NCBI GenBank assembly: GCA_016788885.1
Contig: JAEURX010000025.1
Span: 62,001-126,000, forward strand
From: Nitrospira sp.
Lineage (GTDB): Bacteria > Nitrospirota > Nitrospiria > Nitrospirales > Nitrospiraceae
DNA: 64,000 nt
Direction of reading: 5' to 3'
Shown here: piece after piece, positions 1 through 64,000 of the stretch
How positions within the stretch are numbered: the first letter of the stretch is position 1
Layout: each line of letters begins with the position of its first letter
The notes under the pieces: model-generated
Told to the model about the DNA's origin: nothing
The model's input: the letters and a program-made list of their open reading frames with translations, nothing else
Databases searched by the model: none
Translations under genes and position numbers: made by a program

Positions 1-2
1 TA

Positions 3-1388
3 GGCGTGATGTATACCGACTTCACCGAGATTCGCGCCGGCGCCATGTTGCAGGCCAACGGCGGCTACTTGATCCTGCAGGCCCTGGATCTCCTTCCCCA
101 GCCATTCTCCTGGGAGGCGCTCAAACGTGTCATCAAAACCGGAGCCGTCACCATCGAGGACCCGGCGGAATTCTACGGCTTCGCCACCGCTGGCCTGCGA
201 CCTGAACCGATTCCGGTCTCGGTCAAGGTCATCCTGGTCGGCACAGCGGGCATCTACCATCTGCTCCAGACCTACGAGGAAGACTTTCCCAAGCTGTTCA
301 AAGTGAAGGCCGACTTCGACGTCGAAGTCCCACATGACGAACGGCAGGAGCGGCAGTATGCACGGTTCGTGGCGAAACTCTGCCGCGAGGAAGCGTTGCC
401 CCCCTTCGGCGCCGACGCCGTGGCGGAAGTCATTCGTCAAAGTTTCCGGTTTGCCGACCGGCATGACCGCCTGTCCCTCAGGTTCAGCCTCGTGAGCGAC
501 CTGATACGCGAAGCGGGCTATTGGGCCAGGAAAGACAGCCACTCCTTCGTGACGCGGGCGGATGTGGAGTCGGCTCTGGCGCACCAGCGCCGCCGAGCCG
601 ATCTGCCCGAGCAGTGGATTCAGGATGAGATCAAGGAAGGCACCCTGATGGTGGATCTCCAGGGCGAGGTCGTCGGCCAGGTCAACGGGTTGTCCGTCTA
701 CCAGCTGGGCGACTATTCATTCGGCCGGCCCACCAGGATCACCGCCCGCACGTATGTGGGCACGAAAGGGGTCATCGACATCCAGCGCGAGGTCGAACTG
801 GCCGGACATATTCATAGTAAAGGCGTCCTGACGCTGGCCGGATTTCTGGCGGGAACATTCGCCGGGCTGCAACCCTTCGCGCTGAGCGCCACCCTGACGT
901 TCGAACAGACCTACTCCGAGATCGAAGGCGACAGCGCCGCCGTCGCCGAATTGACTGCGGTGCTCTCAAGTCTGGCAACCCTCCCCGTTCGCCAGTCCCT
1001 AGCCGTCACCGGCTCGGTGAACCAACTCGGAGAAATTCAGCCCATCGGCGGCGTCAATGAAAAGATCGAAGGCTTCTTTGAATCGTGCAAGCGGCGCGGG
1101 TTGACCGGTACGCAGGGCGTCGTCATTCCGGCACGGAACACGAAACACCTGGCGCTGAATCGGGAAGTGGTCGCGGCAGTGGAAGAGGGGACGTTCGCCG
1201 TCTATGGCGTCGATACGATCGAGCAGGCGCTTGAACTCCTCATTGGGGTCCGGGCTGGAGAACGGGGACCGGATGGCACCTACCCGCCCGAGAGCATCTA
1301 CGGCCGCACCGCCGCACGATTAGAAGAGCTCGCACAGATCGTCGCCAGCTGGGGAGAGGCGGAGGAGCATGCCCAGGTCAACGATTAG
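3..1388 (+). CDS. Lon-like ATP-dependent protease, C-terminal part (truncated by window edge)
   Basis: The reading frame is open to the left edge, so this is a fragment; full-length AAA_32/LonB-like proteases are about 800 residues and 460 are visible here. The first ~110 residues are the end of the AAA+ ATPase (ANGGYLIL is the Walker B region). A helical lid follows at ~110-205. Residues ~215-430 are the S16 protease domain, with catalytic Ser310 in EGDSAAVAEL and Lys353 in GGVNEKIEGF, so the Ser-Lys dyad is intact. In the family this is a cytoplasmic processive protease for damaged or regulatory proteins. It is followed on the same strand by FmdB and cytochrome c genes 65 and 244 bases downstream, with no clear terminator between. 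The methionines at 6 and 9 are internal codons, not the real start. Confidence 0.9.
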   Translation, partial: GVMYTDFTEIRAGAMLQANGGYLILQALDLLPQPFSWEALKRVIKTGAVTIEDPAEFYGFATAGLRPEPIPVSVKVILVGTAGIYHLLQTYEEDFPKLFKVKADFDVEVPHDERQERQYARFVAKLCREEALPPFGADAVAEVIRQSFRFADRHDRLSLRFSLVSDLIREAGYWARKDSHSFVTRADVESALAHQRRRADLPEQWIQDEIKEGTLMVDLQGEVVGQVNGLSVYQLGDYSFGRPTRITARTYVGTKGVIDIQREVELAGHIHSKGVLTLAGFLAGTFAGLQPFALSATLTFEQTYSEIEGDSAAVAELTAVLSSLATLPVRQSLAVTGSVNQLGEIQPIGGVNEKIEGFFESCKRRGLTGTQGVVIPARNTKHLALNREVVAAVEEGTFAVYGVDTIEQALELLIGVRAGERGPDGTYPPESIYGRTAARLEELAQIVASWGEAEEHAQVND

Positions 1389-1453
1389 CAGGGGTGCCGC
1401 CGGCGTATCGGTGAATGAGTCAGGTGACCGATCATCGTTCGAACGAGGGTCCC

Positions 1454-1618
1454 ATGCCCATGTATGATTATACCTGCCTGGACTGCGGGAAAGAGTCGCT
1501 CATCGTAGTGACGTTGAAGCAGCATGAGAAGGGCGAGGTGCAATGTCCGGCCTGCGGCAGCACCAAACTCCAGCAGCACTTCTCATCCTTCATCGCCCAC
1601 ACGACGAAGAAAAGCTGA
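1454..1618 (+). CDS. FmdB-family zinc-ribbon protein
   Basis: A 54-residue protein opening MPMYDYTCLDCG, the typical start of FmdB/CxxC_CxxC_SSSS regulatory proteins. It has two Cys pairs, CLDC and CPAC, spaced as a zinc ribbon. I chose the ATG at 1454 over the longer frame from 1415 because FmdB proteins begin with this motif and a GAGGG ribosome-binding site lies at 1445-1449; ATG 1460 is also possible. The family is small and cytoplasmic and its role is poorly defined (named for a putative regulator of formamidase). It ends 14 bases before the cytochrome c gene, so the two are probably co-transcribed. Confidence 0.8.
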   Translation: MPMYDYTCLDCGKESLIVVTLKQHEKGEVQCPACGSTKLQQHFSSFIAHTTKKS

Positions 1619-1632
1619 GAAGCAGGAGCCCT

Positions 1633-2016
1633 ATGTCTCTCGTCATCACCAGTCAGGTTCGCGGACTGTTGTTCGCCGGCTCCGTCGGTGTCATCCTCGC
1701 CGCGCTCGTCGGCCCAGCCCCTGCGCAAGACTTTTCACCGGACGTCACCAGAGGGAAGGCCGTCTATGACCGTCACTGCCTCACCTGTCATGGCGCAGGC
1801 GGGTGGGGCGACGGCCCCGATGCCGCCGCATTGAGAGTTCCGCCGGCCAATTTTCACCGGTTCAAATCCTTCCTCAAGTCGGACGAGGAGCTGCTCCGGA
1901 CCATCGAGCACGGCATCGTGTTCAGCCCGATGCATTCCTGGCAGGGACAGTTGACGGAGACCGAAAGACAAGACGCACTCGCCTATATCCGGCTGCTCGT
2001 GCAACAGGGACAATAA
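1633..2016 (+). CDS. Periplasmic monohaem cytochrome c
   Basis: A 127-residue exported class I cytochrome c. The signal peptide runs from MSLVITSQ through a hydrophobic core and probably ends near residue 31 (APAQ). The haem site is Cys49-Cys52-His53 (CLTCH), and a likely axial Met lies in FSPMHSW. The ATG at 1633 has a CAGGAG ribosome-binding site at 1623-1628; the longer frame from 1543 overlaps fmdB and lacks a signal. It closely resembles the protein at 48807-49169 (same CxxCH, R/VPPANF, GIVFSPMH/GALFSPMH and DALAYIR/DVLAYIR segments), so the two are paralogues. It probably carries electrons between periplasmic donors and terminal oxidases; the partner is unknown. Confidence 0.88.
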   Translation: MSLVITSQVRGLLFAGSVGVILAALVGPAPAQDFSPDVTRGKAVYDRHCLTCHGAGGWGDGPDAAALRVPPANFHRFKSFLKSDEELLRTIEHGIVFSPMHSWQGQLTETERQDALAYIRLLVQQGQ

Positions 2017-2049
2017 CGGATCGGGAACACCGACCTCGCAAAGGGCGCC

Positions 2050-2631
2050 ATGAATTACCTTCGACCCGGCGATGCGCTGCTCGTGGTGGACGTGCAGAAC
2101 GATTTCTTGCCAGGGGGCACACTCGCAGTACCGAACAGCCAGGAGGTCATCACCGCCCTGCGACGCTATCTCGACGTCTTTGTGGAAGCGAGTGCACCCG
2201 TGTTTGCAACACGCGACTGGCATCCGGCCAACCACTGTTCCTTCCATGCCCAGGGAGGACCGTGGCCGGCACATTGCATCGCACAGACCCACGGTGCCGA
2301 ATTTCCCTCATCACTCCACCTGCCGCCTGCGTCCATCGTCATCTCCAAAGGTACCGACCCCGCACGCGAAGCCTATTCCGGATTCCAAGGCACGTCGCTG
2401 CATGATCATCTCCAGGCCGCCGGCATTGCCAGACTGTTCGTCGGAGGCCTGGCGACGGACTATTGCGTCCTTCACACCGTGAAGGACGCCTGTCGACTCA
2501 ACTATGCGGTCTACTTGCTCATCGACGCCATACGTGCCGTGAACGTCCTCCCGGACGACGGACCGCGCGCCGAAGAATCGATGGTGTCAGCCGGAGCAAT
2601 CCCACTCTGTTGGGAGCAACTGGTCGCATGA
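2050..2631 (+). CDS. pncA: Nicotinamidase
   Basis: Cysteine hydrolase of the isochorismatase-like fold that converts nicotinamide to nicotinate in NAD salvage. The 193 residues carry the full triad Asp14 (VVDVQNDF), Lys100 (ISKGTD) and Cys139 (ATDYCV). They also carry the metal ligands Asp56 and His58 (RDWHPANH) and His81 (THGAEF). Length matches the family (~190-215). The stop codon overlaps the start of pncB by 4 bases (ATGA at 2628-2631), so the two consecutive salvage steps are translationally coupled. The function call is strong because both the residues and the neighbour agree. Confidence 0.95.
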   Translation: MNYLRPGDALLVVDVQNDFLPGGTLAVPNSQEVITALRRYLDVFVEASAPVFATRDWHPANHCSFHAQGGPWPAHCIAQTHGAEFPSSLHLPPASIVISKGTDPAREAYSGFQGTSLHDHLQAAGIARLFVGGLATDYCVLHTVKDACRLNYAVYLLIDAIRAVNVLPDDGPRAEESMVSAGAIPLCWEQLVA

Positions 2632-3962
2632 ACGCCACATCCGAGTCACTCCTCACCGACTTATACGAACTCACGATGGCGCAAGCCTACCTCGCCCAGA
2701 ACATGACAGACGACGCCGTCTTCGAATTTTTTGTCCGCAAACTGCCCTCCCACCGAAATTTCTTCATGGCAGCAGGCCTGGAGCAGGTCCTCACCTACCT
2801 GGATACGTTTCATTTCTCCGAACACGATCTCGATTGGCTCGAACGGACCGGCACCTTCACTCCGTCGACACTCGCCGCCCTCCACACCATGCGGTTCACC
2901 GGCGATGTGCATGCCATGCCGGAAGGCACGGTCTTTTTTCCCCACGAGCCGATTCTCCGCATCACCGCGCCTCTCCCGGAAGCGCAGCTCGTTGAAACGC
3001 GGGTGATGAATCTGCTGAATTTCCAGACCATGGTCGCCTCCAAAGCCTGCCGCTCTGTCCTGGTCGCCGAGGGGACGCCGCTGATCGATTTTGGCCTGCG
3101 CCGCGCCCATGGCGCGGAAGCGGGACTGCTTGCCGCCCGCGCGAGCTACCTCGCCGGATTCGCCGGTACGTCCAACGTCTTGGCCGGAGCGAGGTTCGGC
3201 ATTCCCACGTTCGGCACAATGGCCCATTCGTTTGTGCAGGCCCATCAGGAAGAAGCGGACGCGTTCCTGCACATTGCCCAGGCACACCCGCAACATGTGG
3301 TCCTCCTCATCGACACCTACGATACGGAAGCCGCGGCTGAAAAGGTGGTCGCCCTAGCATCCCGACTTCACAGTCAGGGCATTGCGATCCACGGAGTGCG
3401 GCTCGATAGCGGAGACTTGGCTGACCATGCCCGCAAGGTCCGGCACATTCTTGACCGTGGCGGTCTCGGCGACACCAAGATTCTGGTTAGCGGCAACCTC
3501 GATGAAGACCGTGTTCAGGCCTTGGTCCGGAGCGGTGCACCGATCGACCGGTTCGCGGTGGGCACCGCCATGACGACCTCGGCCGATGCGCCCTACCTGG
3601 ACTGCGCCTACAAACTGCAGGAATATGCCGGGAGAGCCTGCCGCAAGCGTTCTGAAGGCAAGTCGACCTGGCCCGGCAGAAAGCAGGTCTATCGCCGACT
3701 TGGGCAAGACGGACGACTGGACGGAGACACCATCACCGTCGAAGGCACGACGGAGCCAGGTCGGCCTCTGCTGCACCAGGTCATGCGGGCTGGATCTCGA
3801 GTGGCTCCGGATCCATCGATGGACACGATTCGCCAGCGCGCAGGATTGGCTTTGGCTGAACTTCCGGATACTCTACGCCGGTTGGATCAGACCGCATCGT
3901 ACGAAGTCCGGATTACCGAAGCCCTCACGGCATTGGCCCAGCAGGTCGACCGGCACACGTAA
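2628..3962 (+). CDS. pncB: Nicotinate phosphoribosyltransferase
   Basis: Converts nicotinate and PRPP to nicotinate mononucleotide, using the product of the upstream nicotinamidase. The 444-residue protein begins MNATSESLLTDLYELTMAQAY, typical for the family. It carries FGLRRAHG, LLIDTYDT, GVRLDSGDL and VSGNLDE, the phosphate- and PRPP-binding elements of type II phosphoribosyltransferases. The start at 2628 is set by the ATGA overlap with pncA; the longer frame from 2463 runs inside pncA. Together the two genes give a Preiss-Handler salvage route for NAD. The product is cytoplasmic. Confidence 0.95.
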   Translation: MNATSESLLTDLYELTMAQAYLAQNMTDDAVFEFFVRKLPSHRNFFMAAGLEQVLTYLDTFHFSEHDLDWLERTGTFTPSTLAALHTMRFTGDVHAMPEGTVFFPHEPILRITAPLPEAQLVETRVMNLLNFQTMVASKACRSVLVAEGTPLIDFGLRRAHGAEAGLLAARASYLAGFAGTSNVLAGARFGIPTFGTMAHSFVQAHQEEADAFLHIAQAHPQHVVLLIDTYDTEAAAEKVVALASRLHSQGIAIHGVRLDSGDLADHARKVRHILDRGGLGDTKILVSGNLDEDRVQALVRSGAPIDRFAVGTAMTTSADAPYLDCAYKLQEYAGRACRKRSEGKSTWPGRKQVYRRLGQDGRLDGDTITVEGTTEPGRPLLHQVMRAGSRVAPDPSMDTIRQRAGLALAELPDTLRRLDQTASYEVRITEALTALAQQVDRHT

Positions 3963-4028
3963 ACCGATCCACACAAGGCTGCCGCTGCAGCCCGACACGG
4001 CACTGATGTTCTTGAAGGAGGCGCTTGC

Positions 4029-5459
4029 ATGAACCAGCATTCCCTGTCCGTCACCCTCATCGCAGGTTGGGGGATCATCGCGTTATGCTCCATCACGGTT
4101 GATGCAGGGGCCGCGGCGAAGCCCGCGCCCAACACCACGTCGGCGCTCTCCTGTGAGAGCCCCTTCAAGCACCAGCGCCCGGCCGCCAAGCAGTTGGACA
4201 AGGTCCTGCAATTACATGCGCGCTGGCTTGAAGATCGTGAGTCCGCCGACGGCCGCCGCGCCAACCTTTGCCGCACCGACTTACGGCAACTTCGACTGGT
4301 GGGCGCCAACCTCGAACGCATCAATCTGGAAGGGGCGGTACTCAAAGGCACGAATCTGCGCACCGCGAGTCTGGTTCAAGCCCACCTGAAGGGCGCGGAC
4401 CTGTCCCAGGCAATGCTCGACGATGCCAACCTTGAGGGGGCAGACTTGCGCAAGGGCATACTGGTCAAAGCCCACCTCAACCGAGTGGCCGCCGACGAAG
4501 CCGCGTTGTACGGCGCGAACCTCCAAGGAGCGTTGCTCAAGGAAGCGCTCTTGGAACGGTCGCATTTTGAAGATGCCGATTTGCAACGGGCCGATCTGAG
4601 CGGCGCCACGCTGCTGGATGGCTACTTCTACGGAGCAAACCTGTCGAAAGCCAATCTGACGGACGCCGACCTGGCCGGCACGGATCTGCGCCGCACCAAC
4701 CTCCGGCAGGCCACACTGCGTCGCGCCAATCTCCAGGGAGCCCTGCTGGACAGCGCCGTCTTCGATGGTGCCTCGCTGGCGGAAGCCGATCTGGACAGCG
4801 CCTATTTGGACGATGCCTCCCTGGTGAAGGCGGACCTGCACGAAGCCAGCCTCCGTGGTGCAGACTTTCGGTATGCCCGGCTCGACGGCGCCAATCTGCA
4901 ACGGGCGAATCTCGAAAATGCGAATTTGGAAGGCGCGCGACTCTTCAAAGCCCGGCTCGACTCCGCCACGCTGACGATGACGGTCCTGTACAAGGCCAAC
5001 TTAGACTCCGCCAACCTGCATGGAGCCGGGCTTCACCATGCGGTGCTGATCGACACGCGGCTGTCGCATGCCGATCTCCGGAAAGCCGACCTCACGGAAA
5101 TCTATGCCCCAAAAGCCCATCTGCAACAGGCTCGGCTCAGTGAAGCCAACCTGGAACTAGCCAACCTTGTCGCAGCCGACTTGAGCCAGGCCGATCTGAG
5201 TCACACGGTCCTGGTTCAGACCAACCTGCGGGAAGCCACCCTTCGCGGAGCCAACCTCAGTGGCGCCGACTTGACGGGGGCCCAACTAGACAACGCCGAC
5301 TTGCAGCAGACGGATCTGCGCGGGGCCAATCTCAGCGGCGCGCTCGGACTAGTCCAGACGCAGCTCGACCAGGCCTGCCTGGACGAGACCACCAGAATTC
5401 CCTCGGGCCTGCAACAACCAAAGGCATGCCAATCACAGCGACAACGGCGGACATCGTGA
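4029..5459 (+). CDS. Exported pentapeptide-repeat protein
   Basis: A 476-residue protein with an N-terminal signal-like segment (hydrophobic residues ~8-27, Ala-rich cleavage region ~25-30). From ~residue 75 to ~455 it carries continuous A(D/N)LxxA pentapeptide repeats. Such repeats fold into a right-handed quadrilateral beta-helix. About 380 repeat residues is roughly 75 coils of five residues, or ~19 turns, much longer than the gyrase-protecting Qnr/MfpA proteins. The signal sequence places it outside the cytoplasm, so gyrase mimicry is unlikely; a structural or binding role in the envelope is more plausible. A GGAGG ribosome-binding site lies at 4017-4021. No function can be assigned from sequence. 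Confidence 0.85.
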   Translation: MNQHSLSVTLIAGWGIIALCSITVDAGAAAKPAPNTTSALSCESPFKHQRPAAKQLDKVLQLHARWLEDRESADGRRANLCRTDLRQLRLVGANLERINLEGAVLKGTNLRTASLVQAHLKGADLSQAMLDDANLEGADLRKGILVKAHLNRVAADEAALYGANLQGALLKEALLERSHFEDADLQRADLSGATLLDGYFYGANLSKANLTDADLAGTDLRRTNLRQATLRRANLQGALLDSAVFDGASLAEADLDSAYLDDASLVKADLHEASLRGADFRYARLDGANLQRANLENANLEGARLFKARLDSATLTMTVLYKANLDSANLHGAGLHHAVLIDTRLSHADLRKADLTEIYAPKAHLQQARLSEANLELANLVAADLSQADLSHTVLVQTNLREATLRGANLSGADLTGAQLDNADLQQTDLRGANLSGALGLVQTQLDQACLDETTRIPSGLQQPKACQSQRQRRTS

Positions 5460-5826
5460 TGTTGTGAGGAAACCCCTTTCCCGAGGATTCGGCGGCTTGG
5501 GCCTGCATGTGTGGTGTCGGCAGAGACCCCGCATCCTATTCGCCTATCATCCTTGCCTCTAGCAACGCCTCCTTCTTGTGCTCACAGGCCTACACCCGCT
5601 GACTGTGCGCATGCCCATCCACCTTGCGTCGCGATCCGCGCATGGCCCCTGTGCGTCTGAAATCCCGCTCGACATCAAACACATGGGACTACTCGCCGTA
5701 CCAGTCTCTCGTTCTTCGCCTTAGGGTTACGAACCTTCTGAACTAGGCACATCTCCAGGATCCTCAGAAGCGCGGGCGCGCAAAGATGAGTGTGACACAC
5801 ACCCTCAGGCGAGAAGGGAGGACACC
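5460..5826. other. Intergenic region without recognised gene
   Basis: 367 bases between the pentapeptide-repeat gene and the next start. The only long frames are on the minus strand and show no family features. A GGGAGGA ribosome-binding site sits at 5816-5822 for the downstream gene. I see no clear terminator hairpin with a T-tract. Confidence 0.5.
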
Positions 5827-6246
5827 ATGAAGAGACGACGAACCTACTGCCTCTCGGCCCTGCTGGCGTTATCCATGGTTTGGCCGACTGCTTCTCACGC
5901 TGATGCGCCGATCCCACATGAACCGGGAGATGAACGCCTGATCGCACAATCCTATGACTCTGTCGCGGGCTTCTTGTTTCGCGACTATTCACTGCGAGCG
6001 AACGGCCAGGTAGACTATCGTACGGCTCGCCACATTCTGAGCATTTCCTACGATGATCCGGCCTCGGACGAACCGGATGTGGCCTTGCATCCCCTGTTTT
6101 ATTGGTACGATCCCCATCAAGACGGACAATGGGAATTGTGGATCGATCGCGAAGAGGAAGGCCATCTCGTCGATATCACGCGGTATGACTGGGAGCAGGG
6201 AGAAGATTTGCTCACGCGTTACCCGAATCTGCAGCATCCCACATGA
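5827..6246 (+). CDS. Small exported protein of unknown function
   Basis: A 139-residue protein with a clear Sec signal: MKRRR, a hydrophobic core, and a cleavage region around ASHA-DAP (residues 22-26). The mature part is acidic and rich in Asp, Tyr and Trp (FYWYDPHQDGQWELWIDRE). Its polar-aromatic composition is that of a periplasmic domain. No Cys, haem or metal motif is visible. The start has a strong GGGAGGA ribosome-binding site. Family not recognised. Confidence 0.75.
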   Translation: MKRRRTYCLSALLALSMVWPTASHADAPIPHEPGDERLIAQSYDSVAGFLFRDYSLRANGQVDYRTARHILSISYDDPASDEPDVALHPLFYWYDPHQDGQWELWIDREEEGHLVDITRYDWEQGEDLLTRYPNLQHPT

Positions 6247-6330
6247 CAGCCCCGCCTCGCATTTCCTATAATTCGCACCGGGGGAAAGGACCCCCACCGG
6301 TTCGGCCGGCGCATCGATGCGCCGATTCAT

Positions 6331-7542
6331 ATGCACATATCTCCGGTTCATTCATTTCGCCGAATGCCCTCCGGCATTTGGGTCTTAGGGTTCGTCAGCC
6401 TGCTGATGGACATCTCCTCGGAAATGATCCACAGTCTGCTGCCGCTGTTCATGGTCACGACGCTCGGAGCCGGCACCGTCGCCGTCGGCATCGTGGAAGG
6501 GCTCGCCGAGTCCCTCGCACTCCTGGTCAAAATCTTTTCGGGCGTCCTCAGCGATTATGTGGGGCGGCGAAAACCGCTGGTCCTGTTCGGATATGGATTG
6601 AGCGCGTTGACCAAGCCGCTGTTCGCGTTGGCTCCGGACATCGGCAGCCTGTTGGCTGCGCGCGTACTGGACCGTGTCGGGAAGGGCATCCGCGGTGCGC
6701 CCCGCGACGCGCTCGTGGCCGACATCGCACCGCCCCATCTCCGAGGCGCGGCCTTCGGACTCCGCCAATCGCTCGATACCGTGGGGGCGATTCTCGGCCC
6801 GCTCCTGGCCGTGGGGTTGATGCTACTCTGGTCCGACGACTTCCGGTCGGTCTTTTGGGTGGCCGTCATTCCCGGCATCATGGCCGTGTTGCTCCTGTTG
6901 TTCGGTGTGCAGGAACCATCCACGGGCCGGTCATCTACTGGGACGAATCCCATCACCAAGACAAATCTCCTACAGCTGAAGCCGGCCTTCTGGTGGGTCG
7001 TCGGTATCGGATTCCTGTTCACGCTGGCGCGCTTCAGCGAAGCGTTTTTAGTGCTGCGCGCTCAACAGGGCGGCATCACCCTCGCCTTCATTCCCCTCGT
7101 CATGGTGGCCATGAATGTCGTCTACAGCGCCTCTGCCTACCCGTTCGGCCGACTGTCCGACCGGATGCGCCACGGATCATTGCTTACATACGGCCTGGTG
7201 GTGTTGATCGCCGCCGACCTGGTGCTTGCCACCACCGACCACTGGGGCGTCGTGCTCGGCGGCGTGGCGCTGTGGGGGATCCACATGGGGATGACGCAAG
7301 GGTTGCTCGCCACCATGGTGGCGGACACGGCGCCGGCGGATCTCCGCGGAACCGCTTATGGGTGTTTCAATCTGGCCTGCGGTCTGGCCATGCTGATCGC
7401 GAGCATACTGGCGGGGTACCTCTGGGACCGTCTCGGTGCAGCGTTCACGTTTTACGCGGGCGCCTGTTTCTGCGGCGTGACGATCATTGTGCTCCACTGC
7501 GCTCCTGCAGGAGCACAGCAACCGGCCCGCTCGCCTGCATGA
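6331..7542 (+). CDS. Major facilitator superfamily transporter
   Basis: 403 residues with about 12 predicted membrane helices. MFS signature A is in the loop after helix 2 (SGVLSDYVGRRKPLVLFGY) and is partly repeated in the second half (FGRLSDRMRHG). A second conserved stretch, RVLDRVGKGIRGAPRDALV, is typical of a large uncharacterised MFS group in bacteria. Inner-membrane secondary transporter; the substrate cannot be read from the sequence. The start at 6331 gives a normal N-terminus (MHISPVHSFRRMPSG); no strong ribosome-binding site is visible, and ATG 6364 is an alternative. It converges on the CBS gene at 7672-8106. Confidence 0.85.
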   Translation: MHISPVHSFRRMPSGIWVLGFVSLLMDISSEMIHSLLPLFMVTTLGAGTVAVGIVEGLAESLALLVKIFSGVLSDYVGRRKPLVLFGYGLSALTKPLFALAPDIGSLLAARVLDRVGKGIRGAPRDALVADIAPPHLRGAAFGLRQSLDTVGAILGPLLAVGLMLLWSDDFRSVFWVAVIPGIMAVLLLLFGVQEPSTGRSSTGTNPITKTNLLQLKPAFWWVVGIGFLFTLARFSEAFLVLRAQQGGITLAFIPLVMVAMNVVYSASAYPFGRLSDRMRHGSLLTYGLVVLIAADLVLATTDHWGVVLGGVALWGIHMGMTQGLLATMVADTAPADLRGTAYGCFNLACGLAMLIASILAGYLWDRLGAAFTFYAGACFCGVTIIVLHCAPAGAQQPARSPA

Positions 7543-7671
7543 GTCATGATGGTTCGTCACAACATCGTGAGATCACGGGGCACAAGGCACAGGCGCAACC
7601 GGAAGGGACCGAGTGGTGGGCATGCAGCAACGAATCCGGGATGACAGAGAAGCGGTGATGAATACAGGGGG

Positions 7672-8106
7672 CTAGGACCAATAGTCCGACGCCTTCATGT
7701 ACCCGTGCAGAAGATCCCGCCTTGCCACCAGTCCAACGAGTGTCTTCCCCCGCACCACCGGCAGGCGGGTCACATAGCGATCCTGGAACAGATTCGCGAC
7801 CTCTTCCAGTAGCATCTCCTCCCGCACCGTCAACGGTTGCGTCGTCATGATTTCCGACGCGAGCACTTTGTGCAAATCCCGCCCCTCGATCATTGCCTGC
7901 AGCAGGTCGTACTCGGTCACCAGCCCTACCAGGATGCCGTTATCCCCGACCACGGGCAATCCGCCGAAATTCTGCTTCGTCATGAGACGGCCGATGGTCA
8001 ACGCATCCGTACGAGGGGTACAGGTAAACAACGCATCTTGCATCAGTTGCCCCACGGTCAGCGTCTTCGGATCACAGGCTTGAGTCAACAGATCAATCCG
8101 CCGCAT
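7672..8106 (-). CDS. Two-CBS-domain protein
   Basis: A 144-residue cytoplasmic protein that is almost entirely one CBS pair (Bateman module). CBS1 has GQLMQDALFTCTP...GLVTEYDLL and CBS2 has ASEIMTTQPLTV...GLVARRDLL. Such stand-alone pairs bind adenine nucleotides or SAM and sense energy state. It is a close paralogue of the protein at 22773-23210, with the same length, the same CDPxxLxVxQxM start and the same RDL/V-GY-K-A-xYW end. It lies last in a three-gene minus-strand group (9189-7672). The partner enzyme or channel is not evident. Confidence 0.9.
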   Translation of the reverse strand: MRRIDLLTQACDPKTLTVGQLMQDALFTCTPRTDALTIGRLMTKQNFGGLPVVGDNGILVGLVTEYDLLQAMIEGRDLHKVLASEIMTTQPLTVREEMLLEEVANLFQDRYVTRLPVVRGKTLVGLVARRDLLHGYMKASDYWS

Positions 8107-8150
8107 ACGTCACCCTCTCTCCGCAACAGGCGGCCTTGCGCGCCGCATTC

Positions 8151-8615
8151 TTAGCGACGCCGCTTCACAGGAGGACGGAGCACCGCGCGGACCACATCGC
8201 GACGCGTCACGACGCCCAGAAACCGGTTGGCTTCATTCACCACCGGGACCGACAGCAGATCACTCTCCGTCAACACATGCACCAATGTCGCCAACGTGGT
8301 TTCCAGCCGCACCGAATAGGGGTTGGCACTCATCAACGCTTCCGCCGTCTGTGCCTTCCACGCGCGTCCTCCGTCGAGGGACGAGAGGAGATCGTGTTCA
8401 CTCACGATTCCCACCAGCTGCCGCGTCTTATCCACCACGGGAATCGCGCAGCCCTCTTTGACCAGGAGGGCCGCCACCTTGTCGCCGCTCATGCCGAGTC
8501 GCGCGGGCGACAGCCGCTTGTTCACGATATCCTTCACCGTCAATTGCTCCAACCCTGCGCCGACGCGCTTCTGAACAGCCGGTCGTCTCGCCGGGGCCTT
8601 GCGTGCCTGTCCCAT
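8151..8615 (-). CDS. CBS-domain protein
   Basis: 154 residues: a basic N-terminal tail (MGQARKAPARRPAVQKRV), then a CBS pair (TVKDIVNKRLSPARLGMSG...GIVSEHDLL and SANPYSVRLETT...GVVTRRDVV). The ATG at 8615 has a GGAGGG ribosome-binding site and is preferred over the longer frame to 8723, which runs into the upstream gene. Probably a nucleotide-responsive cytoplasmic regulator. The Lys/Arg-rich tail could contact nucleic acid or a membrane surface, which is inference only. It sits 31 bases after the exported protein gene and 44 bases before the next CBS gene. Confidence 0.85.
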   Translation of the reverse strand: MGQARKAPARRPAVQKRVGAGLEQLTVKDIVNKRLSPARLGMSGDKVAALLVKEGCAIPVVDKTRQLVGIVSEHDLLSSLDGGRAWKAQTAEALMSANPYSVRLETTLATLVHVLTESDLLSVPVVNEANRFLGVVTRRDVVRAVLRPPVKRRR

Positions 8616-8646
8616 GAACCCTCCTTGGCCGTCTGTGCCGTGGCTG

Positions 8647-9189
8647 CTACGATTCCGGCCCCACGCCGGCAGGCAGCGCCGGGCTGCGATCCTCCGCCCA
8701 ACGCATGTGCTGTGTGGTGACATGGCCGTGCCGGACTTTGATGCCTGCCACCCTGTTTGTCACGCCCCCCAACGTCGCCGTTACCTCATAGACTCCCTCA
8801 GGCAGGTCGATAAACAACCAGGGGCCCGTGATCTGCTCTTGCGGAACAGTCAGCACCGACAGTCCCTTGGCATCGCGCAGGGTCACTCCCACGCCGGTGA
8901 CAAACGATTTTCCTCCTGCCGTAAAGACCAACTTCAGGGCGAACGGCGGATAGGCAGCCTCGCGCTCAACCTGTCCGATACCGGTGCTGAAGTAGCGGAT
9001 CGTTCCACTGTGGTAGAGGGGGACGACCTCTTTTTGCGCGCCAGTCTCAGCGGAAAATTCCAACTCGATGCCCTCTCCGCTCGGAAGCACTCGCGCCGAC
9101 GCGGTAGCCGCCTCTGCGTGGGCCCCGCTCAGCCACAACGCCACGCCCACAATCCCGCTCATGTGTCGCGCACATTCACGCCATCTCAT
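8647..9189 (-). CDS. Exported protein with carboxypeptidase-regulatory-like fold
   Basis: 180 residues. The chosen ATG (9189) has GGAGGA 8 bases upstream and gives a signal peptide (MRWRECARHMSGIVGVALWLSGAHAEA). The mature part is beta-rich: TGVGVTLRDAKGLSVLTVPQ and then LPEGVYEVTATLGGVTNRV, the pattern of carboxypeptidase-regulatory or SpaA-like Ig-type folds. Likely periplasmic. First of three co-directional genes with two CBS proteins; why an exported protein is grouped with cytoplasmic nucleotide sensors is unclear. No catalytic motif seen. Confidence 0.7.
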   Translation of the reverse strand: MRWRECARHMSGIVGVALWLSGAHAEAATASARVLPSGEGIELEFSAETGAQKEVVPLYHSGTIRYFSTGIGQVEREAAYPPFALKLVFTAGGKSFVTGVGVTLRDAKGLSVLTVPQEQITGPWLFIDLPEGVYEVTATLGGVTNRVAGIKVRHGHVTTQHMRWAEDRSPALPAGVGPES

Positions 9190-9517
9190 CAGGTCTCCTC
9201 CTGTCCATCCTCCACGCAACGGTGATGCCGAAGTACTCGCGAATCGTGCGCCTTATGATGGCGCGGGAACCACCCGTCCAGCCCGGCCGAGCCTCGCGGG
9301 TATCCAGATCCGACTGAGGCCAATTACCCCATCCGACTCCTCGATACTGCTGCAAAACGCCGCAATATCATGATCCCGCCGCCCCAGTCTTCGGGGTGAA
9401 TGGCCTGGCTCCGCCGGAAATGAGCGGGCTGAAACCCTCACGTCTCCAGGCACATCCGATGCAGACCTCATTCCAGAGCACACACATGTCGAGTGGCGTG
9501 ATGGGGGAGAGCGATCT
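9190..9517. other. Divergent intergenic region
   Basis: 328 bases between the minus-strand CBS group and the plus-strand Usp/ATPase pair, so it must hold promoters for both directions. The Usp ribosome-binding site (GGGGGAGAG) is at 9503-9511. I could not identify a convincing -35/-10 pair or an operator palindrome. Confidence 0.5.
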
Positions 9518-10423
9518 ATGGATATACTGATTGCAGTGGACGGATCAGAATTCGCCGAATGGAGCGTGCAAATGCTGGAGGCCCTCGCCGGCCGACCACC
9601 GGACAGCGTCACCTTGTTGCACGTAGTGGATAGTGCGTCGCTGAAATCCTCAGCCCGTAAACATGCCGCCTTGTCCAAACAGGCCGTTGCCGCCATGACG
9701 AAGGCCGGCGATCACATCTTGCGGCGCTTTGAAGGGCTGGCGAAAATTGCGTTGAAGCAGGCCACGACGAAACCTCGCACCACGATCGACACCATCCTGG
9801 CTCACGGCCGCGTCGCGGAAACCATTTCGAAGATCGCCAAACAACACAAGGCCGACCTGCTCGTCGTCGGCTCCCGCGGCCTCAGCGATGCGGAACATTA
9901 TCTCCTCGGCAGTGTGTCGCGCACCGTGACCGCCCTGGCGCCTTGTCCCGTGCTCGTCGTCAAGCGGCCGTTGACGGCGCTTTCCCATGTGCTGTTCGCG
10001 GCCGATACGTCCAAACATTCCCAAGGGGCCTGCAGTTTTCTGTGCAAACGATTTCTCCCGGACTCAGCCCACGTCACGGTCCTGTCCATCGTCGAGCCCA
10101 CCGTCACGGAACTCGCGACCAAGTACCTTTCGCAGGACCAGGTGGAACAGATTACCGCGCCGAAACGTCTGGCCGCCGAGCAGGTGGTGGAACACCTTCG
10201 GGCCCGCTTCCTTGCCGAAAACTATGCGGTCACGACGAACGTGCACCTTGATCATGTGACAGATGCCCTCCTCAAGCAGGCCGCGGCACACGACGTCGAT
10301 CTGCTGGTGGCCGGCTCGCGAGGCCTCACAGGGTCCGAGCGGTTGCAATTGGGAAGCGTCTCGGAGGCGATGCTGAAGTACGCGCCCTGTTCGGTGCTCA
10401 TCGTACGAGGATGGCGTGCCTGA
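9518..10423 (+). CDS. Universal stress protein with two UspA domains
   Basis: 301 residues made of two tandem UspA domains. Domain 1 is residues ~1-150 (MDILIAVDGSEFAEWS...VVGSRGLSDAEHYLLGSVSRT). Domain 2 is ~155-300 (VLFAADTSKHSQ...VAGSRGLTGSERLQLGSVSEA). Both keep the G-2x-G-9x-G(S/T) loop that binds ATP in the nucleotide-binding Usp group. It overlaps the downstream P-type ATPase gene by 8 bases, so the proteins are probably made together and may work together under stress. A second double Usp lies at 47900-48757. Confidence 0.92.
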   Translation: MDILIAVDGSEFAEWSVQMLEALAGRPPDSVTLLHVVDSASLKSSARKHAALSKQAVAAMTKAGDHILRRFEGLAKIALKQATTKPRTTIDTILAHGRVAETISKIAKQHKADLLVVGSRGLSDAEHYLLGSVSRTVTALAPCPVLVVKRPLTALSHVLFAADTSKHSQGACSFLCKRFLPDSAHVTVLSIVEPTVTELATKYLSQDQVEQITAPKRLAAEQVVEHLRARFLAENYAVTTNVHLDHVTDALLKQAAAHDVDLLVAGSRGLTGSERLQLGSVSEAMLKYAPCSVLIVRGWRA

Positions 10424-13205
10424 CCTGTCTGCGCTCGAGATCTGCCGCCTGGCGCCCAGCCAAGTGTATCGCGCCCTCACCACGAGCCCTCAGGGACTCT
10501 CAGCGGACGATGTGCGGCGCCGGACCATTCGAGACGGGCCGAACAGCCTGCAGGCCCTGCGCCGCACCCCGCTGGTCAGCCGCTTCGTGCGGCAGTTTAC
10601 CCACTTCCTCGCACTCCTCCTATGGGTAGCCGCGGGCCTGGCATTTCTGGCCGATGTGCTGCATCAAGGCCAAGGCATGGCCACGCTCGGTTGGGCGATT
10701 CTTGGCGTGATTCTCATCAACGCTGTGTTTGCGTTTCTTCAGGAATACAAGGCCGAGCGCGCGGTCCAGGCCTTACGCGGCATGTTGCCGGCCAAGGCCT
10801 GGGTGACTCGCGACGGGCAGCAGCAACAGATCGCCCGCAGCGAACTGGTGCCGGGAGACGTGCTCGTGCTGGAAGAAGGTGAACAGGTGCCCGCCGACGC
10901 CCGACTCACTGAGGCCGTCGGTCTGCGCGTCGACAATTCGTCGCTCACGGGCGAATCGAAGCCCCAGCGAAGAATCGCCGACCCCATCACCGATGGTCAT
11001 CCGCTCGACATCGCCAACCTGGTTTTTGCCGGGACCACAGTCCTGTCCGGACATGGTCAAGGGGTAGTCTTCGCCACCGGACTCAAAACCGAATTCGGGA
11101 AGATCGCCCGCCTCACCGCCACCGTCCACACCAGTTTGAGTCCGCTTCAGCAGGAAATCGTGAAGGTGACCCATGTGGTCGCCGGACTCTCGCTGATCAT
11201 GGGGGTGGTCTTTTTTACCATCGGCGTGGGAATCGGCCTGGGATTCTGGACCAGCGCGATTTTCAGCATCGGGATCATCGTGGCCAATGTACCCGAGGGC
11301 CTGCTCCCGACGGTCACTCTGGCCCTGGCCATGGGCAGCCAACGCATGGCTGCGCGCAAGGCGCTCATCAAACACCTCGCCTCCGTTGAGACGCTGGGCT
11401 GCACCACCGTCATCTGTACCGACAAGACGGGCACGCTCACGGAAAACCGCATGCGAGTCGACAAACTCTACGTCGATGACCTGATCGTGGAATCCCGGGA
11501 AAGCTGCCTGTTCACCAGAAACCGGCTCATCAGCGCCGCCGAGGCCGAACGCTGGCGCCCACTCTTCGATGCGATGGTGCACTGCAACAACGCGAAGCGT
11601 ACGCGCCGTCCAGACGGTCGCAGCCAGGCCTCCGGCGATCCGACTGAAACGGCGCTCTTGGAATTTGCCGCCGACCACGGACTCCTGCATCGGCCTCCAC
11701 TTCGACGGATGGGTGAACTGCCCTTCGATGCGGATCGAAAACGCATGACGACGCTGCACTGGAGCGAGGGACGGCTCCTGGCCTTCACGAAGGGAGCACC
11801 GGAATCGATCCTGCCTCTCTGCACCAGGCAACAGGGCTCGTCAGCGGCCACGGACCTGACACCGGACGAACGCAAAAAAATCCTGGCGCAGGGGCAAGCC
11901 TTCGCCCAACAGGCATATCGAGTGCTGGCCGTGGCGATGCGCGAGGTGGAGCGAGGCGTGGAAGAGTTGGACGCCGACAGCATCGAACATGGGCTGACGT
12001 TTCTCGGGCTCGTGGCCATGATGGATCCCCCGCACCGCGAAGTGCCCGACGCCATCACGACGTGCCGCCGGGCCGGAATCCGCGTCATCATGATTACGGG
12101 CGACCACCCGCTGACGGCCTTAGCGATCGCGCGAAAGGTCGGCCTGGCACAGCAATCCGTCGTCACGGACCCGGGGCGTTTCGTGCCGGTCATCGAAGGC
12201 GCGCAGATCGACGGTTTCAGCGATGAACAACTCCGCCGCCTGCTCACGCCGACGGGACCGGGGGAGCCGGACCCGATCTTTGCCCGCATGGCGCCCCGCC
12301 ATAAAATGCGCATCGTCTCGGTGCTCAAAGACATGCGCGAAGTCGTCGCCGTGACCGGCGACGGCGTGAACGATGCCCCGGCATTGAAGACCGCGGACAT
12401 CGGCATCGCTATGGGTGTGGCCGGGACGGACGTGGCGAAGGAAACGGCGTCGATGATCCTGCTGGACGATAATTTCGCCACGATCGTCAGTGCCATCGAG
12501 GAAGGCCGGGCCGTCTTCATGAACATCCGCAAGTTCATGACCTATGTCCTCGCCAGCAACGTGCCCGAAGTCGTGCCGTACCTGGCATTCGGCCTCTCGT
12601 CGGCGCCGTTGGCGCTGACCGTCCCGCAGATACTCGCAGTAGATCTGGGCACCGACATGGTCCCGGCGCTGGCCCTCGCGGCGGAACCTCCGCAGGGCAA
12701 CGTGATGGATGAACCGCCCCGGCCGCGAACAGAGCGATTGCTGAACCGTGAGATGCTGGTGAGGGCGTATGGCTTCCTTGGGTTGATTGAAACCGCCGTG
12801 GCCATGGGGGGCTTCTTTCTGTACCTGCACCACCAGGGATGGGCGTGGGGAAGTCCGCTCGACTGGAGCACGCCGTTGTACAAGGAGGCCACCACCGTGA
12901 CCTTCGCCGGGATCGTCGCCGCACAAGCCGCCAACGTCTTTGCCTGCCGTTCCGACAGGATCTCTGCCTTCCGGCTCGGCTGGTTCAGCAATCCGCTGAT
13001 TGTGTTGGGGATTGTCGTGGAGGTCGCCCTGCTGCTGATCATGACCTACAGTCCGGTGGGGCACTGGGTTCTGGGCACCGCTTCCCTTCCGGCCTGGATC
13101 TTTGTTCCGCTGCTCCTGGGAGCCGTAGGGCTGCTGTTCGCCGACGAACTCTATAAACTTGTCAGACCACGCATGAATGCCAAACAGCCGGGACGGATGA
13201 ACTGA
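10416..13205 (+). CDS. P2-type cation-transporting ATPase
   Basis: 929 residues, full-length P-type ATPase, starting at a GTG that overlaps the Usp stop region by 8 bases. It has an N-terminal cation-ATPase domain (1-60), the actuator TGES at 178-181, the M4 segment NVPEGLLPTVT from 291, the phosphorylation site Asp336 in CTDKTGTLT, KGAPES, MITGDHP and TGDGVNDAPALK. About ten membrane helices. The M4 sequence PEGLLPTVTLALAMGSQRMA is closer to the Na+/K+ (P2C) pattern than to SERCA (PEGLP), so Na+, K+ or Ca2+ are all possible. Inner membrane. Translational coupling to a Usp is the notable context. Confidence 0.92.
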   Translation: MPDLSALEICRLAPSQVYRALTTSPQGLSADDVRRRTIRDGPNSLQALRRTPLVSRFVRQFTHFLALLLWVAAGLAFLADVLHQGQGMATLGWAILGVILINAVFAFLQEYKAERAVQALRGMLPAKAWVTRDGQQQQIARSELVPGDVLVLEEGEQVPADARLTEAVGLRVDNSSLTGESKPQRRIADPITDGHPLDIANLVFAGTTVLSGHGQGVVFATGLKTEFGKIARLTATVHTSLSPLQQEIVKVTHVVAGLSLIMGVVFFTIGVGIGLGFWTSAIFSIGIIVANVPEGLLPTVTLALAMGSQRMAARKALIKHLASVETLGCTTVICTDKTGTLTENRMRVDKLYVDDLIVESRESCLFTRNRLISAAEAERWRPLFDAMVHCNNAKRTRRPDGRSQASGDPTETALLEFAADHGLLHRPPLRRMGELPFDADRKRMTTLHWSEGRLLAFTKGAPESILPLCTRQQGSSAATDLTPDERKKILAQGQAFAQQAYRVLAVAMREVERGVEELDADSIEHGLTFLGLVAMMDPPHREVPDAITTCRRAGIRVIMITGDHPLTALAIARKVGLAQQSVVTDPGRFVPVIEGAQIDGFSDEQLRRLLTPTGPGEPDPIFARMAPRHKMRIVSVLKDMREVVAVTGDGVNDAPALKTADIGIAMGVAGTDVAKETASMILLDDNFATIVSAIEEGRAVFMNIRKFMTYVLASNVPEVVPYLAFGLSSAPLALTVPQILAVDLGTDMVPALALAAEPPQGNVMDEPPRPRTERLLNREMLVRAYGFLGLIETAVAMGGFFLYLHHQGWAWGSPLDWSTPLYKEATTVTFAGIVAAQAANVFACRSDRISAFRLGWFSNPLIVLGIVVEVALLLIMTYSPVGHWVLGTASLPAWIFVPLLLGAVGLLFADELYKLVRPRMNAKQPGRMN

Positions 13206-13309
13206 AAGCGAACCTGTGTGCGAGCGCACTGTGCCCGTATGAATGAACGACCATCGACATCCGAGAGACACGACCGCAGCGAACCGTGCGTTGAAGCAAA
13301 GGAGCGCGT

Positions 13310-14155
13310 ATGACGACCGCATCGGGTCACCATGTCAGTGACTATATGCACCGCCAATTGGAAGTGGTTCCGCAAGACACCTCCGTCGTGACCGTCGCCG
13401 CAAGAATGAGAACGCACAGCATCGGCTCGATCCTGGTCGAATCCTTCGATCGCCCGCATCACGATTGCCGGATTGCCGGCATCGTCACCGAGACCGATTT
13501 GGTCGCGAAGGTCCTGGCGAAAGGCCTCGTTCCTTCGCGAACCAGCATGGCGGACATCATGAGCAGCCCGCTCATCACCATCGCCCCGAATCGTCCGATG
13601 GTCGACGCCAGTCATGTGATGCAAGCCAAGAACGTGCGGCACCTGGTCGTGACCGAGGGGACGGACGTGCTCGGCGTGATCTCGGTCCGCGATCTCGTGC
13701 GACACTTCGTCGATGCCGACGGCGGTCCGGTACAGGCGCTGACCAATGTCTATCGTCCGCTGAGCGTCCTCATGAAAACTGCCATCGAAACCATCGGCAG
13801 CGAAGAAACCGCCCTGGCAGCGGCGAAACGGATGACGGAGAAACACATCGGGGCGCTGTTCGTGATCGAAGCCGATGAACTGGTGGGAATCATCACCGAA
13901 GGCGATCTGGTGCGAAAGCTGCTTGCCTATCAACTCGACCCGGAAGCCATGCGTGTCGGGGCTCTCATGAACTCGCCGTTACTCGACATCGACATCAATC
14001 GCACGATTCGGGATGCGAGTGAGCGGATGGCGGCGAAGCGCGTCCGGCATCTGGCCGTCACCGAGCACGAGAAGGTCGTCGGCGTCCTCTCGATCCGGGA
14101 TCTGGTCAAGATGGTCGCCATCCGGGACCGCCCGGACTTTTTGAAGCGAAGCTGA
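13310..14155 (+). CDS. Four-CBS-domain protein
   Basis: 281 residues forming two CBS pairs: CBS1-2 at ~1-140 (VSDYMHRQLEVVPQDTSV, ADIMSSPLITIAPNRPM) and CBS3-4 at ~145-280 (LMKTAIETIGSEETALAAA, GALMNSPLLDIDINRTI). The RHLVVTEGTDVLGVISVRDLV and RHLAVTEHEKVVGVLSIRDLV stretches show an internal duplication. Cytoplasmic, probably a nucleotide sensor. GGAG precedes the ATG. It follows the P-type ATPase by 104 bases and may modulate it, though nothing in the sequence proves this. A 12-bp hairpin lies just after the stop. Confidence 0.9.
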   Translation: MTTASGHHVSDYMHRQLEVVPQDTSVVTVAARMRTHSIGSILVESFDRPHHDCRIAGIVTETDLVAKVLAKGLVPSRTSMADIMSSPLITIAPNRPMVDASHVMQAKNVRHLVVTEGTDVLGVISVRDLVRHFVDADGGPVQALTNVYRPLSVLMKTAIETIGSEETALAAAKRMTEKHIGALFVIEADELVGIITEGDLVRKLLAYQLDPEAMRVGALMNSPLLDIDINRTIRDASERMAAKRVRHLAVTEHEKVVGVLSIRDLVKMVAIRDRPDFLKRS

Positions 14156-14160
14156 TCGGT

Positions 14161-14191
14161 CGGCCGCGAGGGTGCCGGGCCCTCGCGGCCG
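14161..14191 (+). terminator. Strong GC hairpin after the four-CBS gene
   Basis: A perfect 12-bp inverted repeat (CGGCCGCGAGGG at 14161-14172 and its complement at 14180-14191) with a 7-base loop, 5 bases after the CBS stop codon. No T-tract follows, so it is not a classical intrinsic terminator. It could be a factor-assisted terminator or an mRNA 3' end stabiliser. Confidence 0.45.
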
Positions 14192-14313
14192 AGATCGGCT
14201 TGGACCCACGTTTTGATTGCGCCTACCGACCACGAACGGTAGACTTCCCCCATACGTGTTGTTCCCACATCGTCACGCATGACGGATCGAGTCACTCTCC
14301 CCCTCTTAGCTGA

Positions 14314-15081
14314 ATGGAGCCGCTGATGTTGGACTGGCTTGCCAATCCTGAAGTCTGGATCGCACTCGGAACGCTCACCGCATTGGAGATCGTACTGGGC
14401 ATCGATAACATCATTTTCCTGTCCGTCCTCGTCGGCCGCCTCCCCGAGTCGCAGCGCGCCGTCGCACGCCGAGTGGGGCTCGGCCTCGCCATGATGGCCC
14501 GCCTCGGGCTGCTGTTTTCGATCTCCTTTGTCATGGGATTAACCAAACCCTGGGTCACGATCCTCGGTCACGGCATCTCAGGCCGCGATCTGATTCTAGT
14601 CGGAGGCGGGCTATTCCTCATGGCCAAAGCCACGCACGAAATTCATAACAGCCTGGAAGGCGTCGAGGAAGGCCACACACCCACCGCAGCGGCCAGCCTC
14701 GGCATGGTCTTGCTGCAGATCGCGCTCCTGGATATCGTCTTTTCGTTGGACTCCGTCATCACGGCGGTCGGACTGGTCGAACATGTGTCGATCATGGCCG
14801 TGGCCATCATCCTGGCTGTGGTGGTGATGCTGATGGCGGCCAAGGCCATCGGCGATTTCGTGGACACGCATCCGACGATCAAGATTCTAGCCCTGTCGTT
14901 TTTGATCCTGGTCGGCGTGACCTTGATGGTCGAAGGATTCGACGTGCACGTGCCGAAAGGCTACATCTACTTCTCCATGGCTTTTTCCGTGACCGTCGAG
15001 ATGCTGAACATACGCATGCGCAGAAAACGGGCAACACCGATCAAGCTGCATAGCCGCTACGCGGAAGAGCCGCGGCAGTGA
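14314..15081 (+). CDS. TerC/YgdQ-family integral membrane protein
   Basis: 255 residues with about seven membrane helices. The TerC family signature is clear: EIVLGIDNIIFLSVLVGRLP in helix 1 and the repeat-like DIVFSLDSVITAVGLVEH in the second half, each with a membrane-embedded Asp. TerC, Alx and YgdQ proteins are implicated in manganese or other metal export and in tellurite resistance. The family fit is good but the substrate is not established. It stands alone between the CBS gene and a convergent minus-strand lipoprotein gene. Confidence 0.9.
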   Translation: MEPLMLDWLANPEVWIALGTLTALEIVLGIDNIIFLSVLVGRLPESQRAVARRVGLGLAMMARLGLLFSISFVMGLTKPWVTILGHGISGRDLILVGGGLFLMAKATHEIHNSLEGVEEGHTPTAAASLGMVLLQIALLDIVFSLDSVITAVGLVEHVSIMAVAIILAVVVMLMAAKAIGDFVDTHPTIKILALSFLILVGVTLMVEGFDVHVPKGYIYFSMAFSVTVEMLNIRMRRKRATPIKLHSRYAEEPRQ

Positions 15082-15108
15082 GAGGGCTCTCGCCTGCTGC
15101 CGGTCCGG

Positions 15109-15651
15109 TTATTCTCCGCGGAGGCCTTCGGGGACGGACAGGAGATAATTGGCATCCATCGTCTCTTCCCACGTGCCCCCGCCCTGCGCATTTCCCATAG
15201 CCCATCCGCGCATGAATACAAGGCCGAGCACCGGCTCACTCGCCGGCACCGTCGTCGGCCTGGCCTCCTTCTGATCCCCGATGCGCCCCACCACCGTCAC
15301 CCGCGCCCATTGCTTCCATTTGGGAGGCAAGAGGGAGACATCCGGGACGACCACCCAATAATATCCCGCTTCGGGTCCCTCAGTACTGGTCGGACGGTGA
15401 GGCCGATAGTCTTTATCCAGAGGGCGATTTTTCAGATGGAGCCAGAGCCGCTGGCCGTTCTGCTGCTGATCTACGACGACCCCGCCGAGAATGACCGTCT
15501 TGCCTTGATAGGTATCCGGCGCGGCGACAAGGGAGGTAAGGGTGACTCCCGGCTCTGCCTGCTGAATATATCGTGACGGCACATTCCCGCAACCCGTCAC
15601 GAGAGTAAGGCCTAGCAGGCACGTCAGTAGTCGAATCTTCCCACCATTCAC
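15109..15651 (-). CDS. Slp-family outer-membrane lipoprotein
   Basis: 180 residues from a GTG at 15651 with a GGAGGA ribosome-binding site at 15656-15661; the longer frame to 15687 lacks such a site. It has a lipoprotein signal with lipobox LVTGC. The mature part resembles Slp: PSRYIQQAEPGVTL...PDTYQGKTVILGGVVVDQQQ and GYYWVVVPDVSLLPPKWKQW. In E. coli, Slp is a starvation- and acid-induced outer-membrane lipoprotein. This copy lies 39 bases downstream of a methyltransferase gene on the same strand. Confidence 0.8.
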   Translation of the reverse strand: MNGGKIRLLTCLLGLTLVTGCGNVPSRYIQQAEPGVTLTSLVAAPDTYQGKTVILGGVVVDQQQNGQRLWLHLKNRPLDKDYRPHRPTSTEGPEAGYYWVVVPDVSLLPPKWKQWARVTVVGRIGDQKEARPTTVPASEPVLGLVFMRGWAMGNAQGGGTWEETMDANYLLSVPEGLRGE

Positions 15652-15690
15652 ATCGTCCTCCATTCGTCGAGATGTCGATGCACGCACAGA

Positions 15691-16500
15691 TCACGCCTGA
15701 GCACGTTTCCACCCGCTGATCGCACAACGCTGGGCTAGCAGCGGCCGCATGTGATCGAGATCGAGGGAGACGCGGGTCATCACCTCATCGGCCAACCTTG
15801 CATCGTCGAAGCATTCAAATGCGTCATCGAGAAACCCGCCTCGTAAGAGAGGATGCTGCAGAAATCGCTGACCGGACCCGCTCGCGACTTCAAGCGGCCG
15901 CTCGATCACGTCGATCCGCTCCATATTCAGCCGTTCAAGCCACCCTCGCGCCTCCGCCGCCGACGGCCGCTCCGCCACATGCGCGGCCAGCCGTGCACGC
16001 TCGATCGTCAGCCCGTGCCGGCTCATTTCCTGATCAATCCGTTGCCAGATGGAATCGAACGTTCCCAGCGAAGGAAAGGTCAACACCACTTGGCCTCCAG
16101 GCGCGAGGTGTTCGATCAATCCCCTCATCGCCTCAAATCGGTGCGGCCGGAGAAACATAACGGACAGATTGCCGGTAATGCGTTGGAAGGTAGGAAAGGA
16201 TGCAGGCAGGGCACGCATGTCACAACAATCAAACCGGAGCCAGGGCAACTCCCCTCGTTGCAGCGTCCTGGCATTGGCCACCTGGCCTCGACTGGCGTCG
16301 ATTCCGAGGACGGAGCCGGTCGGGCCAACCTGTTCAGCCAGGTAGAAGGCCGGGATGCCGTGACCGCAGGCGATATCGAGGATGGTTAAGCCGGGCCGCA
16401 GATCGAGTTGCGCCAACAGCACTTCCGCAAACGGGGTCGACCAGTCATCCTCTGCGGGAAGGGGCCATTGCCTGGACAAGGATGCGGAGGGGTGGCTCAT
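15691..16500 (-). CDS. SAM-dependent methyltransferase, class I
   Basis: 269 residues with a class I Rossmann methyltransferase core. Motif I is ILDIACGHGIPAFYLAEQ (~residues 35-52), motif II acidic VLGIDAS, and the post-motif region has LRFDCCDMRALP. This is the UbiE/Methyltransf_25-type architecture of soluble small-molecule methyltransferases. The C-terminal third is helical and could set substrate choice. Substrate unknown; no biosynthetic neighbours clarify it. Start MSHPSASL at 16500. Confidence 0.8.
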   Translation of the reverse strand: MSHPSASLSRQWPLPAEDDWSTPFAEVLLAQLDLRPGLTILDIACGHGIPAFYLAEQVGPTGSVLGIDASRGQVANARTLQRGELPWLRFDCCDMRALPASFPTFQRITGNLSVMFLRPHRFEAMRGLIEHLAPGGQVVLTFPSLGTFDSIWQRIDQEMSRHGLTIERARLAAHVAERPSAAEARGWLERLNMERIDVIERPLEVASGSGQRFLQHPLLRGGFLDDAFECFDDARLADEVMTRVSLDLDHMRPLLAQRCAISGWKRAQA

Positions 16501-16590
16501 GAGATGCCTTTCGCTCGGGCCTAAACGGTCTGCCGCATCTTACCCGAAGCGTCGAGGACAAGTCAGAACTCTCTTCGGCAATCATCACGC

Positions 16591-17409
16591 TCACAACCGG
16601 TCCAGCAGCTGCTGTTTTTTCGCGCGATAGTCCTCCTCCGTGATCAAGCCCTGTTCCCAAAGGCGTTTGAGCAGGCTCAGTTGTTCCTCCATCGAACGCG
16701 GTGGGTCCGGCTGGGCCGTAGGCTCTGGAGCCGTAACCTGCGTCCCACCCTTTGCGCCATGGTATTCGAGGATCAGTTCGTCCGGATCGGAACGAAACGG
16801 ATTCCCGCCTTTCTCGGCAGCCCGCGTGCTCGTCTGGCCTTCACCCGGCACCAATTCGTAAAACGCCCCGGCTTGCGCGAACAAGGGATCCCGCCAGATC
16901 TGTTTCCTGATCGAGGGCATGGTCACGGCGACCCGGTAATTGGCCAGGCGCAGATGGATTCGGCCGTCCTCGACGAACCAGACTCCTGAGGTCACCTGTT
17001 CCAATCCAAGATCCGACGGCCTGGCCAGTGCAAACACCACCTGCTCTTGCGCGGTGGCCTGCTGAAATGCCTGATGGAACGATTCAGCCAGGTACCGCAC
17101 CTCTTCCTCCGAAAATGCCGATTCGGTATCTCCTCGATACGACGAGCCGAGCAGAGGCCTGTGAATGCTTCGCACCTGCACCATTCGCAGCAGGGCTTCC
17201 CATTCCTGCCGCTCCAGTCCGAACGGGTGCTGGAGGCGCTGTTGATGATCACGCTCTTGTGTGAACGGGACGATCCTGACGAGCCGCTGATCGTCACAAG
17301 AGACGCATGTCATCTCCTTGCCAGGAGCGAGGCCCGAACAACCGGTCAAAACGAGGCAGACAACGAATAGGACGGCAATGTTCGTCCGTTGAAGGGACGC
17401 GTTGTTCAC
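16591..17409 (-). CDS. Lipoprotein with C-terminal SHOCT domain
   Basis: About 272 residues from a GTG at 17409; a TTG-initiated frame extends to 17451 but would put 14 polar residues before the signal. The signal runs MNNASLQRTNIAVLFVVC with lipobox LTGC. The end (SMEEQLSLLKRLWEQGLITEEDYRAKK) is a SHOCT short helical domain, often an oligomerisation tag. The middle carries a domain with LGLEQVTSGVWFVEDGRIHLRLANYRVAV. It probably sits in the outer membrane, facing the periplasm. It lies 31 bases after the haem-porin gene. Function unknown. Confidence 0.75.
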   Translation of the reverse strand: MNNASLQRTNIAVLFVVCLVLTGCSGLAPGKEMTCVSCDDQRLVRIVPFTQERDHQQRLQHPFGLERQEWEALLRMVQVRSIHRPLLGSSYRGDTESAFSEEEVRYLAESFHQAFQQATAQEQVVFALARPSDLGLEQVTSGVWFVEDGRIHLRLANYRVAVTMPSIRKQIWRDPLFAQAGAFYELVPGEGQTSTRAAEKGGNPFRSDPDELILEYHGAKGGTQVTAPEPTAQPDPPRSMEEQLSLLKRLWEQGLITEEDYRAKKQQLLDRL

Positions 17410-17440
17410 CTGTCTGTGATCTTTCTCAAGCCTGGACGAT

Positions 17441-18910
17441 TCAATACGCAAAATCCAATCCGACCAACATGGTTTGCCCTCTCAAATCACCGCCGGTCGG
17501 ACCAACGGCTTGCGTGCGATAACTATTATATTCCGCATGCAATGCCAGATCGGTTCGGGTGGAGTGATGAATGAAATACCGGGCCAGCACGGTGTGGGAA
17601 TCGACGTCATTATAGTTCCCTTTGAACACATCCGTGTTGCCGTCGCCATGCCGGTCGTTTCGAATCACATCATATCGATAGGCAAAAAACCAGTCCGGCA
17701 TATCAAAGAACAGGGCCGGCGCATAGTCCAATTCGACGAACGCACCATTCCAGGACGCGTTCTGCGGAGTCGGAATGCCTTGCGAGGCAAACAATTGTGC
17801 GCTGTCGTGGCCATGCATGATCGCGCCGAAGACGTTCCATTCCCCATTGAAGGTCAAACTCACATCGATGCCGATTCTCGTAAACGGCTTTCCGCTGCCG
17901 GCGACGCCCTGACAGGTCGGGCAGGTCGCATTGACCAGCGTCGGGGCTTGGCCATATGCGCCGAAGATCCCGACTCGATTCCCCGTCACGATGCCGTAGC
18001 CGCCGAACGATTGCGTGATGTGACCGTAAAAATTCACATTCCGTCCGCCCGTCCCGCAGGGAGTATTGGGTGGGCAGCCGCCCAACGGCCCCGAGAACGA
18101 GTTGGTGGCCAGCGCGGTCAACGAATAGCGAAGGTACCCTTCCGTCGACGGCGTTTTCATAATGCCCGAGAGTTCCCCGCCCGGCTGGTTATCACCCAAC
18201 AGGAAGGAATTGGGGTTGAGATAGGAGCTCGTCGAGGTACCGCCGATCGTCGCGGTATAGGGGACTCCCGGCGTATAGTGATACATGACGAACGGCGTGT
18301 TCAAAGTCGGGCTGCGTTTTTCGCTGAACGGAAGATCGAGTTCGAATTTTCCCACGCGCAGGTTCAACAAGTAGTTGCCGGGATCGGATTTGACGCCGAA
18401 GTACCGCTCCAAACGCATCAAACGCACAAACGCGCTTTCAAGATCCCCATCCGACGCGCCCGTGCCGAACCCCGCGCTGCCGAGTCCCGGCGTATAGACC
18501 ACGCCAAAGGCGATATCCCGGTGCAGCGTGCCGAAACTCAACAGGTCCAGGCCGGTGAAACCGAACCCTCCGGTCGTGATGCCGCTGCCCTCCGTCCTCA
18601 CCTGCGCCGCCTGGTATCCGACCGTCGCGCGAATCGACACCGGCCAGAAGCCCATGCCGATCCCCTCGTAGACCGGCGAATCCGCCTCGGACCCCAATTG
18701 ATACCCGCGATCCCTGAAGAGGTTGCCGAAGTCATTGAGTTTAGGGAAGCCCGGGACGTGGCATACGTTACACTTGAAGTCATACTTGCGGGCAAACGCC
18801 GGAATCGCCTCGGCTTTTTGTACCAGCCCGCTCAATTCGTAACTGATCAGCGCGACCAGGACGAGTATCGACATAATTACCGCCCTGGCCCGCAATGTTG
18901 CGCTCTTCAT
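17441..18910 (-). CDS. Outer-membrane haem-porin fusion (Cyc2-like layout)
   Basis: 489 residues. A signal segment (~1-35) is followed at once by AIPAFARKYDFKCNVCH, with the haem-binding motif Cys47-Cys50-His51, and the conserved PKLNDFGNLFRDRGYQ. The remaining ~410 residues are beta-strand-rich with alternating hydrophobics and aromatic girdles and end in DFAY, typical of an outer-membrane barrel. This order, monohaem plug then porin, is that of Cyc2, the outer-membrane iron-oxidising cytochrome, though the barrel itself is not recognised as Cyc2. Two extra Cys pairs (CPPNTPC, CPTC) occur in barrel loops. It lies 40 bases after a cupredoxin-like gene on the same strand. An electron-conduit role is inference. 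Confidence 0.75.
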   Translation of the reverse strand: MKSATLRARAVIMSILVLVALISYELSGLVQKAEAIPAFARKYDFKCNVCHVPGFPKLNDFGNLFRDRGYQLGSEADSPVYEGIGMGFWPVSIRATVGYQAAQVRTEGSGITTGGFGFTGLDLLSFGTLHRDIAFGVVYTPGLGSAGFGTGASDGDLESAFVRLMRLERYFGVKSDPGNYLLNLRVGKFELDLPFSEKRSPTLNTPFVMYHYTPGVPYTATIGGTSTSSYLNPNSFLLGDNQPGGELSGIMKTPSTEGYLRYSLTALATNSFSGPLGGCPPNTPCGTGGRNVNFYGHITQSFGGYGIVTGNRVGIFGAYGQAPTLVNATCPTCQGVAGSGKPFTRIGIDVSLTFNGEWNVFGAIMHGHDSAQLFASQGIPTPQNASWNGAFVELDYAPALFFDMPDWFFAYRYDVIRNDRHGDGNTDVFKGNYNDVDSHTVLARYFIHHSTRTDLALHAEYNSYRTQAVGPTGGDLRGQTMLVGLDFAY

Positions 18911-18950
18911 CGATCAGCCTCCCATTTCACAATTCGGCTGTCTTGCTTGG

Positions 18951-19814
18951 TTATTCAGGCGGCAGTTCATCGCCGCCACCGGCAATTTTCCATTCGACTT
19001 CGACCGGGCGGACGGGAAACTCGAATCGAGATTCGACCTGGGCTTTCGGAGAAATCTCTAGGGGTTGCCGGAGGACATGGGGTTCGTCATACACGGGGCG
19101 AGAGGCACTGAACTTGACGATGTTGAACCCGGGATGCCAGGCAATCAGCGTATAGGAACCAGGTGGAATGCCCTTGATTTCGAATCGCCCCAGTTCATCG
19201 GTCACCGCAAAATAGGGATGGTCGAGCGCCGCGGCCCACGCATTCATATGCACATGCACATCACACTGCAGCCGCAAGCCGACCCCGCGCGCCCGGACGA
19301 GGGTAGCCGCAATTTCGCGGTTCGCCGTCGGCATGGCAATGTTGAAGAGGCTGTGTTTGTCGCTGAACAGATGCGGATTGTGCAGAATCGGTTCGAAATT
19401 GATCAGCGCGACCTCCGCCGTGCGGACAAACGGCGTAATCTGCTGTTCGAACTGGCAAGCCTGCCCCGCAGGATGCGTCGCGCTTTTTCCCATCCGCAGC
19501 GGATAGGCGGGCGCGGCGGCCTTTCCACGCTCCACCCGCTCGAGATACACGAGCACGTCCTGAAGACCGTTGGTACCCGGATCAATTCGTAAGGCCGGTG
19601 ACGGCACGTGAGTGCCGCAGGTATCCGGATCGGCAAACACTTTCAGCGGCGGGAGTTTCGGAATGCTTCCCGTCCAGACAACCTGGCCGTTGACCGTGCC
19701 ACCGTCGGAGACATCGATGATTTCATACTCGGCATAGCCGCTGGTTGCGGTGAGAAGCCATGCCAGACTGCACAGAAGCACAAGACGGTAACCGCGATGT
19801 CGTCGTGGAGACAT
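18951..19814 (-). CDS. Exported cupredoxin/carboxypeptidase-regulatory-like protein
   Basis: 287 residues with a Sec signal (MSPRRHRGYRLVLLCSLAW, cleavage near SGYA-EY). The central part resembles a type 1 copper fold: His145 or His148 in LHNPHLF, then Cys184, His187 and Met190 in LQCDVHVHMNAW. The last third is a carboxypeptidase-regulatory-like beta domain (VTDELGRFEIKGIPPGSYTL, AWHPGFN). Together this is the plastocyanin-like plus Cna-type layout seen in methylamine-utilisation-type proteins. Probably periplasmic, possibly passing electrons to or from the haem-porin encoded 40 bases downstream. Copper binding is inferred from residue spacing. Confidence 0.7.
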   Translation of the reverse strand: MSPRRHRGYRLVLLCSLAWLLTATSGYAEYEIIDVSDGGTVNGQVVWTGSIPKLPPLKVFADPDTCGTHVPSPALRIDPGTNGLQDVLVYLERVERGKAAAPAYPLRMGKSATHPAGQACQFEQQITPFVRTAEVALINFEPILHNPHLFSDKHSLFNIAMPTANREIAATLVRARGVGLRLQCDVHVHMNAWAAALDHPYFAVTDELGRFEIKGIPPGSYTLIAWHPGFNIVKFSASRPVYDEPHVLRQPLEISPKAQVESRFEFPVRPVEVEWKIAGGGDELPPE

Positions 19815-19871
19815 GAAGACCTCTTCGACATACCGAGGGCCGGATGACCCAGGGCCGGTAAAAATAAAAAA

Positions 19872-19903
19872 GCCCGAACCTCCGCCGGGGGAGATTCGGG
19901 CTC
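19872..19903 (-). terminator. Rho-independent terminator for the O-methyltransferase gene
   Basis: Read on the minus strand, AGCCCGAATCTCC pairs with GGAGGTTCGGGCT around a short GC loop, followed by a TTTTTTATTTTT tract (complement of 19861-19871). It lies ~110 bases after the methyltransferase stop at 20013 and before the cupredoxin-like gene start, so it separates the two units. Confidence 0.85.
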
Positions 19904-20012
19904 TAGAGCTGGTCGCTCGTTGGCCTCACTTATGTGCGCACGCGGAGGAGACTAATCAACCGCACTCCGGCCTGTCAAGTATGCGAGACGCGAGTGTCGA
20001 ACGAAATCGCGT

Positions 20013-21026
20013 CTACTTGATACCGATGACCATGGAATCCGGTCCGGCCAGATGTTCGACGCTCGTGCGTGTGAAACCGGCCTTCTTCATCCATTGCCGG
20101 CAATCCGCACCGGTGAAGTCGAATCCGCCCTTGGTCTCGATCAGCATATTGAGGCTCATCAACAAGCCGAAGGCGTTGGTTTTCCGGGCATCATCGATCA
20201 AGGCCTCATGGACGATCAACGCGCCGCCTTTTGGCAATGCCGCATACGCCTTGCGCAGCAGCATCATTTTTTCTTTGAGATCCCAGTCGTGCAGGATGTG
20301 CCCCATGATGAGCACATCCACCTTCGGCAATGATTCCTCGAAAAAGTTCCCTTCGTGAAACGTCACGCGCTTCTGCAGTTTCTTGCTTGTGACATAGGTC
20401 TCGAAGACGGGCCGCACGACAGGAAGATCCATGCCCTGGCCGTTGAGATGCTGGTGTGCCAACGCGATTTCCACCGCCACGCCGCCTTGGGCACAGCCGA
20501 TGTCGGCAAAGGAATCAAACCGCTTCCACGGAAATTTCGCTGCAATGGCGCGGGCTGTCCCCTGACTGAGTCCGGTCATCGCTTTGAGAAATCCTTCCAA
20601 CCGCTGCGGATCTCTGTAGAGCGTGCCGAAGAAATCGTCGCCTCTCTTCACTTCATTCTGCGGCTTGCCCGTGCGTAGTGCTTCCGTCAGTGATCCCCAA
20701 AATCCATACAGACGGGCATTACACATCTCCAGCATGCCGCCGATATAGGAGGGTTTGGCGCGATCAAGAAACAGGGCGCTTTCCGGCGTGTTGGCGTATC
20801 GCGTCCCGATCCGCTTCAGGAGGCCGAGCGCCACCAAAGCATCGAAAAAGTCCCGCGCGCTGCGGGGATGCAATTTCAGTTTGGCGGCCAAGGCTTTCAG
20901 GTCGAGCCGACGCTTGGCCAACTCCGTGAAGACGCCCAATTCCACCGCGGTCAACAATGTCTTTGAACCCCAAAACCCGAACCCGATTTGGAGCAGTCGA
21001 TCAGGAACCACTTGGCGTCCGGCCAT
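20013..21026 (-). CDS. O-methyltransferase (AcsOMT/caffeate OMT type)
   Basis: 337 residues. An N-terminal winged-helix dimerisation domain (~15-95, [27 protein letters not shown]) is followed by a SAM-binding domain with [17 protein letters not shown] (motif I) and [21 protein letters not shown]. The HDW motif is the catalytic His region of plant-type O-methyltransferases, here His-Asp-Trp. The family methylates hydroxyls on small aromatic or polyketide-like molecules. No biosynthetic cluster is nearby, so the substrate is open. It ends upstream of a clear terminator. Confidence 0.85.
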
Positions 21027-21312
21027 GATGCTATCCTTTCATGAGACAGAAAGAGCGCGAGGCTACGCGGGGAACCATGCCCTGTCAACGTCGATCAACG
21101 ATCGGCAGGCACCCGGCACAGCGCTTTTTTCTCCGCCGTATCGACGGAGAGACAGGTCGCCGCGGCATTCCCCGTCCATCCGCTGCCCGCTATGCAGCGG
21201 CAGTGATAAATCTGTCCGGGTCATCGTGAGGCAGGATCGTTGCCAGCACCCGGTTCGTCATGCAGTCACGACACCACCGCGCGCGAATATCGGTTCATGG
21301 AGGAGGTTACGC

Positions 21313-21453
21313 ATGGCTACGTACAATCAACTGAGAAGGGTCTGTGCACGCTGTTGCGGCTGGGATCGCTGCACAGTGTCAGTTCTGCGAAACAATGGAG
21401 CGGTCCGCAAAATCCAACCGGAAATATCTCGCGGCCTGAACACGTGGCCCTGA
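21313..21453 (+). CDS. Possible 46-residue Cys-rich small protein
   Basis: Starts MATYNQLRRVCARCCGWDRC at an ATG preceded by a near-perfect GGAGGAGG ribosome-binding site (21298-21305). It has four Cys within ten residues (C11, C14, C15, C20) and a basic, polar remainder. The ribosome-binding site and Cys cluster are the only support; no family recognised. The surrounding 535 bases have no other gene. Confidence 0.4.
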   Translation: MATYNQLRRVCARCCGWDRCTVSVLRNNGAVRKIQPEISRGLNTWP

Positions 21454-21561
21454 ACTTTGAGTCCGCGGCATGGTGCCTCCTTCACCGTCGCAAACGAACA
21501 GGCATCTTCCGTCGAAGCAGGCAGGGGTTCAAGCCGATGCACCGGTCCTCGCGGCGACAGG

Positions 21562-22197
21562 TTACTCGACCAACCTCCGGAAGGCTGTCTTGATCTGCGC
21601 TAGTCCTTCTCGCAGGTCGCGCTCAAACGAATCGGCCCGTGCCCGTGCCATGTCCCGCTTCATCCTGAGATCGTTTCGGTACGCCTGTACTCGCCGAAGC
21701 AGGTCCTGTTTGGTGGCCTCGACGGTGTGCCGCTGTGCCCCGCGTTCATCCAGCCATCCGTACCTCAGCGCGTCGAACTCCGCCTCAAGCCGGCTTGCCC
21801 GTCCGACGAGGTCTTCCCACAGCCGTCCCGACCCGAAGGCCACTCCCGCCAACGTTCGATCCGCCATGGACTCGAACTGACTCAGCGCCTGCGTAATCTT
21901 CTCGCGCTGCTCCTCGATGCTGTTACGCGCCTCGGCTTTTCCCAACGTCAGTTGCACGTGCAGATGATCGAGTGCCGACTGCAACTCAGCTTTCACCTGA
22001 CCGACGACGGCCGTTGAGGCCGACAGTTCATTACGCACCGACGTCACCAGTTCGCGCAACTGTTGCTTGCCTTCCTCGATCCGCTCCAGCGCCTGCGCCC
22101 TCGTCTGCGTGAGTTGGGCCTCCAACACGGCCGCCTGGTGTTCCAAGGCCTCCAGTTTCTTCTCAATCGACGCACGGATGGTTTGAATTCCTGACAT
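21562..22197 (-). CDS. Coiled-coil protein
   Basis: 211 residues from ATG 22197, which has GGGAGGA upstream; the longer frame to 22326 runs through the preceding small gene. It is almost entirely helical heptad sequence: EKKLEALEHQAAVLEAQLTQ, ALERIEEGKQQLRELV, EFDALRYGWLDERGAQ and a final YRNDLRMKRDMARARADSF. No signal or membrane segment. Probably a cytoplasmic structural or stress protein. It follows the 55-residue lipoprotein-like gene by 25 bases, so the two form a small operon. Confidence 0.75.
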   Translation of the reverse strand: MSGIQTIRASIEKKLEALEHQAAVLEAQLTQTRAQALERIEEGKQQLRELVTSVRNELSASTAVVGQVKAELQSALDHLHVQLTLGKAEARNSIEEQREKITQALSQFESMADRTLAGVAFGSGRLWEDLVGRASRLEAEFDALRYGWLDERGAQRHTVEATKQDLLRRVQAYRNDLRMKRDMARARADSFERDLREGLAQIKTAFRRLVE

Positions 22198-22222
22198 CGC
22201 TGTTCCTCCCCACAGGATTGTG

Positions 22223-22390
22223 CTACCGTCCAAGAGAGCCCTCCGAATTGGACCCGGGGCTGTGCGGCCCCGACTCACGATGTGACGACGGCGCGGGACG
22301 TTCGACCTTGGGGGTCGGCGGGGCACAAGCGGGAATCGCGACCGTGATACTCAGCACGAAGACGATCCCTAGGCTGGATACGATGGTCAT
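22223..22390 (-). CDS. 55-residue exported or lipoprotein-like small protein
   Basis: MTIVSSLGIVFVLSITVAIPAC is a short hydrophobic segment ending in Cys22, followed by a Pro-, Ser- and Gly-rich polar tail. The ATG at 22390 has GGAGGA at 22395-22400 with ideal spacing. IPAC is an imperfect lipobox (Pro at -2), so it is either a lipoprotein or a one-helix membrane peptide. It lies 25 bases upstream of the coiled-coil gene. Family not recognised. Confidence 0.6.
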   Translation of the reverse strand: MTIVSSLGIVFVLSITVAIPACAPPTPKVERPAPSSHRESGPHSPGSNSEGSLGR

Positions 22391-22772
22391 AAGGTCCTCC
22401 GCACAATCTCACCGGCATCGGCGATTTCCGCACGGGAACATCGCACGTGAGACGAGTTGTGGCGCGGCATTGACAGCCGAAGGGGCAACAGCCGTGCCAG
22501 AGTTCGCACACCAACCAGAAGCAGCACCGCCCGCTGAACATCTTCACCATCCACGTCTCGTCAGAGCCCACGACTGCGGAGAATTTCCGCAGCCCCCTGA
22601 TTCGGAACTGGCGCGAATGGCCACAGGCAGCGCGGGGCCCTGCGGGAGAATCCCCTTGACCGGCAGCCAAGGCTCCCGGCATCGGGCTTGCTCTCACTCC
22701 CTTAGCAGAAGATGTGTCCAACCCGTCGCGTCCGATGACCTCACTCCACCAAAACCAACGAAGGAGGGCCCC
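22391..22772. other. Intergenic region upstream of CBS gene
   Basis: 382 bases between divergent genes. Frames crossing it have no family features. The GGAGGG ribosome-binding site at 22763-22768 sets the CBS start. No operator or riboswitch-like structure recognised. Confidence 0.45.
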
Positions 22773-23210
22773 ATGAGAGCCTCAGAATATTTCGTTCACG
22801 GGTGCGACCCCACGGCATTGATCGTTCGGCAGATTATGGAGGATGCCGTCGTCACGGTCAGTCCCACGTCCAAAGCAATGGCGGTGGCCGAACTGCTCAG
22901 CGAACACAACTTTGGAAGTGTCCCGGTCGTCGAGAGGGATCAGACCCTGCGCGGGCTGGTGACGGAGTTTGATCTCCTGAAAGCCGTTGAGCAGGGGAAG
23001 GATCTTCGTGAGGTCACGGTGGAGGAGATCATGACTCGGGATGTCGTCACGACCACGGAGGACATGCCGCTGATGAGCCTGATCCATCTCCTCCAGGAAC
23101 GGCACCTCATCCGCGTTCCGGTCGTGAAAGATCGCCGGCTCATCGGCATGGTCGCTCGGCGCGATGTGATCTTCGGCTACGTCAAAGCGCGGGCCGTCTA
23201 CTGGCCGTAA
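22773..23210 (+). CDS. Two-CBS-domain protein, paralogue of 7672-8106
   Basis: 145 residues from ATG 22773 (GGAGGG ribosome-binding site); the long upstream extension of the frame to 22218 overlaps the opposite-strand lipoprotein-like gene and is not supported. CBS1: VRQIMEDAVVTVSP...GLVTEFDLLKAVEQGKDL. CBS2: VEEIMTRDVVTTTE...GMVARRDVIFGYVKA. It matches the protein at 7672-8106 over its whole length, including the terminal YW. Probably senses adenine nucleotides; partner unknown. Confidence 0.9.
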   Translation: MRASEYFVHGCDPTALIVRQIMEDAVVTVSPTSKAMAVAELLSEHNFGSVPVVERDQTLRGLVTEFDLLKAVEQGKDLREVTVEEIMTRDVVTTTEDMPLMSLIHLLQERHLIRVPVVKDRRLIGMVARRDVIFGYVKARAVYWP

Positions 23211-23326
23211 CCTTTGTCCGGATGACGAAGGACGCCGGGGCATGCACGTAGACGTCACATGACCCGTGGCATGACAGAGCCCGCCGCCACGACAGATCGC
23301 ACGAACGCATCTCGTCGGGACGCTGC

Positions 23327-23500
23327 CTAATGAGCCGACCTGGGAATCGGATCAGGAATGATCCTGCCGCATTCCAAACAACGCACCGTTCCAGTGTCTT
23401 CGCCCTGTTCCGTCAGAACAGGATCCACCAGTCGGCGATGGCAACAGGTGACGAGGGAGGGACGCATGACGTGCGGCAAGTCGATGGATGGCGTCTGCAT
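23327..23500 (-). CDS. 57-residue Cys-motif mini-protein, copy A
   Basis: Starts MQTPSIDLPHVMRPSLVTCC at ATG 23500 with a GGAGG ribosome-binding site. It carries C19/C20-H21 and then C41-x2-C44 in RCLECGRIIPDP, a likely small zinc-binding ribbon (Cys/His plus CxxC). The protein at 25407-25577 is a clear paralogue: both share TC-x-H-x-RL-x-D and RCLECG-xx-I-x-DP at nearly equal spacing and start MQ(S/T)P. No signal. The longer frame to 23716 overlaps the DUF2238 gene and is rejected. Family not recognised. Confidence 0.65.
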   Translation of the reverse strand: MQTPSIDLPHVMRPSLVTCCHRRLVDPVLTEQGEDTGTVRCLECGRIIPDPIPRSAH

Positions 23501-23613
23501 GGCAGCCTCCGTGCTAGGCGTGGGGACTCGACGCGTGATGACGGGAGCACAACCGGACACATGATAACAGAATGTGGAGGGGGATGCATGCCGACAGGCC
23601 CGGAGGGCTTTCG

Positions 23614-24258
23614 TTATGCGGCGTCGATCGTTCGATCTGTTCCGACCCAGGCGGTCACCATCATCGTCAGCGCAGCACCGGCGAACGCCGCCGCCATGTC
23701 TTTCTGCGCATCCCATTCGTCGCCTTGCGTCCCCAGATACATGCTGCCCAACTCCGGACTGACGACCATGGCCACCATCGCTTCCACGACCTCAAAGAAT
23801 CCACTCTGGGCCAGAACCCCGCTGACCGGCAGGAAGTAGGACCACCCTCCCCGTAATCCGGCCAGACGTACCAGCACCTCGCGCAGCGGATACACCAGCA
23901 GGAGACCATAGGCAAAATGAACGAGCCGGTCGAAGGGATTCCGGCTCAATGCCAGCACGTCTTTGAGCCAAAACCCGAAGGGAACCTCAGCGTAGGTGTA
24001 GTGGGCGCCAATCGCATGCAGCACCATGAACGCCGCAATGAGACAGTAGGATGAGAGAGAAAAGGAGAACCGGCGATAGGTGATCAGAAGTCCCATCGCC
24101 AGCCCGACCGTCAACAGATTTTCCAGGAACCAATCGTGGCGATTGACCGGCTCAACCGCCAACACACACCAGAACAACCCGTAGGTTAGAAGCAGCCCCA
24201 GCGCGATACGCTGCCGCTCCACCTCGACCGTACCCTGTCCTTGCTCCCCTACTCGCAT
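23614..24258 (-). CDS. DUF2238 (YjdF-type) membrane protein, copy A
   Basis: 214 residues with about six membrane helices. Conserved family positions are HAIGAHYTYAEVPFGFW, NPFDRLVHFAYGLLLVYPLRE and GDEWDAQKDMAAAFAG, whose clustered His, Glu, Asp and Arg on helix ends suggest a catalytic or metal site. Inner membrane; function unknown. The next gene upstream (24268-24906) is a tandem paralogue 9 bases away. ATG 24258 is taken as the start, but a GTG slightly downstream is possible. Confidence 0.85.
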   Translation of the reverse strand: MRVGEQGQGTVEVERQRIALGLLLTYGLFWCVLAVEPVNRHDWFLENLLTVGLAMGLLITYRRFSFSLSSYCLIAAFMVLHAIGAHYTYAEVPFGFWLKDVLALSRNPFDRLVHFAYGLLLVYPLREVLVRLAGLRGGWSYFLPVSGVLAQSGFFEVVEAMVAMVVSPELGSMYLGTQGDEWDAQKDMAAAFAGAALTMMVTAWVGTDRTIDAA

Positions 24259-24267
24259 GCCGACTGG

Positions 24268-24906
24268 CTATTCCGAGAACGCCGCCTCCGATTCCAACGC
24301 CGTCTCCGCCCCGCGCAACGCACGCACCACCAACAACAGCGTCATCGAAAGCAAGGCGCCGTAGAGTGCCGCAGCCATATCCTTTTGCGCGTCCCAGATA
24401 TCCCCTTGCGAGCCCAGATACATGACGCCCAATTCCGGGTGCACGGCACGCGCCACCCAGGACTCGATGATTTCCCAGAGGCCGCTCAATCCAAGCACGG
24501 TCATGACCGGCAGGTAATACACCACCCATCCCCGGATACTGGCACTCAGCCGGAACACTTCCTCCATCGGATAGGCTAGGAAAAAGCCGAAGCTGAAATG
24601 CACCACCCGATCGAAATGATTGCGCCCAAGGTGCAGCACCTGATCCAACCAGAGCCCGATCGGCACCTCTGCATAGGTGTAATGCACGCCGATCGTGTGC
24701 AACGTCAAAAATGCCGTAATGAGCGCATACGAGGTCTGCGAGAGGGGCAGGAACCGATGGGTCGCGACCAGGAGCACGACAAACACGGCAGGCAAAATAC
24801 TCGCGATCAACCAGAACTGGGGATCGACCGGGGCTTGCGCCATCCAGGCCGACACAGCGACGTACCACATGAGGAGCCCGATCGACACCAGCCTGTTGCG
24901 ACTCAC
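24268..24906 (-). CDS. DUF2238 (YjdF-type) membrane protein, copy B
   Basis: 212 residues from a GTG at 24906, chosen because AGGAG lies 8 bases upstream; an ATG at 24927 lacks a ribosome-binding site. About six membrane helices. It carries the same motifs as copy A (HTIGVHYTYAEVPIGLW, NHFDRVVHFSFGFFLAYPMEE, GDIWDAQKDMAAALYG). The pair arose by tandem duplication and then diverged. No enzymatic role is established for the family. Confidence 0.85.
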   Translation of the reverse strand: MSRNRLVSIGLLMWYVAVSAWMAQAPVDPQFWLIASILPAVFVVLLVATHRFLPLSQTSYALITAFLTLHTIGVHYTYAEVPIGLWLDQVLHLGRNHFDRVVHFSFGFFLAYPMEEVFRLSASIRGWVVYYLPVMTVLGLSGLWEIIESWVARAVHPELGVMYLGSQGDIWDAQKDMAAALYGALLSMTLLLVVRALRGAETALESEAAFSE

Positions 24907-25406
24907 AAGTGGTTCTCCTGGTGACATGGTGCGGGGAAGACACGCCTCCGCCCGCTGCGCGAAGAGGCTGAATTTACTCTACTGGATGGGTTCCCTTCCT
25001 GCAACCGCCTGCGGCGCACAGACTCGCGCCACGCATCGCGCACAGAATGACTTGCATGAACGTCCTACGCGGCATGGCAGGGGCGAATACAAGTCTGATC
25101 GTGAAGGTCTGTCGCCCGACAAGCCTGGAGGCAGGCCACCACACGATCTGGCCTGGAGGGCAGCGACCGCACGGCCCTCGCAGTGGCGGCATGGGATGCG
25201 GAGCCGGCGCGCCGGTTGACGCCGGTCCATCTCAGCATATAGGTGGTGGCGCGGAGCGAGGCCACGAATGGTTGTGTCAGTAAATGTCTGGCGTGAATAT
25301 GTGGAAAATTCGTACTGTCAAGTGTTGAGAAATCTGCTAGGGTTGGGCCGAATTCAGCCGGAAATGGCCTCTCACATAACGTCCGCCGCGATTCGGGGAG
25401 GTTCTT
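24907..25406. other. Intergenic region
   Basis: 500 bases between divergent genes. The last ~120 bases before 25407 are more AT-rich than the surroundings (25270-25340) and could hold the promoter of the mini-protein gene. I could not assign a sigma factor motif. The open frames in it look like chance frames. Confidence 0.4.
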
Positions 25407-25577
25407 ATGCAGAGTCCTCAACTCGATCCGACCATGACACGGACACTCACCTGCCTTCACATGCGGCTCATCGATCGCATCCCTTCCGAACACGACGATG
25501 ACCCTCCTCGCTATCGCTGCCTCGAATGCGGGGCGGTGATCGAAGATCCGGAGTGTCACCCGAAGTCGTTGGCATAG
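25407..25577 (+). CDS. 56-residue Cys-motif mini-protein, copy B
   Basis: Starts MQSPQLDPTMTRTLTCLHMR at ATG 25407 with GGGGAGG at 25395-25401. The likely metal ligands are C16-x-H18 and C39-x2-C42 (RCLECGAVIEDP), plus a further Cys50-His51. Paralogous to 23327-23500. It is too short for most gene callers. The two mini-protein genes bracket the two DUF2238 genes, suggesting that a mini-protein/DUF2238 unit was duplicated. No known function. Confidence 0.65.
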   Translation: MQSPQLDPTMTRTLTCLHMRLIDRIPSEHDDDPPRYRCLECGAVIEDPECHPKSLA

Positions 25578-25816
25578 TCGCAGGGCCCTGGTCGCAGACG
25601 TGCGCGGCGACCAACCACAGCAGGCCGATCACGACCAGTTCGAACGCCCACTCTGAACTTCTCCCCCGTCATCACCGGTTTCATCGTGTGAACACTCTTC
25701 CACGAGCCGCTTCCGGCGCACCCCTGACGCCACGCATCAGTCTCGTCCACGCCATTGTCTTCTCGTCCACATCGCGGCATACTGCAACTGGACGTTCCAC
25801 CCCGAGGACAAACACC

Positions 25817-26254
25817 ATGCGCCCACGAAGGCAGTACCACGGATTGATGTTGACGGTCCTGCTGCTGTCCGCGGCCACCACCAGCGGCGTCATGTCTGCC
25901 GATACGGGCGCGGCGCTGAAAGGAGATGCAACCCGAGGCCAGGCCCTGTTTAACGGTAAAGGGATTTGCCACTACTGCCATGGCAGCGACGGCGTGATCG
26001 ACAAGAAACCCTCCCTCAAGCCTGACACCGCAGCGGCTATCGCAAAGTTGGCCGCCACAGCTCCGGATCTCCGCAATCGTGCTACGCAGACCTTAAAAGA
26101 CAATAAGGCCCGCTTTCGTGCCATCCGCGAAGGGCATCCGGGGAGCGGCATGTTCCCGGACTCGACGTTGAGCGATCAGGACATCACCGACATCCTCGCC
26201 TATCTTGCAGCCCTCAGGCAGAGCGCATCGACGCCAAGCAAGAGCCCATACTGA
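25817..26254 (+). CDS. Periplasmic monohaem cytochrome c
   Basis: 145 residues from ATG 25817 (GAGGA upstream). The signal peptide spans residues 1-28 (core MLTVLLLSAATTSGV, cleavage near MSA-DT). The haem site is Cys51-Cys54-His55 (CHYCH). A likely axial Met is in GSGMFPDSTLSD, followed by ITDILAYLAAL as in class I cytochromes c. It probably moves electrons in the periplasm; no dedicated partner is next to it. The longer frame back to 25526 overlaps the mini-protein gene and is not used. Confidence 0.88.
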   Translation: MRPRRQYHGLMLTVLLLSAATTSGVMSADTGAALKGDATRGQALFNGKGICHYCHGSDGVIDKKPSLKPDTAAAIAKLAATAPDLRNRATQTLKDNKARFRAIREGHPGSGMFPDSTLSDQDITDILAYLAALRQSASTPSKSPY

Positions 26255-26277
26255 CCATCTTCACCGCCTCATGACGC

Positions 26278-26742
26278 CTATCGTCCGAACCGCCCCATCA
26301 CCTGGGCTTCGGCCAACACATGTCCCTTCATCGCCTCCACCACCTGCGCCTTGGTCGCCTTCGGTTTGAGGGACAATTCACGATCCAGCGCATAGAGCGT
26401 GAAGTAGTAGCGATGGGGGGTGCCCGGTGGCGGACAGGGCCCGCCGTAGCCCACTCGATGAAAGTCGTTCATGCCTTGATGCGCATCATTCGGCAGCACC
26501 TCCTGCAGGGGAAGTCCCTCGGCCAATCCGCGCACGTCGATGGGAATGTTGAACAGCACCCAGTGGACCCATGTGCTACCCGGCGCGTCGGGATCATCCG
26601 CAATGAGCACAAAGCTACGTGTTCCATCTGGGGGATGGTTCCAGCGTAGCGGGGGCGAACGGTCCTCGCCCTCACAGGTATGCTGCTTCGGAATCGACTC
26701 GCCCTCCTTGAACGTCCCCGCGATCAATTCAAACACCGGCAT
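26278..26742 (-). CDS. YbhB/YbcL-type PEBP-family protein
   Basis: 154 residues of the phosphatidylethanolamine-binding (Raf kinase inhibitor-like) family. Signature pieces are DDPDAP, STWVHWVLFNIP, GYGGPCPPPGTPHRYYF and CEGEDRSPPL at the ligand pocket. Bacterial YbhB proteins are cytoplasmic and of unclear role, possibly ligand or kinase modulators. Start MPVFELIAG at 26742 with GGAGAGGAGAG upstream. It is convergent with the cytochrome gene and 69 bases after the DAP-dehydrogenase-like gene. Confidence 0.9.
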   Translation of the reverse strand: MPVFELIAGTFKEGESIPKQHTCEGEDRSPPLRWNHPPDGTRSFVLIADDPDAPGSTWVHWVLFNIPIDVRGLAEGLPLQEVLPNDAHQGMNDFHRVGYGGPCPPPGTPHRYYFTLYALDRELSLKPKATKAQVVEAMKGHVLAEAQVMGRFGR

Positions 26743-26811
26743 CTTCGCTCTCCTCTCCCTCTCCGATCTCTCCCACGAGAAGCTGCAGCACGAGATCGCC
26801 GCCTGGTGGAA

Positions 26812-27747
26812 TTACAACCAGGCCCGTTCCGCATCCAATTCCTTGGCCCCCCACAGAGCGCTCAGCGGCACATCGAGAAGCGCATGGGCGCCGGGACTCA
26901 ACCTCGGCAATGCCCGCGCAGCCGCCACCATGATTCGTGCCGTCATCATCGCCTCATCGAAGCGCGCTTCGATGAACAGCCGCTGATGCCCCTTGCTGGC
27001 CGGCCCGCTCCGGCGCTCCAGCACGATGCCACGGCCTTCCTGCTCCAGCGCGGCCACACTGTCTACCGGAAAGACCAACGTCTCGTCGCTGAGAAACAGC
27101 GGATCGGCACGAATGGCGGCGGCCACGTGCGCAACGTCCACGCCTGGCTGCATTTCGACATACACATACCGCTGCCTGGTCCCGTCGGCAGCAACCTGCT
27201 CCGTACAGAGCGCGTCCTTCACCCCCGTGACCTGTCGCGCCATGGCCGTATGATGCAAGCTGGCCGCCACACGATGCCTGGTCTCCAGTTCTCCCTCCGG
27301 CACCAGCAGACCGAACAGGGACCGGATGAGGGACAGCGCCCCAGGATCCCACCCGGCGCCCACGATGGCCGGAACGCGAAACCGAACGGCGAGCCGATGA
27401 ATCGCCTCACGATGAGCCTGGAACGCCTCTCCATGGAGAATGGACGCGTCGACAATAGGGACGCCATGCTGCAGACAATCGTGCGCCGCGTCGAACATCT
27501 TTGCCGTCGGCACGCAGAGCAGCGCGCCATCCAATCTCGGCACCTGCGCGGTATGAGAGACGACGGGCACCGTACTGAAGGCATCCGGCACCGGTTGGGC
27601 AAGACGATCGACACGCCGCACGATTGCGGCCAAGGTCAGATCCTGCGCATCGAGCACGGCGTCCACGCAAGCCCTACCTACTCTCCCCAAGCCCACCACT
27701 CCAAGAAGTAGTCCCTCCTCACCGTTCCGCTTGTTGCCTTTGCCCAC
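26812..27747 (-). CDS. Diaminopimelate dehydrogenase-like oxidoreductase
   Basis: About 311 residues from a GTG at 27747 with GGAGG 6 bases upstream; the ATG-led frame to 27804 is possible but has no ribosome-binding site. The N-terminal NAD(P)-binding fold has GVVGLGRVGRA (~16-26). The catalytic half carries VGAGWDPGALSLIRSLF and HHTAMARQVTGVKDAL, matching meso-DAP dehydrogenase (Ddh), which reductively aminates tetrahydrodipicolinate in one step of lysine and peptidoglycan synthesis. The family is also promiscuous toward D-amino acids, so the exact substrate is less sure. Confidence 0.75.
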   Translation of the reverse strand: MGKGNKRNGEEGLLLGVVGLGRVGRACVDAVLDAQDLTLAAIVRRVDRLAQPVPDAFSTVPVVSHTAQVPRLDGALLCVPTAKMFDAAHDCLQHGVPIVDASILHGEAFQAHREAIHRLAVRFRVPAIVGAGWDPGALSLIRSLFGLLVPEGELETRHRVAASLHHTAMARQVTGVKDALCTEQVAADGTRQRYVYVEMQPGVDVAHVAAAIRADPLFLSDETLVFPVDSVAALEQEGRGIVLERRSGPASKGHQRLFIEARFDEAMMTARIMVAAARALPRLSPGAHALLDVPLSALWGAKELDAERAWL

Positions 27748-28076
27748 GCGCGAGTCCTCCGGTTCCATTCCACGCACGCGATACTGTTGAAGGAGCAATC
27801 GCAATGCCTACAAACCCAACCGGTGCTGTGATGGAACGTACGTGGTGGGTTTCCCGAATGAACTCACCGACATCGGGATGATGAGGGAGCTCGGGGCGGG
27901 TGAGGCCTCCGTGCGGAGCCACCGTTCATGGCTGTGCTCCTGTGCCCTTTCGCAGCATCAGACCCCACGCGCTTGTAGCGGATTTCCGCAGCCCGCGCGA
28001 AGCGACACAGGACCGGCCATTGCATACAGGAGACAACAGAACCGGATACATCGCCGTCGTCGGAAAGAGAGGACAC
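27748..28076. other. Divergent intergenic region
   Basis: 329 bases between the Ddh-like gene (-) and the lipoprotein-MlaC gene (+). AGGA precedes the GTG at 28077. No structured motif recognised. Promoters for both directions are expected here. Confidence 0.4.
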
Positions 28077-29201
28077 GTGGGGCCGCCCATCGTTCGTGCA
28101 TTGCTGGTGACGGGACTCTGGCTCTGCCTTGGTTGTGTGGGCCCCCTGCAGCAATGGGGCGAGGACACCGCGTTTCATCGCAAGACCACTTCGTTCGACC
28201 CGGCCACGCTGAAACAGGAACGGGCGGCGGTCGTGCACGCGGTCGTGGGATTCGGACTGGAAGGATATGCCCATCAAGTCTCGCGTTCGCTGTCGAGCGC
28301 CTTGGAGCAGCACCCTGCCCAGATCACCGCGCTCCCGGCCCACGAATCCCTCAATCGCATCAATCGAGCAGGATTGACGCCGACGTACGCAGACATGGCT
28401 GCGGCCTATGCCAAAACCGGCATCCTCAACCGCGCAGGGTTGCAAGAACTCGGTGTGGCCCTCCAGGCTGGCTATGTCTTTCAGCCCAAGCAACATCAGG
28501 ACGAGACCTTGAGAGAAGATCTGGATGTTGATGCTGATCGCGAAGCACGGGAGAACAGGGTGGGAATGACGCGGCATCGGTTCTTACTCGTAGCAGCCCC
28601 GGCCCTGTTGCTGGCCTGGCTGCTGACGCCACTCGCAGCTTCGACGGATGCCGGACAGGAATCTCCCACGGCTGTCGTTCGCGCGACACTCGAGGCGGTC
28701 CTTCATCTTCTCGACGATCCGCAACTGAAACCGGCGGCACAAGCGAAACACCGGCGCCACCTGCTTGAACAGGTGATCGCAGAACGGTTCGACTACGAGG
28801 AGATGTCCAAACGGACACTCGCCGTCCAGTGGAAGGCTCTCAACGACAGGGACCGCCAGGAATTCGTGCAGCTCTTCAAGGCGTTTCTCTCGGACGAATA
28901 CGCAGCAAGGATTGAAGGGTATGCAGGCGAACGGATCGTCTATGTGTCGGAACGGACGGCGAACGGATATGCCGAAGTCCGCACCAGACTGGTGTCGGAC
29001 AAACTCGACCTGCCGATGGACTACCGTCTCACCGGCAAGCAGGGTACCTGGTACGCCTATGACGTCATCGTCGATGGGGTCAGCCTCGTCATGAACTACC
29101 GCAGTCAGTTCACGAAGATCATCGCGGAGTCGTCGTTCCAGGAACTCCTTCGCCGTCTGCGGGAACGGCCCAAACAGGACCTCAGCAAGCCGAAACCCTG
29201 A
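28077..29201 (+). CDS. Lipoprotein domain fused in frame to MlaC-like phospholipid transporter
   Basis: One open frame of 374 residues. Residues 1-~150: lipoprotein signal with lipobox LCLGC (Cys20), then a domain with ALPAHESLNRINRAGLTPTYADMAAAYAKTGIL...LGVALQAGYVFQPK, as in envelope lipoproteins of the CsgG/LpoB-like kind but cut short after the FQPK strand. Residues 164-374: MTRHRFLLVAAPALLLAWLL is a complete second signal peptide, followed by an MlaC/Ttg2D domain (VRATLEAVLHLL, RFDYEEMSKRTLAVQWKAL, VDGVSLVMNYRSQF). MlaC carries phospholipids between outer and inner membranes. The internal signal suggests MlaC may start separately at 28566; the first domain may be a truncated gene whose stop was lost. 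No mlaFEDB genes in the window. Confidence 0.7.
   Translation: MGPPIVRALLVTGLWLCLGCVGPLQQWGEDTAFHRKTTSFDPATLKQERAAVVHAVVGFGLEGYAHQVSRSLSSALEQHPAQITALPAHESLNRINRAGLTPTYADMAAAYAKTGILNRAGLQELGVALQAGYVFQPKQHQDETLREDLDVDADREARENRVGMTRHRFLLVAAPALLLAWLLTPLAASTDAGQESPTAVVRATLEAVLHLLDDPQLKPAAQAKHRRHLLEQVIAERFDYEEMSKRTLAVQWKALNDRDRQEFVQLFKAFLSDEYAARIEGYAGERIVYVSERTANGYAEVRTRLVSDKLDLPMDYRLTGKQGTWYAYDVIVDGVSLVMNYRSQFTKIIAESSFQELLRRLRERPKQDLSKPKP
28566..28568 (+). promoter_or_regulatory. Probable internal start codon for a separate MlaC
   Basis: ATG in the frame of the fusion, directly before a textbook signal peptide (MTRHRFLLVAAP). GGGTGGGA immediately upstream is a modest ribosome-binding site. If used, the two halves are made as separate proteins. 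Confidence 0.5.
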
Positions 29202-29471
29202 TCACATCCTCTCCACTCAAGGGAATCTCCGCCACTGGTGCCAGAACCTGAACAGGTACCCCTCCTCCAGTGCCGCATCACTGTAATTTTGCGATGCTCC
29301 AACCAGTGCTGCCGCTTCTCACCAACGAGCAATTCGAACACCCTCTCATCGGTGAACTTGCGGAGAGCGTAGATAACAAATGGTTGCATTGTTCAGTAAG
29401 AATCAGCCCGTGGCTCTTGACGAAAATGCTGAATAGGCAGAGGATTCATCACCGTCAACCGGATCAAACCC

Positions 29472-30098
29472 ATGCTGAAAAAGATCAGGCTCTTTCTCGC
29501 CTCCTCTGCAGAGCTAGAAGCAGATCGACGTCAATTCGAAATCTTCATTAACCGCAAGAATAAAGACTGGGTGAATAAGGGCGTGTTTCTGGAGCTCCTC
29601 ATCTGGGAGGATTTTCTTGACGCGCTGTCTCAGACGCGCTTGCAAGACGAGTACAACCGAGCGATTCGCACCTGCGATATCTTCGTGATGCTCTTCTTTA
29701 CCAAGGTCGGCAAGTACACCGAGGAAGAGTTCGAGACCGCCTTCGGGCAATTCAAGAAAACCAACAAGCCTTTCATCTACACCTATTTCAAGGACGCGCC
29801 GGTTTCGATGGGCGCATTGAATGATGACGTGTTATCGCTGTTGCAATTCAAAAAGAAACTGAAGGCGCTCGGGCATTTTCAGACGGTCTACAACAATATC
29901 GAGGACCTCCAACTCCAATTCGGCCAACAGTTGGACAAATTAGCCGCCAGTGGATGTATTGAGTTCCAAGGAGATACGGACAAACAACCCACACCATCGA
30001 TTCACATCAGTCACAGCAAGAATGTGGTGGCGGGCAGCACCGTGAGTACCGGCGGCGGCAATTTCATCATCGGAGACAGCACCTCATCCAAGAAATAA
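29472..30098 (+). CDS. TIR/DUF4062-like Rossmannoid protein with glycine-rich C-terminal motif
   Basis: 208 residues. The N-terminal ~135 form an alpha/beta domain: IRLFLASSAELEADRRQFE (strand-loop-helix), LELLIWEDF, then CDIFVMLFFTKVGKYTEEEF with a Glu-rich helix where TIR domains carry the catalytic Glu, and NKPFIYTYFKD. This matches a TIR/DUF4062-type nucleotide- or NAD-processing fold. The C-terminus (~177-205) is SKNVVAGSTVSTGGGNFIIG, a glycine/serine/valine repeat-like motif. The same pattern opens the next protein (HNAIVGSTVTTEGGDVLVNG). The gene ends 5 bases before the TPR gene. Probably the effector of a two-gene signalling or defence pair; this role is inferred. Confidence 0.65.
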   Translation: MLKKIRLFLASSAELEADRRQFEIFINRKNKDWVNKGVFLELLIWEDFLDALSQTRLQDEYNRAIRTCDIFVMLFFTKVGKYTEEEFETAFGQFKKTNKPFIYTYFKDAPVSMGALNDDVLSLLQFKKKLKALGHFQTVYNNIEDLQLQFGQQLDKLAASGCIEFQGDTDKQPTPSIHISHSKNVVAGSTVSTGGGNFIIGDSTSSKK

Positions 30099-30103
30099 CT
30101 CTC

Positions 30104-31492
30104 ATGGCCGAAACACATCTAGAAAATGTTCACAATGCTATCGTCGGCTCCACCGTCACGACTGAGGGTGGCGACGTCCTGGTGAACGGACACAAAGTCA
30201 CCAATTATTTTTATTCCTCCCAATACCAGGACTTGAAAACGCAAGCGGATGAGCTTCAGGAACACTTTGACAAGACTTTAGACAAAACCAAGAAATACCC
30301 GGACGATGAAGATTTCAAGGCCGATCTCCTGAAACTCAGCGGAAAGCGCAACGAGATTCGCAAGAAACTCAAAGAGTTGAAACAGGAGGTCATCCGCCTC
30401 GCCGAGACCTTCACGAACATTCCCATCAACTCCGAGCGCCTCAAGCTCGCCCGGCAGCACTTTGAGGCGGGCAACTTCTCCGCCGCCAGGGCCATCTTAG
30501 ATGCCGATGCCGAGCAAATGGGCAATGAGTTGGACGCTCTCCTGCATCGAGAAGAGCACCTGCAACAGCAACAGGCCCAGGTTCAGGCCCTTCGATTGGA
30601 TAAGGCCAATGAATTCCTTATCCTGGCGAGACTGACAGCCCTCAACTTCGACGTACCCGATCGCTTCGACAAGACGATCGAGTACTTTGAGCAGTCCCTG
30701 AAGGCGACACATACGCTAGAGAACACATTCGAGTATGCCTATTTCCTGCATACACACAATCAATTCAACACCGCTCAGCCATGGTATGAAGAGTCTCTCG
30801 CCATCCATCGCCGCCTGGCCGGCGCCAACCCAGACACCTACCTGCCCGATGTCGCCATGACGCTCAACAACCTGGGGAATCTATACCGCGACCGCCACGA
30901 CGTCGCCGCCGCCCAGGCCGCCTATGACGAGGCCTTCCACATTTACCGCCGCCTGGCCGACGCCAACCCAGACACCTACCTACCCAAAATCGCCACGACG
31001 CTCAACAACGTGGGGAATCTATACCGCGACCGCCACGACCTCGCCGCCGCCCAGGCCGCCTATGACGAGGCCCTCCACATTCGCCGCCGCCTGGCCGACG
31101 CCAACCCAGACACCTACCTGCCCGATCTCGCCATGACGCTCAACAACCTGGCTGTGCTGTACAGCGACCGCCACGACCTCGCCGCCGCCCAGGCCGCCTA
31201 TGACGAGGCCCTCGACATTCGCCGCCGCCTGGCCAGGACCAATCCGGAAACCTATCTGCCCAAGTTCTCCGGGACAGCTGTGAACTTGAGTATCTTCTAT
31301 CTACAGAACCTGCCTGATCGGGACAAGTCTCTCGCCCATGCGGGGGAAGCATTAGCCGCCGCCTGGCCGTTTGTGGAGGTCTTACCTGCTTGCCTAGAGC
31401 ATGCTCGCGCTATCTTGCAAATCGTCGAGGCATGGGGGGTCGATGCAGAAGCTTTTTTCGAAGAGACGCTTAAGACGACTGAAACCAACTAG
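30104..31492 (+). CDS. Adaptor-motif/coiled-coil/TPR protein
   Basis: 462 residues. Residues ~8-32: glycine-rich motif (NAIVGSTVTTEGGDVLVNG then HKVTNYFYS), shared with the C-terminus of the upstream TIR-like protein. Residues ~38-110: basic coiled coil (KRNEIRKKLKELKQEVIRLAE). Residues ~110-180: helical effector-associated-like segment (RLKLARQHFEAGNFSAARAIL). Residues ~200-400: kinesin-light-chain-type TPRs, three almost identical 46-residue units. No NTPase is present, so it is not a STAND protein but could be a sensor or scaffold paired with the TIR-like effector. Start ATG lies 5 bases after the previous stop, so the pair is coupled. Confidence 0.75.
   Translation: MAETHLENVHNAIVGSTVTTEGGDVLVNGHKVTNYFYSSQYQDLKTQADELQEHFDKTLDKTKKYPDDEDFKADLLKLSGKRNEIRKKLKELKQEVIRLAETFTNIPINSERLKLARQHFEAGNFSAARAILDADAEQMGNELDALLHREEHLQQQQAQVQALRLDKANEFLILARLTALNFDVPDRFDKTIEYFEQSLKATHTLENTFEYAYFLHTHNQFNTAQPWYEESLAIHRRLAGANPDTYLPDVAMTLNNLGNLYRDRHDVAAAQAAYDEAFHIYRRLADANPDTYLPKIATTLNNVGNLYRDRHDLAAAQAAYDEALHIRRRLADANPDTYLPDLAMTLNNLAVLYSDRHDLAAAQAAYDEALDIRRRLARTNPETYLPKFSGTAVNLSIFYLQNLPDRDKSLAHAGEALAAAWPFVEVLPACLEHARAILQIVEAWGVDAEAFFEETLKTTETN
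30836..31249 (+). repeat. Three 138-bp tandem repeats in the TPR gene
   Basis: Units begin at 30836, 30974 and 31112. Each encodes 46 residues starting TYLP, with RDRHDVAAAQAAYDEA or close variants in the middle. The DNA identity between units is very high across long stretches (for example the CGCCGCCCAGGCCGCCTATG block), which points to recent duplication or gene conversion and probable variation in copy number between strains. Confidence 0.9.
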
Positions 31493-31564
31493 GATCGCAT
31501 TCAACTGCGCACATGTTTCGCAATGAGTATCGTCATATTGGCCAGCCGCTGCAACCGCAGCTAG

Positions 31565-31957
31565 TCAACTCATTCGGTGGAGATGCCGGGACACATCGTG
31601 ATAGCGGGGCGGGGTCACGTGATAACAATCATCGAACAGCCGTTCCGCCGCCTCGGCAGTAATGCCCTGCTCCCGTGCCTGCAGCATGTCCATGAACCGA
31701 TTCATGGTCCGATAGACGGCTTCGCCATCGTCCGTGGCGAGGTGCGCTCTGACGATTGCCAGTTGCACAACGTAGGGCCTAAAGAGATCTTCTCCACCCT
31801 CTTCCTTCGCCTGTTCAACCAGGACCGCCTGCACCAGCACATCAAGCCAATCATGCTCCCCGGCGCCGGCTGCACGTTCAAGGCCGGGCACGATGATGAC
31901 GCTCGCCAACAACACACATGAGGCCGCCATTCCCTTCACGCCTTGAATCCTTCGCAT
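31565..31957 (-). CDS. Small exported protein of unknown function
   Basis: 130 residues from ATG 31957 with GAGGAGG upstream; the frame to 32011 adds an unlikely N-terminus. Signal peptide MRRIQGVKGMAASCVLLASV with cleavage near AAGAG (~30-33). The mature part is helical (DVLVQAVLVEQAKEEGGEDL, ERLFDDCYHVTPPRYHDV). No haem, metal or catalytic motif. Periplasmic; family unknown. Confidence 0.7.
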   Translation of the reverse strand: MRRIQGVKGMAASCVLLASVIIVPGLERAAGAGEHDWLDVLVQAVLVEQAKEEGGEDLFRPYVVQLAIVRAHLATDDGEAVYRTMNRFMDMLQAREQGITAEAAERLFDDCYHVTPPRYHDVSRHLHRMS

Positions 31958-32749
31958 GATTTCCTCCTCGTGTCGGCTCGGCATGCAGTACCGCCAGGCC
32001 ATCCCCGCCACGCTTGCGTGCTTGCGTAATCGCCCTCCTGTCTCCCCGCCCGTACCACTCGATCACCCGTGTCACGATCAGCACCGGAGAGATGGCGAGC
32101 TGGGTGACGGCTTGCGAGACGCTGCCGGCGGACGCACGACACTCCCCATGATAATCTCCTGCACATCAGGCAATTCCTTGGCCAAGTCGGCCACCCGCCG
32201 GGATCCGTTCTGAGACCGCAGATTCATCGAGGACGACCAACCGTCGCATCACCGGCGCCCCCACGCCGTTCACCCATGAATCGTCGTGTTGCCTGCAACA
32301 CAGATAGGCAGCATAGGCTATGCCAGGACCGGGCATGTCGTAGGACATAACCAATCACCATTGAGCAGGAAGAATCGGCGAGGAAACAAGGGGTTGAACA
32401 AGGGAGAGCCAGCGGGGCCTGGACGGGAAGATTTGACACTGCCCTATTCCGCTACAGAGCGAGAGTGCGGTTGTGGCGTGGGCCAGCACAGCATTGATGA
32501 GTAGCTTGACTGCTGCCGATCCGAGCGTATCTGAGAAGTGAGCGGAGGGTTCGGTGAGAGGAACTGAGACGGATACCGAGGCCGAGCGCAGGGGTGGTGA
32601 GCAGGCCCGCGGATGCGAAGCGGGAAGCCTGAAACCCCTCCAAGGCCTCACGACGTGAGGGACGCTCTCTGAACCCACCTCCGCTCTGCTTATGTGAGCC
32701 CCTTCCACGTTGACTCACTCACCACGGTCGATGTCGTGCCTGCAGAGGT
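31958..32749. other. Gene-poor stretch with a possible Usp remnant
   Basis: 792 bases between two minus-strand genes. Several short frames overlap on both strands and none has a ribosome-binding site plus a family match. A piece of Usp-like coding is visible on the minus strand at ~32040-32227 (listed separately). The rest (32230-32749) is unassigned. Confidence 0.5.
32040..32227 (-). pseudogene. Possible decayed universal stress protein fragment
   Basis: In one minus-strand frame, 32126 down to 32067 reads GSVSQAVTQLAISPVLIVTR, the typical C-terminal nucleotide-loop and last strand of UspA proteins. The preceding coding (RRVADLAKELPDVQEIIMGS) is in a different frame, so the two parts are joined only by a frameshift near 32127-32140. 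The frame runs on past the usual Usp end without similarity. This suggests a broken gene, but a sequencing error or chance similarity cannot be excluded. Confidence 0.35.
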
Positions 32750-34096
32750 TCATGCGGAACGCGCTGCCGATGGTGCGACGATGAGCCCCTCTCGCAACAG
32801 CACGCGCATGGCTTCATGCGCCGCACGCACCTTTGACTCCGCTAGAATGTGAACCTGATCGCGCGTACGCTCCACGCGTGCCAATCCTTGTTCCTGCGCC
32901 TTCGTGGCGGTAGCCACCGCTAAGCGCATCGGCACATGCCACTCCTCCATCGTCGGCAGAATACTGTCCTCGTGAATGCCGCGTTCCCTGGCGCAGCGCG
33001 CCAGTTCATGGGCGGCGGCGATCGCCATCTCATCGGTAATAGCCCGTGCCCGCACATCGAGCACGCCTCGAAAGATGCCGGGGAACACGAGCGAATTATT
33101 CACCTGATTGGGGAAGTCGCTGCGTCCGGTAGCGACGATGCGCGCCCCTGCTTCTTTGGCTTCCCAGGGCCAGATTTCGGGAACCGGGTTGGCGCAAGCA
33201 AACACGATGGCATCTCGCGCCATACCCGTTACCCATTCCGGCTTGATGATGCCGCCTGCCGAGAAGGCCACGCACACATCGGCTCCCCGCAAGGCCTCCT
33301 CGATCCCGCCGCGCCGGCCATCGGGATTGGTCTGCACACAGACCGTCCATTGTTCAGCGAAGGCCGGATCCAGCTCATACTCGCGGCGGAAAGTCCCCAG
33401 GATTCCTCCCGCATCACAGGCCACGATACGAGTAGGATCGGTACCGCAGGCCGTCAGAAACCGATAGGTCGGCACGTTGGCCGCCCCCATCCCGATCATG
33501 GCGATGCGTACCTTGCCCATATCCTTCCCGACGACGGTCAACGCGTTGATCAACGCCGCCAGCAGCACCGTTCCGGTTCCTTGCTGATCATCGTGCCAGA
33601 CAGGGATCGGACTGATCGCCTGGAGTTCGCGCAGGATCGTGAAGCACTTGGGCATCGCGATATCTTCCAGATTGATGGCTCCGAATGACGGGGCAAGCAG
33701 GCGGACGGTCCGGACCAATTCGTCGGGATCTTTCGTGTCGAGACAGAGGGGAACGGCATCCACCCCGCCCAGATATTTGAACAACATCGCCTTGCCTTCC
33801 ATGACCGGCAACCCGGCGCCAGGGCCGATGTCGCCCAGCCCTAGGACACGCGTCCCGTCGGATACGACGGCGATCATGTTGCCCTTGTTCGTATAGTCGT
33901 AGATCAGATCGGGGTCGGCCTGAATGGCCTTGCACGGTGCCGCCACTCCGGGCGTGTACCAGACGGAAAAATCTTCCAGGCCCCGAATGGCGCACTTGGG
34001 CATCGTCTGCATCTTCCCTTTATAGTAGGCATGCAGGCGCAACGCCTCGTCCCCGGGTTTCGATGCCTTCGCCAACAGCTCGGCTCGCTCCGCCAT
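32750..34096 (-). CDS. NAD(P)-dependent malic enzyme
   Basis: 448 residues from ATG 34096 (GGAGGGAG upstream). Decarboxylates malate to pyruvate. The malic N-terminal domain shows SVWYTPGVAAPC (catalytic Tyr47), GLGDIGPGAGLPVMEGKAM (catalytic Lys102), NLEDIAMPKCF and WHDDQQGTGT (metal and active site). The NAD(P) domain shows MIGMGAANVPTYRFL and FACANPVPEI. Length fits the short bacterial type without a phosphotransacetylase extension. Cytoplasmic. It supplies pyruvate, which links to the PDH and OFOR genes in the same window. Confidence 0.95.
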   Translation of the reverse strand: MAERAELLAKASKPGDEALRLHAYYKGKMQTMPKCAIRGLEDFSVWYTPGVAAPCKAIQADPDLIYDYTNKGNMIAVVSDGTRVLGLGDIGPGAGLPVMEGKAMLFKYLGGVDAVPLCLDTKDPDELVRTVRLLAPSFGAINLEDIAMPKCFTILRELQAISPIPVWHDDQQGTGTVLLAALINALTVVGKDMGKVRIAMIGMGAANVPTYRFLTACGTDPTRIVACDAGGILGTFRREYELDPAFAEQWTVCVQTNPDGRRGGIEEALRGADVCVAFSAGGIIKPEWVTGMARDAIVFACANPVPEIWPWEAKEAGARIVATGRSDFPNQVNNSLVFPGIFRGVLDVRARAITDEMAIAAAHELARCARERGIHEDSILPTMEEWHVPMRLAVATATKAQEQGLARVERTRDQVHILAESKVRAAHEAMRVLLREGLIVAPSAARSA

Positions 34097-34159
34097 CGTC
34101 TCCCTCCTCAGCCTCATCTCCATCGCACGATCAACACCACCATGGCGATCCGTTCGTCT

Positions 34160-35890
34160 TCAGGGCTCCATGGTCCGTTTCAACAGCTTGCTCACTTCCC
34201 CGTAGGATCGCGTGTTGACCACGTCGGACTTTCGAAGCCAGCCCCGCCGGGCCTGTGCGATCCCGTATCGGCCGTTCTCAAGATCCGCCGTGCTGTGTGC
34301 ATCGCTGTTCACGGCCATCAGTACGCCCTCCTCCCGTGCCATGCGGCAATGGATGTCCGTCAGATCCAACCGCTCCGGATGGGCATTCACCTCCAAGAAG
34401 CACCCGCGCTCCCGGGCCTTCCGGATGATGCGCAGCATATCGACTTCGTAGGGATCACGACGACCGAGGAGACGGCCACTGGGATGGGCCAAAATGGAAA
34501 AATGCGGATGGCCCATCGCTTTCAAGATACGATCGGTTTGTTGCTGTTTGGACAAGTTGAAGCGACTGTGGACCGCGCCGACGACCAGATCCAAGCGACC
34601 GAGCACGTCATCCGGCAAATCGAGCGAACCATCTGCGAGAATATCCACTTCGATGCCCTTCAACAGTCGAAGGCCTGTGAGGCCTTTGTTCAGCCGATCG
34701 ATTTCGGCGCTCTGTGCCGACAATCGGGTAGCATCGAGACCCCTGGCCATCGTCAGCCGGCGGGAATGATCGGTGATGGCGAGATACCGAAGTCCGCGAC
34801 GCCTGGCCGCGTCCGCCATCTCTTTCAAACTATGCCGACCGTCCGTCGCGGTCGTATGGGCGTGCAGGTCCCCCACGAGATCCTGCAACTCCAGCAGGAT
34901 CGGAAGCCGCCCTTCATTCGCCGCCTCGAACTCGCCGCGGTTCTCTCGTAACTCCGGGGGAATCCAGGGCAGGCCGACTGCGGCATAGACCGACTCTTCC
35001 GTCTCGCCGGCGACGCGGACCTCTCCGCGAAACAGCCCATACTCATTCAGCTTAAGCCCGCGTTGTTGAGCCAACTGCCGGAGCACCACGTTATGAGCCT
35101 TGCTCCCGGTGAAATACAGCAGCGCCGCGCCATAACTCTCTTCCGGCACCACGCGCAGATCCACCTGCAGCCGACTCCGAAGGCGGACGCTGGCTTTCGT
35201 GTCGCCCTGCGCCAACACCTCCAGCACGTCAGGGTACCGTACAAATCGATCCGTCATGGCTCGACCGGCACGCGCCGTCACAAGAATGTCCAGATCGCCG
35301 ATGGTGTCCCTGCCGCGTCGATAACTCCCGGCCACCATGACGCGCCCCACGCCGGGCGACTGCCGCAGATACGCCATCAACGCATCGGCATAGGGCATGG
35401 CCAAGGCCAGCTGTATACGCGCCTCCTCTCCGGTCCGCGCAGCCAACGTGTCGAGGATGTGCTGCTCAGTCTTCTTCCCGAACCCCTGCAGGCCGCTCAC
35501 ACGCCCCTCCTGGGCCGCCAGCTGTACATCCGACAGGCTGCGTATGTGGAGATGGCGGGCAAGCGCCTGCACGCGTTTGGGGCCAAGCCCAGGAATACGC
35601 AGCAGCTCCGTCAGCGTGGCTGGGATTTTTTTGCGCTGCGCCTCCAGGGCAGCTGCCGTGCCGGTCCTGACGATTTCCTGGATTTTTCCGGCCAAATCGT
35701 CCCCGATGCCGGGGAGGCTGGTAAGGTCTTCCCCCCGCATGACCATCTCCGCGACCTCGCCGGAAAGATCGCGGATCGTTCTGGCGGCAAACCGGTACGC
35801 CCGCACACGGAACGGATTCGCCCCTTCGATTTCGAGCAAGTCGGCCATCTCCTCAAAGACGGCCGCGACCTCGGCGTTATGCGCCGCCAT
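34160..35890 (-). CDS. polX: DNA polymerase X family protein with PHP domain
   Basis: 576 residues from ATG 35890 (GGAGTG upstream), the normal PolX length. Residues ~1-150 carry HhH motifs (SLPGIGDDLAGKIQEIV, IPGLGPKRVQALARHL). The Pol X nucleotidyltransferase core has VAGSYRRGRDTIGDLDILV with its Asp pair (~180-200). From ~335 the PHP phosphoesterase begins with GDLHAHTTATDGRHSL, then ITDHSRRL, EVDILADGSL and VNSDAH. PolX proteins fill short gaps in base-excision repair and have 3'-5' exonuclease activity from the PHP domain. All motifs are intact. It lies 63 bases upstream of the malic enzyme gene, same strand. Confidence 0.95.
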   Translation of the reverse strand: MAAHNAEVAAVFEEMADLLEIEGANPFRVRAYRFAARTIRDLSGEVAEMVMRGEDLTSLPGIGDDLAGKIQEIVRTGTAAALEAQRKKIPATLTELLRIPGLGPKRVQALARHLHIRSLSDVQLAAQEGRVSGLQGFGKKTEQHILDTLAARTGEEARIQLALAMPYADALMAYLRQSPGVGRVMVAGSYRRGRDTIGDLDILVTARAGRAMTDRFVRYPDVLEVLAQGDTKASVRLRSRLQVDLRVVPEESYGAALLYFTGSKAHNVVLRQLAQQRGLKLNEYGLFRGEVRVAGETEESVYAAVGLPWIPPELRENRGEFEAANEGRLPILLELQDLVGDLHAHTTATDGRHSLKEMADAARRRGLRYLAITDHSRRLTMARGLDATRLSAQSAEIDRLNKGLTGLRLLKGIEVDILADGSLDLPDDVLGRLDLVVGAVHSRFNLSKQQQTDRILKAMGHPHFSILAHPSGRLLGRRDPYEVDMLRIIRKARERGCFLEVNAHPERLDLTDIHCRMAREEGVLMAVNSDAHSTADLENGRYGIAQARRGWLRKSDVVNTRSYGEVSKLLKRTMEP

Positions 35891-36647
35891 GATCACTCCG
35901 CCACTGGTGAAACCCTCGCCAGGCACGAGCCTGGCCTGCGCGTTGATCCTTTCCCCTCACCCGCCCGCATGCTCGAGGCCCACCCGGCCACCCGGATAGA
36001 CGGCATTTCACACACGATGCATGGTGAGGGGAGCAGCTATTCCTGAATGACTGGGAGAAAGCAATGCGCAGGCCAACCGCGCGGAACGGATCCAGGCGGC
36101 CTCGGCACTCCCGCGCCCGCTTGCAGAATGACCACCTGGTACAAGCGTCGCCTTCTTCCCCAACCACCGGAATGTGGCTGTCGCAGAACGCCTCCATGAG
36201 ACGACACCCCCCCTGCTTCCCTGAGAGCGACGATTCAGCTGCACGAGGCCAGGACCGGCCCGAGACGCACTCCATGCCAGGCACTGCCTTTGCTCATCGC
36301 AGCAATGCCTATCGGCCGGAACAAATCATGGAGGCAAGACAGAATGGGTGGATGGATCAACCATTGGCGAACAGCGACCATCGCCCTGGGTTATATATAG
36401 GCAGCAGCGACCCACTCATGTGGGGGACAAGTGTCGCGAACATCGGGCTTCGCCGTGGCCGGTACCGGCCTGCTCTTTGCTCTTCACGTGTGGCGCAGCG
36501 CCGGTCGTCGAGATCCCGCTTCAACTCATCAACGCCGGCCGACGTTGCTGGTGTCCGCATCCGGATCGATCCGTGGCTCTCGCCTGCCTCCCGCTGCCGT
36601 TTCACCTACGAACACCACCATCTGGCAGCCCCTCTGCCATCGCCTGG
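35891..36647. other. Gene-poor stretch
   Basis: 757 bases with no gene I can support. Frames on both strands are rich in Arg, Pro and Ser with no consistent family. A plus-strand frame from ~36431 begins with a signal-like stretch (SRTSGFAVAGTGLLFALHVW) but then shifts out of any plausible protein; it may be the broken start of the frame at 36648-36998. Confidence 0.4.
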
Positions 36648-36998
36648 ATGGACATCGCCACGACCGCAGATTTGTATGAAGGTGCGCCGGTGATGGCATG
36701 GCGCTGGGATATCCCGCGGCTTCCTGGCACCATGGATCGGGAAGGTCACCGAGCCGAGAAAGGCAACGTCGCCCTCCTCGGCATCGTGACCCAGGCCAGA
36801 ATTCAGCGCTTGCCGTTGATGGCCGGCGGCAAACTAGTCGATCAGTTGGTGCAAGGCAACCAGGCGTCTGAGCCGCTGCTGACGCCAAACTTTTTCGGGC
36901 TAGGCCTGGTGGAACCCGCCTATCGCATCACACAATTGTTGGTGTCAGCGGCGAACCGCTACCACCGACGAACGTCGTCCACCTGGCCACCGTCCTGA
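36648..36998 (+). CDS. Hypothetical protein, possibly the 3' part of a decayed gene
   Basis: 116 residues (MDIATTADLYEGAPVMAWRW...LVSAANRYHRRTSS) with third-position GC typical of neighbouring genes, so it may be coding. No ribosome-binding site precedes the ATG and no family is recognised. The frame stays open upstream to 36348, where the composition looks non-coding. It could be the end of an exported protein whose start, in another frame near 36431, was lost by frameshift. Confidence 0.3.
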   Translation: MDIATTADLYEGAPVMAWRWDIPRLPGTMDREGHRAEKGNVALLGIVTQARIQRLPLMAGGKLVDQLVQGNQASEPLLTPNFFGLGLVEPAYRITQLLVSAANRYHRRTSSTWPPS

Positions 36999-37002
36999 CG
37001 AG

Positions 37003-37221
37003 TTAATTCAGGCGCGCTTTTTCGCGCTTCGCCATCAGTTGCCGTACACCTTCGGGAGTACCCATCTTCCGGCGATGTTCGAGAATGAGCGGATCGATGT
37101 GCTCGCCGCACATCACGCAACGCCATCCCATCTGATTGACCTCGCGAATCTCCTCCGGCACCATGAAGCCTCCGCAACGAAGGCACCGATCCCGTGCGAT
37201 AGATGTAGCGTAAGTCACCAT
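37003..37221 (-). CDS. Small zinc-ribbon protein
   Basis: 72 residues from ATG 37221, with a weak AAGGCGAG upstream; the frame to 37299 overlaps the next gene's end. Two CxxC pairs, RCLRCGGFM and RCVMCGEHI, about 22 residues apart form a zinc ribbon, followed by a basic helix (HRRKMGTPEGVRQLMAKREKA). Probably a nucleic-acid- or protein-binding cytoplasmic protein. It lies 74 bases after the GTPase gene on the same strand. Confidence 0.7.
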   Translation of the reverse strand: MVTYATSIARDRCLRCGGFMVPEEIREVNQMGWRCVMCGEHIDPLILEHRRKMGTPEGVRQLMAKREKARLN

Positions 37222-37295
37222 ATATGGTCTCGCCTTTCTGTTGGGCGTGAAGATGTCGCTGACTGTTCGTTTGAGCAAGAACGGACAAAAAGGAT

Positions 37296-38642
37296 TCACC
37301 CGCCTTTCGCCTTCCTGATCACCCCCTGCACCACATCGGCCAGCGTCGGCGGTCCGTGATCCTTCACCTCATACCGCACGCGAACTGTGGGCTGTGCAAT
37401 CCGGACCAGCCGCCGTAAATCCACCGGTGTGGCGATCACCACGAGGTCGCAGTCCACCGAGGCGATGGTCTCCTCCAGCTCCCGAATCTGCTCCGGCCCA
37501 TATCCCATCGCCGGGAGCACCGGCCCCACATGCGGGTAGTGTTGAAACGTGCGCTGCAGGCTCCCGACGGCGGAGGGTCTGGGATCGACGAGCGCACCGG
37601 CATGATGCCGTTCGGCCATCACATGCCCCGCACCGAATGCCATGCCCCCGTGGGTCACCGTCGGCCCATCCTCGATGACCAGCACACGTTTTCCCGCAAT
37701 CACCCCGGCTTCGTCGGCGCTGAGGAGCATGACCGTCTCCACCACCGTGGCCCGCGGATTCAGCCGATCAATGGAGTGACGGACTGCGGCCACCTGAGTC
37801 GGCGTGGCAGTATCCAGCTTCGTCAGAACCATCACATCCGCGCGAAGCAGATTGACCTCGCCGGGGAAATACGCGCGGTCGGTGGCGCGAAGCGGATCCA
37901 CCAAAACGATCTCCAGATCGGGGACGAAGAACGACCAATCATTGTTGCCCCCATCCCAGACGATGATGTCCGCCCGTTCCTCCGCCTCGTGCACAATCTT
38001 TCCATAGTCCACGCCGGCGTAGACCGGACATCCTTGCGCCAGATGTGGCTCATACTCCTCCCGCTCCTCAATCGTGCAACCGGCGGCATCCAGATCGGCC
38101 AGTGACTCGAATCGTTGCACGGCCTGCTGCGCGAGATCACCGTAGGGCATCGGGTGCCGCACGACGGCAACCCGCAACCCTGCCTGTTGGAGGATCGCCA
38201 CGACCCGGCGCGCCACAGGACTCTTGCCGGCGCCGGTCCTGGTTGCACAGATCGAGACGACCGGCTTCTTCGCAGACAACATGGTGGAACGAGGCCCCAG
38301 CAGCGAGAAATCCGCGCCGGTGGCCAACACACGAGAGGCCTGCTGCATCAAGTCTTCATGGGAGATATCACTATAGGCAAAGACCACCAACTCGATATGC
38401 TGCGATCTGATAAGCCGGTCCAGTTCCTGTTCGGCACAAATCGGAATGCCGTTGGGATACAAGGGGCCGGCCAAGGAGGGAGGGTACACCCGCCCCGAGA
38501 TGTTCGGGATCTGCGCCGCGGTAAAGGCCATCACGCGATAGTCCGGATTGTCGCGAAACTTCACGGCAAAGTTGTGGAAGTCCCGCCCGGCGGCCCCCAT
38601 GATCAGCACCCGCGTCCCCTCATCCTTGGCGCGATTGTCCAC
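37296..38642 (-). CDS. Cyclic 2,3-diphosphoglycerate synthetase-like GTPase
   Basis: 448 residues. An N-terminal Rossmann segment (RVLIMGAAGRDFHNFAVKFR) is followed by a P-loop SICATRTGAGKSPVARR (133-141 core). Other features are DIIVWDGGNNDWSFF, VLTKLDTAT and HGGMAFGAGHVMAERHHAG. This matches the archaeal cyclic 2,3-diphosphoglycerate synthetase family (~460 residues), which closes 2,3-DPG into a cyclic anhydride used as an osmolyte and thermoprotectant. Bacterial members are usually annotated only as GTPases, so product formation is uncertain. Cytoplasmic. Divergent from acs. Confidence 0.75.
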   Translation of the reverse strand: MDNRAKDEGTRVLIMGAAGRDFHNFAVKFRDNPDYRVMAFTAAQIPNISGRVYPPSLAGPLYPNGIPICAEQELDRLIRSQHIELVVFAYSDISHEDLMQQASRVLATGADFSLLGPRSTMLSAKKPVVSICATRTGAGKSPVARRVVAILQQAGLRVAVVRHPMPYGDLAQQAVQRFESLADLDAAGCTIEEREEYEPHLAQGCPVYAGVDYGKIVHEAEERADIIVWDGGNNDWSFFVPDLEIVLVDPLRATDRAYFPGEVNLLRADVMVLTKLDTATPTQVAAVRHSIDRLNPRATVVETVMLLSADEAGVIAGKRVLVIEDGPTVTHGGMAFGAGHVMAERHHAGALVDPRPSAVGSLQRTFQHYPHVGPVLPAMGYGPEQIRELEETIASVDCDLVVIATPVDLRRLVRIAQPTVRVRYEVKDHGPPTLADVVQGVIRKAKGG

Positions 38643-38796
38643 GTCTATTCTCCCTCACTGATGAATAATGCTACAGCGTCTCTGGTCCTACGCCGAGCAA
38701 CCTCAGCGCAAGCCGCGCGAATTCCCTCGGTTGGCCATGGCTTCGAGGTATCCCCGATGGTCTACGCCTTGCAGAACCCATGCTCGGAGCATCGGC

Positions 38797-40559
<1,763 letters not shown>

Positions 40560-40563
<4 letters not shown>

Positions 40564-41558
40564 CGATGTCGATGACTCGCGAACAGGGCATGGAGCTATT
40601 GCGGCAGATGTTGCGAATCCGCCGGTTTGAAGAGCGGGCGGCGGAACTCTACCAACTCGGCAAGATCCACGGATTTCTCCATCTCTACATCGGAGAAGAA
40701 GCCGTGGCCGCCGGCTCGATCCCTCCCCTCACGAGCGAGGATGCCATCGTCGCCACGTATCGTGAACACGGCCACGCGCTGGTCCGTGGCACATCCATGC
40801 GATCGTTGATGGCCGAATTGTTCGGCAAGGCGACCGGCTGTGCGCGCGGACGTGGAGGATCGATGCACTTTTTCGATGCCTCACGCCGCTTCTACGGCGG
40901 ACTCGCGATTGTCGGCGGCGGGTTGCCGGTCGCGGTAGGGTTGGCGCTGGCCGACAAGCTGCACGGTCGAGCCCGCGTCACCGCCTGCTATTTCGGCGAC
41001 GGCGCCGTGGCCGAAGGCGAATTTCATGAATCCTTGAACCTCGCCGCTTTGTGGAAACTGCCGGTGCTGTTCGTCTGCGAGAATAATTTGTACGCCATGG
41101 GCACCGCACTGGCCCGCCACCAATCACAACCGGACATCGCGAAAAAAGCAAAAGCCTACGCGCTGACGGCTCACACGGTCGACGGCATGGATGTCCTGGC
41201 CGTCGACGTAGCCACGCGCCGCGCGGTCGAGTTCGTGCGACAAGGCCACGGTCCCTACTTCCTAGAATGCCTCACATACCGTTTCCGTGCCCATTCCATG
41301 TATGACGCCGAGCTCTATCGCACCAAGGATGAAGTGAACGAGTGGAAACAGCGCGACCCAATCGCCACCTTTCAACAGACCTTGCGCACCGCCAAACTGC
41401 TGCACGATGAGGATTGGAAACAGCTGGACACTTCGATCGCCGCCGAAGTCACTGATGCCGTGGCCTTTGCGGAAGCCGGACCCTGGGAATCGGTCGAAGA
41501 GCTCACCACCGATGTGTACAGCCGAATTGTCGGCGATCAGGAGCGAGCCGGCAGCTGA
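40560..41558 (+). CDS. pdhA: Pyruvate dehydrogenase E1 component, alpha subunit
   Basis: 332 residues. Thiamine-diphosphate-dependent E1 alpha: [43 protein letters not shown] (ThDP/Mg motif 145-161 ending in CENNLYAM) and the phosphorylation-loop-like [14 protein letters not shown]. It decarboxylates pyruvate and passes acetyl to E2 with the beta subunit. The acetoin dehydrogenase E1 is a close relative and cannot be excluded. It overlaps acsA by 4 bases; E1 beta follows. Confidence 0.92.
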
Positions 41559-41598
41559 ATGTCGATCGCTGAATGGGAGGTGTTCAGAGTTGGACGCC

Positions 41599-42582
41599 AT
41601 GACTATCACCTATAGGGAAGCGGTACGAATCGGCATGCGAACGGCCTTGCAGCGCGATTCTCGCGTATTCCTCATGGGGGAAGACGTCGGCAAGTACGGC
41701 GGCACCTATGCCTGCAGCAAAGGGTTTCTCGATGAGTTCGGCTCTGAACGGATTCGAGACACGCCGCTGTCAGAGAGCACCTTCGTCGGCGCTGGCATCG
41801 GCGCGGCGCTCGGCGGCATGCGGCCGATCGTGGAGGTCATGACCGTCAACTTCAGCCTCCTGGCGCTGGATCAGATCATGAACAATGCCGCGACCATCCG
41901 GCACATGTCGGGCGGACAATTCAACGTGCCGCTGGTGGTCCGCATGGCCACCGGAGCCGGTCGGCAGGTGGCCGCGCAGCATTCGCATAGTTTGGAAGGC
42001 TGGTACGCTCACATTCCCGGCATCACCGTGCTGACACCGGCAACCGTGACGGATGCACGCGGCATGCTGCTCACCGCCCTCGAACAACCGGACCCGGTCT
42101 TTATCTTCGAACACGCCTATCTCTATTCGATGGAAGGGCCTGTGGAAGAAGGACCGCTGGCGGTGGACATCTCGCATGCGGCCGTCCGCCGAACCGGCAA
42201 GGATGTCAGTCTGCTCACCTTCGGCGGCAGCCTCTGGAAGGCGTTGGCTGCGGCAACACAATTGGCAGAAGCGGGTATCGAAGCCGAGGTGGTGGATCTA
42301 CGGGTCTTACGCCCGCTCGATCGTGATTGCCTTCTGGCATCGGTCCGCAAAACGCACCGGGCGGTCGTGATCGACGAAGCTTGGCGCACGGGAAGTTTTG
42401 CCGCGGAAATCTCGGCCGTGATCATGGAAGCCGCGTTTTACGACTTGGACGCCCCGGTCGCGCGCGTGTGCAGTGAAGAGGTCCCGATTCCCTACCCGAA
42501 ACATCTGGAAGACGCGGCGCTGCCGACGGTGGGGAAAATTGTGCAGGCCGTGCGTATCTTGTGCAAGGGAACGTCCACATGA
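41599..42582 (+). CDS. pdhB: Pyruvate dehydrogenase E1 component, beta subunit
   Basis: 327 residues from ATG 41599; a TTG at 41590 with GGGAGG upstream is an alternative. Conserved E1 beta blocks: [57 protein letters not shown] and the C-terminal [17 protein letters not shown]. It forms the E1 heterotetramer with the upstream product. The gene is between E1 alpha and E2 and all are on the plus strand. Cytoplasmic. Confidence 0.93.
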
Positions 42583-42669
42583 GCATCCACTCGGGCGACC
42601 TCATCAGACCATGTGTCCTTCAGCGCAAACCCTGTGATCCTCTTCCTCCCCTCACCCATAGGATCGAGT

Positions 42670-43845
42670 ATGGCTGAATTTGTGATGCCCACCCTCGGGG
42701 CCGACATGACCGAGGGGACCTTGGTACAGTGGAACAAACGGGTCGGCGACCGTGTCACCAAGGGCGACATCATTGCAGAGGTCGATACGGAAAAGGCCGC
42801 CATCGAGGTCGAGTGCCATGCCACCGGAATCATCGAGCAGTTGCTGACCAAGCCCGGCGACAAGGTCCCGGTCGGCACAGTCATGGGGGTGATTCGTGAA
42901 GAGGGGCAGGCCGCGGCGGCACCATCACAGCCGCAGCGCAGCACGCCGCAACCGGTCACTCCACAGCCCGTCCCGCCGCCCCATAGAGGAGCCGCTCCTC
43001 CACAGCCTCCCGGCAGCCGCCTGCGCATCTCTCCCGCAGCCAGAACACTGGCCGCTGAGCGCGGACTTGACCTGACAGGCCTTCAGGGAACCGGGCCGGA
43101 CGGGGCCATCACCCTGGAGGACGTGACCCGCGCGACCGCAACCACCGCAGGCATCACCAAGCCGGCCGACGCCACGGAGCGCCAAGCACGCATGCGTCAG
43201 ACCATCGCAGCAGCCATGACTCGCTCAAAACGCGAGATCCCTCACTATTACCTGAGCACCACCATCGACCTCAGTCGCGCATTGGCATGGCTCGCCGCCG
43301 AGAATAGACGCCGGCCTGTGACCGAACGCCTGCTCATGAGCATCCTGTTCATCAAAGCAGTCGCCCTCGCACTCCGACACGTCCCCGAACTGAACGCACT
43401 GTGGACAGACGGCACAGCGGTCAGGAGCGAACGGATTCACATCGGCACGGCTATTTCCTTACGCCAAGGTGGCCTCGTTGCGCCGGCCTTGCACGACGCC
43501 GACCGTGCGAGTCTCGGCGAATTAATGCAACGGTTCCAAGACCTCGTGAAACGAGCCCGCGCCGGCTCGTTACGGAGTTCGGAGCTGTCGGACCCGACCA
43601 TCACCGTCACCAGCCTGGGCGAACAAGGAGTGGAAACCGTCTTCGGAGTCATTTATCCTCCGCAAGTGGCCTTGGTGGGATTCGGCAAGGTGGTCGAACG
43701 GCCTTGGGTGACCGACGGGCAGGTCGTCCCGCGTCCGGTCGTGACCGCATCCTTGTCCGCGGATCATCGCGTCAGCGACGGCCATCGGGGGGGATTATTT
43801 CTGGCTGACCTCGATCGCCGCTTACAGGAGCCTCAATCCCTATGA
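42670..43845 (+). CDS. pdhC: Dihydrolipoamide acetyltransferase (E2)
   Basis: 391 residues from ATG 42670. Single lipoyl domain (1-80) with Lys42 in [12 protein letters not shown], a Pro/Gln-rich hinge (~85-118), the E3/E1-binding PSBD ([26 protein letters not shown]), then the catalytic domain with [15 protein letters not shown] (HxxxDG). It transfers acetyl from lipoamide to CoA. The family layout is complete. No dihydrolipoyl dehydrogenase (E3) gene is in the window, so E3 must be elsewhere. It overlaps the ACP gene by 4 bases. Confidence 0.92.
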
Positions 43846-44099
43846 CGACCACGCCGCCCGAAGCCGACACCCGCGCGCAGGTGCTCCGACTCCTGGGCGA
43901 CATTGCCCCCGAAGCGGATCTCGCCACGCTCAACCCCGCTGTCAGCTTTCGAGACCAGCTCGACCTCGACTCCATGGACTTCCTGAATTTCATGGTGGCC
44001 ATCCACAAAGCATTCCACATCGAGATCCCTGAATCCGACTATCCCAAATACATGACTTTGAACGGCTGCCTCGCCCAACTGGCCGCATCACGAACATGA
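43842..44099 (+). CDS. Acyl carrier protein
   Basis: 85-residue ACP-like protein with [13 protein letters not shown], where Ser44 is the likely phosphopantetheine site, and the helical pattern of ACP (acidic, ~pI low). It overlaps E2 and the next gene by 4 bases each. An ACP inside a pyruvate dehydrogenase operon is unusual; it might accept an acyl group from the complex or a ligase. No ketosynthase or other fatty-acid or polyketide gene is nearby. Role unknown. Confidence 0.85.
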
Positions 44100-44776
44100 C
44101 CACCGCCAACCAGCCGCCGACCGACACCTGCATTCTGAAAGTCGTCGTCGGCTCACATGCACACGGCCTGGCCGGACCGGACAGCGACAAGGATTTCCGC
44201 AGCGTCTTCGTGCTACCCACTGCCGAATTGTTCCGTGTCGGTTTCAAATACCAGGGCACGAGGATGATGAAGGAAGAGGACGACGAAACCGCCTGGGAGA
44301 TCGGACACTTTCTCCAACTCGCGCTGCAAGGACATCCGCTGGTGCTGGAGACACTGGTCGCCCCGGTCGTGACCATGGATGACTGGGGCACGGAGCTGCG
44401 GCAACTTTTTCCCCGCCTCTGGTCCGCACAAACCGCCTATGATTCGTTTTTGAACTACTGCGACAACCAGCGCAAGAAGATGCTGGAGAAAAAGGATGGC
44501 CGACCGGCCAAATACGCCGCCGCCTACGTGCGGGTGCTATTCAATCTCTGCGAACTGCTGGAACGCGGAAGTTTCAGCATCAGAATCTCCGAAACGCCTG
44601 TCGGCGAAGTCGTACGTCGGATCAAGGCGGGACAGTATCGGCCCGGTGAAGTCATCGATCTGGGAGAGTATTGGACTGAAGAAGCCACACGCCGCCTTCG
44701 CACCTGCACACAACACGCACGCCCGGACCTCGCCGATGCGTTCCTCTTGAAACTCCGCAAGGGCTTTCTCCAGTAG
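44096..44776 (+). CDS. Predicted nucleotidyltransferase (YcgL/COG3541-like)
   Basis: 226 residues. The N-terminus KVVVGSHAHGLAGPDSDKDFRS is the Pol-beta-superfamily nucleotidyltransferase signature: G19-S20 and then Asp31 and Asp33 as metal ligands. The rest is helical (AWEIGHFLQLALQGHPLVLETL). Such proteins transfer nucleotides to unknown targets. It is the last gene in the acs-pdh run, overlapping the ACP gene by 4 bases, so target choice could include the ACP or the complex; that is speculation. Confidence 0.75.
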   Translation: MTTANQPPTDTCILKVVVGSHAHGLAGPDSDKDFRSVFVLPTAELFRVGFKYQGTRMMKEEDDETAWEIGHFLQLALQGHPLVLETLVAPVVTMDDWGTELRQLFPRLWSAQTAYDSFLNYCDNQRKKMLEKKDGRPAKYAAAYVRVLFNLCELLERGSFSIRISETPVGEVVRRIKAGQYRPGEVIDLGEYWTEEATRRLRTCTQHARPDLADAFLLKLRKGFLQ

Positions 44777-45382
44777 CACCCATCGGCGTTTACGTTCCGG
44801 TAGCGAAACGGTCGCCCACGACCGTTTCACAAAAAAGAGCCCGCTTCCGTGTGGAGATCAGACCTGCCGACCGAGCGAAGCCCATCCGGACATCCCGGGA
44901 CAACGCTCACACCGGATGTCCCGCGCCTCCCGTTCATCGGGCTCCCATGGGAGCCGTGCCTCATACTGGCACCGAGATGGAAGCGCGTCCCTTCAGAACT
45001 GACCCCGAAACCGGCACAGGCGCAACCTCCGAACCAACTCTTCGCTGCACGGAAGCGGGGATCTCGATCTTATCCTGGCTCCACCTCCCTTCATTTCTGA
45101 ATGTAAGCACAGTCCGCCTGAAATCAATGAGGTAATTGGCACCATTGCCGTAACCTGCCGATGTCCCGTATCGCCCCACCCCCACCAGCGCCCGGCCCGA
45201 CACCCACCGCAGCAAGCGCCCTAAGCGAGTGAACTTCCGCCATTCCTGAATGGAGCGATGCCCTCACGTCTTCCTGGCATTGAGCCTGCAATACCATTCG
45301 ACACAGTTGCGCATGACGACTCACATCGAAATGGTCATGTGCAGAATGAACCATCCACGGAGACACACAAAGGAGACGGATC
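44777..45382. other. Intergenic region with a hairpin
   Basis: 606 bases between the nucleotidyltransferase and hsp20 genes. The only structured element is a 24-base inverted repeat at 44805-44828. A ribosome-binding site (AAAGGAGA) precedes hsp20 at 45369-45376. Other frames are unsupported. A promoter for the stress genes downstream is expected here; no sigma-32 consensus was convincing. Confidence 0.45.
44805..44828 (+). terminator. Inverted repeat after the pdh operon
   Basis: GAAACGGTCG and its perfect complement CGACCGTTTC flank a 4-base loop (CCCA), 28 bases after the stop at 44776. The following bases are A-rich, not T-rich, on the plus strand, so it is a non-canonical terminator or an RNA-stabilising hairpin. 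Confidence 0.45.
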
Positions 45383-45856
45383 ATGAGTGGACTCACCCGA
45401 TGGGAACCGTTTCGCACACAGTGGAACCCCTGGAAGGAACTGGAGGATGTGGAGAAGCGCCTCTCGGCGCTCTGGGGCCGTCCCCAGGGTAAAGTGGAAG
45501 GACAGAAGGAAGCGATCTCGGTTGCGGAATGGTCGCCGCTCGTCGACATCACGGAGGACGAAAAAGAATACCTCATCAAAGCCGAGCTCCCGGAGGTCAA
45601 ACGGGAAGACGTCAAACTGACCGTTCAGGACAATGTCCTCGCCATCTCCGGTGAACGGCGATATGAGAAGGAAGAAAAGAACAAAAAATATCACCGGGTG
45701 GAGCGCGCATACGGCAACTTTTTGCGCAGCTTCACGTTGCCGGAGGATGCCGACGGGAGCAAAGTTTCTGCGGAATACAAGGACGGCGTCCTGAAGGTCC
45801 ATTTACCGAAATCAGAGAAGGCCACCCCCAAATCCATCGAAGTCAAGGTCTCCTGA
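45383..45856 (+). CDS. Small heat shock protein, Hsp20/alpha-crystallin family
   Basis: 157 residues with a short Trp/Pro-rich N-terminal arm and an alpha-crystallin domain from ~50 to ~145: EWSPLVDITEDEKEYLIKAE, LPEVKREDVKLTVQDNVLAI, SGERRYEKEEK, RSFTLPEDAD and KDGVLKVHLPK. Such proteins bind unfolding proteins as oligomers in the cytoplasm. Strong AAGGAGA ribosome-binding site. It is followed by a 49-residue membrane protein and a phosphoribosyltransferase, suggesting a stress operon. Confidence 0.95.
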   Translation: MSGLTRWEPFRTQWNPWKELEDVEKRLSALWGRPQGKVEGQKEAISVAEWSPLVDITEDEKEYLIKAELPEVKREDVKLTVQDNVLAISGERRYEKEEKNKKYHRVERAYGNFLRSFTLPEDADGSKVSAEYKDGVLKVHLPKSEKATPKSIEVKVS

Positions 45857-45872
45857 GCGAAAGGAGCAGGCC

Positions 45873-46022
45873 ATGTTCAAGCATCCTCGCTATCTGGACA
45901 TTCCCTGGGAAATGCATTGGCATCCCGAAGGGTCGTCTCATCGCCACCGGTGGTTGGTCCTGCTCGTGATTCTTACGGCCCTCTTTCTGGTCGGCGTGGG
46001 CGTCACCAGCGGACTCTGGTAA
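45873..46022 (+). CDS. 49-residue single-helix membrane protein
   Basis: MFKHPRYLDIPWEMHWHPEG, then a basic stretch SHRHRW and a single hydrophobic helix (LVLLVILTALFLVGVGV) ending GLW. ATG 45873 has AAGGAG 7 bases upstream. It lies 16 bases after hsp20 and 33 before the phosphoribosyltransferase gene. The N-terminal half is rich in His and Trp. Size and position suggest a real small protein, but no family is recognised. Confidence 0.6.
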   Translation: MFKHPRYLDIPWEMHWHPEGSSHRHRWLVLLVILTALFLVGVGVTSGLW

Positions 46023-46055
46023 CGGCGGACGGTCGCGCGACAGAGGGAGATCGAC

Positions 46056-46709
46056 ATGTTCAAGAACCGTGAAGAAGCCGGCGAACTGCTCGTGCAGGAA
46101 TTGGCCGCATTTCGAAACGATTCCTCAGCCATTCTCCTGGCCCTTCCGCGCGGAGGCGTCGTCGTGGCCTTCCAACTGAGCCTGGCCCTGCATCTGCCTC
46201 TTGACGTGTTGATCACACGCAAAATCGGCGCGCCCGGCAATCCGGAATATGCGCTGGGCGCGGTCAGTGAGACGGGGGCGGTGTACTGGAACCGCGAAGC
46301 ACTCTCCGGTCTTGCGCTGACGGATCGAGACCTGACGGCGGCCGTGCACGCGCAACAACAGGAAGTCGCTCGGCGTGTAGCCCTCTATCGGCAAGGGCGT
46401 CTGTTTCCCCCGCTCAAGGATCGAACCGTGATTCTGGTGGACGACGGGCTGGCCACCGGCGCGACTTTCTTTGCGTCTGTGGCAACCGCTCGCCAGGCGC
46501 ATCCGCGCCGCGTGATCGGTGCCGTCCCGGTTGGCCCGCGCAGCACGGTAGAACAAGCCCGCGCGATCGTGGATCAACTCGTGGTCCTGCGGGTTCCGGA
46601 TCCCTTTTATGCTGTCGGCAACTTCTACCGGGATTTCGAACAAGTCGAAGATCGTGAGGTTTTGCAGTATCTGAACCTCGCAGAAGAAGCATTTGTGACC
46701 AAGTCATGA
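46056..46709 (+). CDS. Phosphoribosyltransferase-like protein
   Basis: 217 residues with the type I PRTase fold. PRPP-binding motif VILVDDGLATGATFFAS and flexible-loop elements (LLALPRGGVVVAFQLS, ITRKIGAPGNPEYALGAV). Similar proteins, often called erythromycin esterase-associated PRTases, occur in Nitrospirota and other bacteria next to Usp and hsp20 genes. The substrate base is unknown. Its position after hsp20 supports a stress role. Confidence 0.85.
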   Translation: MFKNREEAGELLVQELAAFRNDSSAILLALPRGGVVVAFQLSLALHLPLDVLITRKIGAPGNPEYALGAVSETGAVYWNREALSGLALTDRDLTAAVHAQQQEVARRVALYRQGRLFPPLKDRTVILVDDGLATGATFFASVATARQAHPRRVIGAVPVGPRSTVEQARAIVDQLVVLRVPDPFYAVGNFYRDFEQVEDREVLQYLNLAEEAFVTKS

Positions 46710-46763
46710 GCGGCCGGGGTGCACGGATGACCGGCGCTCCGACCAGGAAAGGGGCCGGCGGCA

Positions 46764-47258
46764 ATGAACAACCAGACGGAAGGCGGCCACGGCGCACGCC
46801 ATGATCGATTTGTGCAGGAATACCAACACGACTCGTACAAGATGTCGGGCAAGCTCAAGGAACCGACGGCCTGCAAAGCGTGCGGGGCCGTCTTTCACAA
46901 AGGTCGCTGGACGTGGGACTCAAAGCCGGCCGGCGCGAGCGAGATCGTCTGCCCGGCCTGCTTGCGCATCCAGGACAATTACCCGAAGGGGTTCGTCACA
47001 TTGAAGGGAGCCTACAAGGATCAGCATCGTGATCAAGTGATGGGGGTCATTCACAATACGGAGGCCGCGGAAAAGAAAGAGCACCCCCTGGCCCGTATCA
47101 TGGCCATCCGAGACCAGCCCGAGGGCTTGGTCATCTCGACCACCGACAGCCATTTGCCGCGACGAATCGGGGAAGCGCTCAAGCACTCACATCACGGCGC
47201 ATTGGACGTTCAATACGACAAAGACGAGGAGTTCGTGCGCGTCACGTGGACCAGCTAG
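46764..47258 (+). CDS. Zinc-ribbon protein (BCAM0308-like)
   Basis: 164 residues. CKACGAVFHKGRWTW and CPACLRIQDNYPKGFV give a zinc ribbon at ~37-80. The C-terminal half (EKKEHPLARIMAIRDQPEGL, LPRRIGEALKHSHHGALDV) resembles the second domain of archaeal NMD3-like and the bacterial BCAM0308 family. The cellular role is not established; ribosome or RNA binding is suggested by the resemblance. Cytoplasmic. In the stress block. Confidence 0.65.
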   Translation: MNNQTEGGHGARHDRFVQEYQHDSYKMSGKLKEPTACKACGAVFHKGRWTWDSKPAGASEIVCPACLRIQDNYPKGFVTLKGAYKDQHRDQVMGVIHNTEAAEKKEHPLARIMAIRDQPEGLVISTTDSHLPRRIGEALKHSHHGALDVQYDKDEEFVRVTWTS

Positions 47259-47346
47259 GTCACGAAGCGGCAGAGTACGTGGGCTAGAGAGAGGAACAGA
47301 CGGACCCAGGCTGCGGGGCAAGGGAAGGCCTCGCCAGGGGGTTGCA

Positions 47347-47889
47347 ATGGGGAAACGAACATTCATGCGCTGGACCCGCATCCCGGTCGTGAGCCTGTGG
47401 CTCATCTCCACGCTCACTCCGGCAACAGCGGAGATGCAGCTGATGCCGGGAGCGGCGTCGGATCTGGATCACGCGACGGCGGAGGCGGTGATGACGACCT
47501 TCCGCAGGGCGGATGACGCGATCCGCACGCGTGACCTGAATGTCGTAATGGCCCTTTATTCCGAGCAATACGACTACCACGGACTCAAAAAATCCGACAT
47601 GCGAAAGGTGTGGGCCAATCTGTTCGATGAATTCCAAGACCTCGCCGATGCCCATCACTTTTCCCGGCTGACCAAGGTGGGCAGCGGCTCCAAGACCATC
47701 ATCGAAGTGACCTGCACAGGCAGCTTGTCCGGCCTCTCCAAGACCGGCGGCCTGCGCGTCCCGATCGACAGTTGGTATGAGGAAGTCCACTATATGACGT
47801 TCGAAGACGGGCAGTGGCGTATTCGCGGTAACGTCGGCGATTCTCCGCGGTTGATGCCCTTCGGCACGTCACCGCATCCTTTATTCTGA
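47347..47889 (+). CDS. Exported NTF2/SnoaL-like protein
   Basis: 180 residues with signal peptide MGKRTFMRWTRIPVVSLWLI and cleavage near PATA-EM. The mature domain (ATAEAVMTTFRRADDAIRTRDLNVVMALY, WYEEVHYMTFEDGQWRIRGN) follows the cone-shaped NTF2-like pattern of DUF4440/SnoaL proteins, which bind small ligands or act as periplasmic enzymes. GGGGG precedes the ATG. No catalytic residues can be named with confidence. It is followed by a Usp gene 10 bases downstream. Confidence 0.7.
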   Translation: MGKRTFMRWTRIPVVSLWLISTLTPATAEMQLMPGAASDLDHATAEAVMTTFRRADDAIRTRDLNVVMALYSEQYDYHGLKKSDMRKVWANLFDEFQDLADAHHFSRLTKVGSGSKTIIEVTCTGSLSGLSKTGGLRVPIDSWYEEVHYMTFEDGQWRIRGNVGDSPRLMPFGTSPHPLF

Positions 47890-47899
47890 AAGGAGGCCT

Positions 47900-48757
47900 A
47901 TGCGCGTTCTGATCGCACTCGACTGGTCGGAGCAGGCCTTTGCAGCCGTTCGAGAAGCCTCATATCTCTACGATCTGCACGACGTCACGCTGGTGCATGG
48001 GATCGATTTGGGGATGTTTCAATATCCGATCGTCGCGGAAGTCAGCAGCATGCAAGGGTATGACGACTTCCGCAACGCCATGAAGAAAGCCGGTGAGCAA
48101 CTGCTGGATCACACCACCACGCTCCTGCCGTCCGAAGGCGTGTCGGTTGCGCGCGTCTGTGAATTCGCCAAGCCGGCCTCGCTGATTTTGGACAAGGCGC
48201 GGGACCTGCGGCCTGAGCTGATCGTGCTCGGCGCGCGCGGGCGCGGGCGTGTCGGCGAATTCGTCCTGGGAAGTGTCTCCCACCGCGTGGCGATGCATGC
48301 GGATTGCACGACCTTAATCGTGAAAGAACGGGAAGCTCCGGTCAAACGCGTCACGGTCGCCGTGGAAGGACATGAAGACGGGGCGCGCATCAAAGCCTGG
48401 CTGCTCGCCCATCCGTTCAAGAATCCGGTCGATCTCACCATCGTCAGCGTCGTGCAGCCGATCCCCGCCACCGATCCCTTCAGCCTCTTCCCGCTACAGG
48501 ATTGGACCGGCATCGCCGTCCGTTCGGCGGAAGACCTGATCAAGAATCTCGCCGCCTCGCTGATGAACAGCCGGTATACGGTCGGTACGCAGGTGAGCAT
48601 CGGCGATCCAGCAGATATTCTCACGGAACGCGCCAAGTCGGCGGACCTGTTGATCATCGGCTCGCACGGACGAAAAGGGTTGGAGCGGTTTCTCCTGGGG
48701 AGTATTTCCCACGCACTGCTCCACCAGGTCCCCTGTCCCGTATTGATTGTGCGATGA
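47900..48757 (+). CDS. Universal stress protein with two UspA domains
   Basis: 285 residues, two UspA domains: ~1-145 (MRVLIALDWSEQAFAAVREA, LGARGRGRVGEFVLGSVSHR) and ~148-285 (VTVAVEGHEDGARIKAW, IGSHGRKGLERFLLGSISHA). Both have the ATP-binding G-2x-G-9x-GS loop. A GGAGG ribosome-binding site lies 6 bases upstream of ATG 47900. It is the second double Usp in the window (other at 9518-10423) and belongs to the hsp20/PRTase stress block. Cytoplasmic. Confidence 0.92.
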   Translation: MRVLIALDWSEQAFAAVREASYLYDLHDVTLVHGIDLGMFQYPIVAEVSSMQGYDDFRNAMKKAGEQLLDHTTTLLPSEGVSVARVCEFAKPASLILDKARDLRPELIVLGARGRGRVGEFVLGSVSHRVAMHADCTTLIVKEREAPVKRVTVAVEGHEDGARIKAWLLAHPFKNPVDLTIVSVVQPIPATDPFSLFPLQDWTGIAVRSAEDLIKNLAASLMNSRYTVGTQVSIGDPADILTERAKSADLLIIGSHGRKGLERFLLGSISHALLHQVPCPVLIVR

Positions 48758-48806
48758 ACAGAGCGACAATCTTTTGGCAGACATCGAATCATAAAGGAGC
48801 CCGCGC

Positions 48807-49169
48807 ATGAAAACCTTCAGCATCCTCTGTGCCCTCTGCCTCGTCATCCTGGGAAGCTCCTGGGCCGCCGGACAAACCCACCGTGGCAACCCTCGCGACG
48901 GCCAGGCGATTTACGAAAAGACCTGTCTTCGCTGCCACGGGGAGAAGCTGGACGGGAACGGGCCGGAGGGACAGTATCTGATCGTGCGGCCGGCAAATTT
49001 TCAGTCGGTCAACTCGCGGGCCAAGACCGATTGGGAGCTGCTGATTACGATTGCGAACGGCGCCCTGTTCAGCCCCATGCACGGCTATCGCGGCAAATTG
49101 ACGGATCAGCAAATGCTGGACGTGTTGGCCTACATCCGGTCCGTGGCTACACCTGATTTCGTGAGTTAG
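48807..49169 (+). CDS. Periplasmic monohaem cytochrome c
   Basis: 120 residues with signal peptide (MKTFSILCALCLVILGSSWA, cleavage near AAGQ). Haem site Cys40-Cys43-His44 (CLRCHGEKLDG), axial Met candidate in ALFSPMHGYRG. Paralogue of the cytochrome at 1633-2016: same PANF and FSPMH segments at matching distances. GGAG precedes the ATG by 7 bases. A 29-base hairpin follows 58 bases downstream. Confidence 0.9.
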   Translation: MKTFSILCALCLVILGSSWAAGQTHRGNPRDGQAIYEKTCLRCHGEKLDGNGPEGQYLIVRPANFQSVNSRAKTDWELLITIANGALFSPMHGYRGKLTDQQMLDVLAYIRSVATPDFVS

Positions 49170-49227
49170 CGACCTGGCTTCCGCGGTTCCGCGTGCAAGG
49201 CTTCAGGCTGAGACATCGCACCGTCGT

Positions 49228-49256
49228 ACGGATCCTGGGGCGAGGCCAGGATCCGT
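49228..49256 (+). terminator. Hairpin after the cytochrome c gene
   Basis: ACGGATCCTGG and its exact complement CCAGGATCCGT with a 7-base loop, 58 bases after the stop at 49169. No T-tract follows. Like the hairpins at 14161 and 44805 it lies between transcription units, which suggests a shared non-canonical terminator or RNA-processing role. Confidence 0.45.
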
Positions 49257-49367
49257 CACCCAGCCAACGAGCGACAGGTCAGCGGTTGCAACCCACTCGC
49301 AACCCGTTCATGATCCCCGCAGGGAGTTCGCCCGTCGCGAGTCTCCATCTGATCAGAGCACTTTCCC

Positions 49368-52106
49368 ATGCAACGTATCCGCCCCCGCCACATGCCGCCG
49401 CTTCGAGATGATGGGCCCGACGCGGGACACACCATCCTGAGCGATGGAACCACGGCCCTGTTGCGGATCGCGCAACCCGGCGACGCCGACGAGTTACAAC
49501 GCTTCGTCGAACGCCTGTCTCCGGCAGCCACACGCCATCGCTTCTTTTCAGAAACGGCGCCGCCCGCCGAGGTGATCCGTGCGCTCTGTGATGCGTCGCA
49601 ACCGCAACGGTGCCTGACGGTGCTCGTCCTCCGCCGCCAGGACGATGCGCTGCACATCATCGCCTCCGGCTCCTACCATGCACGAGGCCCGCATGAAGCA
49701 GAAGTGGCGATGGCCGTGGACGACCGGCTCCATGGGCATGGACTCGGCACCATCCTTCTCGAACGCCTGGCTCTGTTGGCCATTCGGCACGGATTCACCA
49801 AGCTCTGGGCCATCACCCATGCGGACAACCTGGCGATGCGCGAAGTGTTCGCCACGTCAGGCTTTACCATAGAAGAACATCTGGAGGGCGGCGACATGGA
49901 GGTCGAGTTGTCGCTGACACCGACCGATCAAAGCGTGCGGCAGTCGGAATGGCGCGAACGAGTTGCCACAACCGCTTCGCTGCGCCCCCTGTTCCATCCT
50001 CGCACCGTCGCCGTGGTCGGCGCCTCACGCTCCCCCCAGAGTATCGGCTACCGCATACTTGATGCGCTGCACAGCAACGGGTTTCGCGGGCACTGCTACG
50101 CGGTCAATCCGCATGCGTCGAAGATTGCCGATGTCGAAGCCTTTCCCTCACTCCGCGCCCTGCCTGAACCGGCCGATCTCGTCGTCATTGCCGTGCCGAA
50201 AGAAGCCGTTCTTTCCGTGGTAGACGACTGCGCGGCGACCGGAGTCCGCGCGTTGGTGGTCATCACCGCCGGATTCGCCGAAGTCGGAGAGGAAGGACGT
50301 CGTCTGCAAGCACAGCTGCTGGAGAAGGTACGGCAGCATGGTATGCGGATGGTCGGGCCAAACTGCTTCGGCATCCTGAATACAGACCCGGCCGTCAAAC
50401 TCAACGCCACCTTCACCTCCACATTTCCCCTCGCCGGCTCGATTGCGATGTCCTCTCAAAGCGGTGCCTTGGGGCTGGCCCTGCTCGCCGCTTCCGGGCG
50501 ATTGCACCTCGGGCTTTCGACCTTCGTCAGCGTCGGCAACAAAGCGGATGTCTCCGTGAACGACCTCCTGCAATATTGGGAGAGCGATTGCGCCACAACC
50601 GTCATCCTGTTGTACGTGGAATCGTTCGGCAACCCCAGACGGTTCGCCCACATCGCGCGGCGAGTCAGCCGCAACAAGCCCATCGTCGCACTCAAAGCGG
50701 GGCGGACAGCGTCCGGCAAACGTGCCGCGGGCTCGCACACTGCCGCGCTGGCCGCCAATGACGTCGCCGTTGAGGCATTGTTTCGGCAAACCGGCATCTT
50801 ACGCGCCGACACGCTGGAAGATATGTTTGCACTCGCGGGAGCCCTGTCGGAGCAGCCCTTACCGAAAGGCAACCGCGTCGGCATCCTGACCAATGCCGGC
50901 GGGCCCGCCATTCTCTGCGCGGATGCCTGTGAAGCGGCGGGGCTCGAGGTGCCGGAATTGTCTCAAGCCACAGTGACCAGACTCTCGCCTTTTCTTCCCA
51001 CCTCCGCCTCGTTGCACAATCCGGTCGATTTGATCGCCTCGGCAACCCCCGAGCAATACGAGCACGCCATCGTCACGCTGCTGAGCTCGGACGATATCGA
51101 CGCCTTGATCATTCTGTATATCGCGGTCACCAGCACGGATGTCGCCCCTATTGCGGAAGGTATTACTCGCGGCATTGCCGCTGTGCGGGCGGCTCAGCCG
51201 ATGAGGAAGCCGGTCCATATCGGATGGATGGTAGAATCCGACCGCGAACGTCGTTTCGCCCTGCCGACTGAAACCATTCCGACGTTCGGCCTCCCTGAAC
51301 TTCCTGCACGCGTCTTGGGAACCATCACCGACTATGTGCAATGGCGCGATCGCCCACTGGGGATGGTCCCCGATTTCGACGATCTGAACCTGCCGGCCGT
51401 GCAAACCATCTGCCGCGACGTGCTGGCCACGAGGGGAGGCGGCTGGTTGACGGTCTCGGAAACACGTGCGGTCTTGTCCGCAATGGCAATTGCACTGCCG
51501 CCCGGCGGAGTGGCGACAAGCGCCGAGGAAGCGGCTACGCTCGCTGCCCAGATCGGCTTTCCGGTCGCCGTGAAACTGGCTTCGCACACCCTCGTGCACA
51601 AAACCGAGATCGGCGGCGTCCATCTGAATCTCGCCAACAAGGCCGAGGTCCGACGCGCCTACGACGACATCGCCGCACGACTGGCCGAAGGCCGGCATCT
51701 GGACGCAATGGAAGGGGTGCTCGTCCAGCCGATGGTAAAGGATGGCGTCGAGGTGATGGCCGGCATGGTCCAAGATCCCTCCTTCGGCCCTTTGATTGGA
51801 TTCGGGCTGGGCGGGATACACGTCGAAATTCTCGGGGACGTGCGGTTCCGGATCACACCGTTGACGGAGCTGGACGCGGCGGACCTGATTCGGAGCATCA
51901 AGGGCTATCGTCTGCTACAAGGGTATCGCGGCCATCCGCCCGCAGACGTCGATGCCATCCAGGAACTGCTCCTGAGACTCTCGCGGTTGGTCGAAGAGGT
52001 GCCCGAAATCGTGGAACTCGATCTCAACCCCATCTTCGCCCTCGCACCGGGAGAAGGATACCGCATCGTCGATGCGAGGATCAGGGTAGCGGGAAAGAAC
52101 CCCTAA
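49368..52106 (+). CDS. GNAT acetyltransferase fused to ADP-forming acyl-CoA ligase (Pat-like)
   Basis: 912 residues. Residues ~22-182: GNAT domain with acetyl-CoA loop DDRLHGHGLGTILLERL. Then a CoA-binding domain (TVAVVGASRSPQSIGYRIL, ~212-300), a ligase-CoA domain with GSHTAALAAND where His457 sits at the phospho-His position of acyl-CoA ligases, and an ATP-grasp domain (~690-910, FPVAVKLASHTLVHKTEIGG). In Salmonella and E. coli, Pat/PatZ has the GNAT at the C-terminus and a dead ligase half; here the order is reversed and the ligase His is retained. Members acetylate Acs on its active-site Lys. Whether this one ligates acyl-CoA is open. Confidence 0.88.
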   Translation: MQRIRPRHMPPLRDDGPDAGHTILSDGTTALLRIAQPGDADELQRFVERLSPAATRHRFFSETAPPAEVIRALCDASQPQRCLTVLVLRRQDDALHIIASGSYHARGPHEAEVAMAVDDRLHGHGLGTILLERLALLAIRHGFTKLWAITHADNLAMREVFATSGFTIEEHLEGGDMEVELSLTPTDQSVRQSEWRERVATTASLRPLFHPRTVAVVGASRSPQSIGYRILDALHSNGFRGHCYAVNPHASKIADVEAFPSLRALPEPADLVVIAVPKEAVLSVVDDCAATGVRALVVITAGFAEVGEEGRRLQAQLLEKVRQHGMRMVGPNCFGILNTDPAVKLNATFTSTFPLAGSIAMSSQSGALGLALLAASGRLHLGLSTFVSVGNKADVSVNDLLQYWESDCATTVILLYVESFGNPRRFAHIARRVSRNKPIVALKAGRTASGKRAAGSHTAALAANDVAVEALFRQTGILRADTLEDMFALAGALSEQPLPKGNRVGILTNAGGPAILCADACEAAGLEVPELSQATVTRLSPFLPTSASLHNPVDLIASATPEQYEHAIVTLLSSDDIDALIILYIAVTSTDVAPIAEGITRGIAAVRAAQPMRKPVHIGWMVESDRERRFALPTETIPTFGLPELPARVLGTITDYVQWRDRPLGMVPDFDDLNLPAVQTICRDVLATRGGGWLTVSETRAVLSAMAIALPPGGVATSAEEAATLAAQIGFPVAVKLASHTLVHKTEIGGVHLNLANKAEVRRAYDDIAARLAEGRHLDAMEGVLVQPMVKDGVEVMAGMVQDPSFGPLIGFGLGGIHVEILGDVRFRITPLTELDAADLIRSIKGYRLLQGYRGHPPADVDAIQELLLRLSRLVEEVPEIVELDLNPIFALAPGEGYRIVDARIRVAGKNP

Positions 52107-52115
52107 CACTCCGCA

Positions 52116-52700
52116 TCACTCGGTGCTCGAAGTCGATTCAGGCTGCTCCCGGAGCTCCGTCACCTGCGCCGCGCAGTCGCCCGTGGGGGAGCCGCGATCG
52201 ACAGACTCCTTCTCCCACACCAGACGGCGCGCGCCGACATGCCTCAACAAACATTCAGCCGTCGCTAAGAGCTCCTGCACCTGACGAGCGGCCCCATCGG
52301 CGTAGTGCGCCAAATCGAAAATGGGAATCTGGAGACAGACCTCCGCGCGATTCTTGCGTTCCGGTGAAAATACGATGCGGTGGGCAGGCGGCTGCGGATG
52401 TTCGCAAGGCTTGAGCAGGTCGAGTGTCTGAAAGAACACCCGGCACAGGCGCTGTAAATCGCCGAGAATCGCCCGATGTTCCTCGTCGTCATTCAGCGGA
52501 AATTGGGCGGAATCTCTAAAGGCCCCGTACAGATTGAGCTGAAACCCGATCTGGACGATCCGTCCGTCGCCCATCTTGACAAAAAACGGGTCATGGTCGA
52601 AGCAGACCTTGCGCTGCGCAATCATGTCACGGAGCGACTGCTCACTCGAAAAGGCCTGCTCAAGATGCAGCTGCATGGACCTCTGCTTACCTTCGGTCAC
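52116..52700 (-). CDS. Conserved hypothetical cytoplasmic protein
   Basis: 194 residues, no signal or membrane segment. A predicted mixed fold with RKVCFDHDPFFVKMGDGRIVQIGFQLNLYG, followed by FQTLDLLKPCEHPQPPAHRIVF. The start overlaps the pentahaem cytochrome stop by 4 bases, so it is translationally coupled as the last gene of a ten-gene operon (58651-52116). It is convergent with the GNAT-ligase gene, 9 bases apart. Not recognised; possibly a regulatory or assembly protein for the upstream redox enzymes. Confidence 0.7.
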   Translation of the reverse strand: MTEGKQRSMQLHLEQAFSSEQSLRDMIAQRKVCFDHDPFFVKMGDGRIVQIGFQLNLYGAFRDSAQFPLNDDEEHRAILGDLQRLCRVFFQTLDLLKPCEHPQPPAHRIVFSPERKNRAEVCLQIPIFDLAHYADGAARQVQELLATAECLLRHVGARRLVWEKESVDRGSPTGDCAAQVTELREQPESTSSTE

Positions 52701-53251
52701 GGCCCGCCTCCGCCATGACAGGAGAGGCAGTCCCCCATTCGGCCCGGTTGATGTGCGCCTCGCCCTTTTTCATACAACCGCCGCACAATGAGCTCGTCTT
52801 TCAGCGTCACCTTCGTCGCGACCCGTGTGCCGAACGCATGGCAGGCGGTGCAGGAGCCGGCGCCCGTCGCGCGAAACACCAGATCGCCATGGGGATTCAT
52901 CCTGGTCTCTTCGGTAATGTGAGCCAAGGCCCCGCGATGTTCCGTATGGCACCCGGTACAAGCTGTCTGTCGAACAGCCAGATCGCGATGCCAGATGGAG
53001 ACCGCCGGAGTCGCACGACTCTCAAAATACCCTTCTGAGTGGCAACGCACACAGCGGGTCGCGCTCGGTCCACCAAACGGCGCATGGCAGTTCGTGCAAC
53101 CGGCGGTATCGACATGATACCGGCTGAGGTCGCCCGGAGCCCAGAACGCGGCGGGACTCCGCTCGGTTCCCCACCCCACCCAGATCATCAACACGAGGGT
53201 CGTCAAGGCCACCGCCGGAATCGCTGTTCTCGGAAGCGGGAGGTATCGCAT
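52697..53251 (-). CDS. Membrane-anchored pentahaem cytochrome c
   Basis: 184 residues. One N-terminal hydrophobic segment (~10-27, signal or anchor), then five CxxCH haem motifs: C52-H56, C67-H71, C98-H102, C134-H138, C175-H179. The region MNPHGDLVFRATGAGSCTACH is echoed in the dihaem protein at 53873-54259 (NPHSDLIFRATGATTCLDCH), so the two share a module. It lies 3 bases after the membrane cytochrome b gene; periplasmic face of the inner membrane. Likely takes electrons from, or gives them to, the b-type cytochrome. Confidence 0.88.
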   Translation of the reverse strand: MRYLPLPRTAIPAVALTTLVLMIWVGWGTERSPAAFWAPGDLSRYHVDTAGCTNCHAPFGGPSATRCVRCHSEGYFESRATPAVSIWHRDLAVRQTACTGCHTEHRGALAHITEETRMNPHGDLVFRATGAGSCTACHAFGTRVATKVTLKDELIVRRLYEKGRGAHQPGRMGDCLSCHGGGGP

Positions 53252-53254
53252 GAC

Positions 53255-53842
53255 TCATGAGATTCCGGCAAAGAACAATGCCCCCACCACATGCAGGAGG
53301 GCGAAGACCAGAAACATCAGCGTCATCGGTGCATGAATCGCCTGCCAAAGACGAAATGCCTCTTCCTGGGAAGCCATCCCATGCAACTGCGCGTCGATGT
53401 CGTTTTCGGACATTCCCTGATGTTGGAGGAGGTGGCGCTGCTCGTTGAGCGTCCTGAGGCTCGCGGCGTGCACCAACTGTCCCACGATTCCACTGACGAC
53501 TACGACGACCATGGACACCATGGCCAGGATCGGCACCACCGCATGGTAATGGGCGCCGGAATGAATAAAAATCAGCAGTGGCCCTATGACGCCTGCCACC
53601 ATGTGGACTCGAAACCATGCGCGCGGCCAGCGACGCGTGGGACTGGCTCGCTTTCGAAACGGATACACGAACACCAACAGCGTGACAGCCAGTCCTGCCC
53701 AGCCGACTCCATGCCCGTACCCGGTATGGCCGAATGGGGTGACCTTGTCGAGACTGAGCAGCGCCTCAAAGGCCAACGCACCGACCACCGCACCGACTGT
53801 CGCCGCGACGACCGCGATGAGACGCCACCGCACGCCCATCAT
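53255..53842 (-). CDS. Integral membrane dihaem cytochrome b-like protein
   Basis: 195 residues with about five membrane helices. Two helices carry His pairs at 14-residue spacing: H80/H94 (RVHMVAG...IFIHSGAH) and H170/H184 (AIHAPMTL...LLHVVG). This is the bis-His, two-haem-b arrangement of ferric reductase/YedZ-type transmembrane cytochromes. His39, His44, His97, His99, His100 and others are also present. Probably moves electrons across the inner membrane between quinone or ferredoxin-linked donors and periplasmic c-haems encoded on both sides. It sits between the dihaem c and pentahaem c genes (30 and 3 bases). Confidence 0.75.
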   Translation of the reverse strand: MMGVRWRLIAVVAATVGAVVGALAFEALLSLDKVTPFGHTGYGHGVGWAGLAVTLLVFVYPFRKRASPTRRWPRAWFRVHMVAGVIGPLLIFIHSGAHYHAVVPILAMVSMVVVVVSGIVGQLVHAASLRTLNEQRHLLQHQGMSENDIDAQLHGMASQEEAFRLWQAIHAPMTLMFLVFALLHVVGALFFAGIS

Positions 53843-53872
53843 GTCCGCCGTCCGTTCTTCATCAGCCCGTGA

Positions 53873-54259
53873 TTACTTTCGGTACCGCTCAACTCCCTTA
53901 CTGCCGCCGGCATGACAGCGCAAACAGTCCGCAAATCTGCCTGGCCCGTGAATACCTTTCGCCTTGGCCCTCAGGGCCTGCACCAATTCGTTGTCCTGCA
54001 CCTGCGCCAGCATCAGGCCGTCTTTTCCGGCCCGGTGACAATCCAGGCAGGTGGTCGCGCCGGTCGCACGAAAAATGAGATCACTGTGGGGGTTCGCCGC
54101 CATGCCGTTCGATTCGGCGATCAGCCACCCCGTCGCCTCTCCCTCCGAGTGCGAGGCTTCACCGGATCGACCGGGAAAGGATGTCGCCTCCCGAGGCGCT
54201 GCAACCACACAGAGCAGCCCCAGTAGACAACCGAACCGAACGACCCCACGGCCCGTCAT
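53873..54259 (-). CDS. Periplasmic dihaem cytochrome c
   Basis: 128 residues from ATG 54259, which overlaps the hemerythrin stop by 4 bases (the longer frame to 54277 is not needed). A signal-like N-terminus (MTGRGVVRFGCLLGLLCVVA) precedes two haem sites, C71-H75 (CLDCH) and C112-H116 (CLRCH). The sequence around both matches the last two haems of the pentahaem protein, including NPHSDLIFRATGA and GPGRFADCLRCHAGG, so it is a sub-module duplicate. Exported; probable electron shuttle in the operon. Confidence 0.87.
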   Translation of the reverse strand: MTGRGVVRFGCLLGLLCVVAAPREATSFPGRSGEASHSEGEATGWLIAESNGMAANPHSDLIFRATGATTCLDCHRAGKDGLMLAQVQDNELVQALRAKAKGIHGPGRFADCLRCHAGGSKGVERYRK

Positions 54260-54738
54260 GACTGCCCGCTCCCGCAACAGGTTCGATACCGCTCTTCCGG
54301 GATCTCCTTCATGGCCTGATAGAGTTCCACCCGCTCCGCCTCGCTGATGACTTGATCGATCGACGGGTAGAGAATCCGTTCCTCCTTCATGTTATGTGAT
54401 GTCAGGATCTCCACCAACCGCTGCTCCTCCCGATCGCTCTCGGGGTTCTGTTGCTGAACTTTGTCATGGATGGCCTCCAGGCATTGGCCGATCATCTGAT
54501 GCTCGGTACGCATGACCTGCGTCGGGCCGCCTTCCGCCATGCCGGAGTTTTCCTCCCACTTGGGAAACAACACATCTTCCTCCCACACGATATGTCGCTG
54601 CAGGCCATACTTGAACTCGACGAAGGCGTCCTTCGCCTTGGCGAAATCTGTCCGCTTCAGTTGCTGGAAGGTATTGAAGAGTGCATCCAACCGGTCATGA
54701 TCCTGCTCAAACGTCACACTGATTTTTTCGTTCGACAT
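54256..54738 (-). CDS. Hemerythrin-domain protein
   Basis: 160 residues from ATG 54738 (AAGGAGC ribosome-binding site). The four-helix diiron motif is complete: H14 (EQDHDRLD), H49-x3-E53 (HIVWEED), H80 (RTEHQMIG) and H115-x4-E120 or E119 (SHNMKEER). Hemerythrin domains bind O2 or sense NO/O2, or store iron. The C-terminus CCGSGQS adds two adjacent Cys that could respond to redox or attach a group. No signal, so it is cytoplasmic. It lies between a cytochrome c' lipoprotein gene and the dihaem c gene in an OFOR operon, which suggests O2 protection or sensing for the O2-sensitive oxidoreductase. Confidence 0.87.
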   Translation of the reverse strand: MSNEKISVTFEQDHDRLDALFNTFQQLKRTDFAKAKDAFVEFKYGLQRHIVWEEDVLFPKWEENSGMAEGGPTQVMRTEHQMIGQCLEAIHDKVQQQNPESDREEQRLVEILTSHNMKEERILYPSIDQVISEAERVELYQAMKEIPEERYRTCCGSGQS

Positions 54739-54752
54739 GCCTTGCTCCTTGG

Positions 54753-55241
54753 TTATGAATGACGAAGTTTGTATTCCAAATGACACGCCACACAGGCCTT
54801 GAGCACAGTGTTGAACTGAGGCAGGATCTGCTTCAGATCCTGGGTCGGCATCACCTCGGCCAGCTTCTCGGCAGCCGCATGATGCGCCATCGCGAGATCG
54901 TGATAGGCCGGCGGAAAGTCAGCCGGTTCCTGCCTGGCCATGGCGTACCGATGCATAAAGAATCCCAGATGTGATTCCGTCAGCCCCTGCGCCAACCGAT
55001 AGTCTTCGTCGGCCAGGGCCGCCACGATCGCTTGAATCGTTTCCAAATGTTGGAGCATCACAGCGCGATGTTCCTGTCGCGCCTCCGCCTCGAGCGGAAT
55101 GGGCGTGCGTACATCCGGCAGATGCACCGGCGTCACACCGCGCGCAGACGAGGTGTGCTGCTCCACGCAGCCGGTCATGAGACCCACTACCACAACCATG
55201 CAGGCCAGCCCAGCCCGCGCCCGCAATCGCCGCCGACTCAT
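54753..55241 (-). CDS. Cytochrome c'-like lipoprotein
   Basis: 162 residues from ATG 55241 (ATGA overlap with OFOR beta stop). Signal MSRRRLRARAGLACMVVVVG with lipobox LMTGC (Cys25). The mature part is a helical bundle ending in a C-terminal haem motif C150-x2-C153-H154 (CVACHLEYKLR), the place expected for cytochrome c'/c556. Such proteins bind NO or CO or relay electrons with the fifth ligand only. Lipid anchored in a membrane, periplasm side. Confidence 0.8.
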   Translation of the reverse strand: MSRRRLRARAGLACMVVVVGLMTGCVEQHTSSARGVTPVHLPDVRTPIPLEAEARQEHRAVMLQHLETIQAIVAALADEDYRLAQGLTESHLGFFMHRYAMARQEPADFPPAYHDLAMAHHAAAEKLAEVMPTQDLKQILPQFNTVLKACVACHLEYKLRHS

Positions 55242-56176
55242 GCCTGCTCCTGTGTCGCCTGTTGCCAATAACGGTCCACGCCCTCTTGAATGTGGCGAAT
55301 GGTGTCCGCTTGCAGGGTCGGCTCGAACAGATGTCGGAAGCGTCCCTGCAGTTGCAGATACGCCTCCACCGGCTTGCGCTTCGGGATGTACGTGTGGGTA
55401 ATCGTCCCGTTGACGGCTTCCTTCAGCGGCCAGAGCCCGGTCTCAACGGCTAACTTAGCCACCTCCGGCGTGGCTCCCGGATCATACAACCAGCCGGTCG
55501 GACAGGCGGAGAGGGCGAGAAACATTTTCGGCCCGGTGAACGCGGCGGCCCGCGCAAACTTTTCCTCCAAGTCTAACGGATACCGTGGGGCGACCGTCGC
55601 AATGTACGGAGGCCGATGCGCCCGCCAAATCTCAAAGATGTCCTTCTTCTCCTGAACCGTCGCGGCAGGATGATGCAGACTGCAGGGTGACGTCGCCGTC
55701 CGCGCAGCATAGGGAGTAGCCGGGGACAGCTGCATACCGGTGTTGCCGTACGCTTCGTTGTCGTAACAGATGTAATAAAAGTCGAGCGTGCGATGCATCG
55801 CTCCGGAGGTCGACGACAAGGCCATATCGTACGTGGAGCCGTCGCCGCCCAGCACGACGACTTTGAGATCCTCGCTCTTCGGCAGCCGTCCCTTGGCGAT
55901 CAACACATCCAACGCATCGCGAATGCCCTGTGCACCGGCCGGCGCCGAGCCCATGGTCGTATACATCCACGATCCCTTGAATGAGCTAAAAGGATAGGCC
56001 GCCAACATGGTGAAACAGCCGGCGGCATTCACATAGACGACCTGGTCGCCCAGCACCTTCGCCGCGAGCCGCAAGGCTTCCAGCCCCCCGCACCCGGCGC
56101 ACAAGGCCGTTCCCGGCAGCACATGCTCCTCACGTGGAATCTGCTTGATCTTCTTGAACGTCTCACGTTGCCACAT
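55238..56176 (-). CDS. 2-oxoacid:ferredoxin oxidoreductase, beta subunit
   Basis: 312 residues from ATG 56176; a GTG at 56197 is possible but lacks a ribosome-binding site. Binds thiamine diphosphate: LGGDGSTYDMAL (109-120) and YDNEAYGNTGMQ. Cys26, Cys29 (LCAGCGG) and Cys54 (NAAGCF) match [4Fe-4S] ligands of pyruvate:ferredoxin oxidoreductase beta subunits. It pairs with the alpha and gamma-delta subunits just upstream. The reaction interconverts a 2-oxoacid (likely pyruvate) with acyl-CoA plus CO2, using ferredoxin; reversible and central to the reductive TCA cycle. Confidence 0.92.
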   Translation of the reverse strand: MWQRETFKKIKQIPREEHVLPGTALCAGCGGLEALRLAAKVLGDQVVYVNAAGCFTMLAAYPFSSFKGSWMYTTMGSAPAGAQGIRDALDVLIAKGRLPKSEDLKVVVLGGDGSTYDMALSSTSGAMHRTLDFYYICYDNEAYGNTGMQLSPATPYAARTATSPCSLHHPAATVQEKKDIFEIWRAHRPPYIATVAPRYPLDLEEKFARAAAFTGPKMFLALSACPTGWLYDPGATPEVAKLAVETGLWPLKEAVNGTITHTYIPKRKPVEAYLQLQGRFRHLFEPTLQADTIRHIQEGVDRYWQQATQEQA

Positions 56177-56200
56177 GGCCGCTCTCGTCTTCTTCACGTA

Positions 56201-57439
56201 TTACGTGTTGCGTTTCCCGTTTCCAGCCGCAACCAGCTGCAACTGCGTCATCTCTCGATGTTCGTCGGCACTGTACAGCAAGACCGGGGCGCCGACGGTT
56301 CCGCGGACTCCTGCCTCTGCCGTCTGATCGAAAACGGCCTGGAATTCGCCTTCGGACAGATTCTGACCGCCTAACCCGCCGACGAAGGAGCACAGTGCCC
56401 GGGGTCGCGCGGACTCATGATACAAACAGGCCGCGATTTCCTGGAAGAGAATCCCACCCTGCCCCGGCGCCAGATTCTGGTCCAACACAGCCACGGCCCG
56501 TCGCCCGCGTAAGGCCTGTCGAATAGCCTCAGCCGGCCAGGGGCGAATCACCCGCAACCGAAGCAACCCCACTCGCCTCCCCTTGGCTCTGGCAGCGTCG
56601 ACCGCCGCCTTGCCTGCGCTTGCGCCCGAGTTCGTCATCACAAGCACATCTTCCGCATCATCCAACCGGTAACCTTCGAGCAGATCATAGCGTCGACCGA
56701 ACAGTGCGTGGAACGAGTCCGCAGCTTCCTGATGCACCTCAAGTGCATTCTGTGCCGCCAAATGCACTTGATGCCGGAAGTATGCGTACGGCGTGCCGCC
56801 GATCACGGCCACGCCCAACGCATGCGGAGACGAGGCCGTGAAGCCAAGATGGGAGGGGCGGAAGGGAGGCAGAAACTGTCGCACCCTGTTCGGATCAGGA
56901 AGGCTCACCGGCTCGCGGGTAAACGACAGCGTAAACCCGTCCAGATTCACGATGACCGGCAACATCACGCGTTCATCTTCGGCAATCTTGTACGCCATCA
57001 AGATCGAATCCAACACCTCCTGGCAGGTCTCCGCATGAATCTGCAGAAACCCGGAATCCCGCGCGGCCAAGACGTCATTATGATCAGACTCCAACGTAAT
57101 CGGAGCGGCCAAGGCCCGCGAGACATTCACCAGCACGAGCGGTGCGCGCCAGCCCGAGATCGAGTAGAGCACTTCGAACGCGTGAAGCAAGCCTTGACTA
57201 GATGTGGCGGTAAACACGCGCGCGCCGGTGACTTCCGCGGCACCGGCTGCCGTCATCATCGAGTGCTCGGAGTCCATACTCACGAATCGCGCCGCCAACT
57301 CACCGCGTTCGCACCACGCGGCCAAGGCTTCCACGATTTCCGTCTGCGGGGTAATGGGAAATGCCGGAATATAATCTACGTCCGCCAACCTGGCTCCCCA
57401 CGCGGCGGCCAGGTTCCCGGTCATCATGTGGCTGTCCAT
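56201..57439 (-). CDS. 2-oxoacid:ferredoxin oxidoreductase, alpha subunit
   Basis: 412 residues from ATG 57439; the longer frame to 57646 lies inside the gamma-delta gene and is rejected. Domain I begins MMTGNLAAAWGARLADVDYIPAFPITPQTEIVEAL, with FVSMDSEHSMMTAAGAAEVTGARV, and ends with the CoA-binding region VLDQNLAPGQGG. Together with the beta subunit it forms the ThDP active site. It overlaps the gamma-delta gene by 16 bases, so the subunits are coupled. Cytoplasmic. Pyruvate or 2-oxoglutarate cannot be told apart from the sequence alone. Confidence 0.92.
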   Translation of the reverse strand: MDSHMMTGNLAAAWGARLADVDYIPAFPITPQTEIVEALAAWCERGELAARFVSMDSEHSMMTAAGAAEVTGARVFTATSSQGLLHAFEVLYSISGWRAPLVLVNVSRALAAPITLESDHNDVLAARDSGFLQIHAETCQEVLDSILMAYKIAEDERVMLPVIVNLDGFTLSFTREPVSLPDPNRVRQFLPPFRPSHLGFTASSPHALGVAVIGGTPYAYFRHQVHLAAQNALEVHQEAADSFHALFGRRYDLLEGYRLDDAEDVLVMTNSGASAGKAAVDAARAKGRRVGLLRLRVIRPWPAEAIRQALRGRRAVAVLDQNLAPGQGGILFQEIAACLYHESARPRALCSFVGGLGGQNLSEGEFQAVFDQTAEAGVRGTVGAPVLLYSADEHREMTQLQLVAAGNGKRNT

Positions 57440-58341
57440 GCCACCCCGCCTTCCTTCTCCCGCTCCGCAACCAATGCGTGAGTCGGGCATTCGTGCACGC
57501 AGATCTGACACCCTTTGCAATGGGCATAGTCCACAACCGGATGATCTTCCCGGTTCATGGCAATCACCCCGTCCGGACAATAGGCAAAACACAACCAACA
57601 CCCATTGCACTTGTCTGCGATCAACACTGGTCGAAACGTTCGCCACCCGCCGGTTTCGCGCAACACCGAATTTCCGGCCGCGCTGATTCTGGCTGTGCCT
57701 TTCGTCGGCGGTTCATAGGTCGGCGTGTGCAGGGGAGACACGCCACCGGCCCGGTCGCTACACGATGCCAGCACGGCCGGCTCAACCGAGTCATAACACA
57801 CCCGTGCGAGTGTGAGATTCCGCTCGATCACTGCCCCAGCCACACCGAGATCGGCCAGCTCCCGGCTGATCGCGGACTGGAGAGGTTTCCACTCCAGCCC
57901 TACAAGCTTGGCTGCCACGGCGCCGAGCAACGCACTGATCGCCTCACGCTGCCCCAATTGTTCCAATGCCATCCCTGTCACATCCCGCGTGCTCACCTGC
58001 GTAGGCAAGAACCGATGGGCGCGTACTGCTTCGCTACTCAACGACGAGTTGACGAACAGGACCGTCTGCTCGGTCATCCCTTCTACGACATGCGCCCCGG
58101 CATCGTCCAGCAATGAGGCCTCCGCCACGACGATGACATCCGGATGGGCGATCGGCCCCCGCTCCCGGATCGGCTCCCGACCGAAGCGCGTGAACGCAGC
58201 AACCGGCGCCCCTCGCCGTTCAGCCCCATAGATCGGGGAATCCTGAGCCACATATCCGCTCACAAACGCCGCAGTGCCAAGAATGCGACTGGCCGTCTTG
58301 GCGCCTTGCCCGCCACGCCCGTGAAAGCGTACTGCCACCAT
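57424..58341 (-). CDS. 2-oxoacid:ferredoxin oxidoreductase, fused gamma-delta subunit
   Basis: 305 residues from ATG 58341. Residues 1-~180 are the gamma domain (VRFHGRGGQGAKTASRILGTAAF, DSPIYGAERRGAPV). Residues ~240-300 are a two-cluster ferredoxin (delta) with C245, C248, C251, C255 and C275, C278, C281, C285 (CNGCWLCFAYCP and CKGCQICVHECP). A fused gamma-delta chain is known in PorCD-type enzymes. The two [4Fe-4S] clusters carry electrons to or from free ferredoxin. GAG lies before the start; it is 1 base after the YtxH stop. Confidence 0.92.
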   Translation of the reverse strand: MVAVRFHGRGGQGAKTASRILGTAAFVSGYVAQDSPIYGAERRGAPVAAFTRFGREPIRERGPIAHPDVIVVAEASLLDDAGAHVVEGMTEQTVLFVNSSLSSEAVRAHRFLPTQVSTRDVTGMALEQLGQREAISALLGAVAAKLVGLEWKPLQSAISRELADLGVAGAVIERNLTLARVCYDSVEPAVLASCSDRAGGVSPLHTPTYEPPTKGTARISAAGNSVLRETGGWRTFRPVLIADKCNGCWLCFAYCPDGVIAMNREDHPVVDYAHCKGCQICVHECPTHALVAEREKEGGVAWTAT

Positions 58342-58342
58342 C

Positions 58343-58651
58343 TCAGGCTCGATCCGCCCGCTCCTTCTTGAATGCGTCTTTCCCCGCCGCCAATGCAGCG
58401 GCAATCGTCGCTTCCGTCTCTCGCAGATACTGTTTGGCCTCATCCACGGTCTCGGAGATGTCTTTTCGGATCTCCCGGGCCTTCTCCAACATCTCCTCTT
58501 CCGTGCGGCGCGCATACCCACGCAATGCCGTACGCGTCTCTTCTCCGGACCTGGGCGCATAGAGAATGGCTGCTACCGCACCGAGAACGGCTCCACTCAG
58601 AAACGCGATCGACACCCCCACCCCCGAACAATTCCCACTCTGATCGGCCAT
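58343..58651 (-). CDS. YtxH-domain small membrane protein
   Basis: 102 residues from ATG 58651 with GGAAGGAG ribosome-binding site; the longer frame to 58924 has no support. One hydrophobic helix (VGVSIAFLSGAVLGAVAAILYAP) with the APRSGEETR motif typical of YtxH proteins, then a charged coiled-coil tail (EEEMLEKAREIRKDISETV). YtxH proteins are general-stress proteins of Gram-positives and others. Here it heads the OFOR operon, with the alpha-helical tail on the cytoplasmic side, which could tether the complex to the membrane; inferred. Confidence 0.85.
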   Translation of the reverse strand: MADQSGNCSGVGVSIAFLSGAVLGAVAAILYAPRSGEETRTALRGYARRTEEEMLEKAREIRKDISETVDEAKQYLRETEATIAAALAAGKDAFKKERADRA

Positions 58652-59006
58652 GGTGATCTCTCCTTCCCGGTTAAAAACATGAGCTCGGGCATGCGCCTTC
58701 ACTTGGTCTTTGTCCAAAGCAGAGGGCGTGCCAGGCCCTGCCGTGTGAACCTTGGGCAAGTGACTGCTTTGGCGAGGATTTTCCGGGATACGCTCGGCCG
58801 CATAGGCGTCCTGTGATGGGACTGGGGAATTCCAGAACCGCGCAGAAGCCGCACTGTCGCAAAACGCATCAGGGCACAATGAGCGTCGCCGGCCGTCCCG
58901 CTCGCGCTGATCGGACGACGGCACTGCATCTCATGGTGCTGTGAGCTGGAAGGTCAGGTGAAGAGGACGGCAGAGCAAGCACGGTGGGTGGAGCGGCAGG
59001 GCGCAA
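58652..59006. other. Intergenic region upstream of the OFOR operon
   Basis: 355 bases between the cytochrome gene (59007) and YtxH. Open frames cross it but none has a ribosome-binding site and family match. It should hold the operon promoter. No clear sigma-factor motif or operator palindrome was found. Confidence 0.45.
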
Positions 59007-59582
59007 TCACTCCTTTTCAGGAGCCGGAGGTGTTTGCGGCACGGCAGGCGCATCCTCGTCTTGGTCCATGTGGTCGGAGCCTCGGGAGTCCCGCCTTCCA
59101 CCATGCCCCATCGGGCCGCGCCCTCGCATGCCGTGATGACGTCGGAAGGTCCGTGTGTATTGAATAATCGCCCAGATCTCTTCATCCGTCAGTTGGTCGG
59201 CAAAGCCGACCATGCTGGTGCCGGGCGATCCATACTTGATCACCCAGAAGATTTCGCCTTCCGTACGGTGGCGCCAGAAGCCATGATGCTGGAAGTTCCG
59301 GGGCGCCGGATTGAGCTGCGCCGCGAGCGGCCCATGGCCATCACCCTCCTGACCATGACAATTGATGCAGGTGCCTTTGCCCGCATAGAGCGCGTTGCCC
59401 TTGTCGATCGTCTGGGGCGAATCCGGCAAGGGACTCCTCAACGCTTGGGCTTCGGCCAGTTTATCGGCCGAAACACGCGGCCTCATCACATCATGTCCGG
59501 CTGCCCACGCATCGGATACGCCACAGAGCAGCGCGAGACACAACACCCCCCACAGCGTGCGGCTTGGTTTTCCCTTTGCCAT
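59007..59582 (-). CDS. Exported monohaem cytochrome c with Met/His-rich tail
   Basis: 191 residues from ATG 59582. Signal MAKGKPSRTLWGVLCLALLC with cleavage near AWA-AGH. Haem site C72-C75-H76 (CINCHGQEGDGHG), axial Met likely in SPGTSMVGFADQLTDEEIW. This class I cytochrome has the NFQHHGFWRHRTEGEIFWVI segment also seen in the last domain of the tetrahaem protein at 61207 (FWIIKNGSPGTGMMSFA). The tail RRHHGMRGRGPMGHGGRRD is His/Met/Arg-rich and could bind copper. Periplasmic. Confidence 0.87.
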   Translation of the reverse strand: MAKGKPSRTLWGVLCLALLCGVSDAWAAGHDVMRPRVSADKLAEAQALRSPLPDSPQTIDKGNALYAGKGTCINCHGQEGDGHGPLAAQLNPAPRNFQHHGFWRHRTEGEIFWVIKYGSPGTSMVGFADQLTDEEIWAIIQYTRTFRRHHGMRGRGPMGHGGRRDSRGSDHMDQDEDAPAVPQTPPAPEKE

Positions 59583-59634
59583 GTTCGTACCCTGCTGATG
59601 GATGGGCCCAGTTCCCCTTGCCCTGTCGCCACGG

Positions 59635-60687
59635 TCAGAAATCCAGCTCGGCCATCTTCCGATGGAACCGCGTGATGACATTGGGATCCGGCGTGAGTCG
59701 AATCTGCGCCTCGTCCTTCCCCTTGTACGGCAGCAAATTCAGCACATACCGCAGACTTTCCAAACGAGCCGCCTGCTTGTCGTTCGCCTTCACGATGATC
59801 CAAGGACTGAAGGTCGTATGCGTCTTGCCGAACATCTCTTCCTTATATCGAGTGTACGAATCCCACATCTCCTGCGCCTTTTCATCGACCGGGCTCAGCT
59901 TCCACTGTTTGAGCGGATTCTGCCGGCGCGCCTCAAAACGCTTCGCCTGCTCCTCCTTGGAAATCGAGAACCAGAACTTGATGATGGTGACACCGTCTTC
60001 GTACAACATGTGTTCGAATTCCGTGACCTGCTGCAGGAATCGCTGGTGCTCCTTCTTGCTGCAGAATCCCATGACCGGCTCCACCACCGCCCGGTTGTAC
60101 CAACTCCGGTCGAAGAAGACGATTTCGCCTTTGTTGGGCAATTGCCGGATGTAGCGCTGAAAATACCATTGCCCTCGCTCATCGTCCGTTGGCTTCGGCA
60201 GGGCCACCACCCGCATCGCTCGCGGGTTCAGGTGTTCGGTGAACCGACGGATTGTGCCGCCCTTTCCGGCCGCATCGCGCCCTTCCACGAGAATCGCAAT
60301 GCGCTGACCATCGGCCTGCACCCACCGTTGCAACCGCACCAACTCTACCTGTAACTGCCGCAACTCCTGCTCATAGAGCAGGGTCTTGCGCACGTCTTCC
60401 AGATCGATGCTCTTGCTCTTGATCAGCTGAATGAGCCCCCGACGCGTATTGACCCGGCGGAGGTCCTCCTCGCTCAAGATCCGTCCTGCTTCCCCGATAA
60501 GCCCCGCCGCCATGGCGCCGCCGGGATCACGTGCCGTTTCATAGCCGTCCCCTGCAAGCGGCACGGCGGTAGGAATCACCTCCAGGTCGTCGTCCAAATC
60601 GTTGTCTCCGAGCACAACCCCTGGCTCCTCCGGCTCGCGCTCTTTGCGGCCCTTGGCTTTTCCGTTTGTTGGTCCCTCTGCGGCCAT
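59635..60687 (-). CDS. ppk2: Polyphosphate kinase 2
   Basis: 350 residues from ATG 60687 (GGGGGG upstream); a start at 60708 is possible. A charged N-terminal extension (~90 residues) precedes the PPK2 P-loop-kinase core: VEGRDAAGKGGTIRRFTEHL (Walker A), VFFDRSWYNRAVVEPVMGF (Walker B), and a lid with Arg residues (RRQNPLKQWKLSP). PPK2 uses polyphosphate to phosphorylate nucleotides. It fits a low-energy lifestyle. It lies 52 bases before the cytochrome gene and 27 bases after DsrE. Confidence 0.93.
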   Translation of the reverse strand: MAAEGPTNGKAKGRKEREPEEPGVVLGDNDLDDDLEVIPTAVPLAGDGYETARDPGGAMAAGLIGEAGRILSEEDLRRVNTRRGLIQLIKSKSIDLEDVRKTLLYEQELRQLQVELVRLQRWVQADGQRIAILVEGRDAAGKGGTIRRFTEHLNPRAMRVVALPKPTDDERGQWYFQRYIRQLPNKGEIVFFDRSWYNRAVVEPVMGFCSKKEHQRFLQQVTEFEHMLYEDGVTIIKFWFSISKEEQAKRFEARRQNPLKQWKLSPVDEKAQEMWDSYTRYKEEMFGKTHTTFSPWIIVKANDKQAARLESLRYVLNLLPYKGKDEAQIRLTPDPNVITRFHRKMAELDF

Positions 60688-60714
60688 GCGCCCCCCTTGT
60701 TTCTTCATACCGGA

Positions 60715-61074
60715 CTAGAACGCCACGTTTCGATCACGTTCGGCTACGGCCTTGATGTAATCCGGCATGCCCTTGATCGATGCACCGGCGACGAGATCCG
60801 TCCCATTGATTTGACGAGCAACGGCACAGGCTCCGCAGACCCAGATCGGAACCTGCGCGGCCTGCACCGCGGCCAACACCTCTTTCAAAGGACTCAGATT
60901 CACGCCGATCACATGGTCGGCCGTGCCCTTGCGCCCCAACGTCACGGCTTCGTTCCACAGCCACAACACCACATCGTGCCCCTGCTCCTTGGCCGTCTTC
61001 GCCGCCATGAACGGTAAGCTCGCCATGGTCGGATCGTCTGTGCCACGACTGCCGGAAATGATAAATGTCGCCAC
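60715..61074 (-). CDS. DsrE-family protein
   Basis: 119 residues. MATFIISGSRGTDDPTMASL is the DsrE/F-like nucleotide-binding-type start; VWLWNEAVTLGRKG-type segment and the Cys pair in IWVCGACAVARQIN are typical of DsrE/YchN proteins. These cytoplasmic proteins move sulfur in persulfide form. Cys80 and Cys83 are close to the conserved position, so sulfur transfer is possible. Its location between tetrahaem c and PPK2 genes, near a sulfite-oxidase-type enzyme, hints at sulfur chemistry. Confidence 0.82.
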   Translation of the reverse strand: MATFIISGSRGTDDPTMASLPFMAAKTAKEQGHDVVLWLWNEAVTLGRKGTADHVIGVNLSPLKEVLAAVQAAQVPIWVCGACAVARQINGTDLVAGASIKGMPDYIKAVAERDRNVAF

Positions 61075-61206
61075 TCACAACCTCCCTCGTTCGTCTCTCG
61101 TCCGTAAAGATACGAGCTGATGGCCGATAGCGTATGCCTGAGATCGAAGACACGGTACCCGGCCTCTTCCTCGCGCCATACGCGTCGGCCATCGGCCCTA
61201 TTCATT

Positions 61207-62616
61207 TCACTTCGCCAGACTTCTCACATAGGCAATCAACTGCCACACCTGCTCATCCGGCAATGCGGCAAACGACATCATGCCGGTTCCAGGCGACCCG
61301 TTTTTGATGATCCAGAACAGTTGCCCATCGGGCAAGTCCTTCATCGTCGAGCCGCAGGTAAAGTTGCGAGGCGGTGGAATCAACGCCGCGCCCATGAAGC
61401 CCTGGCCGTTGCCTTTCTCGCCATGGCACATGGCGCAGGCCACCGGCTGTGCCGTCTGCAGAAAGAGTGTCTTCCCCGACTGAATCATGGCATCCGAGCT
61501 CGGCAAGGGATTGGTCTTCGACAGAAATTCTGGCGGCGCCTTCGCCGTCTTTCTCGGCTGTGGACAGACCCCAGAGGCCCCGCCTCCCACCGACGCCTGA
61601 GCCTGATCAGGTCCGCCCTTGAAGGTGGCCTTCAAATACGCCATCACATCCGCCACGCCCTGCTGCCCGATCGTCAGCCCCCAGTACGGCATGTTCGGCG
61701 ACTTCCCCATCGCGGCGCCGCCATGATTAATGACGTTGTACAGATAATCCGTCGGCAATTTCTCGAAGGGAATGTTCGCGTGCACGGCCGGCTTCGGATT
61801 CAAGCCGGAAGCCGCCGGACCATCACCCTTGCCGGTCGCCCCGTGGCATTGCGAACAATATTCTTTGTAGAGCACTTTCCCGCGATCCACGCTGGCCAGA
61901 CCGAACTCAGGCGCCGTCCACGGTTCGTAATATTTGAAGTCCTTCACACCCTGCACCATGAGAAACCCAATCACCGCTCGCAGCTGCGGCTCCGTCGCAT
62001 CGGCCAGGAATTCGCCGCTGTGCGGCACAAAGTCCTGCGGATTCAGTCCGAACCGGAACAGCCAGTCCTTGTCATACCGCTGCCCTGCCGCCGCCAGGGA
62101 TGCACTCTGCGGACCACCGATGAGCGCCCCGTTCTCCTCGATGAGGTGACACCCGAGGCAGGCATGCGCCTTATACGCGATACCTCCGAACGTCGCATCG
62201 AATTTGCTGACCTTGGCGAGATCGAATGCACCGACCGTCACCCGCGGGTCCTTGTTGTGTTGTTGAAAGTAGTCGGCAATCGCCGCCGCTTCGTCGTCAC
62301 CGACCACAGGATGCCGCATCGGTCCTTCGGCAAGGTCCCACCGATACCCCTTCGGATACAGAGGGGCCTCTTTTCCCGTCAGATAGCGAAGCAGCCAGGC
62401 ACGCTGATACTTACTCCCAGCCCAAATCAAATCGGGGGCCTTGAGATTGAATCGCGAATCGGCTTTTCCCTCCAGTCGATGACAACCCGCACAATTGGTT
62501 TGAATCAGATCTTTCACATGGCTTTGCTCGCTGCCCAGCAACAGGCGCGGGAAAGACATCAAGGCCATGACAAAGACCAGCGCACACCCGACCGTCACTA
62601 TCCGTCGTCGCCCCAT
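61207..62616 (-). CDS. Tetrahaem c-type cytochrome
   Basis: 469 residues with a signal-like N-terminus (MGRRRIVTVGCALVFVMALM). Four haem motifs: C42-H46 (CAGCH), C153-H157 (CLGCH), C254-H258 (CSQCH) and C394-H398 (CAMCH). Each lies in its own class I cytochrome-like unit; the protein is a chain of monohaem domains. The last unit resembles the protein at 59007. It is the third gene downstream of a sulfite-oxidase-type enzyme and probably passes electrons toward a terminal oxidase. The product is periplasmic or membrane anchored. Confidence 0.9.
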   Translation of the reverse strand: MGRRRIVTVGCALVFVMALMSFPRLLLGSEQSHVKDLIQTNCAGCHRLEGKADSRFNLKAPDLIWAGSKYQRAWLLRYLTGKEAPLYPKGYRWDLAEGPMRHPVVGDDEAAAIADYFQQHNKDPRVTVGAFDLAKVSKFDATFGGIAYKAHACLGCHLIEENGALIGGPQSASLAAAGQRYDKDWLFRFGLNPQDFVPHSGEFLADATEPQLRAVIGFLMVQGVKDFKYYEPWTAPEFGLASVDRGKVLYKEYCSQCHGATGKGDGPAASGLNPKPAVHANIPFEKLPTDYLYNVINHGGAAMGKSPNMPYWGLTIGQQGVADVMAYLKATFKGGPDQAQASVGGGASGVCPQPRKTAKAPPEFLSKTNPLPSSDAMIQSGKTLFLQTAQPVACAMCHGEKGNGQGFMGAALIPPPRNFTCGSTMKDLPDGQLFWIIKNGSPGTGMMSFAALPDEQVWQLIAYVRSLAK

Positions 62617-62652
62617 GAGGCACCCCTTTCGTTCACGTATCCAATTGCGCGG

Positions 62653-63282
62653 TTATCGCGTGGCCAGCCACGCGTGAATATCCGCGATGTCTTGATGGCT
62701 CAGCACCGCCCCCCAGGCCGGCATCGGACCTCGACCATGGAGCACGGTTTCCCAAAACGCCCCGTCATTCTTGAGAATCAGGTTCCGCGCCAGTTTCGGC
62801 CCCACGCCGCCGACCGCCCCTTCTCCATGGCAGGCCTGACAGTTGTGTGCATACAGTCCCGCGCCGCGCGTGGGAACGCCGGTCAACGGCTCTTCGTTCG
62901 TCGCCTGCGGCCCAGCCGGCGGCGTAGTCATCGCCAACTCTTGCTCGATGGTCGGCAAGTGATCCGATGCTCCGGGATGATTGCGCGCAGTCACATACTG
63001 GAGGACCAGTGCGGTCTCCTCCTTGGACAGTTCGGCGCCCCAATGGACCATCTTCTCCACGGTGGCAATCCAGCGTTCTTCCGGCAGCCGTTGCTGTGAA
63101 ATGAGATCGGTCGTGTGGCAGACGGCGCATCGGGCCATGATCAAGGTTGCGGCCCGTCGAGACTGAGGAGTGGGAAGCGATGGTCGCTCATCCTCCTGCG
63201 CTGCGGTGATGACGACCAGACCAAGCATGACAGACAGCAGAGAGAGCAGTACGAGGAAGGAACCGTGTCGTGACCTGCTCAT
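62653..63282 (-). CDS. Dihaem cytochrome c
   Basis: 209 residues from ATG 63282, with ATGA overlap of the molybdoenzyme stop (63279). Signal (MSRSRHGSFLVLLSLLSVML) then haem motifs C52-H56 (CAVCH) and C148-H152 (CQACH). The pairing of a sulfite-oxidase-fold Mo enzyme with a cytochrome c, SorA with SorB, is well known in bacteria; here the partner is dihaem rather than monohaem. Probably takes electrons from the molybdoenzyme. Confidence 0.88.
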   Translation of the reverse strand: MSRSRHGSFLVLLSLLSVMLGLVVITAAQEDERPSLPTPQSRRAATLIMARCAVCHTTDLISQQRLPEERWIATVEKMVHWGAELSKEETALVLQYVTARNHPGASDHLPTIEQELAMTTPPAGPQATNEEPLTGVPTRGAGLYAHNCQACHGEGAVGGVGPKLARNLILKNDGAFWETVLHGRGPMPAWGAVLSHQDIADIHAWLATR

Positions 63283-64000
63283 GCCGCCACCGTCACCGCC
63301 ACGCGGTCCCATCCACTCCACAAAAATCCTCCGGGATTCCACGAACTGGTTGCCGGCTGTTGTTCACCCCGTGCATCCGTGGCGCGGCAGAGCAGAGCCG
63401 TGGGGCCGACCGTCCTGGGAGTCCACACATATTGCCACTGCCGCCAGGCATAGGGTTGTCCCTCTCCGAGTAACCGGGCTTGCTCCCAGGTCTTTCCGTC
63501 ATCACAGGATACTTCGACGTGCGCCACGGCGAACTCACCGGCCCAGGCTACCCCTTGAACGGTCACGGGTCCTTTCCTCACCGTATCACCCTCACCCGGC
63601 GCGGCGATCAGCGACTTCACCGGCATCTGTTCGACCGGCACCATCACGGTCCCCGGCAATCCGGATCCCGGCTGGATCGATGTCTCCGGCATGCGATAGG
63701 CCTGCTGCATATAGTAGCCGGGTGTTTCATCGGCCCGTACCGTGAGCTCCGTCAACCATTTCATGCAGGATTCCGCCATCCAACCTGGAGTGATGACCCG
63801 GAGCGGCGCACCATGCAAGAGCGGCAACGGACGACCATTCATTTCAAAGGCGAGGAGCGTATCGGGATGAAGCGCCTTGGCGATGGGAATACTTCTCGTG
63901 AACAGAGGCACGGTAGGAAGAGCGGGACGATCGGCGCCCTGCATCTGAACGTGGACGCCCTGGGGTTTCACACCGGCGCGCTCCAGCACATCGCGCAACC
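63279..64000 (-). CDS. Sulfite-oxidase-family molybdoenzyme, C-terminal part (truncated by window edge)
   Basis: About 240 residues of the C-terminal region; the frame is open to the right edge. It contains the end of the Mo-cofactor domain (LLHGAPLRVITPGWMAESCMKW) and the dimerisation domain (VTVQGVAWAGEFAVAHVEVS, WRQWQYVWTPRTVGPTALLC). This is the SUOX/SorA pattern of periplasmic sulfite dehydrogenases, but nitrate-reductase-like and other members share it, and the substrate is not proved. The catalytic Cys lies outside the window. It is co-directional and coupled with dihaem and tetrahaem cytochrome genes. Confidence 0.82.
   Translation of the reverse strand, partial: LRDVLERAGVKPQGVHVQMQGADRPALPTVPLFTRSIPIAKALHPDTLLAFEMNGRPLPLLHGAPLRVITPGWMAESCMKWLTELTVRADETPGYYMQQAYRMPETSIQPGSGLPGTVMVPVEQMPVKSLIAAPGEGDTVRKGPVTVQGVAWAGEFAVAHVEVSCDDGKTWEQARLLGEGQPYAWRQWQYVWTPRTVGPTALLCRATDARGEQQPATSSWNPGGFLWSGWDRVAVTVAA

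Follow-up and report, generated by a model that had tools for sequence, protein, structure and literature searches.

Nitrospira fix CO2 by means of oxygen-sensitive enzymes, yet live on aerobic nitrite oxidation. A run of ten genes in a 64,000-nucleotide stretch of Nitrospira sp. DNA (‘the window’) bears on how these bacteria cope with oxygen and redox swings, for it joins a 2-oxoacid:ferredoxin oxidoreductase (OFOR) to a hemerythrin-like protein, a membrane cytochrome b and multihaem c-type cytochromes. An earlier note on this DNA had proposed either a membrane pathway linking ferredoxin to periplasmic c-type haems or an OFOR protected from O2. Do the ten products, then, make up one protein complex, or do they belong to separate modules that answer to a common signal?

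Layout and control of the operon

The ten open reading frames are genuine and consecutive, and run on the minus strand from 58651 to 52116 in the order first stated: a YtxH-like protein; OFOR gamma-delta, alpha and beta; a cytochrome c’-like lipoprotein; the hemerythrin-like protein (Hr); a dihaem cytochrome c (c2); the cytochrome b (cytb); a pentahaem cytochrome c (c5); and a protein of unknown function (UNK). Pfam and NCBIfam calls match the first assignments (YtxH, POR gamma with 2[4Fe4S], POR_N/PFOR_II, TPP_enzyme_C, Cytochrom_C_2 and Hemerythrin). Read 5’ to 3’, the junctions are a 1-bp gap, a 16-bp overlap, a 24-bp gap, a 4-bp overlap and a 14-bp gap and then, from Hr to UNK, a 4-bp overlap, a 30-bp gap, a 3-bp gap and a 4-bp overlap, so that the coordinates bear out the claim of nine junctions of at most 30 bases. 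Of the three junctions described as ATGA, two 4-bp overlaps read so, and the third (c5/UNK) is GTGA. About 15 genomes of Nitrospira share this order, among them the complete chromosome of Ca. N. defluvii (FP929003.1), and such recurrence within the genus is far beyond chance. The reading of the genes as one operon is upheld. Searches of the literature found no transcript, proteome or activity data on the operon, and the locus tags of N. defluvii led to no publication. The surroundings of the operon are rich in Usp, CBS, Hsp20 and PPK2 genes.

Upstream of the YtxH-like gene (58343..58651; PF12732, 52.1 bits), which in most genera opens the row of genes behind the promoter, lies a sigma-54 (-24/-12) promoter element, TGGCACGCCCTCTGCT (58718..58733, minus strand), identical or one base off in all own-genus genomes checked. 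It presents GG-N10-GC at -24/-12 in a TGGCAC-N5-TTGC context, together with an upstream activator site, and its function is predicted from sequence; the -12 element varies as CTGC, TCGC and TGGC, other genera carry degenerate but co-located elements, and the gene for RpoN is present in the genome. The activator-like site is a palindrome, TGATGCGTTTTGCGACA (58855..58871, minus strand; the family consensus is TG..GC-N5-GC..CA, and most relatives have the perfect TGGCGCGTTTTGCGCCA), which has the sigma-54 element about 125-141 bp downstream of it, is conserved across genera and, in its own genome, has a zero-mismatch match only at this operon. Between the two, phylogenetic footprinting of 12 genomes of the genus brought out a second conserved block, GGTTCTGGAATTCCCCA (58823..58840, minus strand). 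A scan for sigma-70 promoters and terminators gave nothing above chance.

This sigma-54 promoter with its palindromic upstream element, conserved across genera, is new here. Almost all genomes of the genus that were checked, and most other genera, have the pair of elements ahead of the operon, and 40 such pairs were found in 1.6 Mb, against 2 in a reversed sequence control; it is lacking at L104, at L106 and at the OFOR loci read beyond the family. Where the OFOR is unlinked from Hr-cytb-c5 (genomes G060 and G218), each of the two loci has the pair, and in G153 the c’-Hr part, split off by an ars insertion, has a pair of its own. The OFOR and cytochrome modules are therefore probably co-regulated, through a promoter architecture shared even where they are unlinked. 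A candidate for the activator, on the strength of an imperfect upstream match, is the NtrC-type protein of C33; a second activator is encoded near it. With a concrete promoter motif, a candidate regulator and shared regulation in hand, the low-oxygen/redox-stress response of nitrite oxidisers becomes directly testable by transcriptomics.

The oxidoreductase and its relatives

The OFOR genes encode the complete domain set of a four-subunit-type pyruvate:ferredoxin oxidoreductase (POR), with delta fused to gamma: a gamma-delta chain joining POR gamma to a 2[4Fe-4S] ferredoxin domain (57424..58341; PF01558 at 97 bits and Fer4, with TIGR02175 and TIGR02179 above cut-off), an alpha chain with POR_N and PFOR_II (56201..57439; PF01855, PF17147; PorA_Arch, 383 bits) and a beta chain with TPP_enzyme_C, ThDP and a 4Fe-4S cluster (55238..56176; PF02775; PorB, 260 bits), whose cysteine motifs are kept in alignment to chain C of 9bt4. 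That structure, the POR of the Pyrococcus/Thermotoga type, has the same alpha, beta, gamma and delta domains and is the nearest solved one for both alpha and beta, although in the window gamma and delta form one chain, cytochromes stand alongside and the host is a nitrite oxidiser. The second-best structural relative, the oxalate oxidoreductase of Moorella (5c4i), also has a gamma-delta type chain in one protein, but the window enzyme scores lower to it than to POR and far under the oxalate oxidoreductase equivalog cut-offs. It scores below the PorA/PorB NCBIfam equivalog cut-offs as well. Family scores and nearest structures thus agree with the OFOR claimed for the operon and place it in the POR type.

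Two further OFORs (C38 and C52), taken as the enzymes of the reductive TCA cycle, are encoded in the genome. The window OFOR is only 27-30% identical to both, a similarity too low for the O2-tolerant five-subunit (ForDABGE) type, and is, by sequence, a third OFOR of POR type; the chromosome of the model N. defluvii likewise carries an OFOR of a type unlike its other two. The reaction is probably that of pyruvate <-> acetyl-CoA + CO2 + reduced ferredoxin, to which both the closeness to PorA/PorB and the gene order OFOR-ACD-ACS in genome G034 point indirectly. ACD, a GNAT-containing ADP-forming acyl-CoA synthetase (PF13549, PF13607, PF13380), is the convergent neighbour in the window (49368..52106, plus strand) and a candidate partner for acetyl-CoA; it adjoins the OFOR in many genera, and in G034 an ACD comes after the OFOR and reads the same way.

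In N. marina a different POR, also a third OFOR beside two five-subunit enzymes, is induced at low O2, and the upregulated clusters adjoin UspA genes (PMC8115632). Its cluster is described as having separate gamma and 4Fe-4S proteins and, among other Nitrospira, as present only in Ca. N. alkalitolerans (PMC8115632), whereas the window type has a fused gamma-delta chain and occurs in N. defluvii. On this published distribution and on gene architecture, identity of the two was rejected; a look-alike in L143 is only 35-40% identical.

The di-iron protein and the haem proteins

Hr (54256..54738; PF01814) is a single-domain di-iron protein of 160 aa with YtfE as its sole relative in the PDB. Its conserved ligands by alignment are four His and two Glu (H14, H49, E53, H80, H115 and E119), of which H49, E53 and H80 are matched by alignment to YtfE and H14, H115 and E119 by motif to the ligands of YtfE (H84, H129, E133, H160, H204 and E208). 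In the five-His site of O2 carriers a second His follows four residues after the helix-3 His; here only H80 is conserved. The ‘O2-binding’ hemerythrin of the earlier note accordingly has the ligand set of the Fe-S cluster repair protein YtfE/RIC, not that of an O2 carrier, but it lacks the N-terminal domain of full-length YtfE/RIC and falls below both NCBIfam equivalog cut-offs (46 bits against 254, and 45 against 204.7).

For a tie between such a protein and an OFOR there is a precedent in Campylobacter jejuni, where the hemerythrins HerA and HerB protect Por and Oor (PMC4257069); the link of single-domain hemerythrin to OFOR is functional there and by operon here. HerA, however, had the properties of a classical mu-oxo di-iron hemerythrin and showed no cluster repair (PMC4257069), while the window protein has the YtfE-type set. 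Moreover, Hr is almost universal in the family and an OFOR orthologue is found in only about one-third of it, so that Hr is not a dedicated guard of the OFOR.

The gene before Hr encodes the c’-like lipoprotein (CPR, 54753..55241), assigned to the cytochrome c’ family by PF01322 (30.3 bits; cut-off 26.5) and a C-terminal CxxCH (CVACH), with only the C-terminal half aligning. Met62 and CxxCH are invariant in 14 relatives; Met62 could be the sixth haem ligand, as in c-556, and the protein may bind NO.

On another reading, the window OFOR would be an efficient but O2-sensitive pyruvate synthase that serves the reductive TCA cycle when O2 is low, and the other genes would all keep O2 and NO away from it. 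Its POR-type sequence, the two further OFORs in the genome, the hemerythrin precedent (PMC4257069) and the rise of the N. marina analogue under low O2 (PMC8115632) all speak for it; we nevertheless consider it unlikely, since Hr, the c’-like gene and the cytochrome genes persist in genomes without the OFOR, and the adjoining ADP-forming acyl-CoA synthetase would suit just as well an OFOR that oxidises pyruvate, with ATP as a product.

Cytb (53255..53842) is a five-helix protein in which H80, H94, H170 and H184, named earlier as haem ligands, are invariant or nearly so across the family, as is H98 (invariant). Pairing as H80/H94 and H170/H184 would make it a di-haem protein, apparently with H80/H170 inside and H94/H184 outside, one haem on each side, a topology by which electrons would cross the membrane. 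It weakly resembles Ni_hydr_CYTB (Pfam) and, with His-x13-His pairs as in b/b6, the prokaryotic cytochrome b561 and cytochrome b6 bundles, but its b561 score is below cut-off (PF01292; 22.4 bits against 30.1), its five helices and its constant partner, a multihaem c, set it apart, and a Foldseek comparison of its model (pLDDT 84.9) with the PDB brought up nothing at E below 0.001, the best plausible folds being cytochrome b6 (TM 0.46/0.41) and STEAP1. A profile sequence search in the PDB gave no match.

That partner, c5 (52697..53251), is a membrane-anchored, class III-like cytochrome with five CxxCH (PF02085, 29.3 bits) and comes directly after cytb in related loci; in a methanotroph the pair adjoins an FAD-linked dehydrogenase, and elsewhere it is mostly alone. 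c2 (53873..54259; two CxxCH) shares homology with the final two haem domains of c5 (47% identity over 73 aa). UNK (52116..52700) has no Pfam or NCBIfam match, and its model (pLDDT 45) is too poor for use; some members of the genus conserve it, and in G153 it comes directly after Hr.

Separability of the modules

In a 246-genome sample, most of the compared genomes being MAGs, 22 Nitrospiraceae genomes have an orthologue of the OFOR, with an identity of 76% or more in alpha. The c’-like gene, Hr or both follow the OFOR in 20 of these, so this association recurs in other genomes, but the OFOR is adjacent to cytb in only 9. A search for the gene order found it kept in the genus and in one or two sister lineages; beyond these, OFOR and cytochrome together are not general. 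Four own-genus genomes (G112, G115, G121 and G245), together with L122, which is closely related to G121, keep YtxH-(c’)-Hr-c2-cytb-c5 without the OFOR, through about four separate losses on the tree. G224 has kept OFOR-c’-Hr-c2-UNK and lost cytb and c5, and cytb-c5 occurs without the OFOR in Nitrospirales, Methylococcaceae and Nitrosomonas.

A dedicated membrane complex or pathway would have OFOR-reduced ferredoxin pass electrons to the cytoplasmic haem of cytb, from where they would reach the pentahaem c in the periplasm; it would act as a ferredoxin:cytochrome c oxidoreductase, or in reverse for CO2 fixation. Such an arrangement would fit the tight junctions of a single operon, the proposed topology of cytb and co-regulation even where the modules are unlinked. 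It is nonetheless improbable, because either module is repeatedly lost with the other kept, and cytb-c5 occurs without the OFOR in proteobacteria and Nitrospirales, once beside the FAD-linked dehydrogenase.

Rather than a single new protein complex, the comparison suggests separable modules that one regulatory signal switches on, and we favour, with moderate confidence, a sigma-54-controlled operon for low oxygen or redox stress. Its first module would be the POR-type OFOR (gamma-delta fused, alpha and beta) beside the convergent acyl-CoA synthetase. In the second, the cytoplasmic YtfE-type protein would guard or repair Fe-S clusters, with the periplasmic c’-like lipoprotein as a possible NO binder. 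In the third, a transmembrane b-c electron conduit, cytb would trade electrons, probably with quinone or a dehydrogenase, and pass them to or receive them from c5 and c2 outside. The modules may serve one physiological task, and the condition common to them is most likely a shortage of oxygen or a nitrosative or redox stress. Shared regulation would tie the OFOR to a YtfE-type protein and to a di-haem b/pentahaem c pair that is as yet uncharacterised.

A bolder version, to which we give a rather small chance, makes Hr-c2-cytb-c5 a new transmembrane electron valve, linking the ferredoxin of a pyruvate-type OFOR to periplasmic haems in O2-short nitrite oxidisers and having its own sigma-54 activator. 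That the operon is a loose stress island, unrelated genes under one sigma-54 promoter with no functional partnership, as the mosaic presence of modules and the plentiful Usp, CBS, Hsp20 and PPK2 genes nearby might suggest, is very improbable, given that the same combination stands under the same promoter at separate loci and is kept over several genera, where drift would not keep it.

A four-gene insert between beta and the c’-like gene in G129 and G153 had been considered, by length, as NuoEF-type electron-transfer genes; by sequence these are arsenic genes, and the idea of such a partner was dropped.

Gene order in the window and across Nitrospirota

The ten genes of the operon lie in the order proposed in the earlier note and share the minus strand: YtxH (58651) comes first, followed by the OFOR subunits, a cytochrome c'-like lipoprotein, a hemerythrin, a dihaem cytochrome c, a membrane cytochrome b, a pentahaem cytochrome c and a tenth protein (52116). 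At the nine junctions the spacing varies between 16 bp of overlap and a gap of 30 bp. Three ATGA overlaps had been described; two of the 4-bp overlaps read ATGA, and the third is GTGA. Pfam and NCBIfam matches back YtxH and the OFOR subunits as well as the hemerythrin and cytochrome c' domains; in these databases the cytochrome b resembles b561 only below the threshold, and the tenth protein matches nothing.

A search of 246 Nitrospirota genomes for the cytochrome b, the OFOR alpha subunit and the hemerythrin, with about 50 regions read, placed the orthologous OFOR in 22 genomes of the family. Downstream of it, the c'-like gene is found in 18 of the 22, the hemerythrin in 16, either one in 20, and the cytochrome b in nine; at the seven loci read from other families, where the OFOR is more distant, none of these partners is present. 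Four genomes of the same genus (G112, G115, G121 and G245) have no OFOR and retain the series YtxH, hemerythrin, dihaem c, cytochrome b and pentahaem c, with or without the c'-like gene. Because the OFOR-less loci (these four and L122) fall into about four separate lineages in the tree of hemerythrin, cytochrome b and pentahaem c, in which some nodes are weakly supported, the simplest history would be that the OFOR was lost and the other genes were kept. One genome (G224) displays the reverse case, with the OFOR retained and the cytochrome b and pentahaem c gone. The idea of a dedicated complex carrying electrons from ferredoxin to the periplasm is weakened by this separability of its parts, and we consider it improbable.

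In G129 and G153, from two different genera, four arsenic genes (ArsM-, ArsC-, ArsD- and ArsA-like; L039:3334-6926 and L101:10944-14537) are inserted at one and the same site, where they separate OFOR beta from the c'-like gene. In many genera the OFOR has as its neighbour a GNAT domain fused to an ADP-forming acyl-CoA synthetase (window 49368-52106). The SHTAAL histidine motif is intact in this protein, which could use acetyl-CoA to form ATP or, alternatively, acetylate other proteins.

A shared promoter architecture

The reading that we regard as probable is that of a sigma-54-controlled operon, switched on under low oxygen or redox stress, in which a pyruvate-type OFOR would act, the protective proteins would guard Fe-S centres or handle NO, and the cytochromes would form a transmembrane electron conduit; substrate, direction, signal and partners are those that we infer. 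Upstream of YtxH, the genus conserves a -24/-12 element, TGGCACG[CT]CCTCTGCT, and a palindrome, TGGCGCGTTTTGCGCCA; in other genera both are degenerate, with their positions retained. The genome itself encodes RpoN, and the strict sigma-54 pattern also matches pilin and flagellar genes, which are typical sigma-54 targets.

When pairs of the two elements were scored at a spacing of 120-149 bp, 40 unique pairs were found in 1.6 Mb versus 2 in a reversed control, in a set enriched for the operon locus (for which many of the loci had been fetched). In G060 and G218, where the OFOR and the hemerythrin-cytochrome b-pentahaem c genes are unlinked, the pair precedes both; another such hemerythrin-cytochrome locus (L131) also carries it, and in G153 the c'-hemerythrin part behind the arsenic insertion has a pair of its own. 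The pair at these separated loci is the best evidence that the three modules (the POR-type OFOR, the protective hemerythrin and c'-like protein, and the cytochrome conduit) may serve one condition.

Predicted roles of the encoded proteins

The genome encodes three OFORs, and in the alpha subunit the window enzyme shares no more than 27-30% identity with the other two. The latter's alpha and beta subunits score highest with archaeal PorA and PorB, its closest solved structure is a pyruvate:ferredoxin oxidoreductase (9bt4), with Moorella oxalate oxidoreductase next, and its gamma and delta subunits form one fused chain; judged by sequence, the enzyme is POR-like. The third POR of N. marina increases strongly under low O2, and Ca. 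N. alkalitolerans is stated to be the only other Nitrospira that has it (PMC8115632). Since the window type is found in N. defluvii (FP929003.1), against that distribution, and since a POR at locus L143, similar to the N. marina enzyme as described (PMC8115632) in its separate gamma subunit and adjoining Usp gene, is only 35-40% identical to the window enzyme, the two are taken as separate enzymes, the N. marina POR being known here by description only. The L143 set (13643-19059: separate gamma, alpha, beta and a GltD-like protein, beside the Usp gene) lies about 3 kb from a cytochrome b-pentahaem c pair.

The hemerythrin keeps H14, H49, E53, H80, H115 and E119. Its description as O2-binding is not supported, as it is without the second helix-3 histidine of O2 carriers; YtfE is its sole PDB relative. 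A protective role is plausible, because C. jejuni hemerythrins shield Por and Oor against oxidative damage (PMC4257069). In the c'-like lipoprotein the cytochrome c' match is confined to the C-terminal half, and five-coordination of its haem is not certain, since Met62 is invariant. By analogy with the c' and YtfE families, NO binding may be proposed.

The cytochrome b carries His-x13-His pairs in helices 3 and 5. Judged from the sequence and a structural model, its N-terminus would lie inside, as indicated by a basic loop that holds 7 Arg/Lys within residues 63-78; H80/H170 would then bind the inner haem and H94/H184 the outer. The dihaem c duplicates the final two haem domains of the pentahaem c. 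A genome-wide scan located cytochrome b-pentahaem c pairs in Nitrospirales, in Methylococcaceae at L135, L140 and L149, and in Nitrosomonas communis, where the c protein is shortened (L136), none of them beside a window-type OFOR; at L135 a FAD-linked oxidase ends 4 bp before the pair. In Nitrospirota and Betaproteobacteria, cytochrome b relatives of about 300 residues have a 24-haem c-type cytochrome as their partner (L059:7921-10648; L153:9860-12556); they appear to be more distant members of a wider superfamily.

Further sites and a candidate regulator

The same pair of elements occurs elsewhere on the minus strand. The palindrome TGCGGCGTTTTGCAGCA (window 9348-9364), with a weaker sigma-54-like element (about 9215-9231), precedes a CBS-protein operon; three genomes conserve this palindrome ahead of the CBS-domain genes and a 171-aa protein that has no Pfam match. 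A second palindrome, TGTGGCCATTCGCGCCA (about 22609-22625), stands with the sigma-54-like TGGCACGGCTGTTGCC (together about 22484-22625) upstream of a 211-aa protein (21562-22197), also with no Pfam match. A neighbouring minus-strand set of Rieske, cytochrome b/c, molybdopterin oxidoreductase and several c cytochromes, followed by DsrE and PPK2 (window 59007-64000, continuing in L215, G000:C25:124000-138000), starts just beyond the window edge behind a sigma-54 element and palindrome of the same type, and is conserved in L216.

An NtrC-type sigma-54 activator (L213:4033-5412; L214:7418-8797), followed by a multi-PAS histidine kinase (L213:1354-4014), has a related palindrome upstream in both the window's own genome and N. 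defluvii; the activator is a candidate regulator of the operon, offered as a lead only. A second activator is encoded close by (L214:2446-3849).
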